In this document: one piece after another, positions 1 to 64,000 of the stretch
Layout: each line of letters starts with the position of its first letter
How positions within the stretch are numbered: position 1 is the first letter of the stretch
NCBI GenBank assembly: GCA_015057525.1
Contig: SVEE01000010.1
Location: 1-64,000 of the forward strand
Reading direction: 5' to 3'
Length of the DNA stretch: 64,000 nt
Origin: Lachnospiraceae bacterium
Lineage (GTDB): Bacteria; Bacillota; Clostridia; Lachnospirales; Lachnospiraceae
The notes under the pieces: model-generated
What the model saw: the letters and a program-made list of their open reading frames with translations, nothing else
Told to the model about the DNA's origin: nothing
Database searches by the model: none
Made by a program: the position numbers and the translations under genes

Positions 1-161
1 TTATAATTACTGTCCTTACTTACTGTTTTGTGTTTCCATTCTTGGAATAAGGATTTTAGTAAAATCCTCTGAAAATCTCTTAAAGAATTTTCAGGGTTAA
101 CATGTTATTAAGTTGTCAAATGTTCTTTTTATTATCTGTCGTTTCAAGCGACAGCTTTGTA
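1..161 (-). other. Structured untranslated leader running off the left edge
   Basis: This non-coding stretch is the start of the transcript from the promoter at 162-190. It holds three hairpins: CTGTCG/CGACAG at 136-154, CTGAAAAT/ATTTTCAG at 69-94 and GGATTTT/AAAATCC at 51-67. I see no open reading frame in it on either strand. Confidence 0.5.
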
Positions 162-190
162 ATAATATCATTTAAAACTCATCTTGTCAA
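162..190 (-). promoter_or_regulatory. Strong sigma-A promoter, probably of an rRNA operon left of the window
   Basis: On the minus strand a perfect -35 TTGACA (185-190) and a -10 TATTAT (162-167) are separated by 17 bases. Just downstream lies the palindrome CTGTCG/CGACAG (136-154), then a segment reading TTTGACAACTTAATAACATG, which resembles the conserved 'TTTGAAAACTGAATA' stretch of Firmicute rRNA leaders, then hairpins at 69-94 and 51-67. No start codon with a ribosome binding site follows. The gene itself lies beyond the left edge, so the rRNA assignment is inference. Confidence 0.6.
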
Positions 191-239
191 CACCTTTTTG
201 GAGATTTTTTGACATATTTTTTTATTGCCCTCATTCTTG

Positions 240-268
240 ATGACATGCCTATTTTTTAAGTGTATAAT
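240..268 (+). promoter_or_regulatory. Promoter of the membrane protein gene at 299
   Basis: ATGACA (240-245), a 17-base spacer and a perfect TATAAT (263-268) precede the gene. Because the -10 box lies downstream of the GTG at 260, translation must begin at the ATG at 299. The promoter is back to back with the one at 162-190. Confidence 0.5.
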
Positions 269-298
269 ATATGTAGTTTTTATTTGATGGAGAGTTAT

Positions 299-1660
299 AT
301 GAATAAAAAGGTTTTTAGCCACAAAACAATTATAAAATATACATTAGTTATATTAATATCTACTATTATCCAGTTGGGGCTTCTAGTTGCCGTAGCCTTA
401 ATTCCGCGCTCTGCTATCCAATCAAACATGAATGAATCAGCTAGCTATCTTTTAGAAAAGGATGTGTTTTTTTATCTAAATGAAGAAGACCGTTCCTCAT
501 ACATAGACAGATATGCGGATTCAATCTTGCTAAACATAGCCTATAATTATGATAGTAAACACCCCATTATATCAGTAATGAGTTCTTCCTATTACTTCAC
601 AAGTACACACAACGAAAACGAGAACCTCAACACGACAGTCACATCCAATGTAGAACCCACATTGGATTATATCAGATACTGGCACGGTTCTAATGTGATA
701 CTCAGACCACTATTAACGTTACTTAATATAAAAGAAATATATATCCTTAACGGTATAGTTCTTTTTATATTAATAATATCAACATTATTACTTATAAAAA
801 AATATCTCGGCACAGCAGTTTCTGTTTGCCTTAGCATTAGTATGATAGCAACCTCCATATGGTATGTACCATTTTCTCTCGAATATACTTGGACCATATT
901 ATTAATGCTTGTTGCATGCATACTCACTCTGGTATTAAGAGATAAAAACACCACTGTTCTATATTCATTATTTATAGTAATAGGTAGTTTTACAGCATAT
1001 TTGGATTTTTTAACAACAGAAACCCTCACCCTAATGATTCCTTTGATTATTCTTTTGATTTATAATCGGGAAAATATGGATTCCCTAAAATCTAGTATAA
1101 AATTTACATTCCCCATGTTTTTCGCATGGGGAGTTGGATATGTTTCTGCATGGCTTATAAAATGGTCCCTAGCATCTGTTATACTTAAAGAAAATGTGTT
1201 TTCCATGGCATTAAAACAGGCTCAATATAGAATATCTGGAGAAACAGACACTATAAGCGGCTTAGCAAAAAACATTTCAGCTATTATCAGAAACATAACC
1301 TGCTTATTCCCATATAGTTGGACTGAAAAGAACGTATTCTTTCTATTTAATATTACGTTGGGAATAATATTTGTGATTTATTATTTATTTAAATCACAAA
1401 AAAAATCTTATTTGTCTTCTTTTTTATTGATGTTAGGTTGCGTGCCTTATTTAAGATATTTTATATTGGCAAACCACTCTTATATACACTATTTCTTTAC
1501 ATATAGAGCGCAAATGACAACTATATTTTGTATAGGATTATTGATTACCTTTGGTATTGATAAACAATTGATAAAGAAGCAAATAAACAAACTTAAAAAG
1601 GGATTACAATATGGAAAAAACCAATTTAGAATTAACTATATTGATGCCTTGCCTAAATGA
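299..1660 (+). CDS. Multi-pass membrane protein of unknown function, GT-C-like topology
   Basis: The protein has 453 residues from the ATG at 299, which follows the ribosome binding site TGGAGAG; an upstream in-frame GTG at 260 lies before the promoter's -10 box and cannot be used. There is one N-terminal membrane helix (about residues 12-32), a loop of about 110 mostly polar residues, then roughly nine or ten helices to the C-terminus. The pattern of a large first loop followed by a hydrophobic bundle resembles GT-C glycosyltransferases, but I recognise no catalytic motif. Its end overlaps the next gene, a family 2 glycosyltransferase, by 50 bases, so the two are translated as a unit and may act together on a polyprenyl-linked sugar at the membrane. 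That role is inference from the neighbour. Confidence 0.75.
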   Translation: MNKKVFSHKTIIKYTLVILISTIIQLGLLVAVALIPRSAIQSNMNESASYLLEKDVFFYLNEEDRSSYIDRYADSILLNIAYNYDSKHPIISVMSSSYYFTSTHNENENLNTTVTSNVEPTLDYIRYWHGSNVILRPLLTLLNIKEIYILNGIVLFILIISTLLLIKKYLGTAVSVCLSISMIATSIWYVPFSLEYTWTILLMLVACILTLVLRDKNTTVLYSLFIVIGSFTAYLDFLTTETLTLMIPLIILLIYNRENMDSLKSSIKFTFPMFFAWGVGYVSAWLIKWSLASVILKENVFSMALKQAQYRISGETDTISGLAKNISAIIRNITCLFPYSWTEKNVFFLFNITLGIIFVIYYLFKSQKKSYLSSFLLMLGCVPYLRYFILANHSYIHYFFTYRAQMTTIFCIGLLITFGIDKQLIKKQINKLKKGLQYGKNQFRINYIDALPK

Positions 1661-2300
1661 AGAAGCAAATATTGCTGACTCAATAAATGGGGCAATGAGT
1701 TTTCTAACTGCCAACAATATCTCAGGAGAAATTTTAATCTCTGACAACGGCAGCACCGATAACTCTATAAAAATTGCTTCAGATTTAGGAGCTCGAGTTA
1801 TATCCGAGCCAACAAAAGGATACGGCAACGCATTGCGACGTGGAATTTCCTCAGCACTTGGCACATATATAATTATGGGTGACTGCGATACTACTTATGA
1901 TTTCACTAACCTTATGCCGTTTCTATCTGAGCTTAGAAATGGGGCTGACTTTGTTATTGGCAACAGGTATGCCGGTGGTATTGAGAAGGGTGCTATGCCT
2001 TTTTCTCACCAGTATTTAGGAGTACCTTTTTTATCTTTTATGGGACGAATTAAATACAAAACAAATATACGAGATTTTCATTGTGGGCTGAGAGGCTTTA
2101 AGAAAGATTATGCTTTAAATCTTAATCTTACTTCGACAGGCATGGAATTTGCCACCGAAATCATCGCAAAGTCCACAAAATCCAAAGCAGTTATAAAAGA
2201 AGTTCCCACTACACTTTCAAAAAGTAATTCTCCGCGAAAGCCTCATTTACGTACTTTACGTGATGGTTTTCGTCATTTACTTTACATATTAAAAAATTAA
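1611..2300 (+). CDS. Family 2 glycosyltransferase (dolichol-phosphate-mannose synthase type)
   Basis: The 229-residue protein is a GT-A fold glycosyltransferase. It shows the N-terminal nucleotide-sugar motif PCLNEEANI, then SDNGSTDNS, the segment GYGNALRRGI, and the metal-binding acidic motif GDCDTTYDF, a variant of the usual DxD. A second block, VIGNRY followed by GG and a PF.HQY.G stretch, is typical of DPM1/DPG-synthase-like enzymes, which transfer a sugar from a nucleotide donor to polyprenyl phosphate at the cytoplasmic face of the membrane. There are no C-terminal membrane helices; the upstream membrane protein overlapping it by 50 bases could supply them. The acceptor and sugar cannot be read from sequence. 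A bidirectional terminator follows. Confidence 0.88.
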   Translation: MEKTNLELTILMPCLNEEANIADSINGAMSFLTANNISGEILISDNGSTDNSIKIASDLGARVISEPTKGYGNALRRGISSALGTYIIMGDCDTTYDFTNLMPFLSELRNGADFVIGNRYAGGIEKGAMPFSHQYLGVPFLSFMGRIKYKTNIRDFHCGLRGFKKDYALNLNLTSTGMEFATEIIAKSTKSKAVIKEVPTTLSKSNSPRKPHLRTLRDGFRHLLYILKN

Positions 2301-2363
2301 ATTTTACCATCATATTTCATCACCAAACATCAAATAATATGCAAAATCAATATAAGCAAATTA

Positions 2364-2416
2364 AAAAAACAGGCTATATTGGAGAGGATACTACTCTTCC
2401 ATATAGCCTATTTTAT
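2364..2416. terminator. Bidirectional terminator between convergent genes
   Basis: An imperfect stem pairs AGGCTATAT (2371-2379) with ATATAGCCT (2401-2409), with further pairing of GGAGAG and CTCTTCC. An A-run on the left and TTTTAT on the right allow it to serve both the glycosyltransferase gene (+) and the long minus-strand operon ending with pilT. Confidence 0.7.
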
Positions 2417-2429
2417 GATGCATCTAATA

Positions 2430-3473
2430 CTATCTTAAGTTTTCAAAATCTTTTACATTTGAACAGTATTTAAGAGCTGTTGTATTTGTAATCTTCTGTT
2501 CTTTAACAAGTCTTCTTAAATCAGAGTTCATAGTGTGCATTCCAAGAGAATATGATCCCTGCATAGATGATATAATCTGATGAGTTTTATTTTCTCTTAT
2601 CTGGTTAGCAATTGCTTCTGTATTGATAAGTATCTCTGTAGCAATTGCCATTCCCTCTCCATCATCACGAGGAATAAGCTGCTGAGTTACAATACCCTTT
2701 AATACGTTAGCAAGCTGTGTTCTCGCCTGAGACTGTCCATGATGTGGATAAGCGTCAATTATACGCTCAATAGTCTGAGGAGCACTTGTTGTATGTAACG
2801 TTGAAAGAACTAAGTGTCCTGTCTCCGCTGCTGTAATCGCTGCACTGATTGTTTCATAGTCACGCATCTCACCAACAAGGATAATATCTGGGTCCTCACG
2901 AAGAGATGAACGAAGAGCTGTGGCAAAGGTATCAACATCCTTACCAACCTCTCTTTGATGAATCATGGATTTAGCATGATAATATACATACTCAATAGGG
3001 TCTTCGATTGTCATAACATGTTTTGCCTGTTTCTTATTAACATAGTCAATCATAGATGCAAGTGTTGTTGTCTTACCGCTTCCCGTAGGTCCTGTTATAA
3101 GAACAAGTCCTCTTGGCTCATTGATAAGCTTTCTTGCTGCTTCAGGTAAATTTAACTCGTCAAAGGTAGGTATTCTATCCTGCAAAATACGATATGTAGC
3201 TGCAAGATTATTTCTCTGATGATAAATGTTCGCTCTAAGTCTTGTTCCACCTATCATCATTGCGAAGTCTAAGTCTTCTCCATTAAGAACCTTCTGTCTC
3301 TGCTTCTCAGTTAATCCTTCAAGAATTAAATCCTCTGACTCTTCTGCAGTTGGTGCTGGACTTAAAATCTCCAGTTTACCAAATTTTCTGAATGCCATTG
3401 CAGTACCAACTGTAATATGCACATCCGATGCTTTCTGTGCCTTTGCTTCTTCAATTATGTCTACAAATCCCAT
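2430..3473 (-). CDS. pilT: PilT-type pilus retraction ATPase
   Basis: The 347-residue protein is a GspE/PilT secretion ATPase of PilT length. It shows the N-terminal 'ASDVHITVG' domain, Walker A GPTGSGKT (residues 128-135), the Asp box TIEDPIEY, Walker B DPDIILVGEMRD (194-205) and the His box GHLVLSTLHT. PilT hexamers power disassembly of type IV pili and twitching motility. No pilin, PilB or PilC gene is in the window, so the motor must serve pili encoded elsewhere. It is the last gene of the long minus-strand operon, 16 bases after the diguanylate cyclase gene, which places a pilus motor under the same control as c-di-GMP synthesis. The start has the site AAGGAG seven bases upstream. Confidence 0.92.
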   Translation of the reverse strand: MGFVDIIEEAKAQKASDVHITVGTAMAFRKFGKLEILSPAPTAEESEDLILEGLTEKQRQKVLNGEDLDFAMMIGGTRLRANIYHQRNNLAATYRILQDRIPTFDELNLPEAARKLINEPRGLVLITGPTGSGKTTTLASMIDYVNKKQAKHVMTIEDPIEYVYYHAKSMIHQREVGKDVDTFATALRSSLREDPDIILVGEMRDYETISAAITAAETGHLVLSTLHTTSAPQTIERIIDAYPHHGQSQARTQLANVLKGIVTQQLIPRDDGEGMAIATEILINTEAIANQIRENKTHQIISSMQGSYSLGMHTMNSDLRRLVKEQKITNTTALKYCSNVKDFENLR

Positions 3474-3489
3474 ATTCTTTCTCCTTTTA

Positions 3490-4788
3490 TTATCTTATTT
3501 CTTCCCCTGGTTTCTTCTTGCTCTTTTTGTCCTCATACATAAGCTTATCTGCTTCATGCATAAGTTCTGAGAAGTCATATCCCTTCTCACCATATACAAC
3601 ACCAATAGCGATAACGCAATCTATACCATCATCTAATGTATTAAGTCTGGCAAGTTCTGCTTCCCAACGTGACTTTAATACATCAACCTCTTCTTTAGTT
3701 ACATTACAAGCAACCAAAAGGTACTCATCGCCGCCCATACGATATCCATGCACTTTATTGCTTGTTACTTTTCTTATACTATTTGCAGCCTTGATTAAAA
3801 GCTTATCTCCAGCTTCATGTCCCTTTGTATCATTAAGAACCTTGAGGTTATTAACATCAAGGTTAAATATACCTATAGAATCAAGATTAGTATATTCTTT
3901 TTCTACCATATCAAGGTACTTGCCTTTGTTGTAAAGTCCAGTTAAACGATCATGCTCACTTTCATAAAGAAGTTTCTCTTTCATGATACCATTTTCCACA
4001 TAGAGACGGATAACTGAAAGAAGTGTATTCTCTTTCATTGAATCACGATCCATATTCGGCCATACATTGAAATATATTGCATATTTCTGTCCTGATACAG
4101 CTCCGTTACAAAGTTTCTTATATGTACTGTCCTGACTACCACCATTAAGTTTCATTACTTCCTGAATTTCAGGAGCAAAGCTATCAAATAAAATGTCGTC
4201 ATCGGCAGACATTGTAAAGGCCTCTTCAACCTTTGCATTTAAATTAATACGGTCATTACTATAAACACTTCCCATTTTGTTGTAGGTAATTATATCCATA
4301 TTACCCTCGCGCTGAATAAGAAAATACGCTTTGCTAGTTTTGAAATAATCTACAAGCATAGGAAGAAGCTCATAAAATGTATTAGAAAGTTTCTCCAAAA
4401 CTGCTGTCTGGAAAGCAGAAAGCTTTTTGAAAAATCCCATATACTTTGTGATATCTCTATTAAGTCCCATGTATTCAGTTATATCTGTCATGAGATGAAT
4501 CTTGTACTTCTTTCCTTCCTTCTCAAATAAAGCTGAGTGGAATCTATAATACTTCTGTGTATCTGTATCTATATTCTCCCATTCTACGGCATCACCATCT
4601 AATTCAAGTTCTGGACACTCTTCCAACCATAAAAACACATTAGTAGCATCCATACCTACAATGCTTTCCCCATATTTTTTGGTAAAATACGAATCAGCAT
4701 AAACGATTTCATCCGAGCCTTCTGCGATTATTAAAACACCACCTACTTTATCGGATACAAATTTAATTATCTCGTTATTAAAATCCAT
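3490..4788 (-). CDS. Diguanylate cyclase (GGDEF domain), soluble
   Basis: The protein has 432 residues from the ATG at 4788, which has the near-perfect site AGAAGGAGG; the longer frame would need a TTG at 4821. The N-terminal 250 residues look like PAS- or GAF-type sensor folds without membrane helices. The C-terminal domain begins at DRLTGLYNK (about residue 280) and carries LDVNNLKVLNDTKGHEAGD and the active-site loop GGDEY (362-366), a conservative change from GGDEF. No RxxD inhibitory site is visible before the loop. It is expected to make c-di-GMP from two GTP. It sits between an anti-anti-sigma gene and pilT, so its product could tune pilus function directly. The effect of Tyr in the loop on activity is unknown. 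Confidence 0.88.
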   Translation of the reverse strand: MDFNNEIIKFVSDKVGGVLIIAEGSDEIVYADSYFTKKYGESIVGMDATNVFLWLEECPELELDGDAVEWENIDTDTQKYYRFHSALFEKEGKKYKIHLMTDITEYMGLNRDITKYMGFFKKLSAFQTAVLEKLSNTFYELLPMLVDYFKTSKAYFLIQREGNMDIITYNKMGSVYSNDRINLNAKVEEAFTMSADDDILFDSFAPEIQEVMKLNGGSQDSTYKKLCNGAVSGQKYAIYFNVWPNMDRDSMKENTLLSVIRLYVENGIMKEKLLYESEHDRLTGLYNKGKYLDMVEKEYTNLDSIGIFNLDVNNLKVLNDTKGHEAGDKLLIKAANSIRKVTSNKVHGYRMGGDEYLLVACNVTKEEVDVLKSRWEAELARLNTLDDGIDCVIAIGVVYGEKGYDFSELMHEADKLMYEDKKSKKKPGEEIR

Positions 4789-4813
4789 ATTTATCCTCCT
4801 TCTGTCACAATAT

Positions 4814-5116
4814 TTATTCAAAGTTTAAAATGTCTGCAAAACCTGTCATTTCAAAAACTTCCATAACATCACTCACAACATTTTTTACAATCATTGTTCC
4901 CTGAAGAGAATTCATCTTTTTCTGAGCTCCAAGTATTGCTCTTAATCCGGAACTTGCCACATAGTCGCAACCTTCCATATCGAGCACAAACTTTTCCACA
5001 CCATCAACAAGTACCTGGTCTAACTCAGCGATTAACTTAGGTGCTGCATTTGTATCAAGTCTACCATTAATCGCCATTACAAGTTCTGTCCCATTTTGTG
5101 TTTTAGTAATTTCCAT
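4814..5116 (-). CDS. STAS-domain anti-sigma factor antagonist (SpoIIAA/RsbV type)
   Basis: The 100-residue protein is a single STAS domain. It keeps the pattern GRLDTNAAP near the N-terminus and the phosphorylation loop DYVASSGLRAIL, in which Ser55 or Ser56 is the expected phospho-acceptor. In SpoIIAA/RsbV systems the unphosphorylated antagonist binds the anti-sigma kinase, and a PP2C phosphatase reactivates it. The kinase gene lies immediately upstream and a SpoIIE-type phosphatase is encoded in the same operon, so all parts of a partner switch are present except a dedicated sigma factor. The start has a full site AAGGAGGT. Confidence 0.92.
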   Translation of the reverse strand: MEITKTQNGTELVMAINGRLDTNAAPKLIAELDQVLVDGVEKFVLDMEGCDYVASSGLRAILGAQKKMNSLQGTMIVKNVVSDVMEVFEMTGFADILNFE

Positions 5117-5161
5117 ATGTAACCTCCTTCAACATTCATAACATCCTTTATTTTACCATGA

Positions 5162-5587
5162 TTACCATGATTTTTCCATAATTAATGTATTTTTTCCTTC
5201 TTCATAGGAATAAAAAATTTCGTCCATTGTCTTTTTTACCATAAAAATTCCCAATCCACCTATTTGACGTTCATCTGCCGATAAAGTAATATCTGGTTCT
5301 TCCTTCTCAAGGGGATTAAACGGAACACCAGAATCTGTAACACATATGGTAGCCTTCCTTACTTCATCTGTGGTTTCAATTTCTAATTTAAGAAAACATT
5401 CACCAGCTTCACCACCATATGCATAATTTGCTACATTTACAAACACTTCTTCCACGCACACGGTTATCTGCATTATCAGTTTTAACGGACAATCCGCCTC
5501 CTCAAGACCTTCCTCTATCATTCCAATGACAGTGTCTAGATTTTCCAAGGATGCAGGTACAGTTATCTCTTTTAATATTTTATCCAT
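5162..5587 (-). CDS. RsbW/SpoIIAB-like serine kinase (anti-sigma factor type ATPase)
   Basis: The 141-residue protein is a HATPase_c_2 domain of the GHKL family. The N box reads CVEEVFVNVANYAYGG (Glu46/47 and Asn51), G1 is DSGVPFNP and G2 is GGLGIFMVKKTMD. Proteins of this kind phosphorylate a STAS antagonist on serine and hold a target such as a sigma factor inactive. It is 45 bases upstream of the STAS gene. No sigma factor gene is adjacent, so the released partner may be something else, perhaps another operon product. Assignment to the kinase family is clear; the target is unknown. Confidence 0.88.
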   Translation of the reverse strand: MDKILKEITVPASLENLDTVIGMIEEGLEEADCPLKLIMQITVCVEEVFVNVANYAYGGEAGECFLKLEIETTDEVRKATICVTDSGVPFNPLEKEEPDITLSADERQIGGLGIFMVKKTMDEIFYSYEEGKNTLIMEKSW

Positions 5588-5613
5588 GCCTTCCCCTCCA
5601 TACTTATGAACAA

Positions 5614-6393
5614 CTACAAATTATTTAGTAGTTCAAGAGATGCCTTCACCTTGTCTACTCCCTTTAATTCAAGTAAAACAGTTGCATCATAAAAATGCCC
5701 TTCATAATGTTCTTTGAATTTATTCCAGTCTATAATTCCTTCCCCTAATGCAAGATGTAAATCACTCTTAAAATCATTATCATTAATGTGAATATGCTTA
5801 ACATATGGTGCAAATGCCTCTACCCAACAATCAATTTTTTTCTCATCTCCAAACACATGAGCATGAGCATAATCAAAGCATATTCCAAAATTATCATATA
5901 CAGAAAGTTTTTCTGCCAACTCAGCAAGAAGCTCCCAATCTGTGTCAAACATATTTTCCATATAAATATTCATATGAGGATATTTTCGAAGCTTTTCCGA
6001 CCAATATAAATAATTGCGCTCTACCCAGGATTTACGATATGATTCCAGTGTAAAGTTGGGAATATAATTAGTGTGAAATACTACGCCTTTAACACCTAAC
6101 TCCTGTGCAATATTCAAACTTTGTTCAATTCTACAATCCGATACTTCATATATTTTTCTATCATCAGAAAAAATTGTCACATCTAAAAATGCACCATGAC
6201 TTGTGCAATAATCTGGCAAATCAATTTGACTCTTGTAATAGTTTATTGTATCAGCAACTTTTTTCTCATCATCCAGTATATGTGGAAGAAAAAAATCATT
6301 ATACTCAAAACCCAAATTATTATTCTTAGCTATTTCTAAATATGCTTCCAGGTTATCTTTGTCGGGAATTATCAAAAGCTTTTTTACTTTCAT
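5614..6393 (-). CDS. Sugar phosphate isomerase/epimerase-like TIM-barrel protein
   Basis: The 259-residue protein belongs to the AP endonuclease 2 / xylose isomerase-like TIM-barrel family. Likely metal ligands sit in the strand ends VVFHTNY, YMENM, CFDYAHAH, HIHINDND and LELKG, in the usual order of His, Glu, Asp/His and Glu. Members isomerise or epimerise sugars and related polyols, or cleave abasic DNA; this short single-domain version fits the sugar group better. It has no obvious place in a signalling operon, yet gaps to both neighbours are about 25 bases. The substrate cannot be told from sequence. Confidence 0.8.
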   Translation of the reverse strand: MKVKKLLIIPDKDNLEAYLEIAKNNNLGFEYNDFFLPHILDDEKKVADTINYYKSQIDLPDYCTSHGAFLDVTIFSDDRKIYEVSDCRIEQSLNIAQELGVKGVVFHTNYIPNFTLESYRKSWVERNYLYWSEKLRKYPHMNIYMENMFDTDWELLAELAEKLSVYDNFGICFDYAHAHVFGDEKKIDCWVEAFAPYVKHIHINDNDFKSDLHLALGEGIIDWNKFKEHYEGHFYDATVLLELKGVDKVKASLELLNNL

Positions 6394-6416
6394 TACTTAT
6401 CTCCTGATTTTATAAA

Positions 6417-8219
6417 TCAATCTCTTTTTACGCTAGTTACAGAGTATACAAAAACACCCTTTGATTTACCCTTTAATGGTATCTCTCCAACCTCTTCAAC
6501 TTCAACTCTATCCTTAACTCTTTCATATACAGCATCGCTAATAAGAACCTGACCTTTCTTTGCATTAGCTTCCAATCTTGCAGCTGTATTAACTGTATCA
6601 CCTATTGCAGTGAAATCCATACGTGTCTCACATCCCACATTTCCTACAACGGCAGGTCCACAGTTTACACCTACACCAAAGCCTACACTACGACCAAATT
6701 CCTTCATAAGCTTATCTTCAAGGGCAGCTCCACCTTCTACTATATCCATAGCCGCACATACCGCTCTGAATTCATAATCATCTAAATCAAATGGCGAATT
6801 GAATACTGCCATTGTGGCATCGCCAACAAACTTATCCAATGTCCCTTTATTCTTAAATATGGCATTAGTAGTTAAATTTAAATAATTATTTAATATGGCA
6901 ACCACTTGCTCTGGTTCAAGAATTTCTGACATCGTTGTAAATCCTCTTATATCTACAAAAAGAACCGCAACATCTCTATTCTCACCACCAAGCTTGATCT
7001 TGAAATCACCCTTTTTAGCTATCTCATCTACAACCTCTGGAGCAACGTACTTCTTAAAAGCATTAATAACTTTTTTACGTTTTATTGTTTCTAAGATATA
7101 CCTTATGGCAAGACAATACATATATGATATTATCAGTATTATTGGCATATATATTAAACTAATTGCTGTTCCATTATTATTTAATGTGGCACCCACAAAA
7201 AGTTCTATACCAATTGCTCCAATTAATAATAAAGTTGCACGCCATATTTTTATTCTCTTAAATATAAAATGTATGATTCCACACAATATTCCAAATATGA
7301 TTCCAAACAAATATGGATTACCGTTTATAGAAAATCTACCCTGCATAAATGCCTGAAGTATATTGGCATGAACCTCCACTCCAAACATCTGCTTACTATA
7401 GCCATTTGGTACATTAAAATTATCCTGCATTCCAGTAGCATATGCACCCACAAGAACTATACTATCCTTAAACACACGACTATCTATATTGCCATTTAGT
7501 ATATCCACCATAGAAATATACTCATAATCGCCTGGCTTTCCAGAATAATTAATAAGTGTTTTCCCGTATTTATCAGTAATAATATCTTCTGGCTGAATGC
7601 CCATTTTAACGCAATATTCTTCGTATATTTTCATGGTGAACATCTTCATTTCTTCACCCTGAAAATCTTCGTGGAGAAGTATTCTTCTTACGATGCCATC
7701 AGAATCCTGAGCGACATTAGCATAACCAACACTTGCACTTTCCCTAAGCTCTTCATATGGATAATAAACTGCCTCTACAGGGAATTCCGACAAACCCTCT
7801 GCATTAGTCTCTACCTTCTCTTTGTACTTTATCTGGGACGCAACGACGATATTACCACTTTCCTTTGCCGCTTCTACAAAAGCAATATCTCCATCAGAAA
7901 TAGTTGCTCCTTCACCAAAATAACCCGAAAAAACAATATCGAATGCAATAACCGAAGGCTTTGCGTCATCATATTTATTCAGCACATTTATTAAATCTGC
8001 ATAATACTGTCTTGACCAAGTGTTAATTGGTCCAAGTTCTTCTAACGTTTTCTCATCAATAGCAATTATCTTAATATCCGTAGTTACACCTCTTGGGCGC
8101 TGATACAATGCATCCTTCAACATATAATCTAATGACGAAAATATATTGAAAACTGTCAGAATGAACACCAACAATATTACAAAAATAGATTCAATAATGT
8201 CACGTAATAACTTTTTCAA
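6417..8219 (-). CDS. CHASE2-domain transmembrane adenylate cyclase (class III)
   Basis: An N-terminal membrane helix is followed by an extracellular CHASE2 sensor of about 270 residues, three membrane helices (about residues 300-375) and a class III cyclase domain. Both metal aspartates (LFVDIRGFT and VGDATMAVF), the adenine-type lysine in TLDKFVGD, the aspartate in MDFTAIGDTVN and the transition-state Asn and Arg in NTAARLE are present, so it should be an active adenylate cyclase making cAMP. The start is uncertain: GAGGTGGGG precedes a TTG at 8219, while the GTG at 8228 overlaps that site. The next gene upstream encodes a cyclic-nucleotide-binding phosphatase, an obvious receiver for the product. 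Confidence 0.88.
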   Translation of the reverse strand: MKKLLRDIIESIFVILLVFILTVFNIFSSLDYMLKDALYQRPRGVTTDIKIIAIDEKTLEELGPINTWSRQYYADLINVLNKYDDAKPSVIAFDIVFSGYFGEGATISDGDIAFVEAAKESGNIVVASQIKYKEKVETNAEGLSEFPVEAVYYPYEELRESASVGYANVAQDSDGIVRRILLHEDFQGEEMKMFTMKIYEEYCVKMGIQPEDIITDKYGKTLINYSGKPGDYEYISMVDILNGNIDSRVFKDSIVLVGAYATGMQDNFNVPNGYSKQMFGVEVHANILQAFMQGRFSINGNPYLFGIIFGILCGIIHFIFKRIKIWRATLLLIGAIGIELFVGATLNNNGTAISLIYMPIILIISYMYCLAIRYILETIKRKKVINAFKKYVAPEVVDEIAKKGDFKIKLGGENRDVAVLFVDIRGFTTMSEILEPEQVVAILNNYLNLTTNAIFKNKGTLDKFVGDATMAVFNSPFDLDDYEFRAVCAAMDIVEGGAALEDKLMKEFGRSVGFGVGVNCGPAVVGNVGCETRMDFTAIGDTVNTAARLEANAKKGQVLISDAVYERVKDRVEVEEVGEIPLKGKSKGVFVYSVTSVKRD

Positions 8220-8245
8220 ATTCCCCACCTCGCGAAAAACGCATC

Positions 8246-9424
8246 TTATTTTCTACTTATATATACCATAGTTATATCATCTGCTTGCATGGCACCATCA
8301 GCAAATTCATCAACCTCTTCATACATATCTTCTACAAATTTTTCAACGTCTGCAGAATCACTTTTTCGCTTGTTTAAAATTTGTTCCAAATATGCATCTC
8401 CGAGGAATTCTTCCTTTGGATTCATTGCCTCTGTAACTCCATCAGTATATAAATACAGACAATCGCCCTTTTCCAACACAAGCTTTTGTTCCTTATATGG
8501 CATATCCTCCATCATACCAAAAACAAGATTTGCCTTAGCTTCAATCATACAAAAATCTCCATCCTGTTTCTGGATAAATGGCTTGTTATGCCCTGCATTA
8601 ATAAATGTGACTTCATTAGTTTCTAAATCCAACACACACATAAATACAGTAACAAACATACCAGCCTCATTTTTGTAACAAAGCTGATTGTTAGTCCTTG
8701 TAGCAACCTCACCAAGTGGCAACCCTAACATAGCATAGTTCTTAATATGAGTTTTAGCCATACTCATAAACATAGCAGCCGGAACGCCCTTGCCTGATAC
8801 ATCAGCAATAAGAAAACAAAAATGTCTATCGTCAATTTTAAACACATCATAAAAGTCACCACCAACCTCTTTTGCAGGTCTCATATGGGCAGTAATTTTA
8901 ACATCCTCTAATCGATTAAATTCTGTAAAATCATGTTCAAGACATCCTTCTTGAATTTGTGTTGCGATAGCAAGCTCTGATTTTATTCTTTCTTGTTCAG
9001 TGATAAGCTTAGTTGTCTTTGTATAAAGCATGTTGATAAACGTGCCATATATTTTTCTATTTGCAGCAGCAATTTCTTCAAAAAGGTTTTTGGAAATATT
9101 GGCACATTTTACATCTGTAGCAGCACGAACGGTAGCGCCTCTTGTATCGTCGTTTATCAATCCAAGTTCACCTATAAAGTCACCAACGCCCAATGTATTA
9201 ATCAAATCACCCTTTTGACTAAGCACATCAACCTTACCATCTAAAACAATATACATCCCATCATTACATTCTGCTCCATAGGTAACAACATCTGTCCCTG
9301 CTGGAATATGTACTTCTGTCATGGCTTCTAGAAAAAGTTTTGTTCCCTCCGCCAATTCTTTATCAGGATCAATCTTAAAAAACTCTTGTATCGCCGGAAC
9401 TTTTCTTAATACCTCTGAATCCAT
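8246..9424 (-). CDS. Cyclic-nucleotide-binding SpoIIE/RsbU-type PP2C phosphatase
   Basis: The protein has 392 residues from the ATG at 9424 (site AGGTGG); the GTG at 9433 is too close to that site. Residues about 15-135 form a cNMP-binding domain with the phosphate-binding cassette FIGELGLINDDTRGATVRA, including the Glu and Arg that contact cyclic nucleotide. After a short coiled coil comes a SpoIIE-type phosphatase with EVGGDFYDVF, VADVSGKGVPAAMFMS and a DGVTEAMN metal motif. Such enzymes dephosphorylate STAS antagonists. With a cyclase gene just downstream and a STAS/kinase pair in the operon, the simplest model is cAMP-controlled dephosphorylation of the antagonist. That link is inference from gene order. 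Confidence 0.9.
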   Translation of the reverse strand: MDSEVLRKVPAIQEFFKIDPDKELAEGTKLFLEAMTEVHIPAGTDVVTYGAECNDGMYIVLDGKVDVLSQKGDLINTLGVGDFIGELGLINDDTRGATVRAATDVKCANISKNLFEEIAAANRKIYGTFINMLYTKTTKLITEQERIKSELAIATQIQEGCLEHDFTEFNRLEDVKITAHMRPAKEVGGDFYDVFKIDDRHFCFLIADVSGKGVPAAMFMSMAKTHIKNYAMLGLPLGEVATRTNNQLCYKNEAGMFVTVFMCVLDLETNEVTFINAGHNKPFIQKQDGDFCMIEAKANLVFGMMEDMPYKEQKLVLEKGDCLYLYTDGVTEAMNPKEEFLGDAYLEQILNKRKSDSADVEKFVEDMYEEVDEFADGAMQADDITMVYISRK

Positions 9425-9433
9425 TTGCTCCAC

Positions 9434-10315
9434 CTACTTCCAATTAATAACTGTGTCTTTCTCTATAGGTACAGTAAAATCATAATCCCAATCACCTGTT
9501 TGTGCAGGCATAAGTGTAGGAACCTGTGCACACTCGCCATGTTTAACTGTCTGCTTACCAAACTCCATACCATTGTACATAAATGTTACAACATGCTCTG
9601 ATGGCACATCATCTATATATCCTAACTCTATTAATGTATTAACAGCATTCTCCGGAAGTTCATCTATACTGATATCTCTTACACCACCCAAATAATCAGT
9701 TGTCGTATCATTTTCATAAATGATAACTTCCTTGCCTTTTGCTACACTTACTTCTTCTTTAGCAACACTTCCATCTGGATAAATAAGTCTTGTAGTTACC
9801 TCTCCATCAAATACGGAAACTTTTGTGTAGCAAACATTCTCCTCATCATAATAAATTTCTACTCGGTATGTTGTACCTCTTACAGCCATTGTTGAGTTTG
9901 GAGTATTGATTTCGTATGAAGATTCTGAATTTAATTTATTCTGAATATCATTAGTAACTGCACCTTCAAGAAGCTCAATTTTTGTTTTAGAATCATCGCT
10001 TGATCCTGTTGCAGTAAGTACAAATTTTGTATTCTCCTCAACATAGATATACTTGTCATCATCAAGCTTTAAAGTCATCTCTCCGGTATTGAGACTAACC
10101 CTATCTCCAGATTCAAGTACCATGTTATTATATGGTTCTATGTCACCAATTGATTCTCTAGAGACAACTCCATCTCCTTCATATTCATAAACCTTTATGA
10201 TTCTATATGCGTCATCTTTTCCCAGAATCAACACTAATACAACTGCAACTATAGCTAAAACCACAACACAGCAAGTAGCAATAATGATATTTCTCTTAGT
10301 TTTTTTATTTTCCAT
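9434..10315 (-). CDS. FecR-domain membrane-anchored extracellular protein
   Basis: The protein has 293 residues from the ATG at 10315, preceded by AGGAGGGG; the longer frame from 10351 would overlap the previous gene. A basic N-terminus and one helix (about residues 8-31) anchor it, and the rest is extracytoplasmic. Residues about 60-170 match FecR, with the run VLESGDRVSLNTGEMTLKL, the hydrophobic strand pattern and TPNSTMAVRGTTYRVEIY. The last 50 residues resemble a small repeat domain ending in DTVINWK. FecR domains in Gram-negatives relay outer-membrane signals, but in Firmicutes they often occur in surface proteins of unknown role. It lies between the secreted repeat protein and the phosphatase. 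Confidence 0.82.
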   Translation of the reverse strand: MENKKTKRNIIIATCCVVVLAIVAVVLVLILGKDDAYRIIKVYEYEGDGVVSRESIGDIEPYNNMVLESGDRVSLNTGEMTLKLDDDKYIYVEENTKFVLTATGSSDDSKTKIELLEGAVTNDIQNKLNSESSYEINTPNSTMAVRGTTYRVEIYYDEENVCYTKVSVFDGEVTTRLIYPDGSVAKEEVSVAKGKEVIIYENDTTTDYLGGVRDISIDELPENAVNTLIELGYIDDVPSEHVVTFMYNGMEFGKQTVKHGECAQVPTLMPAQTGDWDYDFTVPIEKDTVINWK

Positions 10316-10337
10316 TTTTCCCCTCCTAGTAACACTA

Positions 10338-12710
10338 TTACTGTTTAACAAAAGTGTACTCTCCTTCTTCTTTAATGTAGAACGTAATATTTCCGTTATA
10401 ATTTGTTGAATCTCCTTCTAACTGCCACTGCCCTTCCCCAAGATTGTATTGATAATCCTTCAACAAATTAATACTCTTACCTGCAGGTACAACACCTGAC
10501 TTTGCCCATGCCGCTGCAACTACAACAGTTATTTCCTTAAGGTTACCTGCCTTATCAATAACTTCTATTTTGTACTGCATTAAACCACCTTCAGAATTAA
10601 GTTTTAAAACTGCAGTACCATTAGAAATATTTACAACTTCTTCTCCGTTAACTGTTATCTTGCTTAAATTCTCATCCTTAACTGAAATCTCAACATATTC
10701 TGCATAGTACACGTTATCATCTATAGCATCAATGAAAGGAAGCTCAATATCAATGTAAAATGCACCAGTAAAAATCCCTGCTGTCTTCTCTCCTGTAGCA
10801 GTATTCAGTAAATAAAAACCACCTTCAGTCATAGAAGAATCTATTATTAAACTATTTGTATAATTACCATCCAATTTATCAGATACAAGATACCCCTTCG
10901 CTGGTGTTATAGTTACAGGCGTGATATAATATCCATTGTCTCCTGTTGTTCCACTTATGCTGTATGGTGAACTAGGTGCAGGTAAAAAGCTTATACGGAA
11001 GTCATCTGTCAAAACAACCTGACCATATGCATCATTAGCTGGCAAAGTTACCCTAACTGTATAATTACCCACAACAACTGGCTTAGCTGTAGTATATGTG
11101 TCATCGCTAGCTCCTGCTACCTTATATTCGAAAACAGCACTTGTTATATCATTTGTATCGGATGTGAGTTGTATTGTAAATGCTCCGCCATAATAACTAT
11201 CATTTGCATTAAGCACTCCGCTTCCTGCATATTTAAATATAGAAAAATCATCTGTCATTGTTATAGAAAAATAATTTTCATTTTCCGGCAACACCACTCT
11301 CGCTGTGTAATTACCAGCCAATATAGGTTTCACAGTTGTATATGTAGAATCATCTGCCCCAGCCACTTTATATTCTATCTGAGCAGTAGCCACATTATGT
11401 GTATCTGAGTTAACCTCTGTTACAATTGTACCACCATAATATATGTCATTAATTCCAAAAGTTGCGTTTCCATTTATTTTTGAAATTGAGAAATCATCTT
11501 CTAAAATCAATTCTTTATACGTTGCGTCACCTGGCAAAATAGCTCTAGCTGTATAATTGCCTGGTGTTATAGGCTTTGTGGTTGTGTAGGTAGCATCATC
11601 AGTTCCAGCTACCTTGTACTCTACAATCACCCCATCTACTTTGTTTGTAGTTGAAGAAAGTAGATAAGTATACTCTTCACCATATTTAGAATCAGGAACA
11701 ACGAAATTTCCAGATCCATCTATAGTTTTAAAAGTAGCTACCGGAAGATTAATCATAACTTCACCTTCATCATCAGTTGCAAACGTATATGTTAAATTAA
11801 GAGTTGTATCATCAACGAGAGTTGCATTTATTGTTCCGTTACCATCGCTTGTGATTCCATCTGCATAGTCTTCTTCAAAATAATATCCCTCTGCAGCATT
11901 AAACACAAACGTATCAGATGTTTCATCAAACCAATATACCTTATCTGAATTATTCTCAGAGGAAGCCATCACACTAGCATCCTCAATTGCTATCGCTAAA
12001 GCCATTCCGTATTCTTCCAATATAGTGCTATCAAATCCTGCAGATATGGAATAGCTTTTTCCCTCGCACATAACCGAAATTGCCTTATCCGAAAAAATAG
12101 CCGTGTCTCTATCAACGGATAATGTAGCAATATCCATAGCTACGTATTCACCATTTATAGTTAAATCATCTGTAACATATAAACTTCCTGTACCATCAGT
12201 TCCAGCTAAGCTTGCTATTGCAGCAGTGTTACTACCTTCAAAAGTAACCGACGTCTCAGCCAAAATAGTTCCTATTGTACAGCCATTTATAGTAACAGTT
12301 CCCTCGCCAGCTCCAACATTTACAGTTGTGATTTCTCCACCTGTTACAGACACTGCTCCTCCACCTTCTATTGACAATCCCTGTATAGTTCCAGAATTAT
12401 TAACAGTGGTAGTTGCTGAACCATTAACTATATATTGATTTATTGAACCATTATTTGTAACAGTATTTTTTGCAGATTCATTTCCAGAATCAGTTATTGT
12501 TCCACTAACAGAAATAGAATCTCCAATAGTTAAGCTGTTTGTTCCACCACTTGAAAATATATAATCCTCAGATGTGTCTGTCGAAACAGTTAAATTCGTA
12601 CTATCAGAAAGCAACGCTGCTAGAACAACTAAAGTTTCAACCCCAGGCAATTGGCTAACCATTACAATAGCCAATATAGTTGCAATAAATTTTTTGATTC
12701 TTTCTCTCAT
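10338..12710 (-). CDS. Large secreted protein with three 82-residue repeats
   Basis: The 790-residue product begins with a basic, hydrophobic signal-like segment (RERIKKFIATILAIVMVS). The first 200 residues are rich in Thr, Gly, Ser, Asn and Val with short beta-strand periodicity, like parallel beta-helix adhesins. The middle holds three copies of an 82-residue module marked by EYKVAG..D.TYTT.KP...GNYT.R..LP; the copies are spaced exactly 246 bases apart in DNA. The C-terminal part resembles Ig-like or cadherin-like modules (ITPAKGYLVSD, then AVLKLN). No LPXTG or lipobox was seen. It is the first gene of the operon and probably a surface or matrix protein. Function is not known. Confidence 0.75.
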   Translation of the reverse strand: MRERIKKFIATILAIVMVSQLPGVETLVVLAALLSDSTNLTVSTDTSEDYIFSSGGTNSLTIGDSISVSGTITDSGNESAKNTVTNNGSINQYIVNGSATTTVNNSGTIQGLSIEGGGAVSVTGGEITTVNVGAGEGTVTINGCTIGTILAETSVTFEGSNTAAIASLAGTDGTGSLYVTDDLTINGEYVAMDIATLSVDRDTAIFSDKAISVMCEGKSYSISAGFDSTILEEYGMALAIAIEDASVMASSENNSDKVYWFDETSDTFVFNAAEGYYFEEDYADGITSDGNGTINATLVDDTTLNLTYTFATDDEGEVMINLPVATFKTIDGSGNFVVPDSKYGEEYTYLLSSTTNKVDGVIVEYKVAGTDDATYTTTKPITPGNYTARAILPGDATYKELILEDDFSISKINGNATFGINDIYYGGTIVTEVNSDTHNVATAQIEYKVAGADDSTYTTVKPILAGNYTARVVLPENENYFSITMTDDFSIFKYAGSGVLNANDSYYGGAFTIQLTSDTNDITSAVFEYKVAGASDDTYTTAKPVVVGNYTVRVTLPANDAYGQVVLTDDFRISFLPAPSSPYSISGTTGDNGYYITPVTITPAKGYLVSDKLDGNYTNSLIIDSSMTEGGFYLLNTATGEKTAGIFTGAFYIDIELPFIDAIDDNVYYAEYVEISVKDENLSKITVNGEEVVNISNGTAVLKLNSEGGLMQYKIEVIDKAGNLKEITVVVAAAWAKSGVVPAGKSINLLKDYQYNLGEGQWQLEGDSTNYNGNITFYIKEEGEYTFVKQ
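11004..11741 (-). repeat. Three in-frame 246-bp coding repeats
   Basis: The motif encoding EYKVAG plus TYTT occurs near 11600, 11354 and 11108, exactly 246 bases (82 codons) apart. Outer boundaries are approximate. The copies have diverged at the DNA level but keep length, as expected for tandem extracellular domains that arose by duplication. Confidence 0.75.
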
Positions 12711-12743
12711 TTTAATCCCCCTAAAAACAAGGTTTTATAGTAC

Positions 12744-12764
12744 GGTTACTGTTTTTGAGTAACC
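12744..12764. promoter_or_regulatory. Inverted repeat upstream of the secreted-protein operon
   Basis: A perfect 7-base inverted repeat, GGTTACT and AGTAACC, separated by GTTTTTG, lies 34 bases upstream of the start of the 790-residue protein, in the divergent region it shares with a LytTR-type regulator gene. It overlaps the -35 position for a possible TATAAA -10 at 12734-12739, so it could be an operator. A second candidate -35, TTGACA on the minus strand (12793-12798), has only a poor -10 (TAACGT). It may instead be a leader hairpin. Confidence 0.4.
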
Positions 12765-12980
12765 ATATTACGTTACATTATTTTTTTATATTTGTCAAGT
12801 TGTTTTTCTGTGTTTTTTCATAAATGTACTATTATCATAGCATATTATAATGGTTCTGTGTATAAATGCGTGTAATTTAAACATTTTTGCGTATAATTTA
12901 CTGGTTTTTTATTAATTTTTGATGTTTTTTATTACATTTTGTGTTACATTTTATATATCAAAGCAAAAAGAGGTGAGATA

Positions 12981-13715
12981 ATGAACATTGCCATATGCGA
13001 TGACGACCAGCAAAGTTGCGAAATACTTAATATATTGCTGAAAGAATATGCTACGCGAAAGGATATTTCCAACCTTTCTGTCTCCATATTTACAAATGGT
13101 CATGATTTATTAGACACAATACAAAACTGCAGCAACTTCGATATCTGTATATTAGACATTGTGATGCCTGAAGTAAGTGGTATTGAACTTGGAGTAAAGC
13201 TTAGAAATAGCAGATATGATGGCCTTATAATTTATCTCACATCAAGCAGAGACCACGCTATTGATTCATATAAAGCCAAAGCATTTAATTACATACTGAA
13301 ACCTGTTATACCAGAAGATCTTTATTCTACTTTAGATGATGCAATAAAAAACATATCTAGCAAAGTTGATAAAAACATCATCGTCAAAACAAAAGATGGT
13401 AATGTTCGTATTTCTACAAGCAGCATATTATATGTAGAATTATGCAAGAGAATCCTAGTATATCATCTTGCTGACGGTTCATCTGTAGAAAGTATATACA
13501 TTAGAGTTCCTTTTGCAGAAGCCACCAAGGAGCTTCTTGAAGATAAACATTTCATGAAATGCGGAACAGGAAATGTTATAAACCTTTCTCAGATAACCAT
13601 GGTATGCAACGATGAAATATTTTTCAAAGATGACTTTAATGTTTTCTTTAGCAAAAAAATATGTAACGAAGTCCGTACTGTATGGACAGATTACTGGTTT
13701 AACAAAGAGCTATAA
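12981..13715 (+). CDS. LytTR-family response regulator
   Basis: The 244-residue protein starts at the ATG at 12981 after GAGGTGAG. The N-terminal receiver has the acidic cluster CDDDQ, the phospho-acceptor in CILDIVMPEVSG, the Thr/Ser in YLTSS and the lysine in NYILKPV. The C-terminal half (from about residue 130) has the LytTR pattern IVKTKDGNVRISTSSILYVE, then a YIRVPFAEA stretch and a final beta-rich region. These regulators bind DNA as AgrA/LytR do and usually control surface or quorum functions. There is no adjacent sensor kinase. It is divergent from the secreted-protein operon, whose promoter region holds an inverted repeat, so regulation of that operon is a reasonable inference. Confidence 0.9.
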   Translation: MNIAICDDDQQSCEILNILLKEYATRKDISNLSVSIFTNGHDLLDTIQNCSNFDICILDIVMPEVSGIELGVKLRNSRYDGLIIYLTSSRDHAIDSYKAKAFNYILKPVIPEDLYSTLDDAIKNISSKVDKNIIVKTKDGNVRISTSSILYVELCKRILVYHLADGSSVESIYIRVPFAEATKELLEDKHFMKCGTGNVINLSQITMVCNDEIFFKDDFNVFFSKKICNEVRTVWTDYWFNKEL

Positions 13716-13717
13716 TT

Positions 13718-13752
13718 GTCCACCCTACAAACGCATAGGGTGGACTTTATAT
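13718..13752 (+). terminator. Intrinsic terminator of the LytTR regulator gene
   Basis: A perfect 10-base stem, GTCCACCCTA (13718-13727) with TAGGGTGGAC (13736-13745), is followed by TTTATAT. It begins three bases after the stop codon and also separates the convergent HD-GYP gene. Confidence 0.8.
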
Positions 13753-13769
13753 ATTAACACACATTATAA

Positions 13770-14903
13770 CTAATTTAAGGTACTATGTATAATTTCCTTT
13801 AAAGCTAGCGGCAAGAATGGTTTAGTTAAATAGTCATCCACGCCAAGCTTTGTAGCTCTCTCAATGGTCTCAATTTTCCTATCACCTGTCATAAGAACTA
13901 TAGGCATATCATACTTTTGTCTTATGAGTTCCACGACAGAAAAACCATCCATACCCGGCATCTTTACATCCATAAGAATCATATCAATATCACAGTTTTC
14001 AAGAATTTTTAACGCCTCCATGCCGTTGGTTGCTCCAACAACCTGATACATAGGGGTATCCTTGAGTATGACCTCAACCATCTTGATATTCATATCCTCA
14101 TCATCTACTACAAGTATCTTCTTTTGTAAGTTTTTGATCTCGCGCATAGTATAATTCTTATCTTCATTTATCATCTGTAGCATTATATCTGCAATCTTAG
14201 GGTCAAATTGGGTTTCTTTACCCTTTTCTATCTCTGTCCTAATAACCTGCTGTGATAAATATTTTCTATAGCTTCTGTTACTTGCCATAGCATCATAGGA
14301 ATCTGCCACTCCGATTATTCTTGCAATTTCAGGAATATTATCTCTCTTTAATCCGTTTGGATATCCTGTTCCATCGTATCTCTCATGGTGAAATTTGGCA
14401 CCATTCTTAATATTAGGGTCATCAAATATATCTTTTAATATATGATATCCAGCAACTGGATGAATCTTAATCTGTTGATACTCCTCATCTGTTAATTTCC
14501 CAGCTTTATTGATTACCTCGACAGGTATTCTAATTTTACCTACGTCATGGAGAAGACCCGCTATATAAATAATTTCTTGTTCTTTATCGGACTTGTCCAA
14601 TCTTCTGGCTATCTCCTTAGAATACTCAGCAACTCTTAAGGAGTGACCGTTTGTATATCTATCCTTTGCATCTATAGTTTTCGCTAAAGCTTGAATAATC
14701 TTGCGATTCATATCCTCAACCTTATCATTGCTTTCCTGTTCTAAACGAATAGATTTACTTTTACTCGAATAAGAAACAAAAAAGAACACTATGAGTAAAA
14801 TCGATACACCTGTGGATACTAATATATTTTTGCCTGTTACAAATAATGCTATAATGGCACAAACCACAGTTAATAAATACCACTTATTATTAATCTTATT
14901 CAT
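13770..14903 (-). CDS. HD-GYP phosphodiesterase with C-terminal receiver domain
   Basis: The 377-residue protein has two closely spaced N-terminal membrane helices (about residues 12-44). Then come an HD-GYP domain with GLLHDVGKI, HPVAGYHIL, FHHERYDGTGYPNGL and GVADSYDAM, and a receiver domain at residues about 263-377 with VVDDEDMN, phospho-acceptor DMILMDVKMPGMDG, VLMTGD and YLTKPF. HD-GYP domains hydrolyse c-di-GMP. The order is unusual, since response regulators of this type normally carry the receiver first and are soluble. It follows the hybrid kinase gene by 44 bases and is the natural acceptor of its phosphate, which would couple that sensor to c-di-GMP breakdown. Confidence 0.9.
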   Translation of the reverse strand: MNKINNKWYLLTVVCAIIALFVTGKNILVSTGVSILLIVFFFVSYSSKSKSIRLEQESNDKVEDMNRKIIQALAKTIDAKDRYTNGHSLRVAEYSKEIARRLDKSDKEQEIIYIAGLLHDVGKIRIPVEVINKAGKLTDEEYQQIKIHPVAGYHILKDIFDDPNIKNGAKFHHERYDGTGYPNGLKRDNIPEIARIIGVADSYDAMASNRSYRKYLSQQVIRTEIEKGKETQFDPKIADIMLQMINEDKNYTMREIKNLQKKILVVDDEDMNIKMVEVILKDTPMYQVVGATNGMEALKILENCDIDMILMDVKMPGMDGFSVVELIRQKYDMPIVLMTGDRKIETIERATKLGVDDYLTKPFLPLALKEIIHSTLN

Positions 14904-14947
14904 AAATACTTCCTATTTTTACACAACAAAATAAAAACACTTATATT

Positions 14948-17446
14948 CTACTCAAGACATTTAACTAAAGTTTTCGCTTCTTGGTATGTATCCTCATATA
15001 ATTTCATAAATTCGTCATGGGTAGATATTAAGTAATCCAAAGCTTTTTTCTCTCCCGCTAAATACTTATTCCCCTGTTCCTCTATATCAGCCGCAAACCA
15101 AGAAAGTTTCTCTCCTCCTATATTCAAGGATGTAGACTTAACAGCATGAACATACGTAACATAGTTCTCCCATTGCTTACATTCAAAGCTAGTTGTAAGT
15201 TGCTCTACCTTCTTAGCTGCAAAGTTACAATAGATTTCTAAGAAGGACTTATACATATCCTTTCTTCCTGAGCTATACTTAAGTCCTATGGATTGGTTTA
15301 TTAATTGAACATCTATCCTATTCTCAGACTTTATCTCTATATCAATATCCTTTTCCGCAATTTTCTTCTGCTTATCCTTAGGAACAAAATTCTTTAAAAT
15401 TCTCTCTAGCCTTTTTGTATCAATAGGCTTACTCAAATAATCATCAAAACCCTTTGAAATATACATTTCCTTTACTCCCACAATAGCATTTGCAGTAAGA
15501 GCAACAATTTTTGCATTTTTCTTTAAGCCCATCTCCGTGATACATTCGAGGGTTTCAATACCGTTCATCTCTGGCATCATATGATCCAGAAAAACCACAT
15601 CATAGGAGTTGTGTCTCATAAGTTCTATACATTCTTTACCACTGCTACAAGTAGTAACCATGGCCTGAGTTTCCTTAAGTAGATTCTCCATAACTAATAG
15701 ATTCATCTCATGGTCATCAACAACAAGTATCCTTGCCTCAGGTGCCACAAAACTTTCTGTATGGATGGAATCATTTACAGATTCGTCTATAGCTTTAAAA
15801 TCTCCTATAGGCTGTGAATTTATAATTTTTTGAGATATAATAGTTGTAAATACGGTTCCTTCTCCATACACGCTGGACACCTTAATATTTCCACCCATAT
15901 ATTGTACCAGCTTGTTAACTATAGCCAAACCCAAACCTGTACCTTCTATATTACGGTTCTTTTCTAAGTCAACTCTCTCGAAATCATCAAATAACTTACC
16001 CAAACTTTCTTCTTTAATTCCAATACCAGTATCCTCTATTTTTATCCTAAGCTTTACATTATCTCCATCTCTTTTTCCATCTACACACAAAGTAACCATA
16101 CCTTCCTTTGTGTATTTTACTGCGTTATTGAGCAGATTAATCATAACCTGTCTAACCTTGCTCACATCACCATGAAGCTCACACGGTAGCTTATCATTTA
16201 TGTTTACATTGAACTTAAGTCCTTTTTCACTGGCAATTGGTTCTATCACATTTACCACATCATTCAGTAGACTATTTAAAGCGTAGGTTCCCTCTTCCAC
16301 TTCCATTTTACCTGCTTCTATTTTTGAGAAATCAAGTATACCATTGATTATTTCAAGAAGATTCTCACTAGCATGCTTAATATTTTTAGCATATCCACGA
16401 ATATTTTCATCCTGAGACTCCCTTAACACCATTTCATTCATACCTATAATTCCATGGATAGGGGTTCTAATTTCATGAGACATATTTGCTAAAAATTCAC
16501 TCTTTGCTTTATTTGCATTCTCTGCTTCTTCCTTGGCCTCTCTTAATTCGTCACTTTCTTTAGCCTTCTCTGCGGTGATAAAAAGGTAAACTGTTATAAT
16601 AGCAAAAAGCACAAGCAGTAATCCAAACACCCAAAGCACAAGGGTTGTAATATACATTATTCCATCGGACAACGCAGCCTCAGGAATCACACCTACAGCA
16701 TATATTCCATGCTCTGCAACCTCAGAAACAAACATAAAATATCTACCATCGTCACATTTTACAAAGGTACTAGCTGCCGTATCCACATCCATTTTTTCTT
16801 TTATCACCTTAAATCCCTGCTGTATTTCCTCCTGCTGCAAGAATTCACCACTATACTTGGAATCCACAAAGGGAATTACTATCTTAAAATCAGTATCAGC
16901 CCATAACACATGACCCTCTCCATCATAACAATCTCTTCCAAAGGTTTTTGATAAAACAGATTGAGCATACTGCTTATAGAGAACAAATTTTACATTTTCT
17001 CCATGGTACACCGGCACAGAAAAAACCATTCCTCCATCCTCAACATAGGAAACTACCGCTTCTCCTCTAAAGGAACGTTTTACACCTTCATACAAACTCA
17101 TATCTAAGGGTGCACCTGTAAGCACGCTTCCGTCCAACCTTAATACACCTACAGAAATACCCTCCTGCTCTTGTTTTACAGTTCGAAGAACTTCTTCAGG
17201 ATTATCCCAGTTGTTCTCCAACGCTTTCGCTATATTATTTAGCTGAACGAATTGAATACTAATAGTCTGATCAATTTGCTCAGATATTAATGTAGACTGC
17301 TCTGTCACTTGCTTCTCCATATGTTCTATAAGAAGTTGATTTAATTTCATAGCAAGCAAGCTTCCTACGAAAACCATCACGACAAACAACGAGGTTACAC
17401 TAATAACTGTTCTTAAATTTGAAAATCTTTTTCTATTCTTCCCCAT
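14948..17446 (-). CDS. Hybrid sensor histidine kinase with receiver and Hpt domains
   Basis: The protein has 832 residues from the ATG at 17446; the longer frame uses a TTG too close to the AAGGTG site. A membrane helix (about 15-35) and another near 270-295 bracket a 230-residue extracellular, probably Cache-type, sensor. The kinase core has [33 protein letters not shown], an N box [10 protein letters not shown]1 EDTGIGI and G2 [10 protein letters not shown] receiver domain ([32 protein letters not shown]) and a C-terminal Hpt domain ([13 protein letters not shown]) complete a four-step relay. It overlaps the upstream binding-protein gene by 14 bases. The HD-GYP/receiver protein encoded downstream is the likely output. 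Confidence 0.92.
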
Positions 17447-18542
17447 ATATTTCAACACCTTCTACAAACCAGTCCATACCATTCATAAGTACTTGATCAC
17501 TGATTATCTCATCTTCATTACAACGAATATTTCCATCTTTGTCATAAATAATCCCTGAGAAAATTCTATCACCCGACAAAATTTCTTGCTTAGCTATTTC
17601 TATATCTGCCAATGCCTCCTGGGTTACAATCGGAGACATATCATTCAAGCCTATAGCATCCTTTTCCAAGCCAAACCAATATACATTTACCACATCTGAT
17701 TTGCCACGAACATAATCAGCTAATAATTCTTTATATGTTACATCCCATCTAAATTCCACTGTAGCCAGAAAGTTGTCACTAGCTCCCTCATAGCTTTCAT
17801 GATATCCTATAGAATACACACCATTTTCCTCTGCCACTTCCACAACATTTGGCTGATTCTGGTGATATGCTAATACGTCCACATTTTCATTATCTATCAG
17901 CTCCTGAGCAAGTTGCTTTTCCTTATCTGGATCACTCCATGAATTACTCCAAGCCACTATAACCTTCGCATCTGGATTTGACCTTTTTACACCTAAGGTA
18001 AACGCATTTATTCCTCTATTCACCTCACTATTTGGCATAGCAGCAACATATCCCACCGTATCAGTTTCAGACATATATCCAGCTATAATTCCTGCTAGAT
18101 ATCTAGCCTGATAAACTCTTGCAAAATAGCAATTCAAATTATCTCCATAATAATCAAAGGACTCAGAGTAAAATGTAATTTCTGGATATTCCTCAACCAC
18201 ATCAACCACCTCTGCCGCATATCCATAGCTTGACAAAATAATAATGTCCACATCTTCATCTGCCAGTTCCCTAATAGCTACTTCACACTGTCCACAATTT
18301 TCTTTAATGTTTTCTTTAACAATTAGGTCTATCTTAAGTTCCTGACAGGCGGTACTAACCCCTTCATAATGAAGTCCATTCCAGCCCTCCTCACTAGCTG
18401 AGCCAGACATTACAAAACCTACTTTTATAACATCATCCTCTTTCTTACCACGGCCCTCAAAGGTAATAATCACAAGCACTGTTACAACAAAGATAACAAC
18501 TGCCAATATAAGCAAGATGTTTTTTAATTTTTTATTCTTCAT
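17433..18542 (-). CDS. Membrane-anchored BMP-family binding protein (first of two)
   Basis: The 369-residue protein has a basic N-terminus and a single helix (about residues 8-28) with no lipobox cysteine, so it should stay anchored by that helix. The rest resembles BMP/PnrA nucleoside-binding proteins: [64 protein letters not shown] and a final [13 protein letters not shown] proteins usually feed an ABC importer, but no permease or ATPase gene is here. Instead the gene overlaps the hybrid kinase gene by 14 bases, so a ligand-presenting role to that kinase is likelier than transport. The ligand may be a nucleoside, by family only. Confidence 0.85.
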
Positions 18543-19629
18543 ATATTTTCACACCCTCCACATACCAGTCAAATGAATTAAGCATTACCTCATCCGGCAT
18601 ATTTTCTCCTTCCGGTATTCTAATATTCCCTTCATTGTCAACTACCGGACCGTAGAACACATCATAGGTTCCCGCGTCCAGCATTGCCTTCTTTTCCGAC
18701 ACAACATTTGCAATTCCTGGCTTAACATTAGCAGTTAATGGTGCTAGTTCTATAAGTCCAGACTCAGACCCTAACCAATAACTTTCAGAATAGTATCTTC
18801 CCTGCATATACTTCTCAATCTGAGGAGTATAAAACGCTGACCAATTCCAAACTGGAGCTGTAAGGAAACTATTAGGATAAAGACTACTGTTATCCATATT
18901 GTAGCCTATGGACCACACTCCTTTTTCCTCTGCCACATCTAGAGGTGCTACACTATCACAGTGCATAGCAATAATATCTACACCACATTCATCAACGAGT
19001 ATTTCTGCTCCCTGCCTGTTCATGTTATAATCGGTCCAAGACTCTGTCCAAATCACGTGAACTGTGGCATCTGGATTTACTGATTTTACCCCTATGGTAA
19101 ATGCATTAATACCTCTGTTAACCTCTGATATAGGAAATGCTGCAACATACCCTATTTCATTCGACTCGGTCTGCAATCCTGCCAAAACTCCACTTAGATA
19201 TCTCATTTGATATATACGACCGAAGTATGTAGTAATATTATCACTAGTTTCAGTACCTGTTGCATGTAAGAAAACCACATCTGGATATTTCTCTGCAACC
19301 TTAACTATCCATTCTCCATAATTAAAGGAATTACAGATAATTACTTCACAGCCCTCATTAATCATATTCTCCATTACTTCCATACAGCTTTCATCATATG
19401 GTACATTCTCCTTATATATAATCTCAAAGTTTAAGTCATTGGCACTTTTATTAATTCCTTCATAATGAGACTGTCCCCAACCCTTATCATCCACTTCTCC
19501 ATTGTACAAAATTCCAACCTTGGTGGTTCCTATTTCCTGCTCTTGATTCAGATATCTTCCTGTAATAAAAAATATACCTACAATGATAATTGAAAGTATA
19601 GCTAATGATATAATGGCGATTTTCTTCAT
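18532..19629 (-). CDS. Membrane-anchored BMP-family binding protein (second of two)
   Basis: The 365-residue protein is a paralogue of the next gene product. It has the same N-terminal helix (IISLAILSIIIVGIFFITG), no lipobox, and the same landmarks: [44 protein letters not shown] and a C-terminal [11 protein letters not shown]. The shared core and identical ends point to a tandem duplication followed by divergence in the ligand pocket. It overlaps the second copy by 11 bases and heads the four-gene unit with the kinase and HD-GYP protein. Two copies could bind different ligands or form a heterodimer. Confidence 0.85.
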   Translation of the reverse strand: MKKIAIISLAILSIIIVGIFFITGRYLNQEQEIGTTKVGILYNGEVDDKGWGQSHYEGINKSANDLNFEIIYKENVPYDESCMEVMENMINEGCEVIICNSFNYGEWIVKVAEKYPDVVFLHATGTETSDNITTYFGRIYQMRYLSGVLAGLQTESNEIGYVAAFPISEVNRGINAFTIGVKSVNPDATVHVIWTESWTDYNMNRQGAEILVDECGVDIIAMHCDSVAPLDVAEEKGVWSIGYNMDNSSLYPNSFLTAPVWNWSAFYTPQIEKYMQGRYYSESYWLGSESGLIELAPLTANVKPGIANVVSEKKAMLDAGTYDVFYGPVVDNEGNIRIPEGENMPDEVMLNSFDWYVEGVKIYEE

Positions 19630-19690
19630 GCTACGTACCTCTTTTTTTCTTGATTTGAAATCTATATAAATAACTAATTTCCCAAGTGTA

Positions 19691-19699
19691 ATTATATCA
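19691..19699 (-). promoter_or_regulatory. Extended -10 promoter of the BMP/kinase unit
   Basis: On the minus strand the sequence TGATATAAT provides an extended -10 box with a perfect TATAAT (19691-19696). No good -35 is visible 17 bases upstream. It lies about 60 bases before the start codon of the first BMP-type gene. Confidence 0.4.
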
Positions 19700-19765
19700 C
19701 GCTCGTAAATAATTAAGTGGTTTTGCGTAAAAATAGCCCATTTTTGAGTATAAAAAGTTTCACAT

Positions 19766-19802
19766 AAACAAAGACAGGTGAAATCTTTACCTGTCTTTGT
19801 TT
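19766..19802 (-). terminator. Intrinsic terminator after radA
   Basis: A perfect 14-base stem, AAACAAAGACAGGT (19766-19779) and ACCTGTCTTTGTTT (19789-19802), lies just past the radA stop codon on the minus strand. The 3' arm ends in TTTGTTTATG on that strand. Confidence 0.8.
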
Positions 19803-19809
19803 ATCGTTT

Positions 19810-21171
19810 TTAATTAAATATCACTTCTAAAGCTTCAACCAGCGAAGCAACGCAAACTATTTCAATTCCCAATTCTTTCATATTTTTATCGTAGTTTGAC
19901 TTTGGGATTACGCATCTGGAAAATCCCATTTTTGCAGCTTCCTTCACTCGTTGCATAATATTAGTTGCACCTCTGATTTCGCCTGCTAATCCTATTTCTC
20001 CAATAATCATGGTTTCATCACTTATAGGAATATTCTTCATACTTGATGCTATTGCACATGCAATGCCTAAATCAATAGCAGGGTCACTTATACGCATACC
20101 TCCAGCTATATTAACATATGCATCAAAGCCCCATAAATTTAATCCTGCTCTCTTTTCCATAACTGCCATAATAAGATTTACTCTGTTATAATCCACACCT
20201 ACAGAAGTACGTCTAGGCATATTAAAATTGGTCTGGCTGACAAGGGCTTGCAGTTCTACTAAAATAGGTCTTGTACCTTCTATAGATGAAACTACAACTG
20301 AGCCTGATACCCCTTGCGGTCTTCCGTTCAGCATAACCAAAGAAGGATTATCTACCTCCTCAAGACCTTTTTCTGTCATGGTAAATACACCTATTTCATT
20401 GGTAGAACCAAATCTGTTTTTTACTCCTCTAAGTATTCTAAAACCATTATTACGGTCACCTTCAAAATAAAGTACTGAATCAACCATGTGTTCTAAGGTT
20501 CTAGGACCAGCCACAGTTCCCTCTTTTGTAACATGACCGACAATAAATATGGCAACTTCCTGCTGTTTTGCAAGTTGCATAAGTCTCGCTGTTACTTCCC
20601 TTACCTGAGTAACTGTACCAGGTGCAGAGCTTATCTCGTCCACAACCATAGTCTGTATAGAGTCTATTACAACAACTGCTGCGTTACTCTTTTGAATTGC
20701 AGTGCCAATATTGTCCATGTCATTATCACAAAGAAGCATCATATCCTTCTCAAATGTCCCAATGCGTTCAGCACGCATCTTTATTTGAGACAAAGATTCC
20801 TCTCCCGATATATATAATATTTCTGTTCCTGAGTGAACAAGATTTCTACACATCTGCAAAAGTATGGTAGACTTACCTATACCTGGGTCTCCACCAACCA
20901 AAACAAGGGAGCCTTTTACTATACCGCCTCCCAAAACTCTATCTAATTCTGTTATACCTGTTTTTATACGACTTTCATCTGCAGTAGTTACCCTTAAAAT
21001 ACTAGTAGGCGCAACAGCATCCTTCTTGATAGAAGTATGCTTGCTTGCGCCTACTGTAATCCTCTCTTCAACAAATGTATTCCAGGAACGACACCCTGGA
21101 CATTGGCCTAACCACTTGGCAGATTCATAGCCGCATTCCTTACAGTAAAAAATCTGTTTTTCTTTAGCCAC
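19810..21171 (-). CDS. radA: DNA repair protein RadA
   Basis: The 453-residue protein has the family's full layout. A C4 zinc finger holds Cys10, Cys13, Cys24 and Cys27 (YCKECGY, QCPGC). A RecA-like ATPase has Walker A GGDPGIGKST and the RadA-specific KNRFGSTNE motif, and the C-terminal Lon-like domain contains YVNIAGG. RadA is a branch-migration helicase acting in homologous recombination and repair. It starts with GTG after AAGGAG and is the last gene of the GntR-clpC unit. The clpC-radA order matches other Firmicutes. Confidence 0.97.
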   Translation of the reverse strand: MAKEKQIFYCKECGYESAKWLGQCPGCRSWNTFVEERITVGASKHTSIKKDAVAPTSILRVTTADESRIKTGITELDRVLGGGIVKGSLVLVGGDPGIGKSTILLQMCRNLVHSGTEILYISGEESLSQIKMRAERIGTFEKDMMLLCDNDMDNIGTAIQKSNAAVVVIDSIQTMVVDEISSAPGTVTQVREVTARLMQLAKQQEVAIFIVGHVTKEGTVAGPRTLEHMVDSVLYFEGDRNNGFRILRGVKNRFGSTNEIGVFTMTEKGLEEVDNPSLVMLNGRPQGVSGSVVVSSIEGTRPILVELQALVSQTNFNMPRRTSVGVDYNRVNLIMAVMEKRAGLNLWGFDAYVNIAGGMRISDPAIDLGIACAIASSMKNIPISDETMIIGEIGLAGEIRGATNIMQRVKEAAKMGFSRCVIPKSNYDKNMKELGIEIVCVASLVEALEVIFN

Positions 21172-21202
21172 TATAATCTCCTTTATAACCTATGGTTTTT
21201 TA

Positions 21203-21616
21203 TTAAATCTTCTCAACAAGAATATCTACTTTCTTGTCTGCGCCAAGCTCTACACTGAGATTCAGCTTACCACCAAGGTTTGTCTTCATCTTTCCTGCAT
21301 ATACTTTATCAATATGAATTTTGTATTCTTTTTCTGCTTCAAGCTCTAATGTGACCTGTGCATCTGCAGCACCTTCAACAATAAGATTAACCGCCTTGTC
21401 TGTTGCTCTGAATTCATGTACTGTAGTACCTGGTACTGATTCATAAACAAACATTCCGTTTCTCTCTAATTTTGTAATCTCATTGAAAGTCTTTATCTTA
21501 TAAATGTCACCATTGTAATTAAAGCCATCTTTTTTAGTCTTGCTTGTAAGCTGGTAATTACCAAAGCTCAAAGAGCCATTCTCTTCCTCGCGAATTAAAT
21601 CGTCAATAACTGCCAT
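21203..21616 (-). CDS. Conserved small protein of unknown function ('endosialidase'-annotated family)
   Basis: The protein has 138 residues from the ATG at 21616, preceded by GGAGG; a longer frame from 21652 has no ribosome binding site. It has no signal peptide or membrane helix. The N-terminus reads MAVIDDLIREEENGSLSFG, and the C-terminal half is rich in beta strands (VTLELEAEKEYKIHI, then GGKLNLSVELG). From memory, close relatives in Lachnospiraceae carry the database label 'endosialidase', with no catalytic evidence behind it. It lies between clpC and radA, so it may relate to protein quality control or DNA repair, but no function can be claimed. Confidence 0.8.
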   Translation of the reverse strand: MAVIDDLIREEENGSLSFGNYQLTSKTKKDGFNYNGDIYKIKTFNEITKLERNGMFVYESVPGTTVHEFRATDKAVNLIVEGAADAQVTLELEAEKEYKIHIDKVYAGKMKTNLGGKLNLSVELGADKKVDILVEKI

Positions 21617-21713
21617 CCCTGTTCCTCCATCGTATTTTTTGAGTCCGTACAATCAAATCATATACATGTATTTATTATACAATAACACTCACTTTTTTTC
21701 TACATATTTTTAC

Positions 21714-24155
21714 TTAATATTTAGTGAACTTTACCTGTCCTTCCACAACGGAAATACTTACTTTGTTGTCCCCATTAATTGCCCCTTTTAGAATTTCCTC
21801 AGCCAGCTTATCTTCTATCTCATTTTGAATAGTACGCTTAAGTGGTCTTGCACCATATTTTTTATCATAACCTTTTTCGAAAATGAAATTCTTAAGAACA
21901 TCCCCATAAGAAAGAGTAATACCCATCTGCTTTTTAGCTCTGTTTTTAAGTTCTCTAAGCATAAGAGATGTAATATCTTTAATGTTATCTTTTGTGAGTG
22001 CTCTAAACACAATTACATCATCGATACGATTGATAAACTCAGGTTTAAACATTCGTTTAACCTCTTCCATGACATTTTTCTTCATGTCATCATGGTCTTT
22101 ATCATCATTACTAGCACCTGAAAATCCTAACTGTTTTGGGTCAATAATTTTCTGCGCACCTGCATTACTAGTCATTATTATAACTGTGTTTTTAAAATCC
22201 ACCTTACGGCCTTGCGAATCTGTTATATGTCCATCATCAAGAACCTGTAAGAGCACATTAAACACATCCGGATGAGCCTTTTCTATCTCATCAAAAAGAA
22301 TCACTGAATACGGATTTTTACGCACCCTCTCACTGAGCTGACCACCATCCTCAAAACCTACATATCCCGGAGGCGAACCTATCATCTTAGACACGCTATG
22401 TTTCTCCATGTACTCAGACATATCAACTCTTATAAGTGAATTTTCATTGCCAAACATAGCCTCAGCAAGTGCCTTAGATAATTCTGTCTTACCAACACCT
22501 GTTGGACCAAGGAATAGAAACGAACCAATAGGACGCTTAGGATCCTTAAGTCCTACTCGACCTCTTCTTATAGCCTTAGAAACAGCGTCAACAGCCTCAT
22601 TTTGACCAATCACTCGTTTGTGTAAAATCTCTTCTAATTTGAGGAGTCTTGCAGACTCCGAAAGAGTAATCTTATTAACAGGAACCTTAGTCCAAACAGA
22701 TACAACGTCTGCCACATCATCATCTGTAACTACTAAGCCCTGATTTTCTTTTTCTTTTAAATTAGCTCTAGCCTTTTCTATTTTTTTAGATGCCTTATCT
22801 ATGGCTTTCTTGGTCTGGGACGCCCTTTCAAAATCTCCCTCTACAAGAGCATCCTCCAATTCTTCCTGAAGAAGCTTGTATTCTTCTTCTGCCTTAATAA
22901 TAGATTTATCTTTTGTAAAAAGTCCTAACTTCTTTCTTGATGCAGCCTCATCTACAAGGTCTATAGCCTTGTCAGGAAGAAATCTATCATTAATATATCT
23001 GATTGAGTATTCTGTCGCTGCCATAACAGCTGAATCATCAATCTGAACTCCGTGATGTGCTTCGTATTTTTGTCTTAAACCGTAAAGAATTTCTATAGTT
23101 TCTTCCTTCGTAGGTTCTTCTACATATACCGGCTGAAAACGTCTCTCTAAAGCAGCGTCCTTCTCAATATATTTTCTATATTCTGTTCTTGTGGTGGCAC
23201 CTATCATTTGTATTTCACCACGAGATAAAGCAGGTTTTAAAATATTAGATGCATCAATAGCACCTTCAGCTCCTCCTGCACCAATAATTGTGTGAAGCTC
23301 ATCAACAAATAAAATTATATTACCTGCACTCTTAACTTCACCAATAACTTTCTTTATTCTTTCCTCAAACTCACCTCTGTATTTAGAACCTGCCACCATA
23401 GCAGACAAATCGAGACTAACAATTCTCTTATCTGCTAACACTTCAGGAACATTTCCTGCAGCAATGAGCTGATTCAAACCCTCAACCACAGCAGTCTTAC
23501 CTACACCTGGTTCGCCGACAAGGCAAGGATTATTTTTCATTCTACGACATAAAATCTGCATAACTCTCTCAATTTCAGAGTTGCGGCCTATAACAGGGTC
23601 CAAATCTCCATCAGCTGCAGCCTTTGTCATATCCTTACTAAACTGACTTAAAGTAGATGCCTGTGTTTTTTTCTTGGATGTAGGGCTCTTTATCGCAGCA
23701 AATTCTTTTTTGGCTGCAACTGGGTCCATTCCACAAGCACTCATTATATCTATATACATTTTAGGAATGTTCATTGACATAGAATTTAGAAGCTTAGTAG
23801 CTGCCAAATCGTTAGCCTTTAAAATAACAATCAAAAAATGTTCTGTTCCAATCTTGTCTGTATGAGTTTTTTTAGCTTCTTTTTCACTTAAAGAAAGAAG
23901 AGTTTTTAATTTTTCAGAATAAGCATCTGGTTTTAATTTCTTTCTTGAAATCTCCTGACTGCCCACAAGGTATTCTCTAACCACCTCTGGCTTTGCTCCA
24001 TTTTCATTGAGAATTTTCCAAGCCGAGCCTGCAGGATATGTTATCAGTGCATATAATAAATGCTCTGTTCCAATATAGCTATGTTTCATGCTCTCAGCAG
24101 TTTCAAACGCAACATCTAAAACCTCTTTAGCTTGTAGTGTATACTCTAGTTTCAT
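21714..24155 (-). CDS. clpC: ClpC-type AAA+ unfoldase of the Clp protease
   Basis: The 813-residue protein has two Clp_N repeats (residues 1-145), a first AAA+ module with GEPGVGKTA and a [10 protein letters not shown] Walker B, a UVR/middle segment ([14 protein letters not shown]), and a second AAA+ module with [12 protein letters not shown] and [14 protein letters not shown]-terminal D2-small domain follows. ClpC hands unfolded proteins to ClpP. The start codon overlaps the stop of the GntR gene (ATGA), so they are translationally coupled. In Bacillus the equivalent position holds ctsR-mcsA-mcsB; none of these is seen here, so a different regulator has taken over. Confidence 0.95.
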
Positions 24156-24547
24156 AAAATACCTCCATTTTGAATGTCATCAAATTCTTTGTACATATCT
24201 GAAATAATCTGATGCATCTCAGCAAGGCTAATATCCTTACATATAGCTTCTGCCACCATCATACGCATTCCCACATTCATAGTTTCAATGTGTTTTGGCT
24301 TTGACTCAACAGACACACAAACCACTGCCCCTTTTCGTCTATCCAACTTTAAATACCCATCATTGCGAAGTATGGCATAAGCCTTGTTAACCGTATGCAT
24401 GTTAACACCCAACTCATCCGCCAATTGTCTTACCGAGGGCAAGGAATCTCCATCTTTAATTTTATCTTGCGCTATTCCAATAACAATCTGATTTCTAAGT
24501 TGCATATAAATTGCTTCATTACTATTAAAATCAATGGAAATAAGCAT
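24152..24547 (-). CDS. GntR-family repressor (YtrA subfamily type)
   Basis: The 131-residue protein has a winged helix-turn-helix at residues about 10-75. Characteristic stretches are AIYMQLRNQIVIGIA, GDSLPSVRQLADELGVNMHTV and YAILRNDGYLKL. A short C-terminal tail of about 50 residues follows, the mark of the YtrA group, which has no large effector domain. These regulators normally repress their own operon. A 14-base inverted repeat lies directly upstream at 24590-24636 and the next gene, clpC, overlaps it by four bases. It is therefore the probable controller of the clpC-radA unit. Confidence 0.88.
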   Translation of the reverse strand: MLISIDFNSNEAIYMQLRNQIVIGIAQDKIKDGDSLPSVRQLADELGVNMHTVNKAYAILRNDGYLKLDRRKGAVVCVSVESKPKHIETMNVGMRMMVAEAICKDISLAEMHQIISDMYKEFDDIQNGGIL

Positions 24548-24581
24548 ACCTATCCCTCTTTTCTACATATGACTATCCTTC

Positions 24582-24636
24582 ATATACCTGATATGGGTAT
24601 ATACATTGCTACCTTTACAATATATATACCCATATC
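24582..24636. promoter_or_regulatory. Likely operator of the GntR regulator
   Basis: A perfect 14-base inverted repeat, GATATGGGTATATA (24590-24603) and TATATACCCATATC (24623-24636), has a 19-base spacer. A third half-site, ATATACC, lies at 24582-24588 next to the first arm. The repeats sit 35-90 bases before the GntR start codon, over the expected promoter. YtrA-type repressors bind spaced palindromes of this sort. Confidence 0.65.
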
Positions 24637-24664
24637 TTACATTTTAAATAATCATAAAACAAAA

Positions 24665-25936
24665 TTACTGTTCGTCTATAGCTTTACCTATATCGTTACG
24701 CATATATTTATTCTCAAAATCAATCCATTCTGTAGCCTTATATGCATTGGCTCTTGCTTCCACCAAATCACTGCCCTTAGCAGTAACACCTAATACACGG
24801 CCACCATTTGTAAGAACTCCCTTATCAGATGCCTTAGTTCCTGCATGGAACACATAGTAATCATCCTTATCCTTGAAGGAGTCTAATCCATTAATCACAA
24901 AACCTTTTTCGTAATGCTCTGGATAACCATCAGAGGCAAGAACTACACAAACTGCTGCCTTATCTTCAAAATCAAGTTCAATTTCATCAAGCTTGCCATC
25001 AATACATGCCTCAAACACGTCTATAATATCATTCTTCATACGAGGAAGAACAACTTGTGTCTCAGGATCGCCAAATCTTGCATTGTACTCAAGAACCTTA
25101 GGTCCATCCTCTGTAAGCATAAGACCACAGAAAAGTACTCCTGTAAAATCTCTTCCCTCTGCTTTCATGGCATCCATTGTTGCCTGATATATATTTTCCT
25201 TACAGAACTTATCTACTTCATCTGTATAGAATGGACTAGGTGAAAATGTACCCATACCACCAGTGTTAAGACCCTGGTCACCATCCTTGGCTCTCTTGTG
25301 ATCCTGTGCAGATGCCATAGGCTTAATGTGTGTGCCATCACAGAAGCAAAGAACAGAAACCTCACGACCTGTCATGAATTCTTCAATTACAATCTTGTCT
25401 CCAGCTGAACCAAACTGCTTATCAAGCATAAGAGTTTTAACGCCTTCTTTTGCCTCCTCAAGGTTGTTACAGATAAGAACACCCTTACCTAAGGCAAGAC
25501 CATCTGCCTTAAGAACTATAGGCATCTTAGCTGTTTCAAGATAAGCCAGAGCTGCATCTGGATTGTCAAATGTTTCATATGCAGCTGATGGAATACCATA
25601 CTTCTTCATCAAATCCTTTGAAAATGCTTTGGAGCCTTCAATAATAGCAGCATTCTTAGCGGGTCCAAACACTCTCATTCCAGCCGCCATAAACGCATCA
25701 GCAACACCTGCTACAAGTGGATCATCTGGTCCGATTATTGTTAAATCTATCTCTTTTTCTTTAGCAAAAGCTACAAGAGCAGGTGCATCCATAACTGATA
25801 TATCTACGCACTCTGCAACCTCAGCAATACCAGCATTACCAGGTGCTGCATAAAGCTTAGAAACTCTCTTGCTTTCGCTACATTTACATGCAATAGCGTG
25901 CTCTCTTCCGCCGCCACCAACTATAAGTACTTTCAT
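24665..25936 (-). CDS. purD: Phosphoribosylamine-glycine ligase
   Basis: The 423-residue protein is a full-length ATP-grasp GAR synthetase. It shows the N-terminal GGGGREHA motif, IIGPDDPLVAGVADAF, KADGLALGKGVLIC, the QDHKRAKDGDQGLNTGGMGT segment and the metal-site stretch LEYNARFGDPETQ. It joins phosphoribosylamine and glycine using ATP in purine synthesis. It is third in the unit purM-purN-purD, read from the promoter at 27637-27665. The start has GGAAGGAG. Confidence 0.97.
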   Translation of the reverse strand: MKVLIVGGGGREHAIACKCSESKRVSKLYAAPGNAGIAEVAECVDISVMDAPALVAFAKEKEIDLTIIGPDDPLVAGVADAFMAAGMRVFGPAKNAAIIEGSKAFSKDLMKKYGIPSAAYETFDNPDAALAYLETAKMPIVLKADGLALGKGVLICNNLEEAKEGVKTLMLDKQFGSAGDKIVIEEFMTGREVSVLCFCDGTHIKPMASAQDHKRAKDGDQGLNTGGMGTFSPSPFYTDEVDKFCKENIYQATMDAMKAEGRDFTGVLFCGLMLTEDGPKVLEYNARFGDPETQVVLPRMKNDIIDVFEACIDGKLDEIELDFEDKAAVCVVLASDGYPEHYEKGFVINGLDSFKDKDDYYVFHAGTKASDKGVLTNGGRVLGVTAKGSDLVEARANAYKATEWIDFENKYMRNDIGKAIDEQ

Positions 25937-25983
25937 ATTGTGCTCCTTCCGTACATTTATGAAAATTTGTTAATTTGTTATTC

Positions 25984-26574
25984 TTATTTATTGTTCGCAA
26001 TTTTATTTATGGCTGCTGGCAAAAGCTTCCACTCTGCCTCTTCCATAACTCTACGCTGTAGTATCTCTGGTGTGTCTCCTTCTTTAACCTCAACAGCCTT
26101 CTGCATGATAATTGGACCTGTGTCAGTGCCTTTATCTACATAGTGCACTGTAGCACCTGTAAGCTTAACCCCTCTTTCAAGAGCTGCCTCATGAACCTTA
26201 AGTCCATAATATCCTGTACCACAGAAAGAAGGAATAAGAGATGGGTGAATATTGATAATCTTGTTCTCATACTTATCTATCATAGCCTCAGGTATAACAA
26301 CAAGGAAACCTGCTAAAACAATTAAATCAGGATTATAGCTATCTACTTTATCAAGAAGAGCTTCGTTAAATTTTGCTCTGTCAGAATAATCCTTAGGAGA
26401 GACAACCACATCCTCAATACCTGCTTTTTTTGCGCGTTCCAAAGCATAAACATCATAGTTATTGCTTATCACTGCAACTATCTCAGTATTAGTTATATCA
26501 CCTGTATTAACTGCATCAATTATAGCTTGTAAGTTGGTTCCACCTCCTGAAACCATAACTACAACTCTTAACAT
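25984..26574 (-). CDS. purN: Phosphoribosylglycinamide formyltransferase
   Basis: The 196-residue protein is GAR transformylase. Typical motifs are [13 protein letters not shown], the folate-binding [25 protein letters not shown] with the catalytic His, and [17 protein letters not shown]. It transfers a formyl group from 10-formyltetrahydrofolate to glycinamide ribonucleotide. Its start overlaps the end of purM by seven bases. Confidence 0.97.
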
Positions 26575-27593
26575 AATTCAACTCCCTTTTCGCCGGCCTT
26601 AATTTCACCAATAACAAAGGCATCTTCACCAGCTGCCTTTACAGCCTCCATAGTCTTATCTACATCCGCAGGATCAACTGCAAGCACCATACCAATACCC
26701 ATGTTATATGTATTGTACATCATCTGCTCTTCGATATTTCCCTTCTTAGCCATGAGCTTAAAGATTGCAGGTACCTCATAAGAATCTTTCTTAACTGAAG
26801 CAACTACACCATCAGGAAGCATACGTGGAATGTTCTCATAGAATCCACCACCAGTAATATGACTACAACCCTTAATAGTAACGCCAGCTTCCTTCACTGA
26901 GCGAAGAGCCTTAACATAAATTTTTGTTGGAGCAAGAAGAGCCTCTCCAAGAGTCTTTCCTAACTCATCATAGTATGTATTTAATGACTCTGCTGTCATG
27001 TCAAACACCTTACGAACAAGAGAAAAACCGTTACTATGTACACCACTTGATGCAATACCAACAAGAACATCACCTGGCTTAATACTCTTACCTGTGATAA
27101 GGTCTTTCTCATCAACGATACCTACTGCAAATCCAGCAAGGTCATACTCATCCTCAGGATAAAATCCTGGCATCTCAGCTGTCTCACCACCAATAAGAGC
27201 AGCATCTGACTGTGCACATCCATCAGCAACACCGCTTACGATGGTAGCAATCTTCTCTGGGAAATTCTTTCCACAAGCAATATAGTCAAGGAAGAATAAT
27301 GGTTCACCACCTGCACATGCAATATCATTAACACACATGGCAACGCAATCAATTCCTATAGTGTCGTGTTTATCCATAATAAATGCGAGCTTAAGCTTAG
27401 TACCTACACCATCAGTACCTGAAACCAATGTAGGTTTCTCCATACCCTTAAACTTCTCCATTGAAAAAGCACCTGAGAACCCACCAATATTAGTCAAAAC
27501 CTCTTCTCTCATTGTCTTCTTGATGTGTTCCTTCATAAGCTCAACTGACTTATATCCTGCTTCAATATCAACTCCGGCATTTTTGTAATCCAT
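26568..27593 (-). CDS. purM: Phosphoribosylformylglycinamidine cyclo-ligase
   Basis: The 341-residue protein is AIR synthetase. It begins [20 protein letters not shown] and contains the ATP-site segments [26 protein letters not shown] and [11 protein letters not shown], then [13 protein letters not shown] and [13 protein letters not shown]. It closes the imidazole ring in purine synthesis. It is the first gene of the pur unit, with the site AGGAGG and a strong promoter about 50 bases upstream. Confidence 0.97.
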
Positions 27594-27636
27594 TTTTAAT
27601 TCCTCCTAAATGTTAGAATGATTTTTCATCTCATTT

Positions 27637-27665
27637 ATTATAGTGTAAATAGAACAGTTTGTAAA
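27637..27665 (-). promoter_or_regulatory. Promoter of the purM-purN-purD unit
   Basis: TTTACA (27660-27665), a 17-base spacer and a perfect TATAAT (27637-27642) on the minus strand, about 45 bases before the purM start codon. The leader is too short for a purine riboswitch and none is seen. Confidence 0.75.
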
Positions 27666-27731
27666 CCTGCAAATTAACTTTAAACCACACAAAAAAAGTC
27701 GATTAAATCCTTTATTTTTGTACATATTTTA

Positions 27732-27760
27732 TTGATTGCCAATTTCAAATATGTTAAAAT
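27732..27760 (+). promoter_or_regulatory. Promoter of the LacI-type diguanylate cyclase gene
   Basis: TTGATT (27732-27737), a 17-base spacer and TAAAAT (27755-27760) precede the GTG start at 27804. It is divergent from the purM promoter with about 65 bases between the two -35 boxes. Confidence 0.55.
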
Positions 27761-27803
27761 ATAGTTTGGGGTTAAGTTTTTATTTGAAATAGGGGGTATT
27801 ATC

Positions 27804-30134
27804 GTGAGACAAAAGAAAAACAAAAGACTCAATATAGGTTTTTTTACATGTCATCTAGATAACGATTATGCATATGAAGTATGTAAAGGTGTAGATTACG
27901 CAGCTAAGGAATTGGATGTTAATTTAGTTGTCTTCCCTGGAATGTATATGAACGCATCATATAACGATCCGAAGAACGCAAGATTTGATTACCAGTACAA
28001 TTCCATCTTTTATTATGCGTCAAAACATACGCTTGATGCACTTATTGTTTCCATTGGTTCTATCGGTAGCTTTCTCTCTGAAAGCGACATGATAGCTTTT
28101 CTCAAGAATTTCGACATACCAATAATCACTATAGAAATTGAAATACCAGGATATCCATGCGTCTATACAGAAGGTAAAACTGGTATGCGTCAGGCAATAG
28201 AACATCTCATCAAGGAACACAACAAAACTAAAATTGGTTTTGTAAGTGGTCGTAAAGAGAATGCCGACGCAAAAGAGCGTCTTGAGACTTATAAACAGGT
28301 TCTCAAGGAGAATAATATTCCTTACGACGGCAATAAAGTTGTTTATGGAGACTTTTCTGAATTCACAGAAAATATTGTTCACGATTTATTAGACCGTAAT
28401 CCAGACTTAGAGGCTATTGCTTTCGCCAACGACCAGATGGCAATAGGCGGATACACAGCAATTAAAGCTCGTGGTCTCGAAATAGGCAAGGATATTCTTG
28501 TGGTTGGCTATGATAACTCTCCTGCATCCATTGTCCTTGAGCCAATGCTTACTACTGTACACAATCAGATTATGGATATGGGTTACCATTCTGTTTATGA
28601 AGCTATTAATCTTATCAACACAGGTTCCACTTCAATGTCGGTTTTAAATTCAAGTCTGATTGTTCGTTCTTCATGCGGATGTAGCGATTTTAATCTCCTT
28701 AAGATAGCTGATTCAAATGCTACATTTGGCAAAACAGAAGACATATACGAAGAAATTGCAAAAATCAACAAATACTTATTCAAAGATTATACTGACGCTT
28801 TTTACTACAACGAACTTATCCTCAAGTTCAATCCTTTACTGAAATTAATACTTGAACCAATCATTGTAAAAGGTGACTTAAAATTTGATAAAGATATAAT
28901 AACAGACTATTTAGGAGAACTTTTAGATTCTGATTTGATAGTAAACTATTTCAATACAGATAAGTTCACCTACGCAATCAAGAGATTAAATAACCTGTTT
29001 CTTCAGTTATCCCCTAATGAGACATTGTCTAATGCTATATCACAATTATTTGCACACATTATGTCATCAATCTTGTTGCACACCTCTAACAGATTGTATA
29101 ACACTGTAAGACAGCACAAGTCCAGCATATGGTCATCTATGTACATCACTAGAGATACCCTTACATATAGCGATGACGAAGAATCTTGTTTCAAGCTTAT
29201 TATGGAGAAGCTTGAGGAATCGCATTTTGACAGTTCATTCATATACATTTATGAAGACCCTGTTATGTTGATGCCTAACGGTTCATGGAAAATACCAAAG
29301 ACATTATACTTACAGGCTTGTGATGACAACGGTATGATAACCTACCTTTCGGGTGACAGCCGACTTATTTCATCAGAAAAAGTTTTCAACAACGAATACA
29401 CACCTAAGGACAGACGTAGAACAATGGTAATCACTCCATTGTTCACAAATAACATTCAATACGGCTTGTTTATAGGTGAAATAGACATAAAATTCTTTGG
29501 CAATATTTACCCAACAACTCTTCAGCTTGCTATGTCACTTAACTTTATCTCTCTCATGAAGCAGCAGCTTTCTACCCAGAAAAAGCTTGCTATATCTGCT
29601 GCAGAGTTAAACGAGAAAAACAAACTGTTAAACAGGTTATCCATAACAGACGCACTCACAGGAATTAACAATCGTCGTGGATTCCTTGACAGTGTGCAAG
29701 CGCAGGTTAATTCTCACTTCAATGAGGGTAAACACGCTATGCTTGTCTTCGCGGATATGGATAACCTTAAACAGGTAAATGATATCTTTGGCCACAAAGA
29801 TGGTGATTTTGCAATAAAGAGCATATCTCAAATTTTAACTAAGAGTTTTGATAAGGACGATATAATCGGACGTATTGGCGGTGACGAATTTGTTGCTTTT
29901 GCTTTTCTTGATGACCCAAAGAAACCTAGCAACATAAGAGCTACTATTTCTGAATTATCTAAGGAATTAAATGATACATGCGGAAAGCCATATTATATCG
30001 ACATCAGTATAGGAATCAGTACTTTTACTTGTACGCCTACACTGAACATAGAAGAAGCTCTTCACAATGCTGACACTGCATTGTACGAAAACAAAAAGAA
30101 CAAGAGAACAAACATAATAAAACCTTCGCTCTAA
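27804..30134 (+). CDS. Soluble diguanylate cyclase with LacI-type ligand-binding domain
   Basis: The 776-residue protein starts at a GTG preceded by AGGGGGT. Residues about 8-300 match the periplasmic-binding fold of LacI/GalR regulators (LNIGFFTCHLDNDYAYEVCKGV, then IGFVSGRKENADAKERLETY and AIAFANDQMAIGGYTAIKARG), but there is no helix-turn-helix before it and no signal peptide. A middle region of about 300 residues with coiled-coil parts follows. The C-terminal GGDEF domain has LTGINNRRGFLD, FADMDNLKQVNDIFGHKDGD and RIGGDEFVAF. No RxxD inhibitory site is visible before the loop. It should sense a small cytoplasmic ligand, perhaps a sugar or nucleoside, and make c-di-GMP. Its stop lies in a shared terminator hairpin. 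Confidence 0.88.
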   Translation: MRQKKNKRLNIGFFTCHLDNDYAYEVCKGVDYAAKELDVNLVVFPGMYMNASYNDPKNARFDYQYNSIFYYASKHTLDALIVSIGSIGSFLSESDMIAFLKNFDIPIITIEIEIPGYPCVYTEGKTGMRQAIEHLIKEHNKTKIGFVSGRKENADAKERLETYKQVLKENNIPYDGNKVVYGDFSEFTENIVHDLLDRNPDLEAIAFANDQMAIGGYTAIKARGLEIGKDILVVGYDNSPASIVLEPMLTTVHNQIMDMGYHSVYEAINLINTGSTSMSVLNSSLIVRSSCGCSDFNLLKIADSNATFGKTEDIYEEIAKINKYLFKDYTDAFYYNELILKFNPLLKLILEPIIVKGDLKFDKDIITDYLGELLDSDLIVNYFNTDKFTYAIKRLNNLFLQLSPNETLSNAISQLFAHIMSSILLHTSNRLYNTVRQHKSSIWSSMYITRDTLTYSDDEESCFKLIMEKLEESHFDSSFIYIYEDPVMLMPNGSWKIPKTLYLQACDDNGMITYLSGDSRLISSEKVFNNEYTPKDRRRTMVITPLFTNNIQYGLFIGEIDIKFFGNIYPTTLQLAMSLNFISLMKQQLSTQKKLAISAAELNEKNKLLNRLSITDALTGINNRRGFLDSVQAQVNSHFNEGKHAMLVFADMDNLKQVNDIFGHKDGDFAIKSISQILTKSFDKDDIIGRIGGDEFVAFAFLDDPKKPSNIRATISELSKELNDTCGKPYYIDISIGISTFTCTPTLNIEEALHNADTALYENKKNKRTNIIKPSL

Positions 30135-30146
30135 GCGAAGGTTTCA
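30119..30146. terminator. Bidirectional terminator built into both coding ends
   Basis: AAACCTTCGCT (30120-30130) pairs perfectly with AGCGAAGGTTT (30134-30144) around a 3-base loop, CTA. The stop codons of the + gene (30132-30134) and of metF on the minus strand (30131-30133) both fall in the loop, so each gene's last codons form one arm. Confidence 0.7.
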
Positions 30147-30985
30147 TTGTAAATAGCCACAGTTGTGTCGGCCTTATTCATGGTGTAGAGGTGAATACCT
30201 GCTACACCATTATTTTTTAAATCTTTTATCTGATTCACTGCGTATTCTATTCCAGCCTTCTTCATATCATCAGGATTGTCTCCATATTTAGCAATAAGAT
30301 TACTTAATTCCTGAGGAACTGATGAACCGGAAAGCTTAACACTTGTGCCAAGCTGATTAGCAGCTGTAATAGGCATAATACCCGCATGTACTGGAACATT
30401 AATCCCAACCTTACCAGCCTTATCCATAAAATCATAAAATACGTTATTATCAAAAAACATCTGTGTAATAAGACAATTCATGCCCATATCCACCTTATGT
30501 TTTAAATATTTCAAATCATCTTCCTGATTCAATGATTCTGGATGAACCTCCGGATAACAGGCACCCGCGATAAGGAATTCTCCTGCTTTATTTATTTCAG
30601 GAATAAGGTCTGATGCATACTTAAACTTACGATTAACAAAATCCTCGTCTGACATATCTCTAGGCTTGTCTCCTCTTAAAGCCAGTATATTATGAATCTG
30701 CTTAGATGACAACTCGTCCAAAATATTGTGAAGCTTTTCATCGTCCATTCCAACAGCTGTCATATGTGCCAAAGCTTCAACCTCACAAATATGCTGAATA
30801 TACGCAGCTATTGTGGCTGTTTTCTTACTATTGCTACCACCGGCACCATAGGTAACACTGATAAAATCCGGTTTCAATGTTTTTATTTTATCTAATGTTT
30901 TAAATATTTCGTAAATATCATCATCTCGCTTTGGAGGAAAAACCTCACAAGAAAATATAACTTTGTCCTTTGTATGCTTAATCAT
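30131..30985 (-). CDS. metF: 5,10-methylenetetrahydrofolate reductase
   Basis: The protein has 284 residues from the ATG at 30985, which follows GAGGAGG; the longer frame is less likely. It is an FAD-containing TIM barrel of single-domain MetF length. Motifs include SCEVFPPKRDDD, SVTYGAGGS, the NILALRGDKPRD segment that contacts FAD, and MNCLITQMFFDN. It reduces methylene-THF to methyl-THF for methionine synthesis. Its start overlaps the thioesterase gene by eight bases. Confidence 0.95.
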   Translation of the reverse strand: MIKHTKDKVIFSCEVFPPKRDDDIYEIFKTLDKIKTLKPDFISVTYGAGGSNSKKTATIAAYIQHICEVEALAHMTAVGMDDEKLHNILDELSSKQIHNILALRGDKPRDMSDEDFVNRKFKYASDLIPEINKAGEFLIAGACYPEVHPESLNQEDDLKYLKHKVDMGMNCLITQMFFDNNVFYDFMDKAGKVGINVPVHAGIMPITAANQLGTSVKLSGSSVPQELSNLIAKYGDNPDDMKKAGIEYAVNQIKDLKNNGVAGIHLYTMNKADTTVAIYNETFA

Positions 30986-31421
30986 TTTTATCCTCCTCAT
31001 CTAACATAGCCAACATTTTTTCATACAATTCCGGCTCCTTGCGTTTAAGAGAAACTGGTTTAAATTCCTTATCCAAAATACAATGAGAGGTTTCTGCTAC
31101 ATGCTTTAACACAGTCATTGATTTATCATATATTTCATATGAAAAATAAAATTTAATCGGCGTCATCTTGTATAACTTTGGAACAATCTTCACAGTCTCA
31201 CCATATCTTATGCTTTCAACAAATCTGCATTTTAAATCAAGCACAGGAATCACATATCCCATTTCATCAAACATATCGAAGGGTATTCCATAAAAATTAA
31301 GCATGTCTATACGTGTTTCTTCTAAATACCTTGCATAATTAGAATGATGAACAACCTGCATCATATCAGTTTCATAATAATTTATTTTTCTTTCGTAATA
31401 TGAATATCTTTTATTTTTCAT
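30978..31421 (-). CDS. Acyl-CoA thioesterase, 4HBT hotdog family
   Basis: The 147-residue protein is a single hotdog domain of the YbgC/4-hydroxybenzoyl-CoA type. The signature YYETDMMQVVHHSNYARYLE contains the catalytic Asp, and later strands include CRFVESIRYGETVKIV. Members hydrolyse short acyl-CoA or acyl-ACP thioesters. Substrate cannot be read. It is translationally coupled to metF and follows the coiled-coil protein gene by a short gap. Confidence 0.85.
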   Translation of the reverse strand: MKNKRYSYYERKINYYETDMMQVVHHSNYARYLEETRIDMLNFYGIPFDMFDEMGYVIPVLDLKCRFVESIRYGETVKIVPKLYKMTPIKFYFSYEIYDKSMTVLKHVAETSHCILDKEFKPVSLKRKEPELYEKMLAMLDEEDKND

Positions 31422-31438
31422 CTTTTTACTCCATTAGC

Positions 31439-32455
31439 CTATTTATTTGGCTTGTAATTTTTAAACATATTTAATGTTCTTGAAACAGCATCTTCAGGTC
31501 GTAAATTTTCTTCAGCTGATTTTACTTCCGTTGCCGCAACCTCAGCAAAGACACTATCTGCTACTTCTTTCTTTTCTGGCACTTCCGCAAAGGCACTGTC
31601 TGTTACTTCTTCCTTCTCTGACACTTCTGCAAAGACACTATCTGTTACTTCTTCCTTCTCTGGCACTTCTGCAAAGACACTGTCTGTTACTTCTTTCTTC
31701 CCTGACACTTCGGAAAAGGCACTGTCTGTTACTTCTTCCTTCTCTTGCATTTCAGAAAAGGCACTGTCTTCGAAACCTTCAACACTCTCATCAACGGTTT
31801 CTCCCTCAAATGCTTTTATCTGATTTCTTGTTTCAAGCTGTCTAAGCTTCATTCTTTCATTATAAAGCTCAAAAGAAAGCAACTGTCCAAGTTCCAAAAT
31901 CTGTGCATATCTATCGTCCTCGCTAAGCTCCTTTAGGCTAGCCATAAGCTCAGCCTTATTATCAGCTATAAGCTTTGCTTTCTCCTCAAGAACCTGAACC
32001 ATTCTGCCATACTGATTATTAATCATCTCATAGGCCTGAGCTACTACATCATTAACCTCTGTAAGCATTTCATCAGTATATATAAGTGATGCCGCGTATA
32101 TATCGTTAGCCGTTCTAAGTACCATCTTATCAGACTCATCCATACGCTCCATCTTAAAGCCGGAACCAACTGATGACATCCCCTTAGTCACACGAATTCG
32201 GCTTGCAGTCTGTTCTGCCTCATATACAATATCCTCAGCCTCTTTCTTAGCATCATTAATTATCTTACCTTTTCTGTCATTAAATTCTCTATACATTTTG
32301 AGCTCGCCATTAACAATATTTTCAAGCTCTCTAAGCATTAAAATTGTCTCATCCTTGTTAATTGCAACCTTGCCCATGGAAAGTGGTACACTCTGTCCAT
32401 TTTCCACCACATCTATCAATCTCTCAATTATCTGTTCTGATTTTCCTTTTTCCAT
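31439..32455 (-). CDS. Coiled-coil protein with tandem 14-residue repeats, unknown function
   Basis: The protein has 338 residues from the ATG at 32455 (AGGAG upstream); the longer frame lacks a site. Residues 1-210 are mostly helical, with heptad-like patterns and a stretch resembling DivIVA or ATP-synthase b-subunit coiled coils (KIINDAKKEAEDIVYEAEQT). Residues about 230-315 are six copies of a 14-residue unit of the form DS.F.EV.EKEEVT, acidic and likely disordered. A basic tail RTLNMFKNYKPNK ends it. No signal peptide is seen. It may be a cytoskeletal or division-related scaffold; the family is not recognised with certainty. Confidence 0.7.
   Translation of the reverse strand: MEKGKSEQIIERLIDVVENGQSVPLSMGKVAINKDETILMLRELENIVNGELKMYREFNDRKGKIINDAKKEAEDIVYEAEQTASRIRVTKGMSSVGSGFKMERMDESDKMVLRTANDIYAASLIYTDEMLTEVNDVVAQAYEMINNQYGRMVQVLEEKAKLIADNKAELMASLKELSEDDRYAQILELGQLLSFELYNERMKLRQLETRNQIKAFEGETVDESVEGFEDSAFSEMQEKEEVTDSAFSEVSGKKEVTDSVFAEVPEKEEVTDSVFAEVSEKEEVTDSAFAEVPEKKEVADSVFAEVAATEVKSAEENLRPEDAVSRTLNMFKNYKPNK
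31551..31760 (-). repeat. Five tandem 42-bp coding repeats
   Basis: Units begin at 31551, 31593, 31635, 31677 and 31719, exactly 42 bases apart, with degenerate copies on both sides. They encode 14 residues each and keep frame. High identity between neighbouring units suggests recent slippage or recombination and possible length variation between strains. Confidence 0.9.
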
Positions 32456-32514
32456 AATATACTCCTGTAACTCATAATGTGAACAAAGAAAATAATACAA
32501 TCTTTTTTAACGTA

Positions 32515-32565
32515 AATCAAGGTTTTTATCCATACCATATCATGACATAGACAAAAACCTTGATT
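32515..32565 (-). terminator. Hairpin after the nitroreductase gene
   Basis: AATCAAGGTTTTT (32515-32527) and AAAAACCTTGATT (32553-32565) are perfectly complementary over 13 bases with a 25-base loop. It lies between the nitroreductase stop and the coiled-coil gene on the minus strand, so it probably ends or attenuates the nitroreductase transcript. Confidence 0.5.
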
Positions 32566-32588
32566 AAAATGCAAAATTCACTATGTGA

Positions 32589-33131
32589 TTATTTGTACGA
32601 TACCAGTTCGGATACTTCCTTACGTGGTGTTGGTTCTGGCATAAAAGCTGGCACACCAATCGGAATCACAGCAGCTACAGTCTGTCCTTCTGGAATTTCA
32701 GCCACTTCTGCAATCTTAGCATCATCGAATATACCTAATATAACGCTTCCAATCCCCTTATCATGAGCTGCAAGACAAAATGTCTGTGCCGCAATTCCTG
32801 CATCAAACATTTCCCAACCTGTCCCCTTACTAGTGGTAAAACTTCCATCTCTCTCATATCCACATCTTCCGTTAACCTGTAATAATAAAACAAGGTTATT
32901 GCACTTACTAACAGTCTTACTATTATGCTCAAATCCAAGAAGACAATCCTCGCATATTTTATTGATAATCTCCTTGTCCTGAATAAGCATATATCTAAGT
33001 GTCTGTGTGTTCTTCCATGTAGGTGCCATTCTAGCAAGGTCTATGATTTCTTCAAATAATTCCTTGCTAATCAATTCATCTGAAAATCTTCTAACACTTC
33101 TTCTTGTTTTAATACATTCTATTACGTTCAT
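32589..33131 (-). CDS. Nitroreductase-family FMN oxidoreductase
   Basis: The protein has 180 residues from the ATG at 33131 with AAGGAG upstream; the longer frame runs into the RNase P RNA gene and is not used. The N-terminus IKTRRSVRRFSDE supplies FMN phosphate contacts, with MAPTWKNTQT and the segment MFDAGIAAQTFCLAAHDKGIGSV typical of the family. These flavoenzymes reduce nitro compounds, quinones or other small acceptors using NAD(P)H. Physiological substrate unknown. Confidence 0.88.
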   Translation of the reverse strand: MNVIECIKTRRSVRRFSDELISKELFEEIIDLARMAPTWKNTQTLRYMLIQDKEIINKICEDCLLGFEHNSKTVSKCNNLVLLLQVNGRCGYERDGSFTTSKGTGWEMFDAGIAAQTFCLAAHDKGIGSVILGIFDDAKIAEVAEIPEGQTVAAVIPIGVPAFMPEPTPRKEVSELVSYK

Positions 33132-33159
33132 TATAATCTCCTTTGATGTGTATTTTTTC

Positions 33160-33188
33160 TTGAAAGTATATTTAAAATATGTTACTCT
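33160..33188 (+). promoter_or_regulatory. Likely rnpB promoter
   Basis: TTGAAA (33160-33165), a 17-base spacer and TACTCT (33183-33188) end about ten bases before the 5' end of the RNase P RNA deduced from helix P1. Confidence 0.5.
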
Positions 33189-33197
33189 AAATCCTGC

Positions 33198-33540
33198 GTA
33201 AGTCAGACAAGTGATTGCGGCTGCCACAAGGCAGGTGAGGAAAGTCCGGGCTTCATAGGGCAGGATGCCGGATAACGTCCGGTGGAGGTGACTCCCAGGC
33301 TAGTGCAACAGAAATATACCGCCAGCATATGCTGGTAAGGGTGGAAAGGCGAGGTAAGAGCTCACCGCAGTCCTGGTAACAGGGCTGGCTCTGTAAACCC
33401 CATCCGAAGCAAGACCAAATATAAGACGATGCAGTTGCCCGCTGGGTCTTTAGGTAGGTCGCTTGAGTCTTATGGTAACATAAGATCTAGATAGATAATC
33501 ACTCTCGACATAACCCGGCTTATAGTCTGGCTTACCACTT
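33198..33540 (+). ncRNA. rnpB: RNase P RNA, type A
   Basis: This is the catalytic RNA of RNase P, which matures tRNA 5' ends. The conserved core GAGGAAAGTCCGGGCT is followed by CATAGGGCAGGATGCC and the AGTGCAACAGAAA block, and near the 3' end by CATAACCCGGCTTATAG. The ends pair to form helix P1: GTAAGTCAGAC at 33198-33208 with GTCTGGCTTAC at 33525-33535, with G-U and single mismatches. Most of the ancestral type A layout is recognisable, unlike the type B RNA of Bacillus. It is divergent from the nitroreductase gene. A clear terminator was not found downstream. Confidence 0.95.
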
Positions 33541-33582
33541 ATAAAAATATATCTAATTATCTACGATTCGCCATGCCATATC

Positions 33583-34299
33583 TTATACATACGCCACAGC
33601 ACAACTGGTTTTCTTCGCATTACTCCATGTAAGACATCTTTCTATAGCACTCTTAGACATCTTCTGGTATTTTTCAAACAACTGCTCTTTAGTATAATTA
33701 CCACTAAGAACATCAATCATCATATTTCGATATTTTACAAAAATTTGCTTCCTTGAAGAAGCATCCATAAGTCCAAAAATAAAACGTGTTCTAATCGGAA
33801 GATTAATATACATCTCTGCATATAAATCATCACCGTCTTCACAATCTAAATGTTGCTCTAATAATTCAAAAAACTGATTTTTCTCCTGATTAGGTATTCC
33901 TGCATGAATAGCCGTAAGTTGCTTACAATAGCTCTTTAAATCAGGAGTAGTTACATCGAAGGTCTGAAGTCCATATATATGAAAAACATCTTTATACATC
34001 TGAAGACGCATTCTCTCCATATACTGGCTCTTATTTATGACCATCCACATGGCCGCATCAAAGTCATCAGCTGTTTCAGCATATATGAGGGAATAAATGT
34101 TGTAAACAACCACTGAAAGCATATAGTCTTCAATGTCATTTTCACTACCTGAAAAGAAAGTCAAAGCTCTCAATTTAGCCCCAAGACTTCTAAATTCATT
34201 CTCAGTTAGCTCCAAATCACTGATTATCTTCAATGAGTCCATTCTTTTTTCAAAGTACTGTTGCATTTGTAATAAGTTAATCTTGTTTCCGTTTTCCAT
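33583..34299 (-). CDS. Hypothetical soluble helical protein
   Basis: The protein has 238 residues from the ATG at 34299, which follows AAGGAGGAGG. There is no signal peptide, membrane helix or recognised motif; predicted content is mainly helical with a cluster of aromatic residues. It stands alone, separated from the upstream kinase gene by a terminator and convergent to rnpB. I cannot suggest a function. Confidence 0.65.
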   Translation of the reverse strand: MENGNKINLLQMQQYFEKRMDSLKIISDLELTENEFRSLGAKLRALTFFSGSENDIEDYMLSVVVYNIYSLIYAETADDFDAAMWMVINKSQYMERMRLQMYKDVFHIYGLQTFDVTTPDLKSYCKQLTAIHAGIPNQEKNQFFELLEQHLDCEDGDDLYAEMYINLPIRTRFIFGLMDASSRKQIFVKYRNMMIDVLSGNYTKEQLFEKYQKMSKSAIERCLTWSNAKKTSCAVAYV

Positions 34300-34350
34300 A
34301 GGCCCTCCTCCTTTCGCCCATACCACTGTCAACAAGTTATCCTATATAGT

Positions 34351-34388
34351 AAAAATAGCCAGCCCGATCCCCCAATCAAGCCGGCTTC
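34351..34388 (-). terminator. Terminator after the TGS/uridine-kinase-like gene
   Basis: On the minus strand AGCCGGCTT pairs with GGGCTGGCT (two wobble pairs), followed by ATTTTT. It separates the kinase-like gene from the hypothetical gene at 34299. Confidence 0.6.
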
Positions 34389-34474
34389 TTCATATATATA
34401 ATTATAAATCAATTCATATAAAATGTCACTAAATTTTAATGAATTTTAAGTAAAATTTCCCAAATTTTTATGAG

Positions 34475-34497
34475 TTAATTTTGTAGAACAAAATTAA
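34475..34497 (-). other. AT-only hairpin at the end of the uridine-kinase-like gene
   Basis: TTAATTTTGT (34475-34484) and ACAAAATTAA (34488-34497) form a perfect 10-base stem with a 3-base loop next to the stop codon. It has no U-run and may stabilise the 3' end of the transcript. Confidence 0.4.
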
Positions 34498-34498
34498 T

Positions 34499-36160
34499 TT
34501 AGATATCAAAACATCCCCCACCTACAAACTCTCTTAAAATAGAATTTTTAGGCACATTTGTTACATCCTGACTAAGGAAATAATCCAGAAACTTAAGAAG
34601 TCTCTTCGCCTCATAATATTCTGGACAATCAGTTGGAACTGCAAAAAGCAAAGGCTCCGCAAACTGCTTGATAACACTTAATTCGTATATCAATGCAGAA
34701 TTAAACATTACATCTGCTTCCTCCTGAAATGGGAAGATATATTTTTCCTCTCCTCTTCTTACAGAAGGCCACATTGCAATAGTATCCTTAGCATTGTTAC
34801 CTCTTGTTCTCGCATCTCTTACAATTCTTCTAATAAGTCTTCCGTCTGTAGTTGGAATACGATTATGTATATCAACATTAAGCTGTGTAAGAGCACTTAT
34901 ATAAACCTTAAATTTACTGTCGTTAGGAAGCTCACTAGTCATACGAGGATTTAAAGCATGAATTCCCTCAGCAACGAGAACATCACCTTTGTTAAGTTTC
35001 ATTTTCTTACCCTTGTATTCCTTCTTTCCAATTGTGAAATTAAAGGTTGGAATCTCAACTTCTTCACCCTTTAAAAGCTTGCTCATATCGGAGTTAAAAA
35101 GTTCTAAATCCATAGCCTCTATACATTCAAAATCATAATTGCCATTTTCATCTTTCGGAGTAAACTCTCTATCTACAAAATAATTATCAAGAGCAAGAGG
35201 GTATGGTCTTAATCCATGGGCTCTGAGCTGTACACTTAATCTATGAGAAAATGTTGTTTTACCAGATGAACTTGGTCCAGCAATAAGAACAATCTTTTTC
35301 TCTCCCGCCTCTATCATATCTGCAATATGAGCAATTTGTTTTTCCATGAGCGCTTCCTGAACAAGCATAAGCTCATTAATTCCACCATCAGTTATACAAT
35401 CATTTAATTCTCCTACATTGTTAACATCCAATGTCTTGCTCCACTCATCAGATGTCTTTAAAACATTAAAAAGTTTTTCCTGTGGAACAAATGCAGGCAA
35501 TTCACTTGGATTTTCCTTCTTAGGAGCCATGAGAACAAATCCGTCATCATACATAATAAGATCAAAGAGCTTTATGTAACCAGTAGATGGAACCATGTAA
35601 CCATAAAAATAATCAACATATCCATCTAAGCCATACATATTTACTTTTGATGCTCTTCTGTATTTGAAAAGCCTCTCTTTTGCTTTCATACCCTGAGCTG
35701 CAAATCTTGCAATAGCTTCCTGAGTACCAACGGATTCTTTAACAATGGCTATATCTTGAGCAACCAGTTCATCCATTCTCGATTTAACCTTATCAAGAAG
35801 TTCAGCACTAAGAGCTACCTCATCAGAAATAAGCTTACAGAAATATCCCTTGCCAACTGAATACATTACGTTTACACAGTGATTAGTTTTGCTCTCAAGA
35901 ACATCAGCAAAAGCCTTAACCAATATAAGCGTCAAACTTCTCTTATATGTCTCGATACCCATAACCGAACTTGTTGAAACAAGCTCTAGCTTGCAATCTT
36001 TATCAATTGCATTGCCTAACTCACAAAGCTTATCATCCTTTATTGCCAAAACATAGTTATACTTATCCGCTACAAAGTACTCCTCTATAAACTTTGCAAT
36101 TGTAGTAGATTTATCTACCGAATAAGTCTCATTGCCCACGCTAACATTAATTTTCTCCAT
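34499..36160 (-). CDS. TGS-domain nucleoside (uridine) kinase-like protein
   Basis: The 553-residue protein joins an N-terminal TGS/threonyl-tRNA-synthetase-like region (residues 1-250, including a second domain like the synthetase editing fold) to a C-terminal P-loop kinase. Walker A reads GPSSSGKTTF, and PLALDNYFVDREFTPKDENG plus DVLVAEGIHALNP are typical of uridine kinase/phosphoribulokinase folds. Such fusions are common in Clostridia; the kinase is presumed to phosphorylate a nucleoside, but the role of the synthetase-like part is not established. It has a full AAGGAGG site and closes the dgt-dnaG-rpoD-trmK-nif3 run. Confidence 0.85.
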   Translation of the reverse strand: MEKINVSVGNETYSVDKSTTIAKFIEEYFVADKYNYVLAIKDDKLCELGNAIDKDCKLELVSTSSVMGIETYKRSLTLILVKAFADVLESKTNHCVNVMYSVGKGYFCKLISDEVALSAELLDKVKSRMDELVAQDIAIVKESVGTQEAIARFAAQGMKAKERLFKYRRASKVNMYGLDGYVDYFYGYMVPSTGYIKLFDLIMYDDGFVLMAPKKENPSELPAFVPQEKLFNVLKTSDEWSKTLDVNNVGELNDCITDGGINELMLVQEALMEKQIAHIADMIEAGEKKIVLIAGPSSSGKTTFSHRLSVQLRAHGLRPYPLALDNYFVDREFTPKDENGNYDFECIEAMDLELFNSDMSKLLKGEEVEIPTFNFTIGKKEYKGKKMKLNKGDVLVAEGIHALNPRMTSELPNDSKFKVYISALTQLNVDIHNRIPTTDGRLIRRIVRDARTRGNNAKDTIAMWPSVRRGEEKYIFPFQEEADVMFNSALIYELSVIKQFAEPLLFAVPTDCPEYYEAKRLLKFLDYFLSQDVTNVPKNSILREFVGGGCFDI

Positions 36161-36206
36161 AGTGTAACCTCCTTAAACAATGTATATTTACAGTTTTTCA
36201 CATTTT

Positions 36207-36989
36207 TTAAACCACTACGAACGGCACACCAACATCCGCCATCAGTATCTTAGCATCAATTTTAAGATTAGTTAAGTAATCATACATGTACTTCATGAAA
36301 ATTTTCTCGATGCCATAGTGAGTGGCATCTATAATAATCAATCCATCATCCACAGCATCTATTCCATCATGATGACCTATATCTCCGGTAATAAGGCATT
36401 GCACATTTTTATTAATTGCAACATCGATTACACTCTTTCCAGAGCCTGGACATATACCTATTCTATCTACTTTTTGTTGTATATCTCCATATATCATCAC
36501 ATTATTCAAATCAAATTGTTCTTTGACTTTAACACCCAATTCTTTAACTGTAACAGGTTCTTCAAGAAAACCAATTTGACCAATACCTTCACCCTCACAG
36601 GTTTCTTCAAGAACCTCTTGATTAACTAGGTCAAGCTTATTTGCAGCTAGCTTTGCCATACCACCCTTTGTGTCAAAATTTGTGTGCATGGCATAGCATA
36701 CAATACCAGCTTCAATCAATGAAAGTATTTTCTCACCTACAGCCGTATCTCCGTTGATACGCTTTAGACCTGAAAATATCATTGGATGATGCGTTATAAT
36801 CATATCCACATTCTCATTGATTGCTTTATTACACACTTCAACTGTTGCATCTACAGCCAACAAAATCTTTTTAACCTCTTTGTCTCTTCTTCCTACCAAA
36901 AGACCTACATTGTCCCATCCAAGAGCATACTCTCGAGGCGATTGTTCTTCTAATATTTTAATAATATCCTGACACAACATAATTATCAC
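36207..36989 (-). CDS. Nif3-like dinuclear metal centre protein
   Basis: The 260-residue protein belongs to the Nif3/DUF34 family. Metal ligands lie in TTHHPMIF near residue 65, YAMHTNFD, and the C-terminal DATHYGIEKIF. Members form hexameric rings; activity is still debated, with GTP cyclohydrolase and related roles proposed. The start is taken as the GTG at 36989, six bases after AGAAGG; the ATG at 36980 is less well placed. The trmK-nif3 pairing is common in Firmicutes and suggests a linked function. Confidence 0.9.
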   Translation of the reverse strand: MIIMLCQDIIKILEEQSPREYALGWDNVGLLVGRRDKEVKKILLAVDATVEVCNKAINENVDMIITHHPMIFSGLKRINGDTAVGEKILSLIEAGIVCYAMHTNFDTKGGMAKLAANKLDLVNQEVLEETCEGEGIGQIGFLEEPVTVKELGVKVKEQFDLNNVMIYGDIQQKVDRIGICPGSGKSVIDVAINKNVQCLITGDIGHHDGIDAVDDGLIIIDATHYGIEKIFMKYMYDYLTNLKIDAKILMADVGVPFVVV

Positions 36990-36999
36990 ACTTATCCTT

Positions 37000-37704
37000 C
37001 TAAGTATATTTTTGTAAGGCTTTCTTAATCACCTTATTTTGCATATTTATTTCATCTATTCGATTATTAGACTTCTTTGTACATACTTTTTCAAGATTTG
37101 CTATAATTTGAAGATTAGTCTGCTCTTGTTTAAGCAAATAATCCTTTAGTACAACATCTTGTTTTTCTAGTAATATTGGACCGTACAGCAATTCCTCTTC
37201 ACTATACAAAACTTCCCTTTGTCCAATGGACTCTGCCTTGATTACAGTGTAATATTTACCTTCATCTATAAGCATATTCTCGTCTACAATACAATATCCA
37301 CACTCTAGCAGAAAAGTTCTCACAAGTCCAACATCTGATTGCGGCTGTAGAACAAGCTTTATTCCATGTTCTAAATGTCTTATTCCATTTTGAAGAATGC
37401 GCACCATAAGAGGACCACCCATACCTGCAATAACAGCACAGTCGGCCTCTCCTACTTCCAGCTTGTCAAAGCCATCAGACAATCTCACTTCAATCTGATT
37501 AACCAATCCATATGTAGCAATATTATCTTTAGCAATATTGACTGGACCTTTTTTTACGTCCATAGCAATAACCTTTCTAGCTCTGCCTGTTTGAACCAAG
37601 TAGGCAGAAACAAAAGCATGGTCACAACCAATATCCGCAACATACTCACCGGACACCATATCTGCAACGGCCTGCATTCTTTTTGATAGTTTTATTTCTG
37701 ACAT
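37000..37704 (-). CDS. trmK: tRNA (adenine-22 N1) methyltransferase
   Basis: The protein has 234 residues from the ATG at 37704 (AAGGA upstream); the longer frame overlaps rpoD and begins with TTG. The Rossmann motif VADIGCDHAFVSAYLV binds S-adenosylmethionine, and AVIAGMGGPLMVRIL is the catalytic-region motif of TrmK. A C-terminal coiled-coil of about 60 residues is typical. It methylates N1 of A22 in some tRNAs. It is immediately downstream of rpoD, as in Bacillus. Confidence 0.93.
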   Translation of the reverse strand: MSEIKLSKRMQAVADMVSGEYVADIGCDHAFVSAYLVQTGRARKVIAMDVKKGPVNIAKDNIATYGLVNQIEVRLSDGFDKLEVGEADCAVIAGMGGPLMVRILQNGIRHLEHGIKLVLQPQSDVGLVRTFLLECGYCIVDENMLIDEGKYYTVIKAESIGQREVLYSEEELLYGPILLEKQDVVLKDYLLKQEQTNLQIIANLEKVCTKKSNNRIDEINMQNKVIKKALQKYT

Positions 37705-37720
37705 ATATTTTGTCCTTATC

Positions 37721-38878
37721 TTAGTTGTTGTCCTCAAGATAATCTCTAAGCTTTCTACTTCTGCTTGGGTGTCTGAGCTTTCTTAAGGCTTTTGCCTCTA
37801 TCTGTCTAATACGCTCTCTTGTTACCTTGAATTCTTTTCCTACCTCTTCAAGAGTTCTAGCTCTTCCATCATCAAGACCAAATCTAAGTCTTAATACCTT
37901 CTGTTCTCTTTCTGTCAATGTTCCAAGAACTTCAACAAGCTGTTCCTTAAGAAGTGTAAATGCAGCAGCCTCTGCTGGAACAGGAACATTCTCATCCTGA
38001 ATAAAATCACCAAGATGGCTATCTTCTTCCTCACCAATTGGTGTTTCTAAAGATACTGGTTCCTGAGAAATCTTAAGAATCTCTCTTACTCTCTCTACTG
38101 GTATATCCATCTCAGCTGCAATTTCCTCTGGAAGAGGCTCTCTACCTAATTCCTGAAGAAGCTGTCTTGATACTCTGATAAGCTTATTTATTGTCTCAAC
38201 CATGTGAACAGGAATACGAATAGTTCTTGCCTGGTCAGCGATAGCTCTTGTTATAGCCTGTCTTATCCACCAAGTCGCATAAGTACTAAACTTATAGCCC
38301 TTGCGGTAATCAAATTTCTCTACAGCTTTAATAAGTCCAAGATTACCCTCCTGAATAAGATCAAGGAAAAGCATACCTCTACCCACATAACGCTTTGCAA
38401 TACTAACTACAAGACGAAGATTTGCCTCAGCTAATTTCTTCTTAGCTTCTTCATCTCCATCCTCCATACGCTTAGCAAGTTCAATTTCCTCCTCAGCAGA
38501 AAGAAGAGGCACCTTACCTATCTCTTTAAGATACATTCTTACAGGGTCTTCTATACTTACACCGTCAGGCACAGATAAATCTATATGCTCTATATCAACC
38601 TCTACATCCTCATCATCAGTATCAATAAGGATGTCATCTGGTTCCTCATCGTCATCTGTTATAGTTAAAACATCTATACTGTGCTCATCTAAGAACTCAA
38701 AAATAGCAACCATACGCTCTGTAGTGAGTTCTATTTCTTTACAGTCATTAAAATGATTGATTATTTCTGTATCCTCTATTACATTTTTCTTCTTCTTGGC
38801 AAGCTCAAGTAATTCAGCTAACTTAGCTGCAAACTTCTCCTCCAATGCCTGCTGGTCTTTTGCCTTATTCTCTTCCAT
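37721..38878 (-). CDS. rpoD: Primary sigma factor of RNA polymerase (sigma-A/sigma-70)
   Basis: The 385-residue protein has an N-terminal region 1.1-like acidic domain, region 1.2 ([17 protein letters not shown]), region 2 ([20 protein letters not shown], then [19 protein letters not shown]), region 3 ([11 protein letters not shown]) and region 4 ending in [20 protein letters not shown]. Length is that of Bacillus SigA. It follows dnaG, forming the classic macromolecular-synthesis order dnaG-rpoD. Confidence 0.98.
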
Positions 38879-38905
38879 TTTTTATCCTCCCATGGTGATT
38901 ATATT

Positions 38906-40684
38906 CTATCCATTTTTTATTGATATATGCATTTTTGAAACATTAGCCTTCATAGTGATAAGCTGTTGGAACTTAACCATGTCATTAGCACATTGAGTTA
39001 ATTCCCAATCTATCCTTGAAAGTTTTGTTTTCTTGATTACATCATTAATTGCTCTTTCTTTTTCTTCGGCTGTAATATCAAAGGGCAGTTCTGTTTGAAG
39101 AATAGTTGCAACTAATCTTTGTTTCTCCACATCATCAAACATATCTACTATTGCTGCCGGTTTAACCTCTCCAGTACTTCTATACTGTCTAAATAGTTCA
39201 TCAGCAACTGCGCGATAATCCTCCTGAAGAAAATCCTCCTCAGATATTACGTCTTCTAAAATTTTAAATAAACCTGTATCATTGACCATCCAAGTTAGTA
39301 ACAGCCTCTGTGGCTTATTAACATCATCTGCAGTGCTCTTTTGTTGCTTTGGTTGTTGTGGTTCGATTACAGCTGTATCCTTCTCAGAAATGCCTAGGGT
39401 TCCATATTTAGTAACCATGGCCTTAAAGCCGTCTTTATCCAAACTATATTTGTCTGAGACAACGTCAATGTAACTATGCCTAGCAACAATTTCTTCTATT
39501 GCAGAGATACGCTTAGCAGCATCCTTTGAAAACTTAATTTTATCTTCCGGATCTTTCAAATTGTAATCCTTTGCAATAGTGTCTATCTCAAAGACTATAC
39601 CTGTCACCGCATCCTTTAATCGTTCTTCGAAGGCTTCACTGCCCAGATTCTTAATAAACTCATCCGGGTCCTTATAGGGTTGCATATTTATTATGCGTGT
39701 TGTTAATCCAATCTCCCTTAAAATGCTTATTGCCTTAAGAGTTGCTTTAGTACCTGCTCCATCGCTGTCATATGCCAAATAAACCTCATCAGTGTACCTC
39801 TTAATTATCCCTGCCTGTCCTATGGTAAATGCAGTTCCAAGAGAGGCAACAGCGTTATCAAAGCCTGCCTGATGCATGGAAATAACATCCATGTATCCCT
39901 CACATATAATTATTCCACGTCGTTTAGATCTTCTGGCAAGATTCATAGCGAATAAGTTATGACTCTTATCAAACACAGCAGTTTCCTTAGTGTTAATATA
40001 CTTAGGTAAGCCATCTCCCAAAACACGACCACCAAAGGCAATTACCTTACCATTAATATCTAATATAGGTACCATAACTCTGTTCCAGAATTTATCTGTG
40101 GCGCCCTTACCCTCATGTATTTCTACAAGTCCGGAATCTTTCATCTGTGCATCTGTATAACCTTTATTCTTAAGGTATTTGTATAAATCATTTTCGTAAA
40201 TATCTGAATAGCCCAGTGCAAAACGACTGATAGTATCTTCATTAAGGCCTCGATTCTGCAAATACTCCAAGGCCTTCTTGCCTCTGTCTGTTTTAGTCAA
40301 CAGATAATGAAAATATGCTGCAGCAGTCTTATTCATATCCTTGAGCATAACCTTATAGTTTTCTCTGCTTTTTTGTTCTGCTGACATTTCCTGTTCTGGT
40401 AGTGAAATTCCACTCCTGTCAGCAAGCAGCTTAACTGCCTCTGGGAAACTATAATTTTCATACTCCATTATAAAAGTATATACATTTCCACCCACTCCAC
40501 AACCGAAGCAATGGTACATTTGCTTATCACGGCTTACATGAAATGATGGTGTTTTCTCGTGATGAAACGGACAGCATGCTGAAAAAGTATTACCCTTATG
40601 TTTAAGGCTTACATAACCACCTATAACATCCACTATATCGTTTCTGCTTCTAACCTCTTCAATTATATCATCAGAATAGTACAT
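38906..40684 (-). CDS. dnaG: DNA primase
   Basis: The protein has 592 residues from the ATG at 40684, which has GGGGAGG upstream; the longer frame starts with TTG. The CHC2 zinc finger is complete (CPFHHEKTPSFH, CFGCGVGG). The TOPRIM core carries CEGYMDVI and AYDSDGAGTKA. The C-terminal helicase-interacting part is shorter and diverged, as is common. It makes RNA primers at the replication fork. It lies 12 bases after dgt and ahead of rpoD. Confidence 0.97.
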   Translation of the reverse strand: MYYSDDIIEEVRSRNDIVDVIGGYVSLKHKGNTFSACCPFHHEKTPSFHVSRDKQMYHCFGCGVGGNVYTFIMEYENYSFPEAVKLLADRSGISLPEQEMSAEQKSRENYKVMLKDMNKTAAAYFHYLLTKTDRGKKALEYLQNRGLNEDTISRFALGYSDIYENDLYKYLKNKGYTDAQMKDSGLVEIHEGKGATDKFWNRVMVPILDINGKVIAFGGRVLGDGLPKYINTKETAVFDKSHNLFAMNLARRSKRRGIIICEGYMDVISMHQAGFDNAVASLGTAFTIGQAGIIKRYTDEVYLAYDSDGAGTKATLKAISILREIGLTTRIINMQPYKDPDEFIKNLGSEAFEERLKDAVTGIVFEIDTIAKDYNLKDPEDKIKFSKDAAKRISAIEEIVARHSYIDVVSDKYSLDKDGFKAMVTKYGTLGISEKDTAVIEPQQPKQQKSTADDVNKPQRLLLTWMVNDTGLFKILEDVISEEDFLQEDYRAVADELFRQYRSTGEVKPAAIVDMFDDVEKQRLVATILQTELPFDITAEEKERAINDVIKKTKLSRIDWELTQCANDMVKFQQLITMKANVSKMHISIKNG

Positions 40685-40714
40685 CCTGTGGTGCCTCCCC
40701 AAATCCTAAAGAAT

Positions 40715-41728
40715 TTAATGTTGCCATGCTCTAGGTATAAACAATTCCTTTGCCCTTTCTTCTGCATAGTTATCCGTCATACCTGCGATATAATCACAAA
40801 CAATAACTTCTTTTGGCTCTCCTAATTCTATACGTTCTATGTATTCTTCAGGCATCTTATCTATATGGCTCATATATTCATCATACAACATGCCGATAAC
40901 CCGTTCCGCCTTAACCTCTTCGCTCTTCGCCAGAGGATTGGTATATAAATCTTTGAACATAAAGCTTCTCAGTTCGGAAAGAGCTTCTTCATAATCCTTA
41001 GGTAAGGCTATTATATCCTTGTCCTGACTGTATGACACTAATGCATGTATAAGGTTATTTATTCTATCTCTCGTGCTATGTCCTAATAATTCTGTGCACA
41101 CAACAGGCAATGAGCTTTCAGTTAAAATACCTGCTCTAATGCCATCATCAATGTCATGATTAACATAGGCTATCTTATCTGAAATGCGTACTATACAGCC
41201 TTCTAAAGTAGATGGTTTACCACTGGTTTTATGATTAAGAATACCATCTCTAACCTCCCAAGTAAGATTAAGACCTCTGCCTTCCTTCTCAAGCTTCTCA
41301 ACCACACGTACACTCTGTTCATTATGATAAAAAGGTATAGTTGAGCACTTAGATAAAGCCCTCTCACCAGCATGCCCAAAAGGCGTATGTCCAAGATCGT
41401 GGCCAAGAGCGATTGCTTCTGTTAAATCTTCATTAAGTCGCAAAGCTCTTGCAATGGTTCGTGCTATTTGGGATACCTCTAAAGTATGGGTGAGTCGAGT
41501 TCTATAGTGATCCCCACCTGGTGCTAAAAACACCTGGGTTTTGTGCTTCATTCGACGAAAAGACTTAGAATGTATAACTCTATCCCTATCTCTCTGATAG
41601 TCAGTCCTTATGTCGCATTTATCTTCCTTGCGTTCTCTGCCTCTTGTTTCATCACTAAAGGCTGCGCAAGGTCTGTATATATCATGTTCTCTTTTTTCAA
41701 AATATTCTCTTAAATTTAATTTGTCCAT
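40715..41728 (-). CDS. dgt: dGTP triphosphohydrolase (HD domain)
   Basis: The protein has about 337 residues; the start is chosen at the MDKLNLREYF methionine (41728), but the site is weak and an ATG at 41740 is also possible. The HD motif is intact: RLTHTLEVSQIARTIAR, ALGHDLGHTPFGHAGE, with SKSFRRMKHKTQVF upstream. It hydrolyses dGTP to deoxyguanosine and triphosphate. It is the first gene of the dnaG-rpoD unit. Confidence 0.92.
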   Translation of the reverse strand: MDKLNLREYFEKREHDIYRPCAAFSDETRGRERKEDKCDIRTDYQRDRDRVIHSKSFRRMKHKTQVFLAPGGDHYRTRLTHTLEVSQIARTIARALRLNEDLTEAIALGHDLGHTPFGHAGERALSKCSTIPFYHNEQSVRVVEKLEKEGRGLNLTWEVRDGILNHKTSGKPSTLEGCIVRISDKIAYVNHDIDDGIRAGILTESSLPVVCTELLGHSTRDRINNLIHALVSYSQDKDIIALPKDYEEALSELRSFMFKDLYTNPLAKSEEVKAERVIGMLYDEYMSHIDKMPEEYIERIELGEPKEVIVCDYIAGMTDNYAEERAKELFIPRAWQH

Positions 41729-41810
41729 AAATTTACCCATTATCAAACAAAGTTAACACTTCCAAATATATTATTCTACATTTTTTTCAAAACTCCTTTT
41801 ATAAAAATAA

Positions 41811-41857
41811 AAAAACACAGAATGCATTTTTATATCAAACAGCATTCTGCGTTTTAA
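41811..41857 (-). terminator. Terminator of the PPIase lipoprotein gene
   Basis: On the minus strand ACGCAGAATGC pairs with GCATTCTGTGT (one wobble pair) around a 16-base loop, followed by a run of seven T. It lies just past the stop codon at 41874. Confidence 0.8.
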
Positions 41858-41873
41858 ATCAATTCTTATTAAA

Positions 41874-42968
41874 TTATATTATTCCGCCTGTCTCCATATC
41901 AACAATTACGGATTTCAAATCAAAATCAGTCCAAACAGTACCTTCCATATCCTTCTCCACATCTACTGGAATAGTTGCAAGCCACTGCTGTCTAAGGCTC
42001 TCATATTCACTGCTAACGCCCTCAGATGCCATAGAAGAAATATATCCCTCACGTAAATTCTCATCATCCGAATCAAGCATAACAGCTACAATATATCCAA
42101 GTGTATTCTCTATAACCTCAGAACACTCTCCATCTTTTAAATCCTTAATTGAAGCAGTATACTCATCGAGCTCCACATTAGGATCCACATATCCAACTCT
42201 ATCAAGGCAATATGGAGTTATACCATATTCTTCAGCAACATCTGTATGAGTAGCTCCACCTTCAATTTTAGCTATAGCCTCTTCCGCATTCTTCTTAGCC
42301 TGTTCCTTCTCTGCATCAGAAAGGTAAATATAGCTTCCGTCCTCATTAGTAGCCGGCTCATTATTTTCATTAACCTCTACTATAGGGAACATCATATAAT
42401 AATACGAGAAGAACTGATAATCCTTGTATGCCTCATTTAAATCATCAGTAATAGTCTGGCCCATATCATTCTGCATATCGTTCTCAAATTTAGACACGAT
42501 AGCCTGCTCAGTAAAGACTTTATTAATCACCTCATCAGATATACCGTACTTTGTAAGTATATCATCACCCATGGTCATCTTGAAGTTATTAACAGACGTA
42601 TTAACAAACTCTATATCGCTCTCACCTAATTCACAGTTATTGTGAATTGCAACATCATAGAGTATTTTACCCTCTCTTATAGATGAAAGTATAGCCTCTT
42701 TACGAGTAGCATCCTTAGACTCCCATGAATCAGATGTTACTCCATTCATATAGGCATCCTGAAAAGCATATATAAGTATCTCATCCATAAATATATCGTA
42801 GTCTCCAATTACCATAACCTTAGTAGACGATGCCTCTTCCTGAGTAAATCCACCCTCTTTAACGATTCCGCTTGGGTATTTCTCCTGACATCCTGTTATT
42901 GTTCCAAGACAAAGAGCTAATACTAAGCCAGCAGCAAGTATTCTCTTTGAAAATTTAATCTTCTTCAT
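41874..42968 (-). CDS. Lipoprotein with parvulin-type PPIase domain (PrsA/SurA-like)
   Basis: The protein has 364 residues from the ATG at 42968 (GGAGG upstream). The signal peptide ends in the lipobox TITGC, so it is tethered to the outer face of the membrane. The N-terminal part is helical (chaperone-like) and residues about 240-320 form a degenerate parvulin domain (ATHTDVAEEYGI, VIENTLGYIVAVML). It probably assists folding of secreted proteins. The catalytic residues of the rotamase are poorly conserved by eye, so enzymatic activity is uncertain. Confidence 0.78.
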   Translation of the reverse strand: MKKIKFSKRILAAGLVLALCLGTITGCQEKYPSGIVKEGGFTQEEASSTKVMVIGDYDIFMDEILIYAFQDAYMNGVTSDSWESKDATRKEAILSSIREGKILYDVAIHNNCELGESDIEFVNTSVNNFKMTMGDDILTKYGISDEVINKVFTEQAIVSKFENDMQNDMGQTITDDLNEAYKDYQFFSYYYMMFPIVEVNENNEPATNEDGSYIYLSDAEKEQAKKNAEEAIAKIEGGATHTDVAEEYGITPYCLDRVGYVDPNVELDEYTASIKDLKDGECSEVIENTLGYIVAVMLDSDDENLREGYISSMASEGVSSEYESLRQQWLATIPVDVEKDMEGTVWTDFDLKSVIVDMETGGII

Positions 42969-43054
42969 ATCTTCCTCCACAGTATAAATAAATACTGTTA
43001 TATTTTAGTCTACCTTTCACGTTACGTCAATATATTTCACAGTTTTTTAAGAAT

Positions 43055-43086
43055 AAAAAAAGCTGTGGTCAAAGACCACAGCCTTA
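43055..43086 (-). terminator. Terminator of the sugar ABC importer unit
   Basis: A perfect stem GCTGTGGTC (43062-43070) and GACCACAGC (43074-43082) with loop AAA, followed on the minus strand by a run of seven T, 20 bases after the last permease gene. Confidence 0.85.
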
Positions 43087-43102
43087 TAATTCAATATGGA
43101 TA

Positions 43103-43984
43103 TTACTCCTTTACACCACCGAGTGCAACACCGGCAATGATGTACTTAGATAAAGCGAAGTATACAACAAGAAGTGGGAATACTGTTAAAGTAAGACCTA
43201 CATATACGAAACCATAGTCAGTTCTGATAACGTCTGATCTAAGACCCTGAACGAACATAGGAAGTGTATACTTATGCTGATCTGTAATCATCATGTTAGG
43301 AGTATATAAGTTATTCCATGAAGCAATGAATGCGAAGATAGCCTGAGTTGCCATCGCTGGCTTCATAAGTGGGAGTGCAATTCTATTGAATGTAGCAAAC
43401 TCACCAGAACCATCAATTCTTGCAGCTTCAATAATTTCAACTGACAACGCACCCTGCATGTACTGCTTCATAAAGTAAACAGTAGTAGGAGCTGCAGCAG
43501 CTGGAATAATAAGTGGAATATAAGTGTCATAAAGACCAACCTTGATCATGAAGTTCATGAAACCAATGATAGAAACCTGTGCAGGAATCATCATGATTGC
43601 CATAATGAATGACCAAGCCATATTTCTAAGTCTGAACTGATATACTGTAAGACCATAAGCAGTTAAAGTAGCACAGTATACCTGAAGGATAGTTGCTGGT
43701 ACAGCGATAATAACACTGTGAAGCATAGCCTCCCACACGTTAGTACCCTTATCCTTAGTTCTTTCAAGAAGACCAGAAATATTATCAAAAAGCTCTCCAC
43801 CAGGAATAAGCTTGATACCTCTCTCGATTACTGCTGACTCATGAGTAGCATTAACGATCATTGTATAAAATGGGAATATACTTATGAAACAAAGTATTAC
43901 GCAAATAACAGTTCTAAAGATCTTCTTAGCTTTGATCTTGGCAGAATAGCTTGCGTCAACACCAACCATATCTACATTAGCCAT
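43103..43984 (-). CDS. Sugar ABC transporter permease, MalG-like
   Basis: The 293-residue protein has six membrane helices in the order seen in carbohydrate CUT1 permeases and the EAA loop that docks the ATPase (EIIEAARIDGSGEFATFNRIALPLMKPA, shown here as its parts EAARIDGSG and IALPLMKP). The tail reads GVALGGVKE, a common CUT1 ending. It lies 14 bases after the partner permease gene. No ATPase gene is nearby, so a shared MsmX-type ATPase encoded elsewhere is expected. Confidence 0.92.
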   Translation of the reverse strand: MANVDMVGVDASYSAKIKAKKIFRTVICVILCFISIFPFYTMIVNATHESAVIERGIKLIPGGELFDNISGLLERTKDKGTNVWEAMLHSVIIAVPATILQVYCATLTAYGLTVYQFRLRNMAWSFIMAIMMIPAQVSIIGFMNFMIKVGLYDTYIPLIIPAAAAPTTVYFMKQYMQGALSVEIIEAARIDGSGEFATFNRIALPLMKPAMATQAIFAFIASWNNLYTPNMMITDQHKYTLPMFVQGLRSDVIRTDYGFVYVGLTLTVFPLLVVYFALSKYIIAGVALGGVKE

Positions 43985-43998
43985 TATTTACGCACCCC

Positions 43999-44973
43999 CT
44001 ATCTAATTACAGCATGCTTCTGCTTTGGCTCTCTATCACGAGTTAAAGCGAAGAATACCAAACTAATAATCAATGTTACAATAAAAAGAATAACGGAAAT
44101 AGCTGCTGCTTTACCATAATCCTTATTAGCTGCAAACGCGAACTCTCTAATCTGCATTGTTACAGTATGAGAAATACGGTTTGGAGCACCGATACCACCG
44201 TTTACAACGTTGAAAAGCGATGGAATATCGTACATCTGAAGACCACCGATAGCCGATGTAACCAATGTGAACTGGATAATAGGCTTAAGTAATGGTAATG
44301 TGATGCTGAAGAACTGCTGTCTTGAGCTAGCACCATCAACCATGGCTGCTTCGTAAAGTGATGGATTAATACCAAGGATACCTGCAATAAGTACGATCAT
44401 AGTATTACCATACCACATCCAGAACTGCATGAAACCGATTAATCCGATTGTTGCTGGACCACTCTCAAGGAAGCTGTAGTCCTCTGCAATAATGCCAATA
44501 TTACGTAATAAAATAGTGATAGGACCACTATTACCAAATAAGTTGTAGAATAAGATAGCGATAGAAGATGCAGTGATGATGTTTGGTAAGAACATCATAA
44601 CCTTGAATGCACCCTGTCCCTTAAGCTTAACTACTGTGTCAGTAAACCAAGATGCCAAAAGTAATGCTAAGAGAACCTGTGGAATAAAGTTTACGACCCA
44701 AATAATCATAGTATTCTTGATAGAATTCATTGGTAATGTATCAAACCAAATTGTACCACCATTCTTGAAATCCTTCTTAGTAAGCATAGCCATAAAGTTG
44801 TCAAAGCCACAGAACTCTGGTGTGTTCCACTGACCGTTAGACATTCTGTACTCTACAAAACTTAAGTAGAAGGTATATAAAAGTGGATATAACTGGAAAA
44901 TTAAGAATACTAAGAAGAATGGAGCAATGAATAAGTATCCATATTTTCCATATTCAACTGTCTTTCTTTTCAT
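43999..44973 (-). CDS. Sugar ABC transporter permease, MalF-like
   Basis: The 324-residue protein is the partner of the MalG-like permease, with about six helices, the start GYLFIAPFFLVFLIFQLYPL typical of UgpA/MalF proteins, and an EAA loop (YEAAMVDGASSRQQFF). It forms the channel half of a CUT1 importer. Between it and the binding protein gene lie two stable hairpins over 200 bases, which likely lower permease expression relative to the binding protein. Confidence 0.92.
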   Translation of the reverse strand: MKRKTVEYGKYGYLFIAPFFLVFLIFQLYPLLYTFYLSFVEYRMSNGQWNTPEFCGFDNFMAMLTKKDFKNGGTIWFDTLPMNSIKNTMIIWVVNFIPQVLLALLLASWFTDTVVKLKGQGAFKVMMFLPNIITASSIAILFYNLFGNSGPITILLRNIGIIAEDYSFLESGPATIGLIGFMQFWMWYGNTMIVLIAGILGINPSLYEAAMVDGASSRQQFFSITLPLLKPIIQFTLVTSAIGGLQMYDIPSLFNVVNGGIGAPNRISHTVTMQIREFAFAANKDYGKAAAISVILFIVTLIISLVFFALTRDREPKQKHAVIR

Positions 44974-45037
44974 GATTTCACTTCCCCAACCTTTTTAAAA
45001 TAATTTTAAAAATACATTCTTCACGTATCCTCCGTTA

Positions 45038-45084
45038 GACATTTTATAAGAAGCATCAAATCGCGGTGCTCCTTATAAAATGTC
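45038..45084 (-). other. Long hairpin between binding-protein and permease genes
   Basis: GACATTTTATAAGAAGCA (45038-45055) pairs with TGCTCCTTATAAAATGTC (45067-45084) with one mismatch. No U-run follows, so it is more likely an mRNA-stabilising or processing element than a terminator. Confidence 0.55.
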
Positions 45085-45104
45085 CAACAGTGATAAATGT
45101 CTTT

Positions 45105-45139
45105 TTTAAAATTATGCACCGGACGAATCCGGTGCATAA
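45105..45139 (-). terminator. Leaky terminator/processing hairpin after the binding-protein gene
   Basis: TTATGCACCGGA (45112-45123) and TCCGGTGCATAA (45128-45139) form a perfect 12-base stem with a 4-base loop. On the minus strand it is followed by TTTTAAAAAAG. It comes right after the substrate-binding protein gene, where partial termination is common. Confidence 0.6.
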
Positions 45140-45174
45140 CAAGTAATAGCTTATTAATTACTATAATGTAATGA

Positions 45175-46575
45175 TTACTCTACTACGATATCGCTGTAAG
45201 CTGAAGATACCTGCTCCTTGATGTAAACGATAGCGTCATCAATTGTAGCATAGTCACCTGCATTGTAACCAGCTGCTGCTGAGTCAAGGTATGAGTTGAA
45301 AGTAGCGTCGTATGAAGTAGCCATATCTAAGCTAAGTCCCTTAGCACCTGCATCATAAGCCTCAAGTGGGTTCTGTCCGCCGAGCTTATCAAGTGCACCC
45401 TTACCATCAGCGATAAGGTTAGCAACTGCCTGCTTGTTGTTACAGAAGTCAGTATCGATATCGAAGATGTTGTACATAGTATCAACATCACAGCACATAG
45501 TGTAAAGAACGAGTGCTGCTAACTCCTTGTTAGGACAAGCATTTGTTACCATAAGGTAAGTACCACCCCAGTGGTATGAGCATGGACCAGTTACAACATT
45601 GTACTTGCCCATTGCATCTGTATCTTCGATTGAAAGTGACCATGGAATGAACCAAGTACATCCGAAGTAGCAGAATACATCGCCAGCCATGTTAGCTGTC
45701 CACTCTGAAGACCACATAGCAGTCTTGTTTGTATAACCGTTGTCATATAACTTCTTAGAGTACTCTAAGTAAGTGTTGATTGCTGGGTCAATGTTAAGAG
45801 CACCATCAACAACCCAAGCTGATGATCTCTGATCAAGCATAGCATACTTGATATCGTCTGGACCTGAAACCATGTACTTTCCAGCTGCCTTCATCTTCTC
45901 AGCTACTGCAAAGAAATCATCCCAAGTTCCGATAGCTGCCTGAACTGACTCTGGATCAGAGAATCCAAGAACTTCCTCAGCGATATCAGTTCTGTAAGCA
46001 ACAACACCAGGAGTTGCCTGCCATGTAACAGCCTTAAGCTGTCCATCGATTGTAGCATACTCTACAGTGTAATCGTATGCATTAGCATACATCTCAGCTG
46101 TAATACCGATCTCAGATACAGGTACTACATAATCTCTCATCATGAAAGATACTGCAACATCGTTATCAGCAGCGATGATAGATGGAACCATCTCACCACC
46201 TGCATCTACAGCAGCCTGTAACTTAGCAGAGTACTCATCAGAAGTACCTGACATATCAAGGTTGTTGTAAACTACTAAGTCAGAGAGCTCTGGATACTTA
46301 GTTCTGAAGTGAGTATCAAGTCTTGATCCTAACTCGTCGTTCCAAGAGTAAACCTGGATAGCTGCACCGTCTGCTGAAGGAACAGTAATCTCTGGAATAC
46401 TCTCAACTGCAGGTGACTCAGTCTCAGTGTCTGCATCAGCATCGCTTGCAGCAGCAGTAGTATCGTCTGCAGCAGGAGCTGAAGTTGTTTCCTTATCATC
46501 CTCACCACAAGCACAGAGAGATAATCCCATTGCAAGTGCTAAAGATAACGCCATTGCTTTTTTGAATTTTTTCAC
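45175..46575 (-). CDS. Sugar ABC transporter substrate-binding lipoprotein
   Basis: The 466-residue protein starts at GTG after AAGGAGGG. The signal peptide ends in the lipobox LCAC, followed by a Thr/Ala/Asp-rich linker of about 45 residues and a family 1 solute-binding domain (IQVYSWNDELGSRL, YRTDIAEEVLGF, WDDFFAVAEKMKAAGKY). It delivers an oligosaccharide to the two permeases downstream. The sugar is unknown. A very long linker is typical of highly abundant surface lipoproteins. Confidence 0.92.
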   Translation of the reverse strand: MKKFKKAMALSLALAMGLSLCACGEDDKETTSAPAADDTTAAASDADADTETESPAVESIPEITVPSADGAAIQVYSWNDELGSRLDTHFRTKYPELSDLVVYNNLDMSGTSDEYSAKLQAAVDAGGEMVPSIIAADNDVAVSFMMRDYVVPVSEIGITAEMYANAYDYTVEYATIDGQLKAVTWQATPGVVAYRTDIAEEVLGFSDPESVQAAIGTWDDFFAVAEKMKAAGKYMVSGPDDIKYAMLDQRSSAWVVDGALNIDPAINTYLEYSKKLYDNGYTNKTAMWSSEWTANMAGDVFCYFGCTWFIPWSLSIEDTDAMGKYNVVTGPCSYHWGGTYLMVTNACPNKELAALVLYTMCCDVDTMYNIFDIDTDFCNNKQAVANLIADGKGALDKLGGQNPLEAYDAGAKGLSLDMATSYDATFNSYLDSAAAGYNAGDYATIDDAIVYIKEQVSSAYSDIVVE

Positions 46576-46812
46576 AAAAAAACCCTCCTTTTATAATGTG
46601 TGTGTTGTGTTCTTATCCGATTCCAAGCTTCTTCCACTCCATACATACATCATGACATATATCCGAAGATAAATACCAATCAACATGAACTTTGTATCCA
46701 AAATATGTACTACGAATAGAACTACTTCTATGAACCTATTCATAATCAGTCTAGGACTGTTGGTTCCGTAATTAAAACATAAAGACACAACTATCTCGTC
46801 GTGACTAAGGTA
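46576..46812 (-). promoter_or_regulatory. Long 5' leader of the sugar importer
   Basis: About 230 bases separate the predicted start of transcription (near 46806) from the GTG start. A possible 80-codon minus-strand frame here has no good ribosome binding site and reads like chance. I see no known riboswitch. Such a long leader may hold a regulatory structure or a binding site for a repressor. Confidence 0.35.
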
Positions 46813-46841
46813 ATTATAGGACATATTAAACAATTTTGCAA
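46813..46841 (-). promoter_or_regulatory. Promoter of the sugar importer unit
   Basis: TTGCAA (46836-46841), a 17-base spacer and a perfect TATAAT (46813-46818) on the minus strand. The leader downstream is about 230 bases long. Confidence 0.65.
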
Positions 46842-46904
46842 GTACTTTTTCATTTTTTATTTGTTTATTTGTACAACTTTACTAATTTTTGACATTTTGT
46901 AATA

Positions 46905-47966
46905 CTATTGTAACATTTGTGACTCGATATATCCTATTATTTTATCTGCCAACTCTACTGGGGCATATGTGTATATCCTAGCAGGTCCAGACATTTCCTC
47001 TAAAGTTACATTTTCTTTGTCTGCAAAATAATCACGTATTGTCTGATTATATGCTTCCACCAAATCAATCTCCGAATTTTCTGCAACAGCCGCTTCATAT
47101 CTTTCTTTTACAGCCGCATCATCGCTAAGGTATGGTTCCATTAAAGGATTGGCATATATAAGATACATATCCACATCCTCCGGCCAGCCCGCCTCCGCAA
47201 CTAAAGCAGCATTGTCTACTGTAACTAAGTCTTCATTATACATATCCTGTGTATAACCCGACTTAGAGATAAGAGCCTTTCTCATGGTCATCTGAGTTTC
47301 GGAATATACACCAAAGCTATTCTCCGGATAAAGTCCAGAAATAAATCTCTGTCCTCCAATATTATAGAAGTAAACCATTAGATACTCAAAAAATCCACAA
47401 TATTCATCAGCAGTAGTCGCCTTAAACATATCTGGATAGTTAATATTGATACCAACAATACTCTCTACTTCTTCCGGATACTTGTTAACCCAATGCACAG
47501 CCTCCACTCCTGCTGTACCAATAGGAACAAGCACATATGGTCCAGTCACATTTGAAAGTTCAAGAGCTTTACGAGTTTCTTCTAATATAGTATCTATATC
47601 TCTTGGACTTTCACTAACTTCACTGAAACCTGTTCCGCTTCTATCTACATAGACAAGATTATAATCTGAAAGTTCCTTCATAAGTGGCTGCAAAGCAATA
47701 GAGTCATCAGTTATATCTCCACTGTGCATAAATACAAGTGTCACATCAGAGTCTAAATTTCCTTGTTGCATAACATGCATATCATGTCCGTTAACTGACA
47801 CCAACTGTCCAGGCATCTTAAGAACCGCTGCCTCATCCTTAAGTTTGTTCTTATGATTAAGGTATATGAATCCAAACAACAATACATTAATCACACCTGT
47901 GGCAAGCAAAAATATAATAAAAATCTTAAAGAAGTTATGCAAAAACTTTCTTGTTTTTTCTTTCAT
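46905..47966 (-). CDS. Membrane-anchored alpha/beta-hydrolase-fold protein lacking the usual nucleophile
   Basis: The 353-residue protein has one N-terminal helix (about residues 12-35) and an extracellular alpha/beta-hydrolase domain. DVTLVFMHSGDITDDSI is the oxyanion-side strand, and NLVYVDRSGTGFSE matches the DRxGxGxS motif. At the nucleophile elbow, where GxSxG is expected, the sequence is VPIGTAG (residues 147-153), with no serine. Either a Thr serves or the protein is a binding or scaffolding member of the fold. It is monocistronic with its own promoter. Substrate unknown. Confidence 0.8.
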   Translation of the reverse strand: MKEKTRKFLHNFFKIFIIFLLATGVINVLLFGFIYLNHKNKLKDEAAVLKMPGQLVSVNGHDMHVMQQGNLDSDVTLVFMHSGDITDDSIALQPLMKELSDYNLVYVDRSGTGFSEVSESPRDIDTILEETRKALELSNVTGPYVLVPIGTAGVEAVHWVNKYPEEVESIVGININYPDMFKATTADEYCGFFEYLMVYFYNIGGQRFISGLYPENSFGVYSETQMTMRKALISKSGYTQDMYNEDLVTVDNAALVAEAGWPEDVDMYLIYANPLMEPYLSDDAAVKERYEAAVAENSEIDLVEAYNQTIRDYFADKENVTLEEMSGPARIYTYAPVELADKIIGYIESQMLQ

Positions 47967-48053
47967 CGGTAATTCTCCATATCACAAACTATATATAATA
48001 AGAAGCCTTGTAACCCTTTACAGCATAGTAACCACCCCAAAAGGCACCATATT

Positions 48054-48082
48054 ATAATAATAAAGAAAGCTCATCTTGTAAA
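48054..48082 (-). promoter_or_regulatory. Promoter of the hydrolase-fold gene
   Basis: TTTACA (48077-48082), a 17-base spacer and TATTAT (48054-48059) on the minus strand, about 85 bases before the start codon at 47966. Confidence 0.6.
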
Positions 48083-48132
48083 TAGTTTTAGAAAAATTTC
48101 ACATTTTTTCTCTTTTTATATGTCCCTCTCTG

Positions 48133-48141
48133 TGTTAGAAT
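48133..48141 (+). promoter_or_regulatory. Possible extended -10 promoter for the gene at 48179
   Basis: TGTTAGAAT provides a TG-extended -10 (TAGAAT, 48136-48141) 38 bases before the start codon; the -35 region is weak. Confidence 0.3.
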
Positions 48142-48178
48142 ATGTTCATTGTTTAATTTACCATATAAAGGAGTACTT

Positions 48179-49081
48179 ATGAGCAAACAGGAAACAGACA
48201 TCATAGAAGATACTGCATCCAAATCAAAGCAAGCAGAATCCGATGATACAGAAATACAACAGTCACAAAATGAAGATAACAAAAAAGATGATAGCAAGGA
48301 ATTTACAGGGGAGGATAATCTAGAGCTTCACAAGATGAACTTCTCAGATAGGATGAAAGCCAAAAAGGAACGTTTTAGAAAGAATACCGAAGGCATGTCC
48401 ACCAAAGAAAAAATAAGCTATTGCGTTTACTACTACAAATGGCCCGTAATTATATCTGCACTACTCATTTTCCTACTTGTATATGTTTCTATATCTGTAT
48501 ACAAAAATACTCGTCCTGTAGCACTTGGTTATGCTGTTATCAACAGTCCTAAACCAGGCTATATAAATAAGGATGTCTTCGACGAATATATGGAGTGTTA
48601 TAATTTCACCAATGGCTATCAAATCACATCAGCCACCGACATCCAAATGAGTATGAAGCAATACAACGAGCTTTACGAGCAGGGTAATATTGATAACAAT
48701 ACAGATTACTCCCAATTCCCTCTTTTATGTTGGAATGGCTATTATGATATAATTATTACCGACAAGGCCGGTCTTGAGTATTGCAGTTCAGAGTCAGTTA
48801 TTGAGCCACTTGATATGGCCTTATCAGATGATATATACAGTATTGTTTACACAGACTTTGCCAAGGATATAACAACTGCACCAAACTATAACAACGATTA
48901 TGTTGATTACGCCATAAATGTATCCAACAACGAATTTATTAAGAATTTGAACGTAGGATATGACGAAGTTTATATTTGCTTCCCATCCAGTGTTTCTGCA
49001 GAAAGTGATATCAGAGAAAGAAATATAGGAAACAGAAGAAGAATCCTTAAGCTTATATTTAATCTGGATATAGAAATCTAA
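48179..49081 (+). CDS. Single-pass membrane protein of unknown function
   Basis: The protein has 300 residues from the ATG at 48179, which follows AAGGAG; ten extra codons upstream lack a site. The first 85 residues are charged and probably disordered and cytoplasmic. A single helix follows (WPVIISALLIFLLVYVSISV), then about 190 residues outside the cell with no recognised motif; the pattern YDIIITDKAGLEYCSS may be a strand-rich core. Divergent from the hydrolase-fold gene. Function unknown. Confidence 0.7.
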   Translation: MSKQETDIIEDTASKSKQAESDDTEIQQSQNEDNKKDDSKEFTGEDNLELHKMNFSDRMKAKKERFRKNTEGMSTKEKISYCVYYYKWPVIISALLIFLLVYVSISVYKNTRPVALGYAVINSPKPGYINKDVFDEYMECYNFTNGYQITSATDIQMSMKQYNELYEQGNIDNNTDYSQFPLLCWNGYYDIIITDKAGLEYCSSESVIEPLDMALSDDIYSIVYTDFAKDITTAPNYNNDYVDYAINVSNNEFIKNLNVGYDEVYICFPSSVSAESDIRERNIGNRRRILKLIFNLDIEI

Positions 49082-49108
49082 ATTTAATCAGAAATATACA
49101 CGTTAAAC

Positions 49109-49141
49109 AAAAAACACTAAGCACATGCTTAGTGTTTTTTG
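49109..49141. terminator. Bidirectional terminator between 49081 and trpS
   Basis: AAAACACTAAGCA (49111-49123) and TGCTTAGTGTTTT (49126-49138) form a perfect 13-base stem with A- and T-runs on both sides, serving the + gene and trpS on the minus strand. Confidence 0.85.
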
Positions 49142-49149
49142 TTTAGAAA

Positions 49150-50163
49150 TTAAATTCTTGGTAATTCTGTAAAACCAACCTTCTTCTTAACCTTGCGAAG
49201 TGTTTTATTAGCATAGTAAGAAGCCTGGTCAGCATTATTCTTAATTATCTTATCGATATACGCCTTGTCTGATGAAAGCTCCTTGAATCTAGCCTGCAAC
49301 GGAGCAAGTTCTGTAGCAACAGCCTCTCCAACTATTTCCTTAAGTTTACCGTATCCAAGTCCTTCAAACTCTTTAACAGCTTCCTCAGGTGTTTTAGCAG
49401 TCACAGCTGAATATATATCAATAAGGTTCTTAATTCCTGGTTTATCATCGCTATAAGCTATACAGTTATCCGAATCTGTAACTGCACGCTTGAACTTTCT
49501 CATAACTGTATCCTTGTCATCAAGAAGGAATATGCTTGCATTAGGATTCTCATCTGACTTTGACATCTTCTTAGTAGGTTCCTGAAGACTCATTATCTTA
49601 GCACCTGCTTTGCCCACATATGCCTCTGGAATAGTAAATACATCTCCATATATATTGTTAAATCTTGCAGCAATATCTCTTGTTATTTCAAGATGCTGCA
49701 TCTGATCCTTTCCAACAGGAACAAAATCTGCCTGATAAAGAAGAATATCAGCAGCCATGAGAACAGGATATGTGAAAAGTCCTGTGTTAATATTGTCCGC
49801 ATGTTTCGCAGACTTATCCTTGAACTGTGTCATTCTGTTCATCTCACCCATGTAAGTGTAGCAATTAAGTATCCACGAAAGTTCAGGATGTGCTGACACA
49901 TGAGACTGGAAGAATATGCAATTCTTCTCAGGGTCAAGTCCTGCTGCTATATATAACATAAGGAGATTTCTGGCACTTTTTCTAAGTTCTGCCGGATCCT
50001 GTCTTACAGTAATGGAATGCAAATCCATAATTCCATAAAAACACTTTAACTCCTCATCATCATTTAAATCAACCCAGTTTTTTAATGCGCCAAGATAGTT
50101 TCCAAGAGTTATCATTCCTGTAGACTGCATACCTGACATCATTACTTTTTTTCCATCTAACAT
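49150..50163 (-). CDS. trpS: Tryptophanyl-tRNA synthetase
   Basis: The 337-residue protein is a class I synthetase of the TrpRS type: TGMITLGNYLGALKNW replaces the HIGH motif, followed by DLHSITV, VLMAADILLYQADFVPVGKDQ and the KMSKS loop (TKKMSKSDEN). It charges tRNA-Trp. The leader is only about 60 bases and holds a short hairpin (50182-50199) but no T-box, although T-box control is common for this gene in Firmicutes. The ABC-F gene lies upstream on the same strand. Confidence 0.97.
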   Translation of the reverse strand: MLDGKKVMMSGMQSTGMITLGNYLGALKNWVDLNDDEELKCFYGIMDLHSITVRQDPAELRKSARNLLMLYIAAGLDPEKNCIFFQSHVSAHPELSWILNCYTYMGEMNRMTQFKDKSAKHADNINTGLFTYPVLMAADILLYQADFVPVGKDQMQHLEITRDIAARFNNIYGDVFTIPEAYVGKAGAKIMSLQEPTKKMSKSDENPNASIFLLDDKDTVMRKFKRAVTDSDNCIAYSDDKPGIKNLIDIYSAVTAKTPEEAVKEFEGLGYGKLKEIVGEAVATELAPLQARFKELSSDKAYIDKIIKNNADQASYYANKTLRKVKKKVGFTELPRI

Positions 50164-50223
50164 TTTGTTCCTCCTAACCGAAGGTTCTACTCAGAACCTA
50201 TTCAGGTGTATTACCATTAAAGA

Positions 50224-51855
50224 TTAGTTTTCATCTTCTCTATTCATATTCATAACCTGACGTTTTCTAGCCATCTCATCACTTGCAAGATATTCGTCAT
50301 AGGTTGTCTGCTTGTCTATAAGACCTGTATTTGTAAGTTCCATAATACGGTTTGCAGTTGTCTGTACAAACTGGTGGTCCTGACATGCAAAAAGTACAAC
50401 ACCAGGGAATTTAATAAGTCCATTATTTAAAGCAGTAATTGACTCCATATCAAGATGGTTAGTAGGCTCATCTAAGATAAGTACATTTGATTGCATAATC
50501 ATAAGCTTCGAAAGGAGACATCTAACCTTCTCTCCACCGGATAATACCTTAACCTTCTTGACTCCATCCTCACCTGGGAAAAGCATACGGCCAAGATAAC
50601 CTCTTACATATGTTGCATCCTTCTCCTCTGAGTACTGTGCAAGCCAATCAGCGATTACAAGATCATTGTCAAATTCCTTGGTATTATCCTTAGGGAAATA
50701 GCCCTGCGAAGTTGTAACACCCCACTTATATGTTCCCTCATCTGGTTCCTCTTCACCTGCAAGAATCTTAAACAATGTAGTTGTTGCAATTGTATTTGGA
50801 CCAACAAAAGCAACCTTGTCATCATGTCCGATTGTAAATGAAATATTATCTAATACCTTAACACCATCAACTGTTTTAGAAATATTGGAAACTGTAAGTA
50901 CCTCATTACCAATCTCTCTCTTAGGTCTGAAATCAATATATGGATATTTTCTGCTTGATGGTTTAATTTCATCAAGCTCAATTTTCTCAAGTGCTCTCTT
51001 ACGAGATGTTGCCTGCTTAGACTTAGAAGCGTTAGCCGAGAATCTCTGAATGAATTCCTGTAATTCCTTAATTTTCTCTTCTTTCTTCTTATTGGCTTCC
51101 TTCATCTGCTTAATCATAAGCTGGCTTGACTCATACCAGAAATCATAGTTACCTGCATAAAGCTGAATCTTAGCATAATCAATATCTGCTATATGAGTAC
51201 ATACCTTATTTAAGAAGTATCTATCATGAGATACAACGATAACTGTATTATTGAAGTTAATAAGGAACTCTTCTAACCATGCAATAGCATCCAAATCAAG
51301 GTGGTTAGTAGGCTCATCGAGGAGAAGTACATCAGGATTGCCAAAAAGTGCCTGTGCAAGAAGCACCTTAACCTTCTGATTACCATCGAGCTCACTCATC
51401 ATCTTATAATGAATATCTGTCTCTACACCAAGACCATTTAAAAGTGTAGCTGCGTCCGACTCAGCATTCCAGCCGTCCATCTCAGCAAACTCTGCCTCAA
51501 GCTCTGATGCTCTGATACCATCCTCATCTGTGAAGTCTTCCTTCATATAGATAGCATCCTTCTCTTTCATTACCTCGTAAAGTCTCTTATTACCCATGAT
51601 TACAGTATCCATTACAACACAGTCATCATACTTGTAGTGGTCCTGCTGCAATACAGAAAGTCTCTCTCCTGCATTCATAATTATTTCGCCATTTGTTGGC
51701 TCAAGCTCACCTGAGAGTATCTTTAAAAATGTAGACTTACCAGCACCGTTAGCTCCTATAAGTCCATAGCAATTACCCTCAGTGAATTTTATATTAACAT
51801 CTTCGAATAAAGCTTTTTTACCTAATCTTAATGTTACATTACTTGCACTTATCAT
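50224..51855 (-). CDS. ABC-F family ATPase with a defective second Walker A
   Basis: The 543-residue protein has two ABC domains joined by a charged linker (about residues 240-310), as in ribosome-acting ABC-F proteins of the YbiT group. Domain 1 has Walker A GANGAGKST (34-42), a diverged signature SELDGNQKVKV and LLLDEPTNHLDLDAI. Domain 2 has LSGGEKVRC and LILDEPTNHLDMES, but its Walker A reads GPNTIATTT, so the lysine is Thr358. The site downstream of it is intact, so this is not a frameshift. Such proteins act on translation rather than transport. It has its own strong promoter. Confidence 0.92.
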   Translation of the reverse strand: MISASNVTLRLGKKALFEDVNIKFTEGNCYGLIGANGAGKSTFLKILSGELEPTNGEIIMNAGERLSVLQQDHYKYDDCVVMDTVIMGNKRLYEVMKEKDAIYMKEDFTDEDGIRASELEAEFAEMDGWNAESDAATLLNGLGVETDIHYKMMSELDGNQKVKVLLAQALFGNPDVLLLDEPTNHLDLDAIAWLEEFLINFNNTVIVVSHDRYFLNKVCTHIADIDYAKIQLYAGNYDFWYESSQLMIKQMKEANKKKEEKIKELQEFIQRFSANASKSKQATSRKRALEKIELDEIKPSSRKYPYIDFRPKREIGNEVLTVSNISKTVDGVKVLDNISFTIGHDDKVAFVGPNTIATTTLFKILAGEEEPDEGTYKWGVTTSQGYFPKDNTKEFDNDLVIADWLAQYSEEKDATYVRGYLGRMLFPGEDGVKKVKVLSGGEKVRCLLSKLMIMQSNVLILDEPTNHLDMESITALNNGLIKFPGVVLFACQDHQFVQTTANRIMELTNTGLIDKQTTYDEYLASDEMARKRQVMNMNREDEN

Positions 51856-51880
51856 ATCTATAATCCTTTCTAATGAGTTG

Positions 51881-51901
51881 GTGAAAACAAAGCATTTTCA
51901 C
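51881..51901 (-). other. Leader hairpin of the ABC-F gene
   Basis: GTGAAAA (51881-51887) and TTTTCAC (51895-51901) flank a 7-base loop between the promoter and the start codon. It may simply be a stabilising 5' structure. Confidence 0.35.
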
Positions 51902-51920
51902 ACATAATAAACCATTCTTG

Positions 51921-51949
51921 AGTATATCAACAGTGACTTTTCGTGTCAA
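51921..51949 (-). promoter_or_regulatory. Strong promoter of the ABC-F gene
   Basis: A perfect TTGACA (51944-51949), a 17-base spacer and TATACT (51921-51926) on the minus strand. Confidence 0.8.
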
Positions 51950-51966
51950 GTTAAAAAGCGAATCAA

Positions 51967-52003
51967 AAAAGACCAAATCCGGCATACTACCGAATTTGGT
52001 CTT
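51967..52003 (-). terminator. Terminator of the small Cys-rich protein gene
   Basis: AAGACCAAATCCGG (51969-51982) and CCGAATTTGGTCTT (51990-52003) pair with one mismatch, followed on the minus strand by TTTTTTGA. Confidence 0.8.
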
Positions 52004-52019
52004 AATGTCTAAAATTATA

Positions 52020-52208
52020 TTATAAATTTTTAGCTATATCATCATATAAGTCAAGCTTACAATGCTCATCTGAAGCAAAGTGCTTACAGTTAAGACAGCT
52101 CTTTGCAGAGTCAGATGTCATATTGCTAAGAGAGTCTTTGCCACTTTTCTTGTCATAAGCACTACATCTTTCAGCAACCTTATTATAAACCTTTTCTGAG
52201 CTACGCAT
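52020..52208 (-). CDS. Small Cys-containing protein of unknown function
   Basis: The protein has 62 residues from the ATG at 52208, preceded by AAGGAGGAG; the longer frame to 52289 lacks a site. The C-terminal CLNCKHFASDEHC has a CxxC plus a further Cys and His, suggesting a small zinc- or iron-binding knuckle. It is soluble and has no signal peptide. It follows the phospholipase-like gene and ends at its own terminator. Confidence 0.65.
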   Translation of the reverse strand: MRSSEKVYNKVAERCSAYDKKSGKDSLSNMTSDSAKSCLNCKHFASDEHCKLDLYDDIAKNL

Positions 52209-52305
52209 ATTACACTCCTCCTTGTTTAGAATTAATTCTACACAAAAAGTATTCCTCAAATGAGAAAAATTATTCATATGCATAAACACTTTTTATATAC
52301 ATATA

Positions 52306-52884
52306 CTATGCAGCCAATGCCATCTCCTTTTTACCTGCAATATATAGTAATGATGCCATAACTGACATACAGGTTCTTACAGAGTATCCACAGTCGTAAT
52401 CAACACGACCATCTAACTGCATGTATTTGTTGTGTATATTTTTAATGTACTCGAGAATTTGCTTTGTACTGGCAAATACCGGCACATCCTGCTTTGGAGC
52501 AGTCTGTTTCAAGTCTGCCACATATTTGTACATTCTGTGCTTAAGCTCTTCCTCATATATACAATGGTCCTTAAAGCCACCTGGATAATTGCTATTATGC
52601 GGATATGTAAAATAGTCCGCAATGTAATGAAGCACTATTCCCATACGCCATGTTGAACTTATTCCCATATCTTTATTTGCATTATATTTGGAAATAAACT
52701 TGTCCATTTTCTTGGCCATTATATCAAATGTATCATCTATACAATGACGCTTTGTAAGAAATGACGGTGTACAATCCGGCCATATACTTCCCACAAAAAA
52801 GGATAGACGGTGATTAACTCTTTCACCTATATCCAACCCGTGAATAACTCCCTTAGCTAGTGATATGTGAGATTTTTTTCTCAT
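52306..52884 (-). CDS. Zinc-dependent phospholipase C-like protein
   Basis: The protein has 192 residues from the ATG at 52884 (site GAGGT). It resembles the zinc-dependent phospholipase C fold (PF00882 type): an N-terminal His in KSHISLA, GSIWPDCTPS, and MGIVLHYIADYFTYPHN carrying further metal-site His and Asp. There is no signal peptide, so it acts in the cytoplasm and may not be a lipase in practice. It is downstream of the thiamine-uptake genes but has its own start. Confidence 0.75.
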   Translation of the reverse strand: MRKKSHISLAKGVIHGLDIGERVNHRLSFFVGSIWPDCTPSFLTKRHCIDDTFDIMAKKMDKFISKYNANKDMGISSTWRMGIVLHYIADYFTYPHNSNYPGGFKDHCIYEEELKHRMYKYVADLKQTAPKQDVPVFASTKQILEYIKNIHNKYMQLDGRVDYDCGYSVRTCMSVMASLLYIAGKKEMALAA

Positions 52885-53028
52885 TTTTACCTCGATTCTT
52901 AAAAACATGTGGTGGTTTGTTTCATATATCTAGGACACTATTATTGCCCTACCTTTTATTATATCTTTTTAGAAACAAACTATCAACGATAATTTTGGTA
53001 AAATCCATATCAATTTTTGGTATTTTAA

Positions 53029-53766
53029 TTACATCAATAGCTTTATTATGTCATTTTTATACCTTAAAAATTTATCTGTGAGATTAAAATCCACCTGTCT
53101 TGGTTTTTCCTCATCAATAATTATTTCTTTAATTATTTGCCCCGAAACACCAGACAATACATATATCCTATCAGATAAGAGAATTGCCTCATCAATATCA
53201 TGGGTTACAAATATAGTGGACAGATTTATATTTTTCATTATATCCAAATACCATGCATGTATTTCTCTTTTTGTTATCATGTCAAGAGCAGAGAATGGCT
53301 CATCCAAAATCGCAACATGACTTGAAAAAAGATAAGTTCGAAGCAACGCAGCCCTTTGCCTCATTCCTCCGGAAAGCATGGCAGGATACTTGTTTTCATA
53401 TCCGGCAATTCCAAACTGTTCAAACAATGCAACAGCTTCCTGTCTCGCTTCTTTTTTACCTATACCACGTACAATTAGAGGTAAAGCTACATTGTCAAGA
53501 ACTGTCCTGTAAGGCAACAGCATATCCTTTTGAAGCATATAACTCACCTTGCCAGATATACCTGTTATATCCTCACCTTCAAGAATAACATTTCCTTCAT
53601 CAGGCTTCATTATACCCGCGATAATATTAAAAAGCGTAGTCTTTCCGGAACCACTAGAACCGATGAGAGAAACTATTTCTCCTCTATTTAATTTTATGGA
53701 TACATTATCTAAAATCTTTTTTTCATCAAAGCTTTTAGATACATTCTTTACCTCTAAAACACCCAT
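53029..53766 (-). CDS. thiZ: Thiamine-precursor ABC transporter ATPase
   Basis: The 245-residue ATPase has Walker A GSSGSGKTT, the signature LSGGMRQR and Walker B VAILDEPFSALD, with the H-loop in FVTHDIDEA. It is of the nitrate/taurine-type import family. It ends the riboswitch-controlled operon and works with the permease and binding protein upstream. Assignment to thiamine precursor uptake rests on the TPP riboswitch and the neighbours. Confidence 0.88.
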   Translation of the reverse strand: MGVLEVKNVSKSFDEKKILDNVSIKLNRGEIVSLIGSSGSGKTTLFNIIAGIMKPDEGNVILEGEDITGISGKVSYMLQKDMLLPYRTVLDNVALPLIVRGIGKKEARQEAVALFEQFGIAGYENKYPAMLSGGMRQRAALLRTYLFSSHVAILDEPFSALDMITKREIHAWYLDIMKNINLSTIFVTHDIDEAILLSDRIYVLSGVSGQIIKEIIIDEEKPRQVDFNLTDKFLRYKNDIIKLLM

Positions 53767-53774
53767 TTTCTCAC

Positions 53775-54782
53775 CTATTTAGGAAGATATTCGTTAGAAA
53801 AACCTATATTATCAGGTATGCTTGATTCTAAAATTTCTTCCTGATTTAACCAATTATAAAACCCATTCCATCTGGCAGGGTCAATGTACCCCCACTGAGA
53901 AACCTCTGCCTTATATTCATTTGCCAAATATTTCTGACTGGCTAAAACTAAGTCATGATCAAGCTCCGGCACATGTTTACATAAAATATCAGCAGCGCCT
54001 TCAGGGTCAGCTATAGCATCCTCATAACCTTTACCTAAGGCCTCGAGAAATGCCTTTGCAGTTTCAGGGTCGTCTTCAAGGAAGCTATTGTTTGATATAA
54101 CTACTGGTGTATAGTAATCAAACACTGGGTCAATATTTTTAAAGGCAAAATAGTCTGTCTCAAGACCCTCAAGCTCAGTTTTTACACCAGCCCATGCATA
54201 GAATATCCAAATGGAATCAACAGAGTTTGTTTTTAAAGCTGTAACTTCATCAGTTACGGTACTTGGAATAAGCTCTACCTTACTAAAATCTCCTCCGTCA
54301 GCAGTGACCACCTGTTCCATCATAGCAAGCTCAATAGGGCCATTCCAAGTTGCGTAGGATTTGCCTTCCATACCCTTAGGTGTATCCATACCTTCACCCT
54401 TGCGAGATATAATACCGGAAGTATTATGCTGAATAAGAGCAGCCACAGCTGTTATTGGAAGAGGATTATCTCCTGATATAGCCGCAGCCATAGTATCCTG
54501 AAATGATACTCCAAACTGGGCTTCTCCTGATGCCACCAAAACTTCTGCTCCATCCTCAGGTGGCTGTACTATCTCCACATCAAGTCCAGCTTCCTCAAAA
54601 TATCCTTTCTCAAGTGCAACATAAAGTCCTGTATGATTTGTGTTAGGTGTCCAATCTAAAACAAATGTTATTTTTGTCAATTCGCCATCAGCTATTTTAT
54701 TATCATCCTTACCACATGCAACGAGAGACATCAGCATTATGGCTGACATAACTACAGCAATTATTTTTTTATATATTTTCAT
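53775..54782 (-). CDS. thiY: Thiamine-precursor (HMP/FAMP) binding lipoprotein
   Basis: The 335-residue lipoprotein has the lipobox LVAC and an NMT1/THI5-like domain (TPNTNHTGLYVALEKGYFEEAGLDVEI, FGVSFQDTMAAAI). This fold binds hydroxymethylpyrimidine-type thiamine precursors. It lies between the ATPase and permease genes of the TPP-controlled operon. ThiY from other Firmicutes binds formylaminopyrimidine; the precise ligand here is unknown. Confidence 0.88.
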   Translation of the reverse strand: MKIYKKIIAVVMSAIMLMSLVACGKDDNKIADGELTKITFVLDWTPNTNHTGLYVALEKGYFEEAGLDVEIVQPPEDGAEVLVASGEAQFGVSFQDTMAAAISGDNPLPITAVAALIQHNTSGIISRKGEGMDTPKGMEGKSYATWNGPIELAMMEQVVTADGGDFSKVELIPSTVTDEVTALKTNSVDSIWIFYAWAGVKTELEGLETDYFAFKNIDPVFDYYTPVVISNNSFLEDDPETAKAFLEALGKGYEDAIADPEGAADILCKHVPELDHDLVLASQKYLANEYKAEVSQWGYIDPARWNGFYNWLNQEEILESSIPDNIGFSNEYLPK

Positions 54783-54798
54783 TAATTTTCTCCTTTGA

Positions 54799-55575
54799 CT
54801 ATCTTTTGTTTTCCTTAGTATTTTCCCACTTCATACACTTTTTTTGAAGCAATTCTACTCCCTTCATAAGCAACAAGCTTATAATAGAAATGAGAAAAAT
54901 AACTGCAAACATTTTATCAAAGGCGAAAGCCTTTTTAACTCTGGTCATATATACACCAAGCCCTTTAAATCCACCAAGCCACTCAGATATTACAGCCCCA
55001 ACAACAGCATAGGAGGCTGATATTTTTAAGCCTGCAAAAAATTGAGATAGGGATGCAGGAAATTTTATATATGTAAAAATCTGTATTTTAGTGGCTCCCA
55101 TAGATTTAAGCAAATTTATTTCATCCTTATCAACGGACTTGAATCCATTGAGCAGTCCTATGGCTATTGGAAAAAATGTTGTAATGACAATAAGTATTAT
55201 CTTTGGAGTCATTTCATAACCAAACCATAATACAAGAAGAGGAGCAATAGCAACTGTAGGAATAGTCTGTGATAATATAATCAGAGGATAAAATGCTCTG
55301 TAAAGTCCTTGAAAGTTATCCATCAAAACTGCCACTATAAATCCTAAAGCTATTCCCATGGCAAGCCCCACAAAGGCCTCTGTCAGTGTAACCAGAGAAT
55401 GCTCCATCAATATGGGCAATTCATCAACAAATGCCTTTGCTACCTGCACTGGTGACGGAAGCATGAAGCTTTCCACTACTCCCACTACAGATATAATCTG
55501 CCATATTACCAACAGTAATATCACGGCAGAGCAAGACCATATTTTATTTGTGATGTTTTGAGACTTTTCTTTCAA
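54799..55575 (-). CDS. thiX: Thiamine-precursor ABC transporter permease
   Basis: The 258-residue protein has about six membrane helices and the docking loop LLKSMGATKIQIFTYIKFPASL of the SsuC/TauC/ThiX permeases. It is taken to start at a TTG at 55575, placed nine bases after GAGAGG; no later start keeps the first helix. It overlaps the thiamine-binding gene by 32 bases. It should import a thiamine precursor. Confidence 0.85.
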   Translation of the reverse strand: MKEKSQNITNKIWSCSAVILLLVIWQIISVVGVVESFMLPSPVQVAKAFVDELPILMEHSLVTLTEAFVGLAMGIALGFIVAVLMDNFQGLYRAFYPLIILSQTIPTVAIAPLLVLWFGYEMTPKIILIVITTFFPIAIGLLNGFKSVDKDEINLLKSMGATKIQIFTYIKFPASLSQFFAGLKISASYAVVGAVISEWLGGFKGLGVYMTRVKKAFAFDKMFAVIFLISIISLLLMKGVELLQKKCMKWENTKENKR

Positions 55576-55840
55576 TGGTTAAAACCTCTCCTTCAGGTCT
55601 ATAGTTTATTTTCACATATGCAGATACTTCTTTTGCACCTGCTCTTACAGCCACATGCTGGCATTCTTTTATGACCTCCATAAGCTGGTCATATTCTCCT
55701 TCAATTGATGTTTCACAAGGCCCAACATAATAGCTAAGGCCGGTGCTTGCGATGTAGGCTATAACCTGGTCGACTATTTCGATTAGGGCCTCATCACTAT
55801 CACTCTTTGGTAATACTTGGATTGCAACATTTGCGTTCAT
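55544..55840 (-). CDS. Thiamine-binding MTH1187/YkoF-family protein
   Basis: The 98-residue protein is a single ferredoxin-like domain of the thiamine-binding family (PF01910): NANVAIQVLPKSDSDE, then IEGEYDQLMEVIKECQHVAVRAG. Such proteins bind HMP or thiamine in the cytoplasm. It is the first gene of the TPP-controlled operon. Its start (55840) has no direct site; a preceding mini-frame with AAAGGAG ends in its start codon (ATGA). Confidence 0.85.
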   Translation of the reverse strand: MNANVAIQVLPKSDSDEALIEIVDQVIAYIASTGLSYYVGPCETSIEGEYDQLMEVIKECQHVAVRAGAKEVSAYVKINYRPEGEVLTIERKVSKHHK

Positions 55841-55863
55841 AATTTTTTTGTATGGATTTCCAT
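55837..55863 (-). CDS. Possible 8-codon leader peptide coupled to the thiamine-binding gene
   Basis: ATG at 55863 follows AAAGGAG by three bases and opens a frame encoding MEIHTKKL. Its TGA overlaps the ATG of the next gene. In addition, GTATGGA and TCCATAC form a hairpin between the site and the downstream ATG. Short spacing and lack of conservation data keep this tentative. Confidence 0.35.
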   Translation of the reverse strand: MEIHTKKL

Positions 55864-55883
55864 ACTCTCCTTTCTTTTGTTAC

Positions 55884-56136
55884 GATTTATATTTGTAAAA
55901 ATTTCAAAACGCAGGCGGATACATGTACAAAACATATAACAAACAAACAACTGCAACGCGCTGCCAAACTAACCAGTAACTACGACTAAGTCTCTCAGGA
56001 ATGCCTTCGAGCCTAAGTCTTAAGTAACTGGTGGATTTCGCCAGTCGCTAAAAACGCAGTTTATATGTTTGCATGTTATATGTTTTGTACATGCATCCAT
56101 CTGCGTTCCTTGAAATTTTTGTTTAAAATATAAATC
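55884..56136. repeat. 253-bp imperfect inverted-repeat element in the thiamine-operon leader
   Basis: Arms of about 60 bases (55884-55948 and 56067-56136) are near-perfect inverted copies: GATTTATATTT at both ends, then AAAAATTTCAA, AACGCAG..GGAT and CATGTACAAAACATATAAC. Between them AACTGC/GCAGTT, CCAGTAACT/AGTAACTGG and GACTAAG/CTAAGTC pair in nested order around an AGG/CCT hairpin. No protein-coding frame is present. It is either a MITE-like mobile element or a structured RNA. It lies between the TPP-riboswitch terminator and the first thiamine gene. Confidence 0.75.
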
Positions 56137-56171
56137 TTGCTAGGACAAAAATTATGAGCCTGATTTTTGCT

Positions 56172-56187
56172 CTTTGCCTGGCAAAGT
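56172..56187. other. Short hairpin beside the riboswitch terminator
   Basis: CTTTGCC and GGCAAAG around a 2-base loop lie between the inverted-repeat element and the terminator; significance unclear. Confidence 0.3.
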
Positions 56188-56200
56188 GTTACCCGGGTAT

Positions 56201-56230
56201 AAAAAAGTGCCCGGGATATATCCCGAGCAC
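56201..56230 (-). terminator. Riboswitch-controlled terminator of the thiamine operon
   Basis: The stem GTGCTCGGGATA/TATCCCGGGCAC (56207-56230) is followed by six T on the minus strand. It lies about 30 bases after the TPP aptamer, which fits transcription attenuation. Confidence 0.85.
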
Positions 56231-56257
56231 ATGAAAAAACTTTGTCATTCACAAATA

Positions 56258-56350
56258 AGCTATTCCTACGCTGGCATTATCCAGATCAGGTTCACGGGTT
56301 CAAGATGACCACATCTTATCTCAGCCGGCTCAATTACCAGCGCCCCTTTA
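56258..56350 (-). promoter_or_regulatory. TPP riboswitch (Thi box)
   Basis: On the minus strand the conserved blocks are in order: GGGGCGCTGG, GGCTGAGATAAGATG, ACCCGTGAACCTGATCTGG and ATAATGCCAGCGTAGGAA. This is a complete thiamine pyrophosphate aptamer. When TPP binds, the downstream terminator at 56201-56230 should form and shut off the thiXYZ genes. Confidence 0.97.
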
Positions 56351-56364
56351 TATTGTCACGTTAA

Positions 56365-56393
56365 AGTTTACTATATGTTTTTTTGTTCGTCAA
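56365..56393 (-). promoter_or_regulatory. Promoter of the TPP-controlled operon
   Basis: TTGACG (56388-56393), a 17-base spacer and TAAACT (56365-56370) on the minus strand, a few bases before the start of the aptamer and just past the stop of the gene at 56405. Confidence 0.7.
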
Positions 56394-56404
56394 TATTATT
56401 TTTA

Positions 56405-57703
56405 TTATGGCCATATATAATGATTGCCCATTGCATATCTAAAATATTCAATCATTATTACTTTGTCATTTGAATCATAGAAAAATCTGATACCATCTAT
56501 ATCATATAAATGAAGCGGTGCAGGTGGATATCTGTCTGCCATCGTCATATCACATCCAATTTCTTCATAGCTAACTACATTTTTCAAAACATTTGCAACG
56601 CCAGGCTGTGAATTTTCTATATTCTCATATTGAGATGAAACGTATCCAGATGTTAATTCACCATCTATGATAGTATATTCAGAAATATTATTATCGTCTT
56701 TCACATAAGCATTATGTACATCTTCCTTAGTGGAACCAACCATTATACCTCTATTAGTTATAAAAAGTTCTTCTTGATAATTTTCACTATTAATTATTTT
56801 GCCTTGTGAATCAGGATATATCCATAATGACCAGTCTTCCAATGGAGAGTATTTTTCTTCCATATAATTAATGAAATTATTATCTTTAACTCCCTGAGTC
56901 ATGAAATTATCACCTAAAACACACATGTCATATGCATCTGCAGGTATATATGCAGGTGTAGTCAGTGAAATGGCATCTTGTGATGCATTCACCTTCTTTT
57001 GAATTCCTTCTAAATGTCCATCAATCTCATTCATGTAATAGTAAAAATTATCATCTTCTATAATCCCCTTTGCTACCATTCCGTTCCAATGATAAAAAAC
57101 AATTTGACCATAAGGATTATATCCAAACTGCTCTTTAATAAGGTATCCATTTTCAGTTGCATATCCATAATTACCATCTCCAGACATAAACCAGCCATTA
57201 TCTTCAAGTACACCATAAGCATTAAAATAACGTGGCATATGACCTGTGAAAGCAAATTCGTCTACATACATATATCCGTAAGTTCCAAAATAGCAATAAT
57301 CATCTACAGCTTCTCCCGAAATACTTACCTCAATATGTTCCATAGAATCAAATGCCTCATGACCTTCTTCGTCAAAGTATATTACATGTTCTCCATCAGG
57401 ATGATAGGTTAATCTGTTTTTCATTGGAGTTCCGTCATTTTGGAGATAATATGTGTATGTTCCATCGCAGAAGAAGCATTCTGTTGCAAGTTCTCCATCA
57501 GGCAAATAGTAATATGTACCATCCCAGGTTCCCCCAATCTTGCTAATATCATAGTGGGGAACTTCTCTTGCTGCATCCCTTGAAAAAACGACATTTTCGT
57601 CATTTTGCTCAGTAGATATTACATTATTCCACTCTGCAGCTTTTAATTTAAGAGGATCAAACAATAATACTAAAATTATGAGAATACTAATTGATTTTTT
57701 CAT
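56405..57703 (-). CDS. Secreted protein with aromatic YG-type cell-wall repeats
   Basis: The protein has 432 residues from the ATG at 57703 with GAAGGGGG upstream. A signal peptide (SISILIILVLLFDPLKLKA) precedes several degenerate 20-residue modules rich in Tyr, Trp and Gly, for example GGTWDGTYYYLPDGELATE and NGWFMSGDGNYGYATENG, similar to glucan- or choline-binding repeats. The C-terminal part is distinct (YDMCVLGDNFMTQGVKD), with weak resemblance to calcium-dependent or surface lectin domains. It lies downstream of an SGNH hydrolase gene with a 30-base gap, so the two may act together on a polysaccharide. Confidence 0.75.
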   Translation of the reverse strand: MKKSISILIILVLLFDPLKLKAAEWNNVISTEQNDENVVFSRDAAREVPHYDISKIGGTWDGTYYYLPDGELATECFFCDGTYTYYLQNDGTPMKNRLTYHPDGEHVIYFDEEGHEAFDSMEHIEVSISGEAVDDYCYFGTYGYMYVDEFAFTGHMPRYFNAYGVLEDNGWFMSGDGNYGYATENGYLIKEQFGYNPYGQIVFYHWNGMVAKGIIEDDNFYYYMNEIDGHLEGIQKKVNASQDAISLTTPAYIPADAYDMCVLGDNFMTQGVKDNNFINYMEEKYSPLEDWSLWIYPDSQGKIINSENYQEELFITNRGIMVGSTKEDVHNAYVKDDNNISEYTIIDGELTSGYVSSQYENIENSQPGVANVLKNVVSYEEIGCDMTMADRYPPAPLHLYDIDGIRFFYDSNDKVIMIEYFRYAMGNHYIWP

Positions 57704-57732
57704 ATATATTCCCCCTTCCACTAGTAAATATA

Positions 57733-58443
57733 TTATTGGTATCCATATTGCTGCACATAAGCAACTCTATCTGCTATTTGTCTCATCCCCGATTCACTAG
57801 GATGACTATTTATATCTGCTCCATTGTTATATACTAAATTTATATCCATAAGGCTAACCAATTTGCAATCATAACCATACGTTCTAAAATGATTAACTGC
57901 AGCAGCAATTTTATTACATACCTCATTATATTTTTGCGAATTCAAACTCATAACTTCGCAATTAAACGGTGTGATACACAATACTGTAATACTATTTGAA
58001 TAAGTATTAAACATTTTTCTAAGAGTTTCCACATATTGATTATAAAAAGTATTTGAATTAAAATTCAATTGACAAGCATCATTAAATCCACCAAAAAACA
58101 TTATAATATCAGGATGATTAACCGAGGACGTGCTTGGATCTCCTAAATCATCAATTCTCGCCTGATTATTCATACACCATTTTGAGCCCAAATGATTTAC
58201 ATTATCAATAACTTCATCATAATATGCAACACACGTTCCTCCAATTGAATCATTTACCAATATATTTGCTTCTGTATTCCCTGTTAATTGCCTTATAGCT
58301 TCCCACCACCAAGTTTTCGTTACACTATTTACATCATTAATCTGTGTATTGGGATAATAATTGCTCCATGGGTCAGAACCGACAACATTGTTAGAAAATC
58401 CTGCATATGTAGAAACACTATCTCCTAAAACAGAAATTTTCAT
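57733..58443 (-). CDS. SGNH/GDSL hydrolase
   Basis: The protein has 236 residues from the ATG at 58443; the TTG at 58452 is too close to the AAAGGAG site. All four SGNH blocks are visible: GDSVS with the nucleophile Ser, NDSIGGTC with Gly, FFGGFNDA with Asn, and ADINSHPSESGM with the Asp-His pair. No signal peptide is seen, so it is probably cytoplasmic. Likely an esterase, possibly removing acetyl groups from sugars, as in many gut bacteria. Confidence 0.82.
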   Translation of the reverse strand: MKISVLGDSVSTYAGFSNNVVGSDPWSNYYPNTQINDVNSVTKTWWWEAIRQLTGNTEANILVNDSIGGTCVAYYDEVIDNVNHLGSKWCMNNQARIDDLGDPSTSSVNHPDIIMFFGGFNDACQLNFNSNTFYNQYVETLRKMFNTYSNSITVLCITPFNCEVMSLNSQKYNEVCNKIAAAVNHFRTYGYDCKLVSLMDINLVYNNGADINSHPSESGMRQIADRVAYVQQYGYQ

Positions 58444-58543
58444 ATCACTCAACTCCTTTCAAATCAAACCATCTAATCACATATCACCATTATTATATTC
58501 TCATATAAAAATATATTCAATATAATACTATCACTACTACGAA

Positions 58544-59857
58544 TTACTCACTCGCCTTAAATGTAACTGTGAATCTTGTTCCAAGATTTGTCCTTGAAAG
58601 TACATCTATTGTTCCGTCATGGGCATCTATTATCCATTTTGCAATAGAAAGCCCCAGTCCTGAGCCACCTGTCTCTCCATTTCTGGCTTCGTCAGAACGA
58701 TAGAATCTCTCGAATATGTGAACCACCTGAGAATCTTCCATTCCAATACCCTCATCTTGTATTACATAACTTACCTTACCATTGGCACATTTGACCATAA
58801 ATTTTATGTTGTTTCCGTCATCTGAATATTTTGCCGCATTTTGCACAAATATTCTCACTGACTGTTTTATCATGGCCATATCTCCATTCATTATGGCTGG
58901 TGGATTGAGTATTTCTCCATCTGGACTAACCGCCTGTCCATTAGAATTTTCAAAGGTATAGGTGTGTTTCTCATCAATCATAAGAGATTCTTCCCACACC
59001 TCTTTTATAACCTCATTAAGATCAAAATTTGTATGATTTAGAGTATTTCTTCCACTGTCTCCTCTTGCAAGGAATAAAAGCTGTTCTATAAGTTCCTTCA
59101 TATGTTCGGACTCATGCTTAAGTGCTTCTATGGACTCTTCCAAGATACTCTCATCTTCCTTCCCCCAACGGTCAAGCATATTTACATATCCCTGTATTAC
59201 AGATATAGGTGTCCTAAGCTCATGAGATGCATCTGATACAAATCTGGATTGTTGTTTTTGAGTTTCTCTCATTCGGTACAGCAAATTATTTAATGCAACC
59301 TCTATGCTTTGCAAGTCTTTATCCCCAGTTGATATTTTCGAGTCTGGTGCATCTGGAGAAACATTTGATATAGCCTGTTCCAAATGTTCAAATTTTGAAG
59401 CATCAAGAGGTATTGAGCTTATCGCCTCTGCTTTTTTAGCAAGTTCATTGAGTGGTCTCAATCGTCTTCTTATATGTCCTGTGTTAAACAACGCAAAAAA
59501 CAGTCCTATAACCTGAACTGACAAAAGTATAATTCCTGGAGTAATCAAATAATCCACAAATTCATGTATAAGATATGGATACTTATTTCCTTCCTCAGTT
59601 CTTATTATAAATTCTGTTTCCTTATATGACGTCTTTTCTGTCAAATATATTTTATCTACATGTTCTCCTTTGGGAAGCTGCTCACATCTCCAATATGTAA
59701 ATGAACATAAAATAAGAACAATTATAAAAAGGTCTGTCAAAACAACATCCCAAAAACGCTTTAGCCAGAAGGTCATATTGATTCTTCTGGCTATAGATGT
59801 CATTCTTTTGTTGGCATTTCTGTTTTCAGTTTTGTTTTCTTCTAAGATATCTTTCAT
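58544..59857 (-). CDS. Sensor histidine kinase of an OmpR-type two-component system
   Basis: The 437-residue kinase has two membrane helices (about residues 33-53 and 107-127) around a short extracellular domain, then a HAMP-like linker and an intact core: SDASHELRTPISVIQGYVNM (His), FVQNAAKYS (N box), DEGIGM (G1), GGSGLGLSIA (G2) and a final TRFTVTF. It follows the regulator gene by one base. The small sensor domain fits detection of a cell-envelope signal. Confidence 0.93.
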   Translation of the reverse strand: MKDILEENKTENRNANKRMTSIARRINMTFWLKRFWDVVLTDLFIIVLILCSFTYWRCEQLPKGEHVDKIYLTEKTSYKETEFIIRTEEGNKYPYLIHEFVDYLITPGIILLSVQVIGLFFALFNTGHIRRRLRPLNELAKKAEAISSIPLDASKFEHLEQAISNVSPDAPDSKISTGDKDLQSIEVALNNLLYRMRETQKQQSRFVSDASHELRTPISVIQGYVNMLDRWGKEDESILEESIEALKHESEHMKELIEQLLFLARGDSGRNTLNHTNFDLNEVIKEVWEESLMIDEKHTYTFENSNGQAVSPDGEILNPPAIMNGDMAMIKQSVRIFVQNAAKYSDDGNNIKFMVKCANGKVSYVIQDEGIGMEDSQVVHIFERFYRSDEARNGETGGSGLGLSIAKWIIDAHDGTIDVLSRTNLGTRFTVTFKASE

Positions 59858-59858
59858 A

Positions 59859-60539
59859 TTAATTATCCTTTATGACATATCCTACACCACGTACAGTTGT
59901 TATGAGTTTAATACCATATTTATCATCTATTTTTGTCCTGAGATATCTGACATACACATCAATTATATTGGTCTCTCCAATATAATCATAGCCGCAAACC
60001 TCATTCATAAGTTTCTCACGGTCTAATACTATATTTTTGTTGCGCATGAGCATATGTAATAATTCAAACTCTCTATTGGTAAGCTCTACAATCTCACCAT
60101 TTACAGTGACTTCATGTCTATCTTCATCCAGTACCACGCCTTTGATTTCCATGGTATGGGTAGTGGAGACAGCATTTCCACGTTTTTTAAGAGCAACTCT
60201 GATTCTCGCTAAAAGTTCTTCTATGGCAAAAGGCTTCGTAATATAATCATCTGCACCTGCGTCAAGACCTGACACCTTGTCCATAACAGCATCTCTTGCA
60301 GTCAACATAATAACTGGAGTTTCCTTCTCCATCCTAATTCGTCTAAGTACCTCCAAACCATTGAGCTTAGGTAGCATGACATCTAAAAGTATCAAATCAA
60401 AGTCTTCAGAGAGGGCCTTATCAAGACCCTCTCTACCATCATGTGCTTTGTCAACTGTATTACCTTCATGTACAAGCTCTAGCTCTATAAATCTCGCTAT
60501 TTTAACTTCATCTTCTATAATAAGAATTCTATTTGCCAT
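59859..60539 (-). CDS. OmpR-family response regulator
   Basis: The protein has 226 residues from the ATG at 60539 with AGGAG upstream. Receiver motifs are EDE, phospho-acceptor LILLDVMLPKLNG, MLTARD and DYITKPF. The winged-helix output has LTNREFELLHMLMRNKN and VYVRYLRTKIDDKYG, then TVRGVGYV. It pairs with the kinase downstream. A tandem direct repeat at 61204-61221 upstream of the operon may be its binding site. Confidence 0.95.
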   Translation of the reverse strand: MANRILIIEDEVKIARFIELELVHEGNTVDKAHDGREGLDKALSEDFDLILLDVMLPKLNGLEVLRRIRMEKETPVIMLTARDAVMDKVSGLDAGADDYITKPFAIEELLARIRVALKKRGNAVSTTHTMEIKGVVLDEDRHEVTVNGEIVELTNREFELLHMLMRNKNIVLDREKLMNEVCGYDYIGETNIIDVYVRYLRTKIDDKYGIKLITTVRGVGYVIKDN

Positions 60540-60554
60540 AAGCACTCCTAATAA

Positions 60555-61094
60555 TTATTTTCCCTGAAAATCGTTCTTCATGTTCTCACATGTTTCTGAG
60601 GCCTTGTCACAAAATTTGTTAACCTCTACTGTTGCGTTGCTGTGACCATCAAAGTAGTATTTACAATCACAGAACAAACCAATCACGAATAAAAGTACTA
60701 CAAGTCCTGTAAAGAATATTGCTAATAATACCAATAAGATTACCGGCATAGAGATTATCTCTCTTCCGTGTTTCATAACATTAAAGTTTGTATCGCAACC
60801 CTTTCTTATAAGCTCCCCACACCATCTACAGAACTTTCTAAAATATTCTCCAAAAGATGTACCCTTGCAGTCATTCTCATATGTTGTCTGAGCCTGCTCA
60901 AATTCCTTAGAAGGCATATTGTCTGGTGTTGTTGTGTAACTTGACATGTTTGGTGCATCAACCTTACCTAACTTTTCAAGATAGATAAGTGCATCTAACA
61001 TATCGTATTCACATGCCTCCAATGCTTTCTTAGCATCCTCGTAAGTAACGCCTGCTTTCTCTCTTAATTTTTCAACCTTTTCTAAATTGTCCAT
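60555..61094 (-). CDS. DUF4342-like membrane protein with a UBA-type N-terminus
   Basis: The 179-residue protein begins with a small three-helix domain (EKVEKLREKAGVTYEDAKKALEACE) like the DUF4342/UBA group. A Cys-containing segment follows (FCRWCGELIRKGC), then a membrane helix (PVILLVLLAIFFTGLVVLLFVIGLF) and an outside tail with Cys residues. It is the first gene of the operon with the response regulator and kinase, so it is probably an accessory or sensor-like protein of that system. Function is not established. Confidence 0.75.
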   Translation of the reverse strand: MDNLEKVEKLREKAGVTYEDAKKALEACEYDMLDALIYLEKLGKVDAPNMSSYTTTPDNMPSKEFEQAQTTYENDCKGTSFGEYFRKFCRWCGELIRKGCDTNFNVMKHGREIISMPVILLVLLAIFFTGLVVLLFVIGLFCDCKYYFDGHSNATVEVNKFCDKASETCENMKNDFQGK

Positions 61095-61166
61095 AGTTAT
61101 TCTTCCTTTCTAATTTGAAATCCTCTATTTATTTAAGATGTTTTCTGTCGTTCACCTTATGGTTGT

Positions 61167-61172
61167 ATAATA
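61167..61172 (-). promoter_or_regulatory. Likely -10 box of the two-component operon
   Basis: TATTAT on the minus strand, about 70 bases before the start codon at 61094. The -35 is weak (ATTTTA at 61190-61195), as expected for a promoter that needs an activator. Confidence 0.4.
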
Positions 61173-61203
61173 CATAGGTAAAATTAATCTAAAATATAAA
61201 GAA

Positions 61204-61221
61204 GATTAAAATTAGATTAAA
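61204..61221. promoter_or_regulatory. Tandem GATTAAA repeat, possible regulator-binding site
   Basis: GATTAAA occurs at 61204-61210 and 61215-61221, exactly 11 bases apart, upstream of the weak -35 of the two-component operon. OmpR-family regulators bind direct repeats with an 11-base period, so autoregulation is plausible. Confidence 0.4.
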
Positions 61222-61444
61222 AAATTAATTATTTTATTTATATTAATTACTTTGTGCCTCAAACTTTATTATAACATTTATGCAAAAAATTGCATATACT
61301 TACTGCGGAATAAATTATACACGTTTTAATTTCATGGATACATTATAATATACATATATAATAATTTCAGCAAGCTTACTATAAGTATTAGTCGAATTTT
61401 TATCCTCATGTTTTTTGGGGTATATACAAAAAAAGTTATCTTTG

Positions 61445-61663
61445 AGACCCATTCCAAGTCAAGTTTTTGCATTATGTAAACTCTTTTGACTTATTATGGG
61501 TACAGATAAAAAAAGTTTATCACAACACCCACATCTATACATAAAACTGGGTCTACACAGTAAAAAATTCTGTATAGACCCACACAACCACATTATATAT
61601 AAATTTTATATATACTATTGCATCAACAAGGGTCTGACGAGCACTTTTTTCTACATAGACCCA
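61445..61663. repeat. Three hairpins sharing GGGTCT/AGACCC arms
   Basis: Hairpin A: AGACCCAT (61445-61452) with ATGGGT (61496-61501) plus inner AAGTCAA/TTGACTT. Hairpin B: TGGGTCTACACAG (61548-61560) with CTGTATAGACCCA (61570-61582), followed by a T-run on the minus strand. Hairpin C: GGGTCT (61630-61635) with TAGACCCA (61656-61663). The common core suggests a dispersed family of terminator-like hairpins. Confidence 0.55.
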
Positions 61664-61720
61664 TAAACACTTTATCAAAAAACAAAATGTACTATTTTTT
61701 CCCTACACCAACATATGTAG

Positions 61721-61909
61721 TTATATAAAAGGCAGCCAAAAGCTATATGATAACTTTTCGCCACCTCTAACTGCTAAATCAATATCACTTTTGGAATGAC
61801 TATCTCCTCTAGCTCTAGAACCAAACAGAATCACAGTGTCTAAATTGTATTTTTTTGCTACCTGAACAATTTCTTCTAAAACCTTCTTACTTAATCCTGT
61901 TTGTTCCAC
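61721..61909 (-). pseudogene. Truncated MNT-type nucleotidyltransferase
   Basis: The frame of 62 residues begins at a GTG after GAGGT and has the start of a minimal nucleotidyltransferase (VILFGSRARGDSHSKSDIDLAV). It lacks the third catalytic carboxylate and everything after the core, ending in an unrelated FWLPFI. A full domain has about 100 residues and is usually paired with a HEPN partner, absent here. It is most likely a remnant of a MntA/HepT-type toxin-antitoxin or tolerance module. Confidence 0.65.
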
Positions 61910-61989
61910 ACCACTTTACCTCATCATATATTAATTATTTCCATTATATCCATAACCTGAAATAATTACAATATGAAGTTTTATTACCT

Positions 61990-62027
61990 AAAAATAGAGG
62001 GCTATGCAAAAAATCTACATAACCCTC
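61990..62027 (-). terminator. Terminator after the leucine-rich-repeat remnant
   Basis: GAGGGCTATG (61997-62006) and CATAACCCTC (62018-62027) pair with one wobble; on the minus strand TATTTTTAGG follows. Confidence 0.6.
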
Positions 62028-62041
62028 ACAAAGGATATTAT

Positions 62042-62302
62042 TTATTTCTCATGAACCTCAAATAATGTTGCACCTTCACTATTATCATTATAATCTGCCG
62101 CATATTCTGTTGCATAAGAACCCGATGGAACTATTAATACCACTGCCCCTTTATCATAATATCCATCAACATAATCACACCATACACCTTCTAATGTAGT
62201 CAATTTTTCTGAGAGTTCAAAGGTTTTTACTTCTGTATATATAAATGCGCTGTTCTTTATAGTCTCAACATTATTTAAATTTGTACAGTCCTAAAATGGA
62301 TT
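62042..62302 (-). pseudogene. C-terminal remnant of a BspA-type leucine-rich-repeat protein
   Basis: An uninterrupted minus-strand frame of 86 codons ends at a TAA (62042-62044) but is preceded by an in-frame TAG and has no start codon in its first part. Its translation holds NNVETIKNSAFIYTEVKTF, EKLTTLEGV and VVLIVPSGSYATEYA, the end pattern of BspA-like (LRR_5) surface proteins. It is followed by a terminator. The N-terminal part has been lost, so this is a gene fragment. Confidence 0.6.
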
Positions 62303-62477
62303 GTAGCATATATATAGATGGAATCAAATTTAAAAAGGTTGGGGTTTTATAAAAATTTTTCTTCCATTAATTATATCTATTATGTTGCTTACGAATTGCC
62401 ATATCCAAACTATAACTAATATGACCGTTGCTATTTTAAATTTAGGTTTTGTAACAAGTATCCAAAATTAAATTCTT
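62303..62477. other. AT-rich spacer between the LRR remnant and the ECF sigma gene
   Basis: No gene or strong signal was found in this stretch; it probably holds degraded sequence left when the leucine-rich-repeat gene was truncated. The stop codon of the sigma factor gene begins the next feature. Confidence 0.4.
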
Positions 62478-63998
62478 TTACTGATTAATAAACCACTTTG
62501 CAAATGATATGCTTCCTCCTTTTCCGTATGCGATTTCCTCAATAACGTCATCAGTATATGATTCTGGCCATATAGTAAGAAATTCATTGCCTATATCCAC
62601 GTTATCATATAACCCATTTGTGTCAGAAACAGGAGTCTCAGCAGCATAACTTTTTATCAATTCTTTTCCCTCATCAGTGGTACACACGCGACAAAATACA
62701 TCTATTAAAAGCTGATAATTTCCAGGCTGACCATAAGACATATACATATCAATCGCCATAGGATGATTCCACTCAACGTAGTATTGTAAATACAACTCTA
62801 CGTCTACGCCATCTTTATTATATCTCAGAAGATATCTTGCTTCGCTCTTATCCTCATACAAATACTCATGTTCTGCCGGGTCATATGTAAACCCAAACTC
62901 ATTAATAAGCATATCTCTCATCTCGTCAGCCTTCATCCACTCTTCGTTATGTTGGCCACCTATATCACTTTCCTGTGAGGTTGTTTGAGACCCCTCAGGT
63001 TTTTCAGATTGTCCTGCCTCATTTCCTGAAACTTCTCCATCTACTATTTCTTCTTGTTCTTCCTGAATGTTCTCTGTACTCTTTCCATCTTCATCCTTAT
63101 TGTTATTATGTATAACTAATGCGGCTATACCTCCGCCTACTAATGCAACCGCTGCAACACCAACTGCTATCTTCACCTTAAGTGCAGCAAGACCTGTTTT
63201 AGTTACTGTACCTACACCAGAAACTACTCCTGAACCTGTAATACTTGCCTGTGTCATTGCAACATTTCCTGTTGTACTTGTAACATTTGCTACAGCAGTT
63301 GACACACCCACTGTTGCATTCTGAATTAATGTAGAAATAATCTGGGGCACTAGATTTGGCACATCAAGCCCACCAGCCTCTGCTGCAAGTAAGCTCGCAA
63401 GGAACGGCACTGTAGCAAACGAGTAGAGCTTGTCATCTGTAGCATTTTCATACGCTAGAACACCTTCCTTTATTTTGCCTCTGGCAACACTCAATCTGTA
63501 TTTTACTGTTCCTGGTGGACATTCCATAATGTCTGCAATTTCATCTATGGTAAGTCCATTAAAATAATAGAGTATAACTGTCTGATACTGGATATCTGAA
63601 AGTTGTTCTCTCATTATATTCATAACAATTTTTCTCTTTTCTTTTTTATTTATGTACTCCTCTGGAAGAAAGTTTTCATTGTCTTCCAACTTTAAACTAC
63701 TTAAATCCTCATCCTCCATAGGAATAGCAGTATCCTTCATCAAAAATCTTTTACATTTATTTACTGCAATTTGATTTATCCATGCTTGAAATTTTTCTTT
63801 TTCCTTTAATTGTGGCAAATGATTATAAGCAGTGATATAAACATCCTGCATCACATCCTTTGCATCTTCCTCATTATTTAAAAAACTTATACATATGAAA
63901 TATACGGTTTTACTTGTTTCCTCATATAGTCTTGTAAATGCCTCCTGATTCCCCTGCTCCACAAGCAATATCAGTTCTTTCATTTCTAAATTATTCAT
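62478..63998 (-). CDS. Membrane-tethered ECF sigma factor with extracellular C-terminal domain
   Basis: The protein has 506 residues as seen; the first codon is two bases from the window end, so the true start may lie beyond it. Residues about 10-80 match sigma region 2 (FTRLYEETSKTVYFICISFL, EEDAKDVMQDVYI) and about 115-170 region 4 (YFNGLTIDEIADIMECPPGT). A Thr/Ser/Val-rich linker of about 90 residues follows, then one membrane helix (about 274-296), an acidic linker, and a 150-residue extracellular domain of unknown type. In Lachnospiraceae such fusions keep sigma on the membrane until cleavage or signal release. The target promoters are unknown. Confidence 0.85.
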   Translation of the reverse strand: MNNLEMKELILLVEQGNQEAFTRLYEETSKTVYFICISFLNNEEDAKDVMQDVYITAYNHLPQLKEKEKFQAWINQIAVNKCKRFLMKDTAIPMEDEDLSSLKLEDNENFLPEEYINKKEKRKIVMNIMREQLSDIQYQTVILYYFNGLTIDEIADIMECPPGTVKYRLSVARGKIKEGVLAYENATDDKLYSFATVPFLASLLAAEAGGLDVPNLVPQIISTLIQNATVGVSTAVANVTSTTGNVAMTQASITGSGVVSGVGTVTKTGLAALKVKIAVGVAAVALVGGGIAALVIHNNNKDEDGKSTENIQEEQEEIVDGEVSGNEAGQSEKPEGSQTTSQESDIGGQHNEEWMKADEMRDMLINEFGFTYDPAEHEYLYEDKSEARYLLRYNKDGVDVELYLQYYVEWNHPMAIDMYMSYGQPGNYQLLIDVFCRVCTTDEGKELIKSYAAETPVSDTNGLYDNVDIGNEFLTIWPESYTDDVIEEIAYGKGGSISFAKWFINQ

Positions 63999-64000
63999 AC

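Follow-up and report, generated by a model that had tools for sequence, protein, structure and literature searches.

In the genome of a Lachnospiraceae bacterium, nine adjacent genes may constitute a self-contained relay that converts a cAMP signal into a c-di-GMP signal. We put the chances of this reading at about even. The parts, their key residues and their neighbourhood are observed directly, and we infer the couplings between them from those residues, from the neighbourhood and from precedents. The larger find of the locus is a predicted class of phosphodiesterases: its TIM-barrel protein is best read as a structurally new kind of cAMP phosphodiesterase. The full proposal would be that a new cAMP phosphodiesterase class, built on the metal centre of endonuclease IV, replaces MBL-fold enzymes beside Lachnospiraceae cyclases, and that a cNMP-gated SpoIIE/RsbW/STAS switch, whose direct target is a diguanylate cyclase (DGC), puts c-di-GMP synthesis under the control of cAMP. 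In this complete form it is tentative and falls somewhat short of an even chance.

The window, meaning the whole stretch of 64,000 nucleotides analysed, covers bases 1-64000 of the 82,813-base contig C5 in an assembly of 2.35 Mb and 21 contigs (genome G000). An earlier sequence-only reading had described here nine minus-strand genes with gaps of 9-45 bases, running to a single terminator and holding a partner switch that lacks a sigma factor. This description stands. ORF calling finds the nine frames in place (Table 1), and the gaps are of that size if ATG starts are taken for fecR (10315), phos (9424) and dgc (4788); from its listed GTG start, phos would abut fecR. Folding of the strand past pilT gives a hairpin followed by T's that none of 200 shuffles equalled; the terminator scan gave no entry at the operon's end. 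All the domains that had been named score above their Pfam cut-offs: T2SSE, GGDEF, STAS, HATPase_c_2, AP_endonuc_2, CHASE2 with Guanylate_cyc, cNMP_binding with SpoIIE, and FecR (the dgc query started 3 bases inside the gene). The product of surf has no Pfam or NCBIfam match; it is probably a surface or secreted input component. In Pfam and NCBIfam searches of these nine genes, none matches a sigma-factor family.

Table 1. Features of the operon and its terminator, in the order of transcription
Feature	Position	Strand	Description
surf	10338..12710	-	790 aa; signal-like N-terminal stretch and repeats (by eye); without family match
fecR	9434..10315	-	FecR domain (PF04773, 44.5 bits); N-terminal hydrophobic stretch (by eye)
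phos	8246..9433	-	cNMP-binding and SpoIIE/PP2C phosphatase (PF00027, 61.6 bits; PF07228, 173.9 bits)
cyc	6417..8228	-	CHASE2 sensor and class III nucleotide cyclase (PF05226, 164.2 bits; PF00211, 88.3 bits)
tim	5614..6393	-	AP_endonuc_2 TIM barrel (PF01261, 82.7 bits); EndoIV-type metal-ligand set; candidate cAMP phosphodiesterase
rsbW	5162..5587	-	HATPase_c_2 partner-switch kinase (PF13581, 83 bits)
stas	4814..5116	-	single-domain STAS antagonist (PF01740, 59.7 bits); probable phosphosite S55
dgc	3490..4788	-	diguanylate cyclase, C-terminal GGDEF (PF00990, 90.2 bits); linker residues 102-148; probable switch target
pilT	2430..3473	-	type IV pilus retraction ATPase; T2SSE (TIGR01420, 434.2 bits)
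intrinsic terminator	2366..2414	-	hairpin then T's; -22.6 kcal/mol, z -6.3

The model offered by the sequence-only reading depended on the neighbourhood being conserved in related genomes, and it is. A phosphatase query against 299 genomes of the family (its own included) gave full-length relatives, with both the cNMP and the SpoIIE part, in eight genomes among the matches listed, again counting its own; the other matches listed were mostly the SpoIIE phosphatase part alone. A scan of contigs added four further full-length relatives (L043-L046). Genes for the phosphatase, the cyclase, RsbW, the STAS protein and the DGC lie together in seven loci: the window, L034 (G044), L035 (G125), L036 (G180), L037 (G200), L043 and L044. 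Since L043 and L044, both from Lachnospiraceae MAGs, are near copies (their DGCs are 98% identical), these seven loci represent six lineages. A fixed gene order is another matter. The five core genes stay together, but the order in G125 is cyc-tim-stas-rsbW-phos-dgc, and tim is in line in four of the seven loci, whereas L036 and L044 carry it on the other strand, a little way downstream. The gene is not visible in L043, whose record stops inside pilT. The pilT gene is present in four of the seven (window, L036, L043, L044), the operons of L034, L036, L037, L043 and L044 share the C-terminal part of surf, and FecR genes are found near many CHASE2 cyclases. L046, from Lachnospiraceae NC2008, has phos-tim only and L045 phos alone. 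Among diverged relatives, G111 has phos-MBL-FecR with a CHASE2 cyclase further on, while G063 and G048 have phos-MBL, followed in G063 by a frame that matches the FecR profile. (ORF calling drops frames overlapped by a longer one; the phosphatase of L038 is such a frame.) These comparisons support the view that cAMP synthesis, the phosphatase with its cNMP domain and the STAS/RsbW switch form one conserved unit.

The residues on which such a unit would depend are kept. In the cyclase D426, K466, D470, D538, N547 and R551 are invariant in 8/8 sequences; we take them to be the two metal Asp residues, the Lys/Asp purine pair and the transition-state Asn and Arg. The protein thus has the residue set of a class III adenylate cyclase, and its nearest solved chain is CyaB (3r5g). 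Besides the operon cyclase, no PF00211 protein was found in G180 or G044; G000 has one more class III cyclase domain, which is weaker and sits in a HAMP protein. In the phosphatase G88, E89, R98, A100 and T101 are invariant in 8/8, E89 and R98 being presumably the Glu and Arg of the phosphate-binding cassette; these residues are those of a cAMP-binding cNMP domain, and ligand binding is predicted. PF00027 searches of G000 and G180 found no protein apart from the phosphatase, and so no CRP-type receptor, in either genome. RsbW keeps E46, N51, D85, G87, G110, G111 and G113 in 7/7. S55 of the STAS protein, also invariant in 7/7, aligns with a residue that is Ala in the SpoIIAA chain of 1tid/1til, a column that we take to be S58, the phosphosite. 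The preceding Asp is not kept, being Ala or Ser instead. The alignment points to S55 as the phosphorylatable serine of a DSxG site, and it is probably the phosphosite.

If correct, the relay would work as follows. An outside signal sensed by the surface protein, FecR and CHASE2 would set the activity of the class III cyclase. The cAMP formed would bind the SpoIIE phosphatase at its cNMP domain, altering how it acts on S55 of the STAS protein, which RsbW would re-phosphorylate. One form of the STAS protein would then bind the conserved linker of the DGC and turn it on, and this step would turn the cAMP signal into one of c-di-GMP. Hydrolysis of cAMP by the TIM-barrel enzyme, which has an endonuclease-IV-type metal site, would reset the relay.

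The sequence-only reading had listed the TIM-barrel gene and given it no role. Across the family the gene tracks adenylate cyclases. Close relatives occur in 30 of the 299 genomes; a class III cyclase is present in all 30, as against 54/299 overall, and lies within 3.5 kb of the TIM gene in 26 of them. The linkage extends to two cyclase types other than CHASE2 (L154, L156, L158), with a second-tier TIM protein in L177 and L199. Nine aligned positions, which we take to be the metal ligands of endonuclease IV, are kept in 34/34 TIM relatives, just as in 5/5 Nfo rows. The best curated matches of the window's protein are CbiR (NF041277, 37.8 bits against a cut-off of 105) and Nfo (TIGR00587, 35.8 against 129.65), both below cut-off, and 16 of the 27 TIM genomes searched also have a genuine Nfo as a separate protein. 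The protein shares the AP_endonuc_2 fold with Nfo, CbiR, TTHB071 and MJ1311, and the nine ligand positions with Nfo, but it scores far below the cut-offs of Nfo and CbiR and differs from both in its linkage to adenylate cyclases.

In 18 other cyclase genomes an unrelated metallo-beta-lactamase (MBL) protein, such as that at 841-1722 of L040, stands in the place of TIM, and the two were never found together. This protein belongs to PF12706 (3/3 tested), as do the atypical class II phosphodiesterases of the Rv1339 type. Its match to the model for cyclic nucleotide-degrading phosphodiesterases (NF041851, cut-off 400 bits) is weak: one of the two proteins tested scored 53.8 bits over its full length and the other 29.1, and RNase Z models scored higher in both. 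Because of the cyclase linkage, the displacement by MBL and the metal site, we predict that TIM is a cAMP phosphodiesterase, and a cAMP hydrolase is its likely activity. Three points count against this. The swap between TIM and MBL is mostly one phylogenetic event in a cyclase tree of 49 CHASE2 rows (14 cyclases without detected CHASE2, and those of L043 and L044, were left out); the MBL protein scores best as RNase Z; and outside the family cyclases mostly come without a TIM gene.

A serious contender, to which we give somewhat less than an even chance, is that TIM has some other substrate, being either a sugar-phosphate isomerase or epimerase, or an enzyme acting on c-di-GMP or pGpG. Many of its fold neighbours are epimerases, and the RNase Z score of the displacing protein would fit here as well. 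As for c-di-GMP, a GAF-HD-GYP protein follows TIM or is fused to it in 9/34 cases (12/34 if adjacency on either side or strand is counted), and a GAF-GGDEF protein is adjacent in 4/34. The association with cyclases is nevertheless the stronger one and holds for the two other cyclase types too, and TIM keeps all nine of the ligands present in genuine Nfo proteins. Moreover, the two best curated matches, CbiR and Nfo, although below cut-off, are both enzymes that cut phosphodiesters (PMC7733943, as far as its available text describes them).

The output of the switch is another point where the sequence-only reading needs to be changed. It had proposed that cAMP activates the phosphatase, that the STAS protein is dephosphorylated and that the freed kinase then changes c-di-GMP or pilus function. 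The conserved cAMP/phosphatase/STAS/RsbW unit agrees with its first part, but an action of the STAS protein on the neighbouring DGC is more likely than one of the freed kinase; the circuit is mostly plausible if the DGC is taken as what the switch likely targets directly. All seven DGCs have a GGDEY or GGDEF active site and none has the RxxD inhibitory site (I-site). GGDEF is the only Pfam domain found in the protein. A structural model of moderate confidence, in which good fold-list matches are confined to the GGDEF region, suggests three further elements ahead of it, the first PAS-like, the second a helical linker and the third GAF-like. Conservation is concentrated in the linker, where 25 of 47 positions (102-148) are invariant, compared with 12/101 in residues 1-101, 9/105 in 149-253 and 69/148 in the GGDEF part. 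A profile of the DGC N-terminus, searched in 168 genomes, matches in five. Three matches are operons of the window type and the others are in G116 and G041, and all five lie with STAS and SpoIIE genes. In G116 the DGC is beside the STAS gene, with SpoIIE about 5 kb on; in G041 it is between STAS and SpoIIE-RsbW. RsbW was detected in the latter and not in the G116 stretch, and no cNMP domain was detected in either phosphatase. Hence it is the partner switch, and not cAMP, that this DGC subfamily seems to accompany. Gene conservation in 7/7 operon loci and two further clusters is what a STAS-controlled DGC should display, and the DGC is probably the target of the switch, with the STAS protein predicted to act on it directly.

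For the form of the STAS protein that would activate the DGC, two systems of Pseudomonas aeruginosa offer precedents of opposite polarity. The locus resembles SiaABCD in that a phosphatase, a kinase, an antagonist and a DGC would act together. It differs in the cNMP domain of its phosphatase, its RsbW-like kinase and the build of its DGC, and the curated cut-offs of SiaABCD are not reached (SiaA, NF038263, 41.4 against 700 bits; SiaD, NF038266, 67.6 against 290 bits). With HsbA-HsbD it shares a STAS protein and, putatively, a DGC target; there the phosphorylated form binds, and the system takes its input from the HptB pathway instead of from cAMP. According to the available text of PMC5085249, the anti-anti-sigma STAS protein HsbA binds the DGC HsbD, with biofilm and motility outputs, and the S56D variant of HsbA binds more strongly while S56A loses binding. 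If phosphorylated STAS likewise activates the DGC of the window, cAMP-stimulated dephosphorylation would stop c-di-GMP synthesis. This possibility deserves some weight, though we lean away from it: in SiaC-SiaD, where the antagonist binds the stalk of the DGC, the polarity is reversed and phosphorylation prevents binding (PMC8457831, in its available part).

The switch might also be a classical one, in which RsbW holds a sigma factor or another regulator encoded elsewhere, STAS frees it, and the DGC is merely a co-regulated neighbour. STAS and RsbW do match the SpoIIAA/RsbV and RsbW/SpoIIAB families, and the STAS serine, HATPase kinase and SpoIIE-type phosphatase are all as in those sigma switches. 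In 35 of 80 loci, relatives of the phosphatase, RsbW and STAS occur together with no dgc relative detected, which counts against the DGC as target. Yet, unlike RsbV/RsbW and SpoIIAA/SpoIIAB, the operon has no sigma gene among its nine and its apparent target is a DGC, which is retained despite the shuffled order in G125 and whose N-terminus lies with STAS and SpoIIE even in the differently wired G116 and G041. We therefore regard the classical arrangement as unlikely. It is quite improbable that these are only co-located signalling genes in an easily kept cluster: PilT, FecR, the surface protein and TIM do come and go or move among loci, but the five core genes persist through reordering in 7/7, with their residues conserved and a single cNMP-domain protein found.

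PilT, present in 4/7 loci, is a peripheral member of the operon. It exceeds the PilT/PilU cut-off (319.1 bits), and a second PilT lies beside PilB elsewhere in the genome (G000:C6:344798). That PilB, at 949-2676 of L127, carries an MshEN domain (57.7 bits), which binds c-di-GMP in other bacteria. In loci with pilT, type IV pili may respond to c-di-GMP via this domain of PilB, the operon PilT supplying retraction. HsbD modulates type IV pili, as reported in the available text of PMC5085249.

A limited search of titles and abstracts for cAMP in Lachnospiraceae, with adenylate cyclase and c-di-GMP, found no literature on the subject. If the relay is real, a single locus would hold every step by which an outside signal passes via cAMP and a partner switch into c-di-GMP, and Firmicutes would have a partner switch whose controlled output is an enzyme and not a sigma factor. 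The TIM-barrel family, for its part, leads us to expect, in relatives of gut and rumen bacteria, an enzyme that degrades cAMP and belongs to a new fold class.

A further candidate cAMP receptor is offered by the cNMP-domain proteins that adjoin cyclase-TIM pairs (a class III cyclase gene beside that of the TIM-barrel protein) at related loci L035, L151 and L229. Within the window itself, the regulators directly upstream of the nine-gene operon may provide additional c-di-GMP control in its neighbourhood.

Features of the window and of related loci
Locus	Position	Feature	Remarks
L035	4581-5723	cNMP-domain protein	DUF2225 fused
L151	3801-4931	cNMP-domain protein	DUF2225 fused
L229	8798-9925	cNMP-domain protein	identified with a profile built in this analysis
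Window	12939-17458	LytTR response regulator (divergent), then HD-domain (HD_5) response regulator, hybrid histidine kinase	directly upstream of operon
Window	27804-30134	GGDEF fused to periplasmic-binding-like sensor	
L036	5995-9282	large surface protein	1095 aa
L036	10511-13741	large surface protein	1076 aa
L149	5777-8074	TIM barrel naturally fused to GAF-HD-GYP	immediately after CHASE2 cyclase
L228	5049-6239	partial CHASE2 joined to TIM barrel	single frame; TIM barrel without residues 41-116

The operon of the window has one surface protein, whereas the same-genus relative (L036) has two, both interleaved with the phosphatase and cyclase genes. The TIM barrel also occurs in a fusion (L149); in the joined frame of L228, the catalytic parts of cyclase and TIM barrel are jointly incomplete.

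Class III cyclases without CHASE2 adjoin a TIR-domain gene in L154, L156, L158, L169, L185, L194 and L195. A GAF-GGDEF gene is additionally present in all of these except L185 and L194, and a TIM barrel in the first three. In L158, the cyclase/TIR locus examined with PADLOC, the TIR protein matches SAVED-TIR and Thoeris models, while the cyclase matches Pycsar models. Possibly, cyclase/TIR loci constitute a two-messenger defence or signalling system.

Clusters of a metallo-beta-lactamase protein (MBL) and GAF-HD-GYP with a CHASE2 cyclase recur in L173, L175, L176, L182, L183, L184, L186, L190, L193 and L204, frequently with FecR. Their cAMP receptor may be the GAF domain. These clusters are a second cAMP/c-di-GMP module within the Lachnospiraceae.
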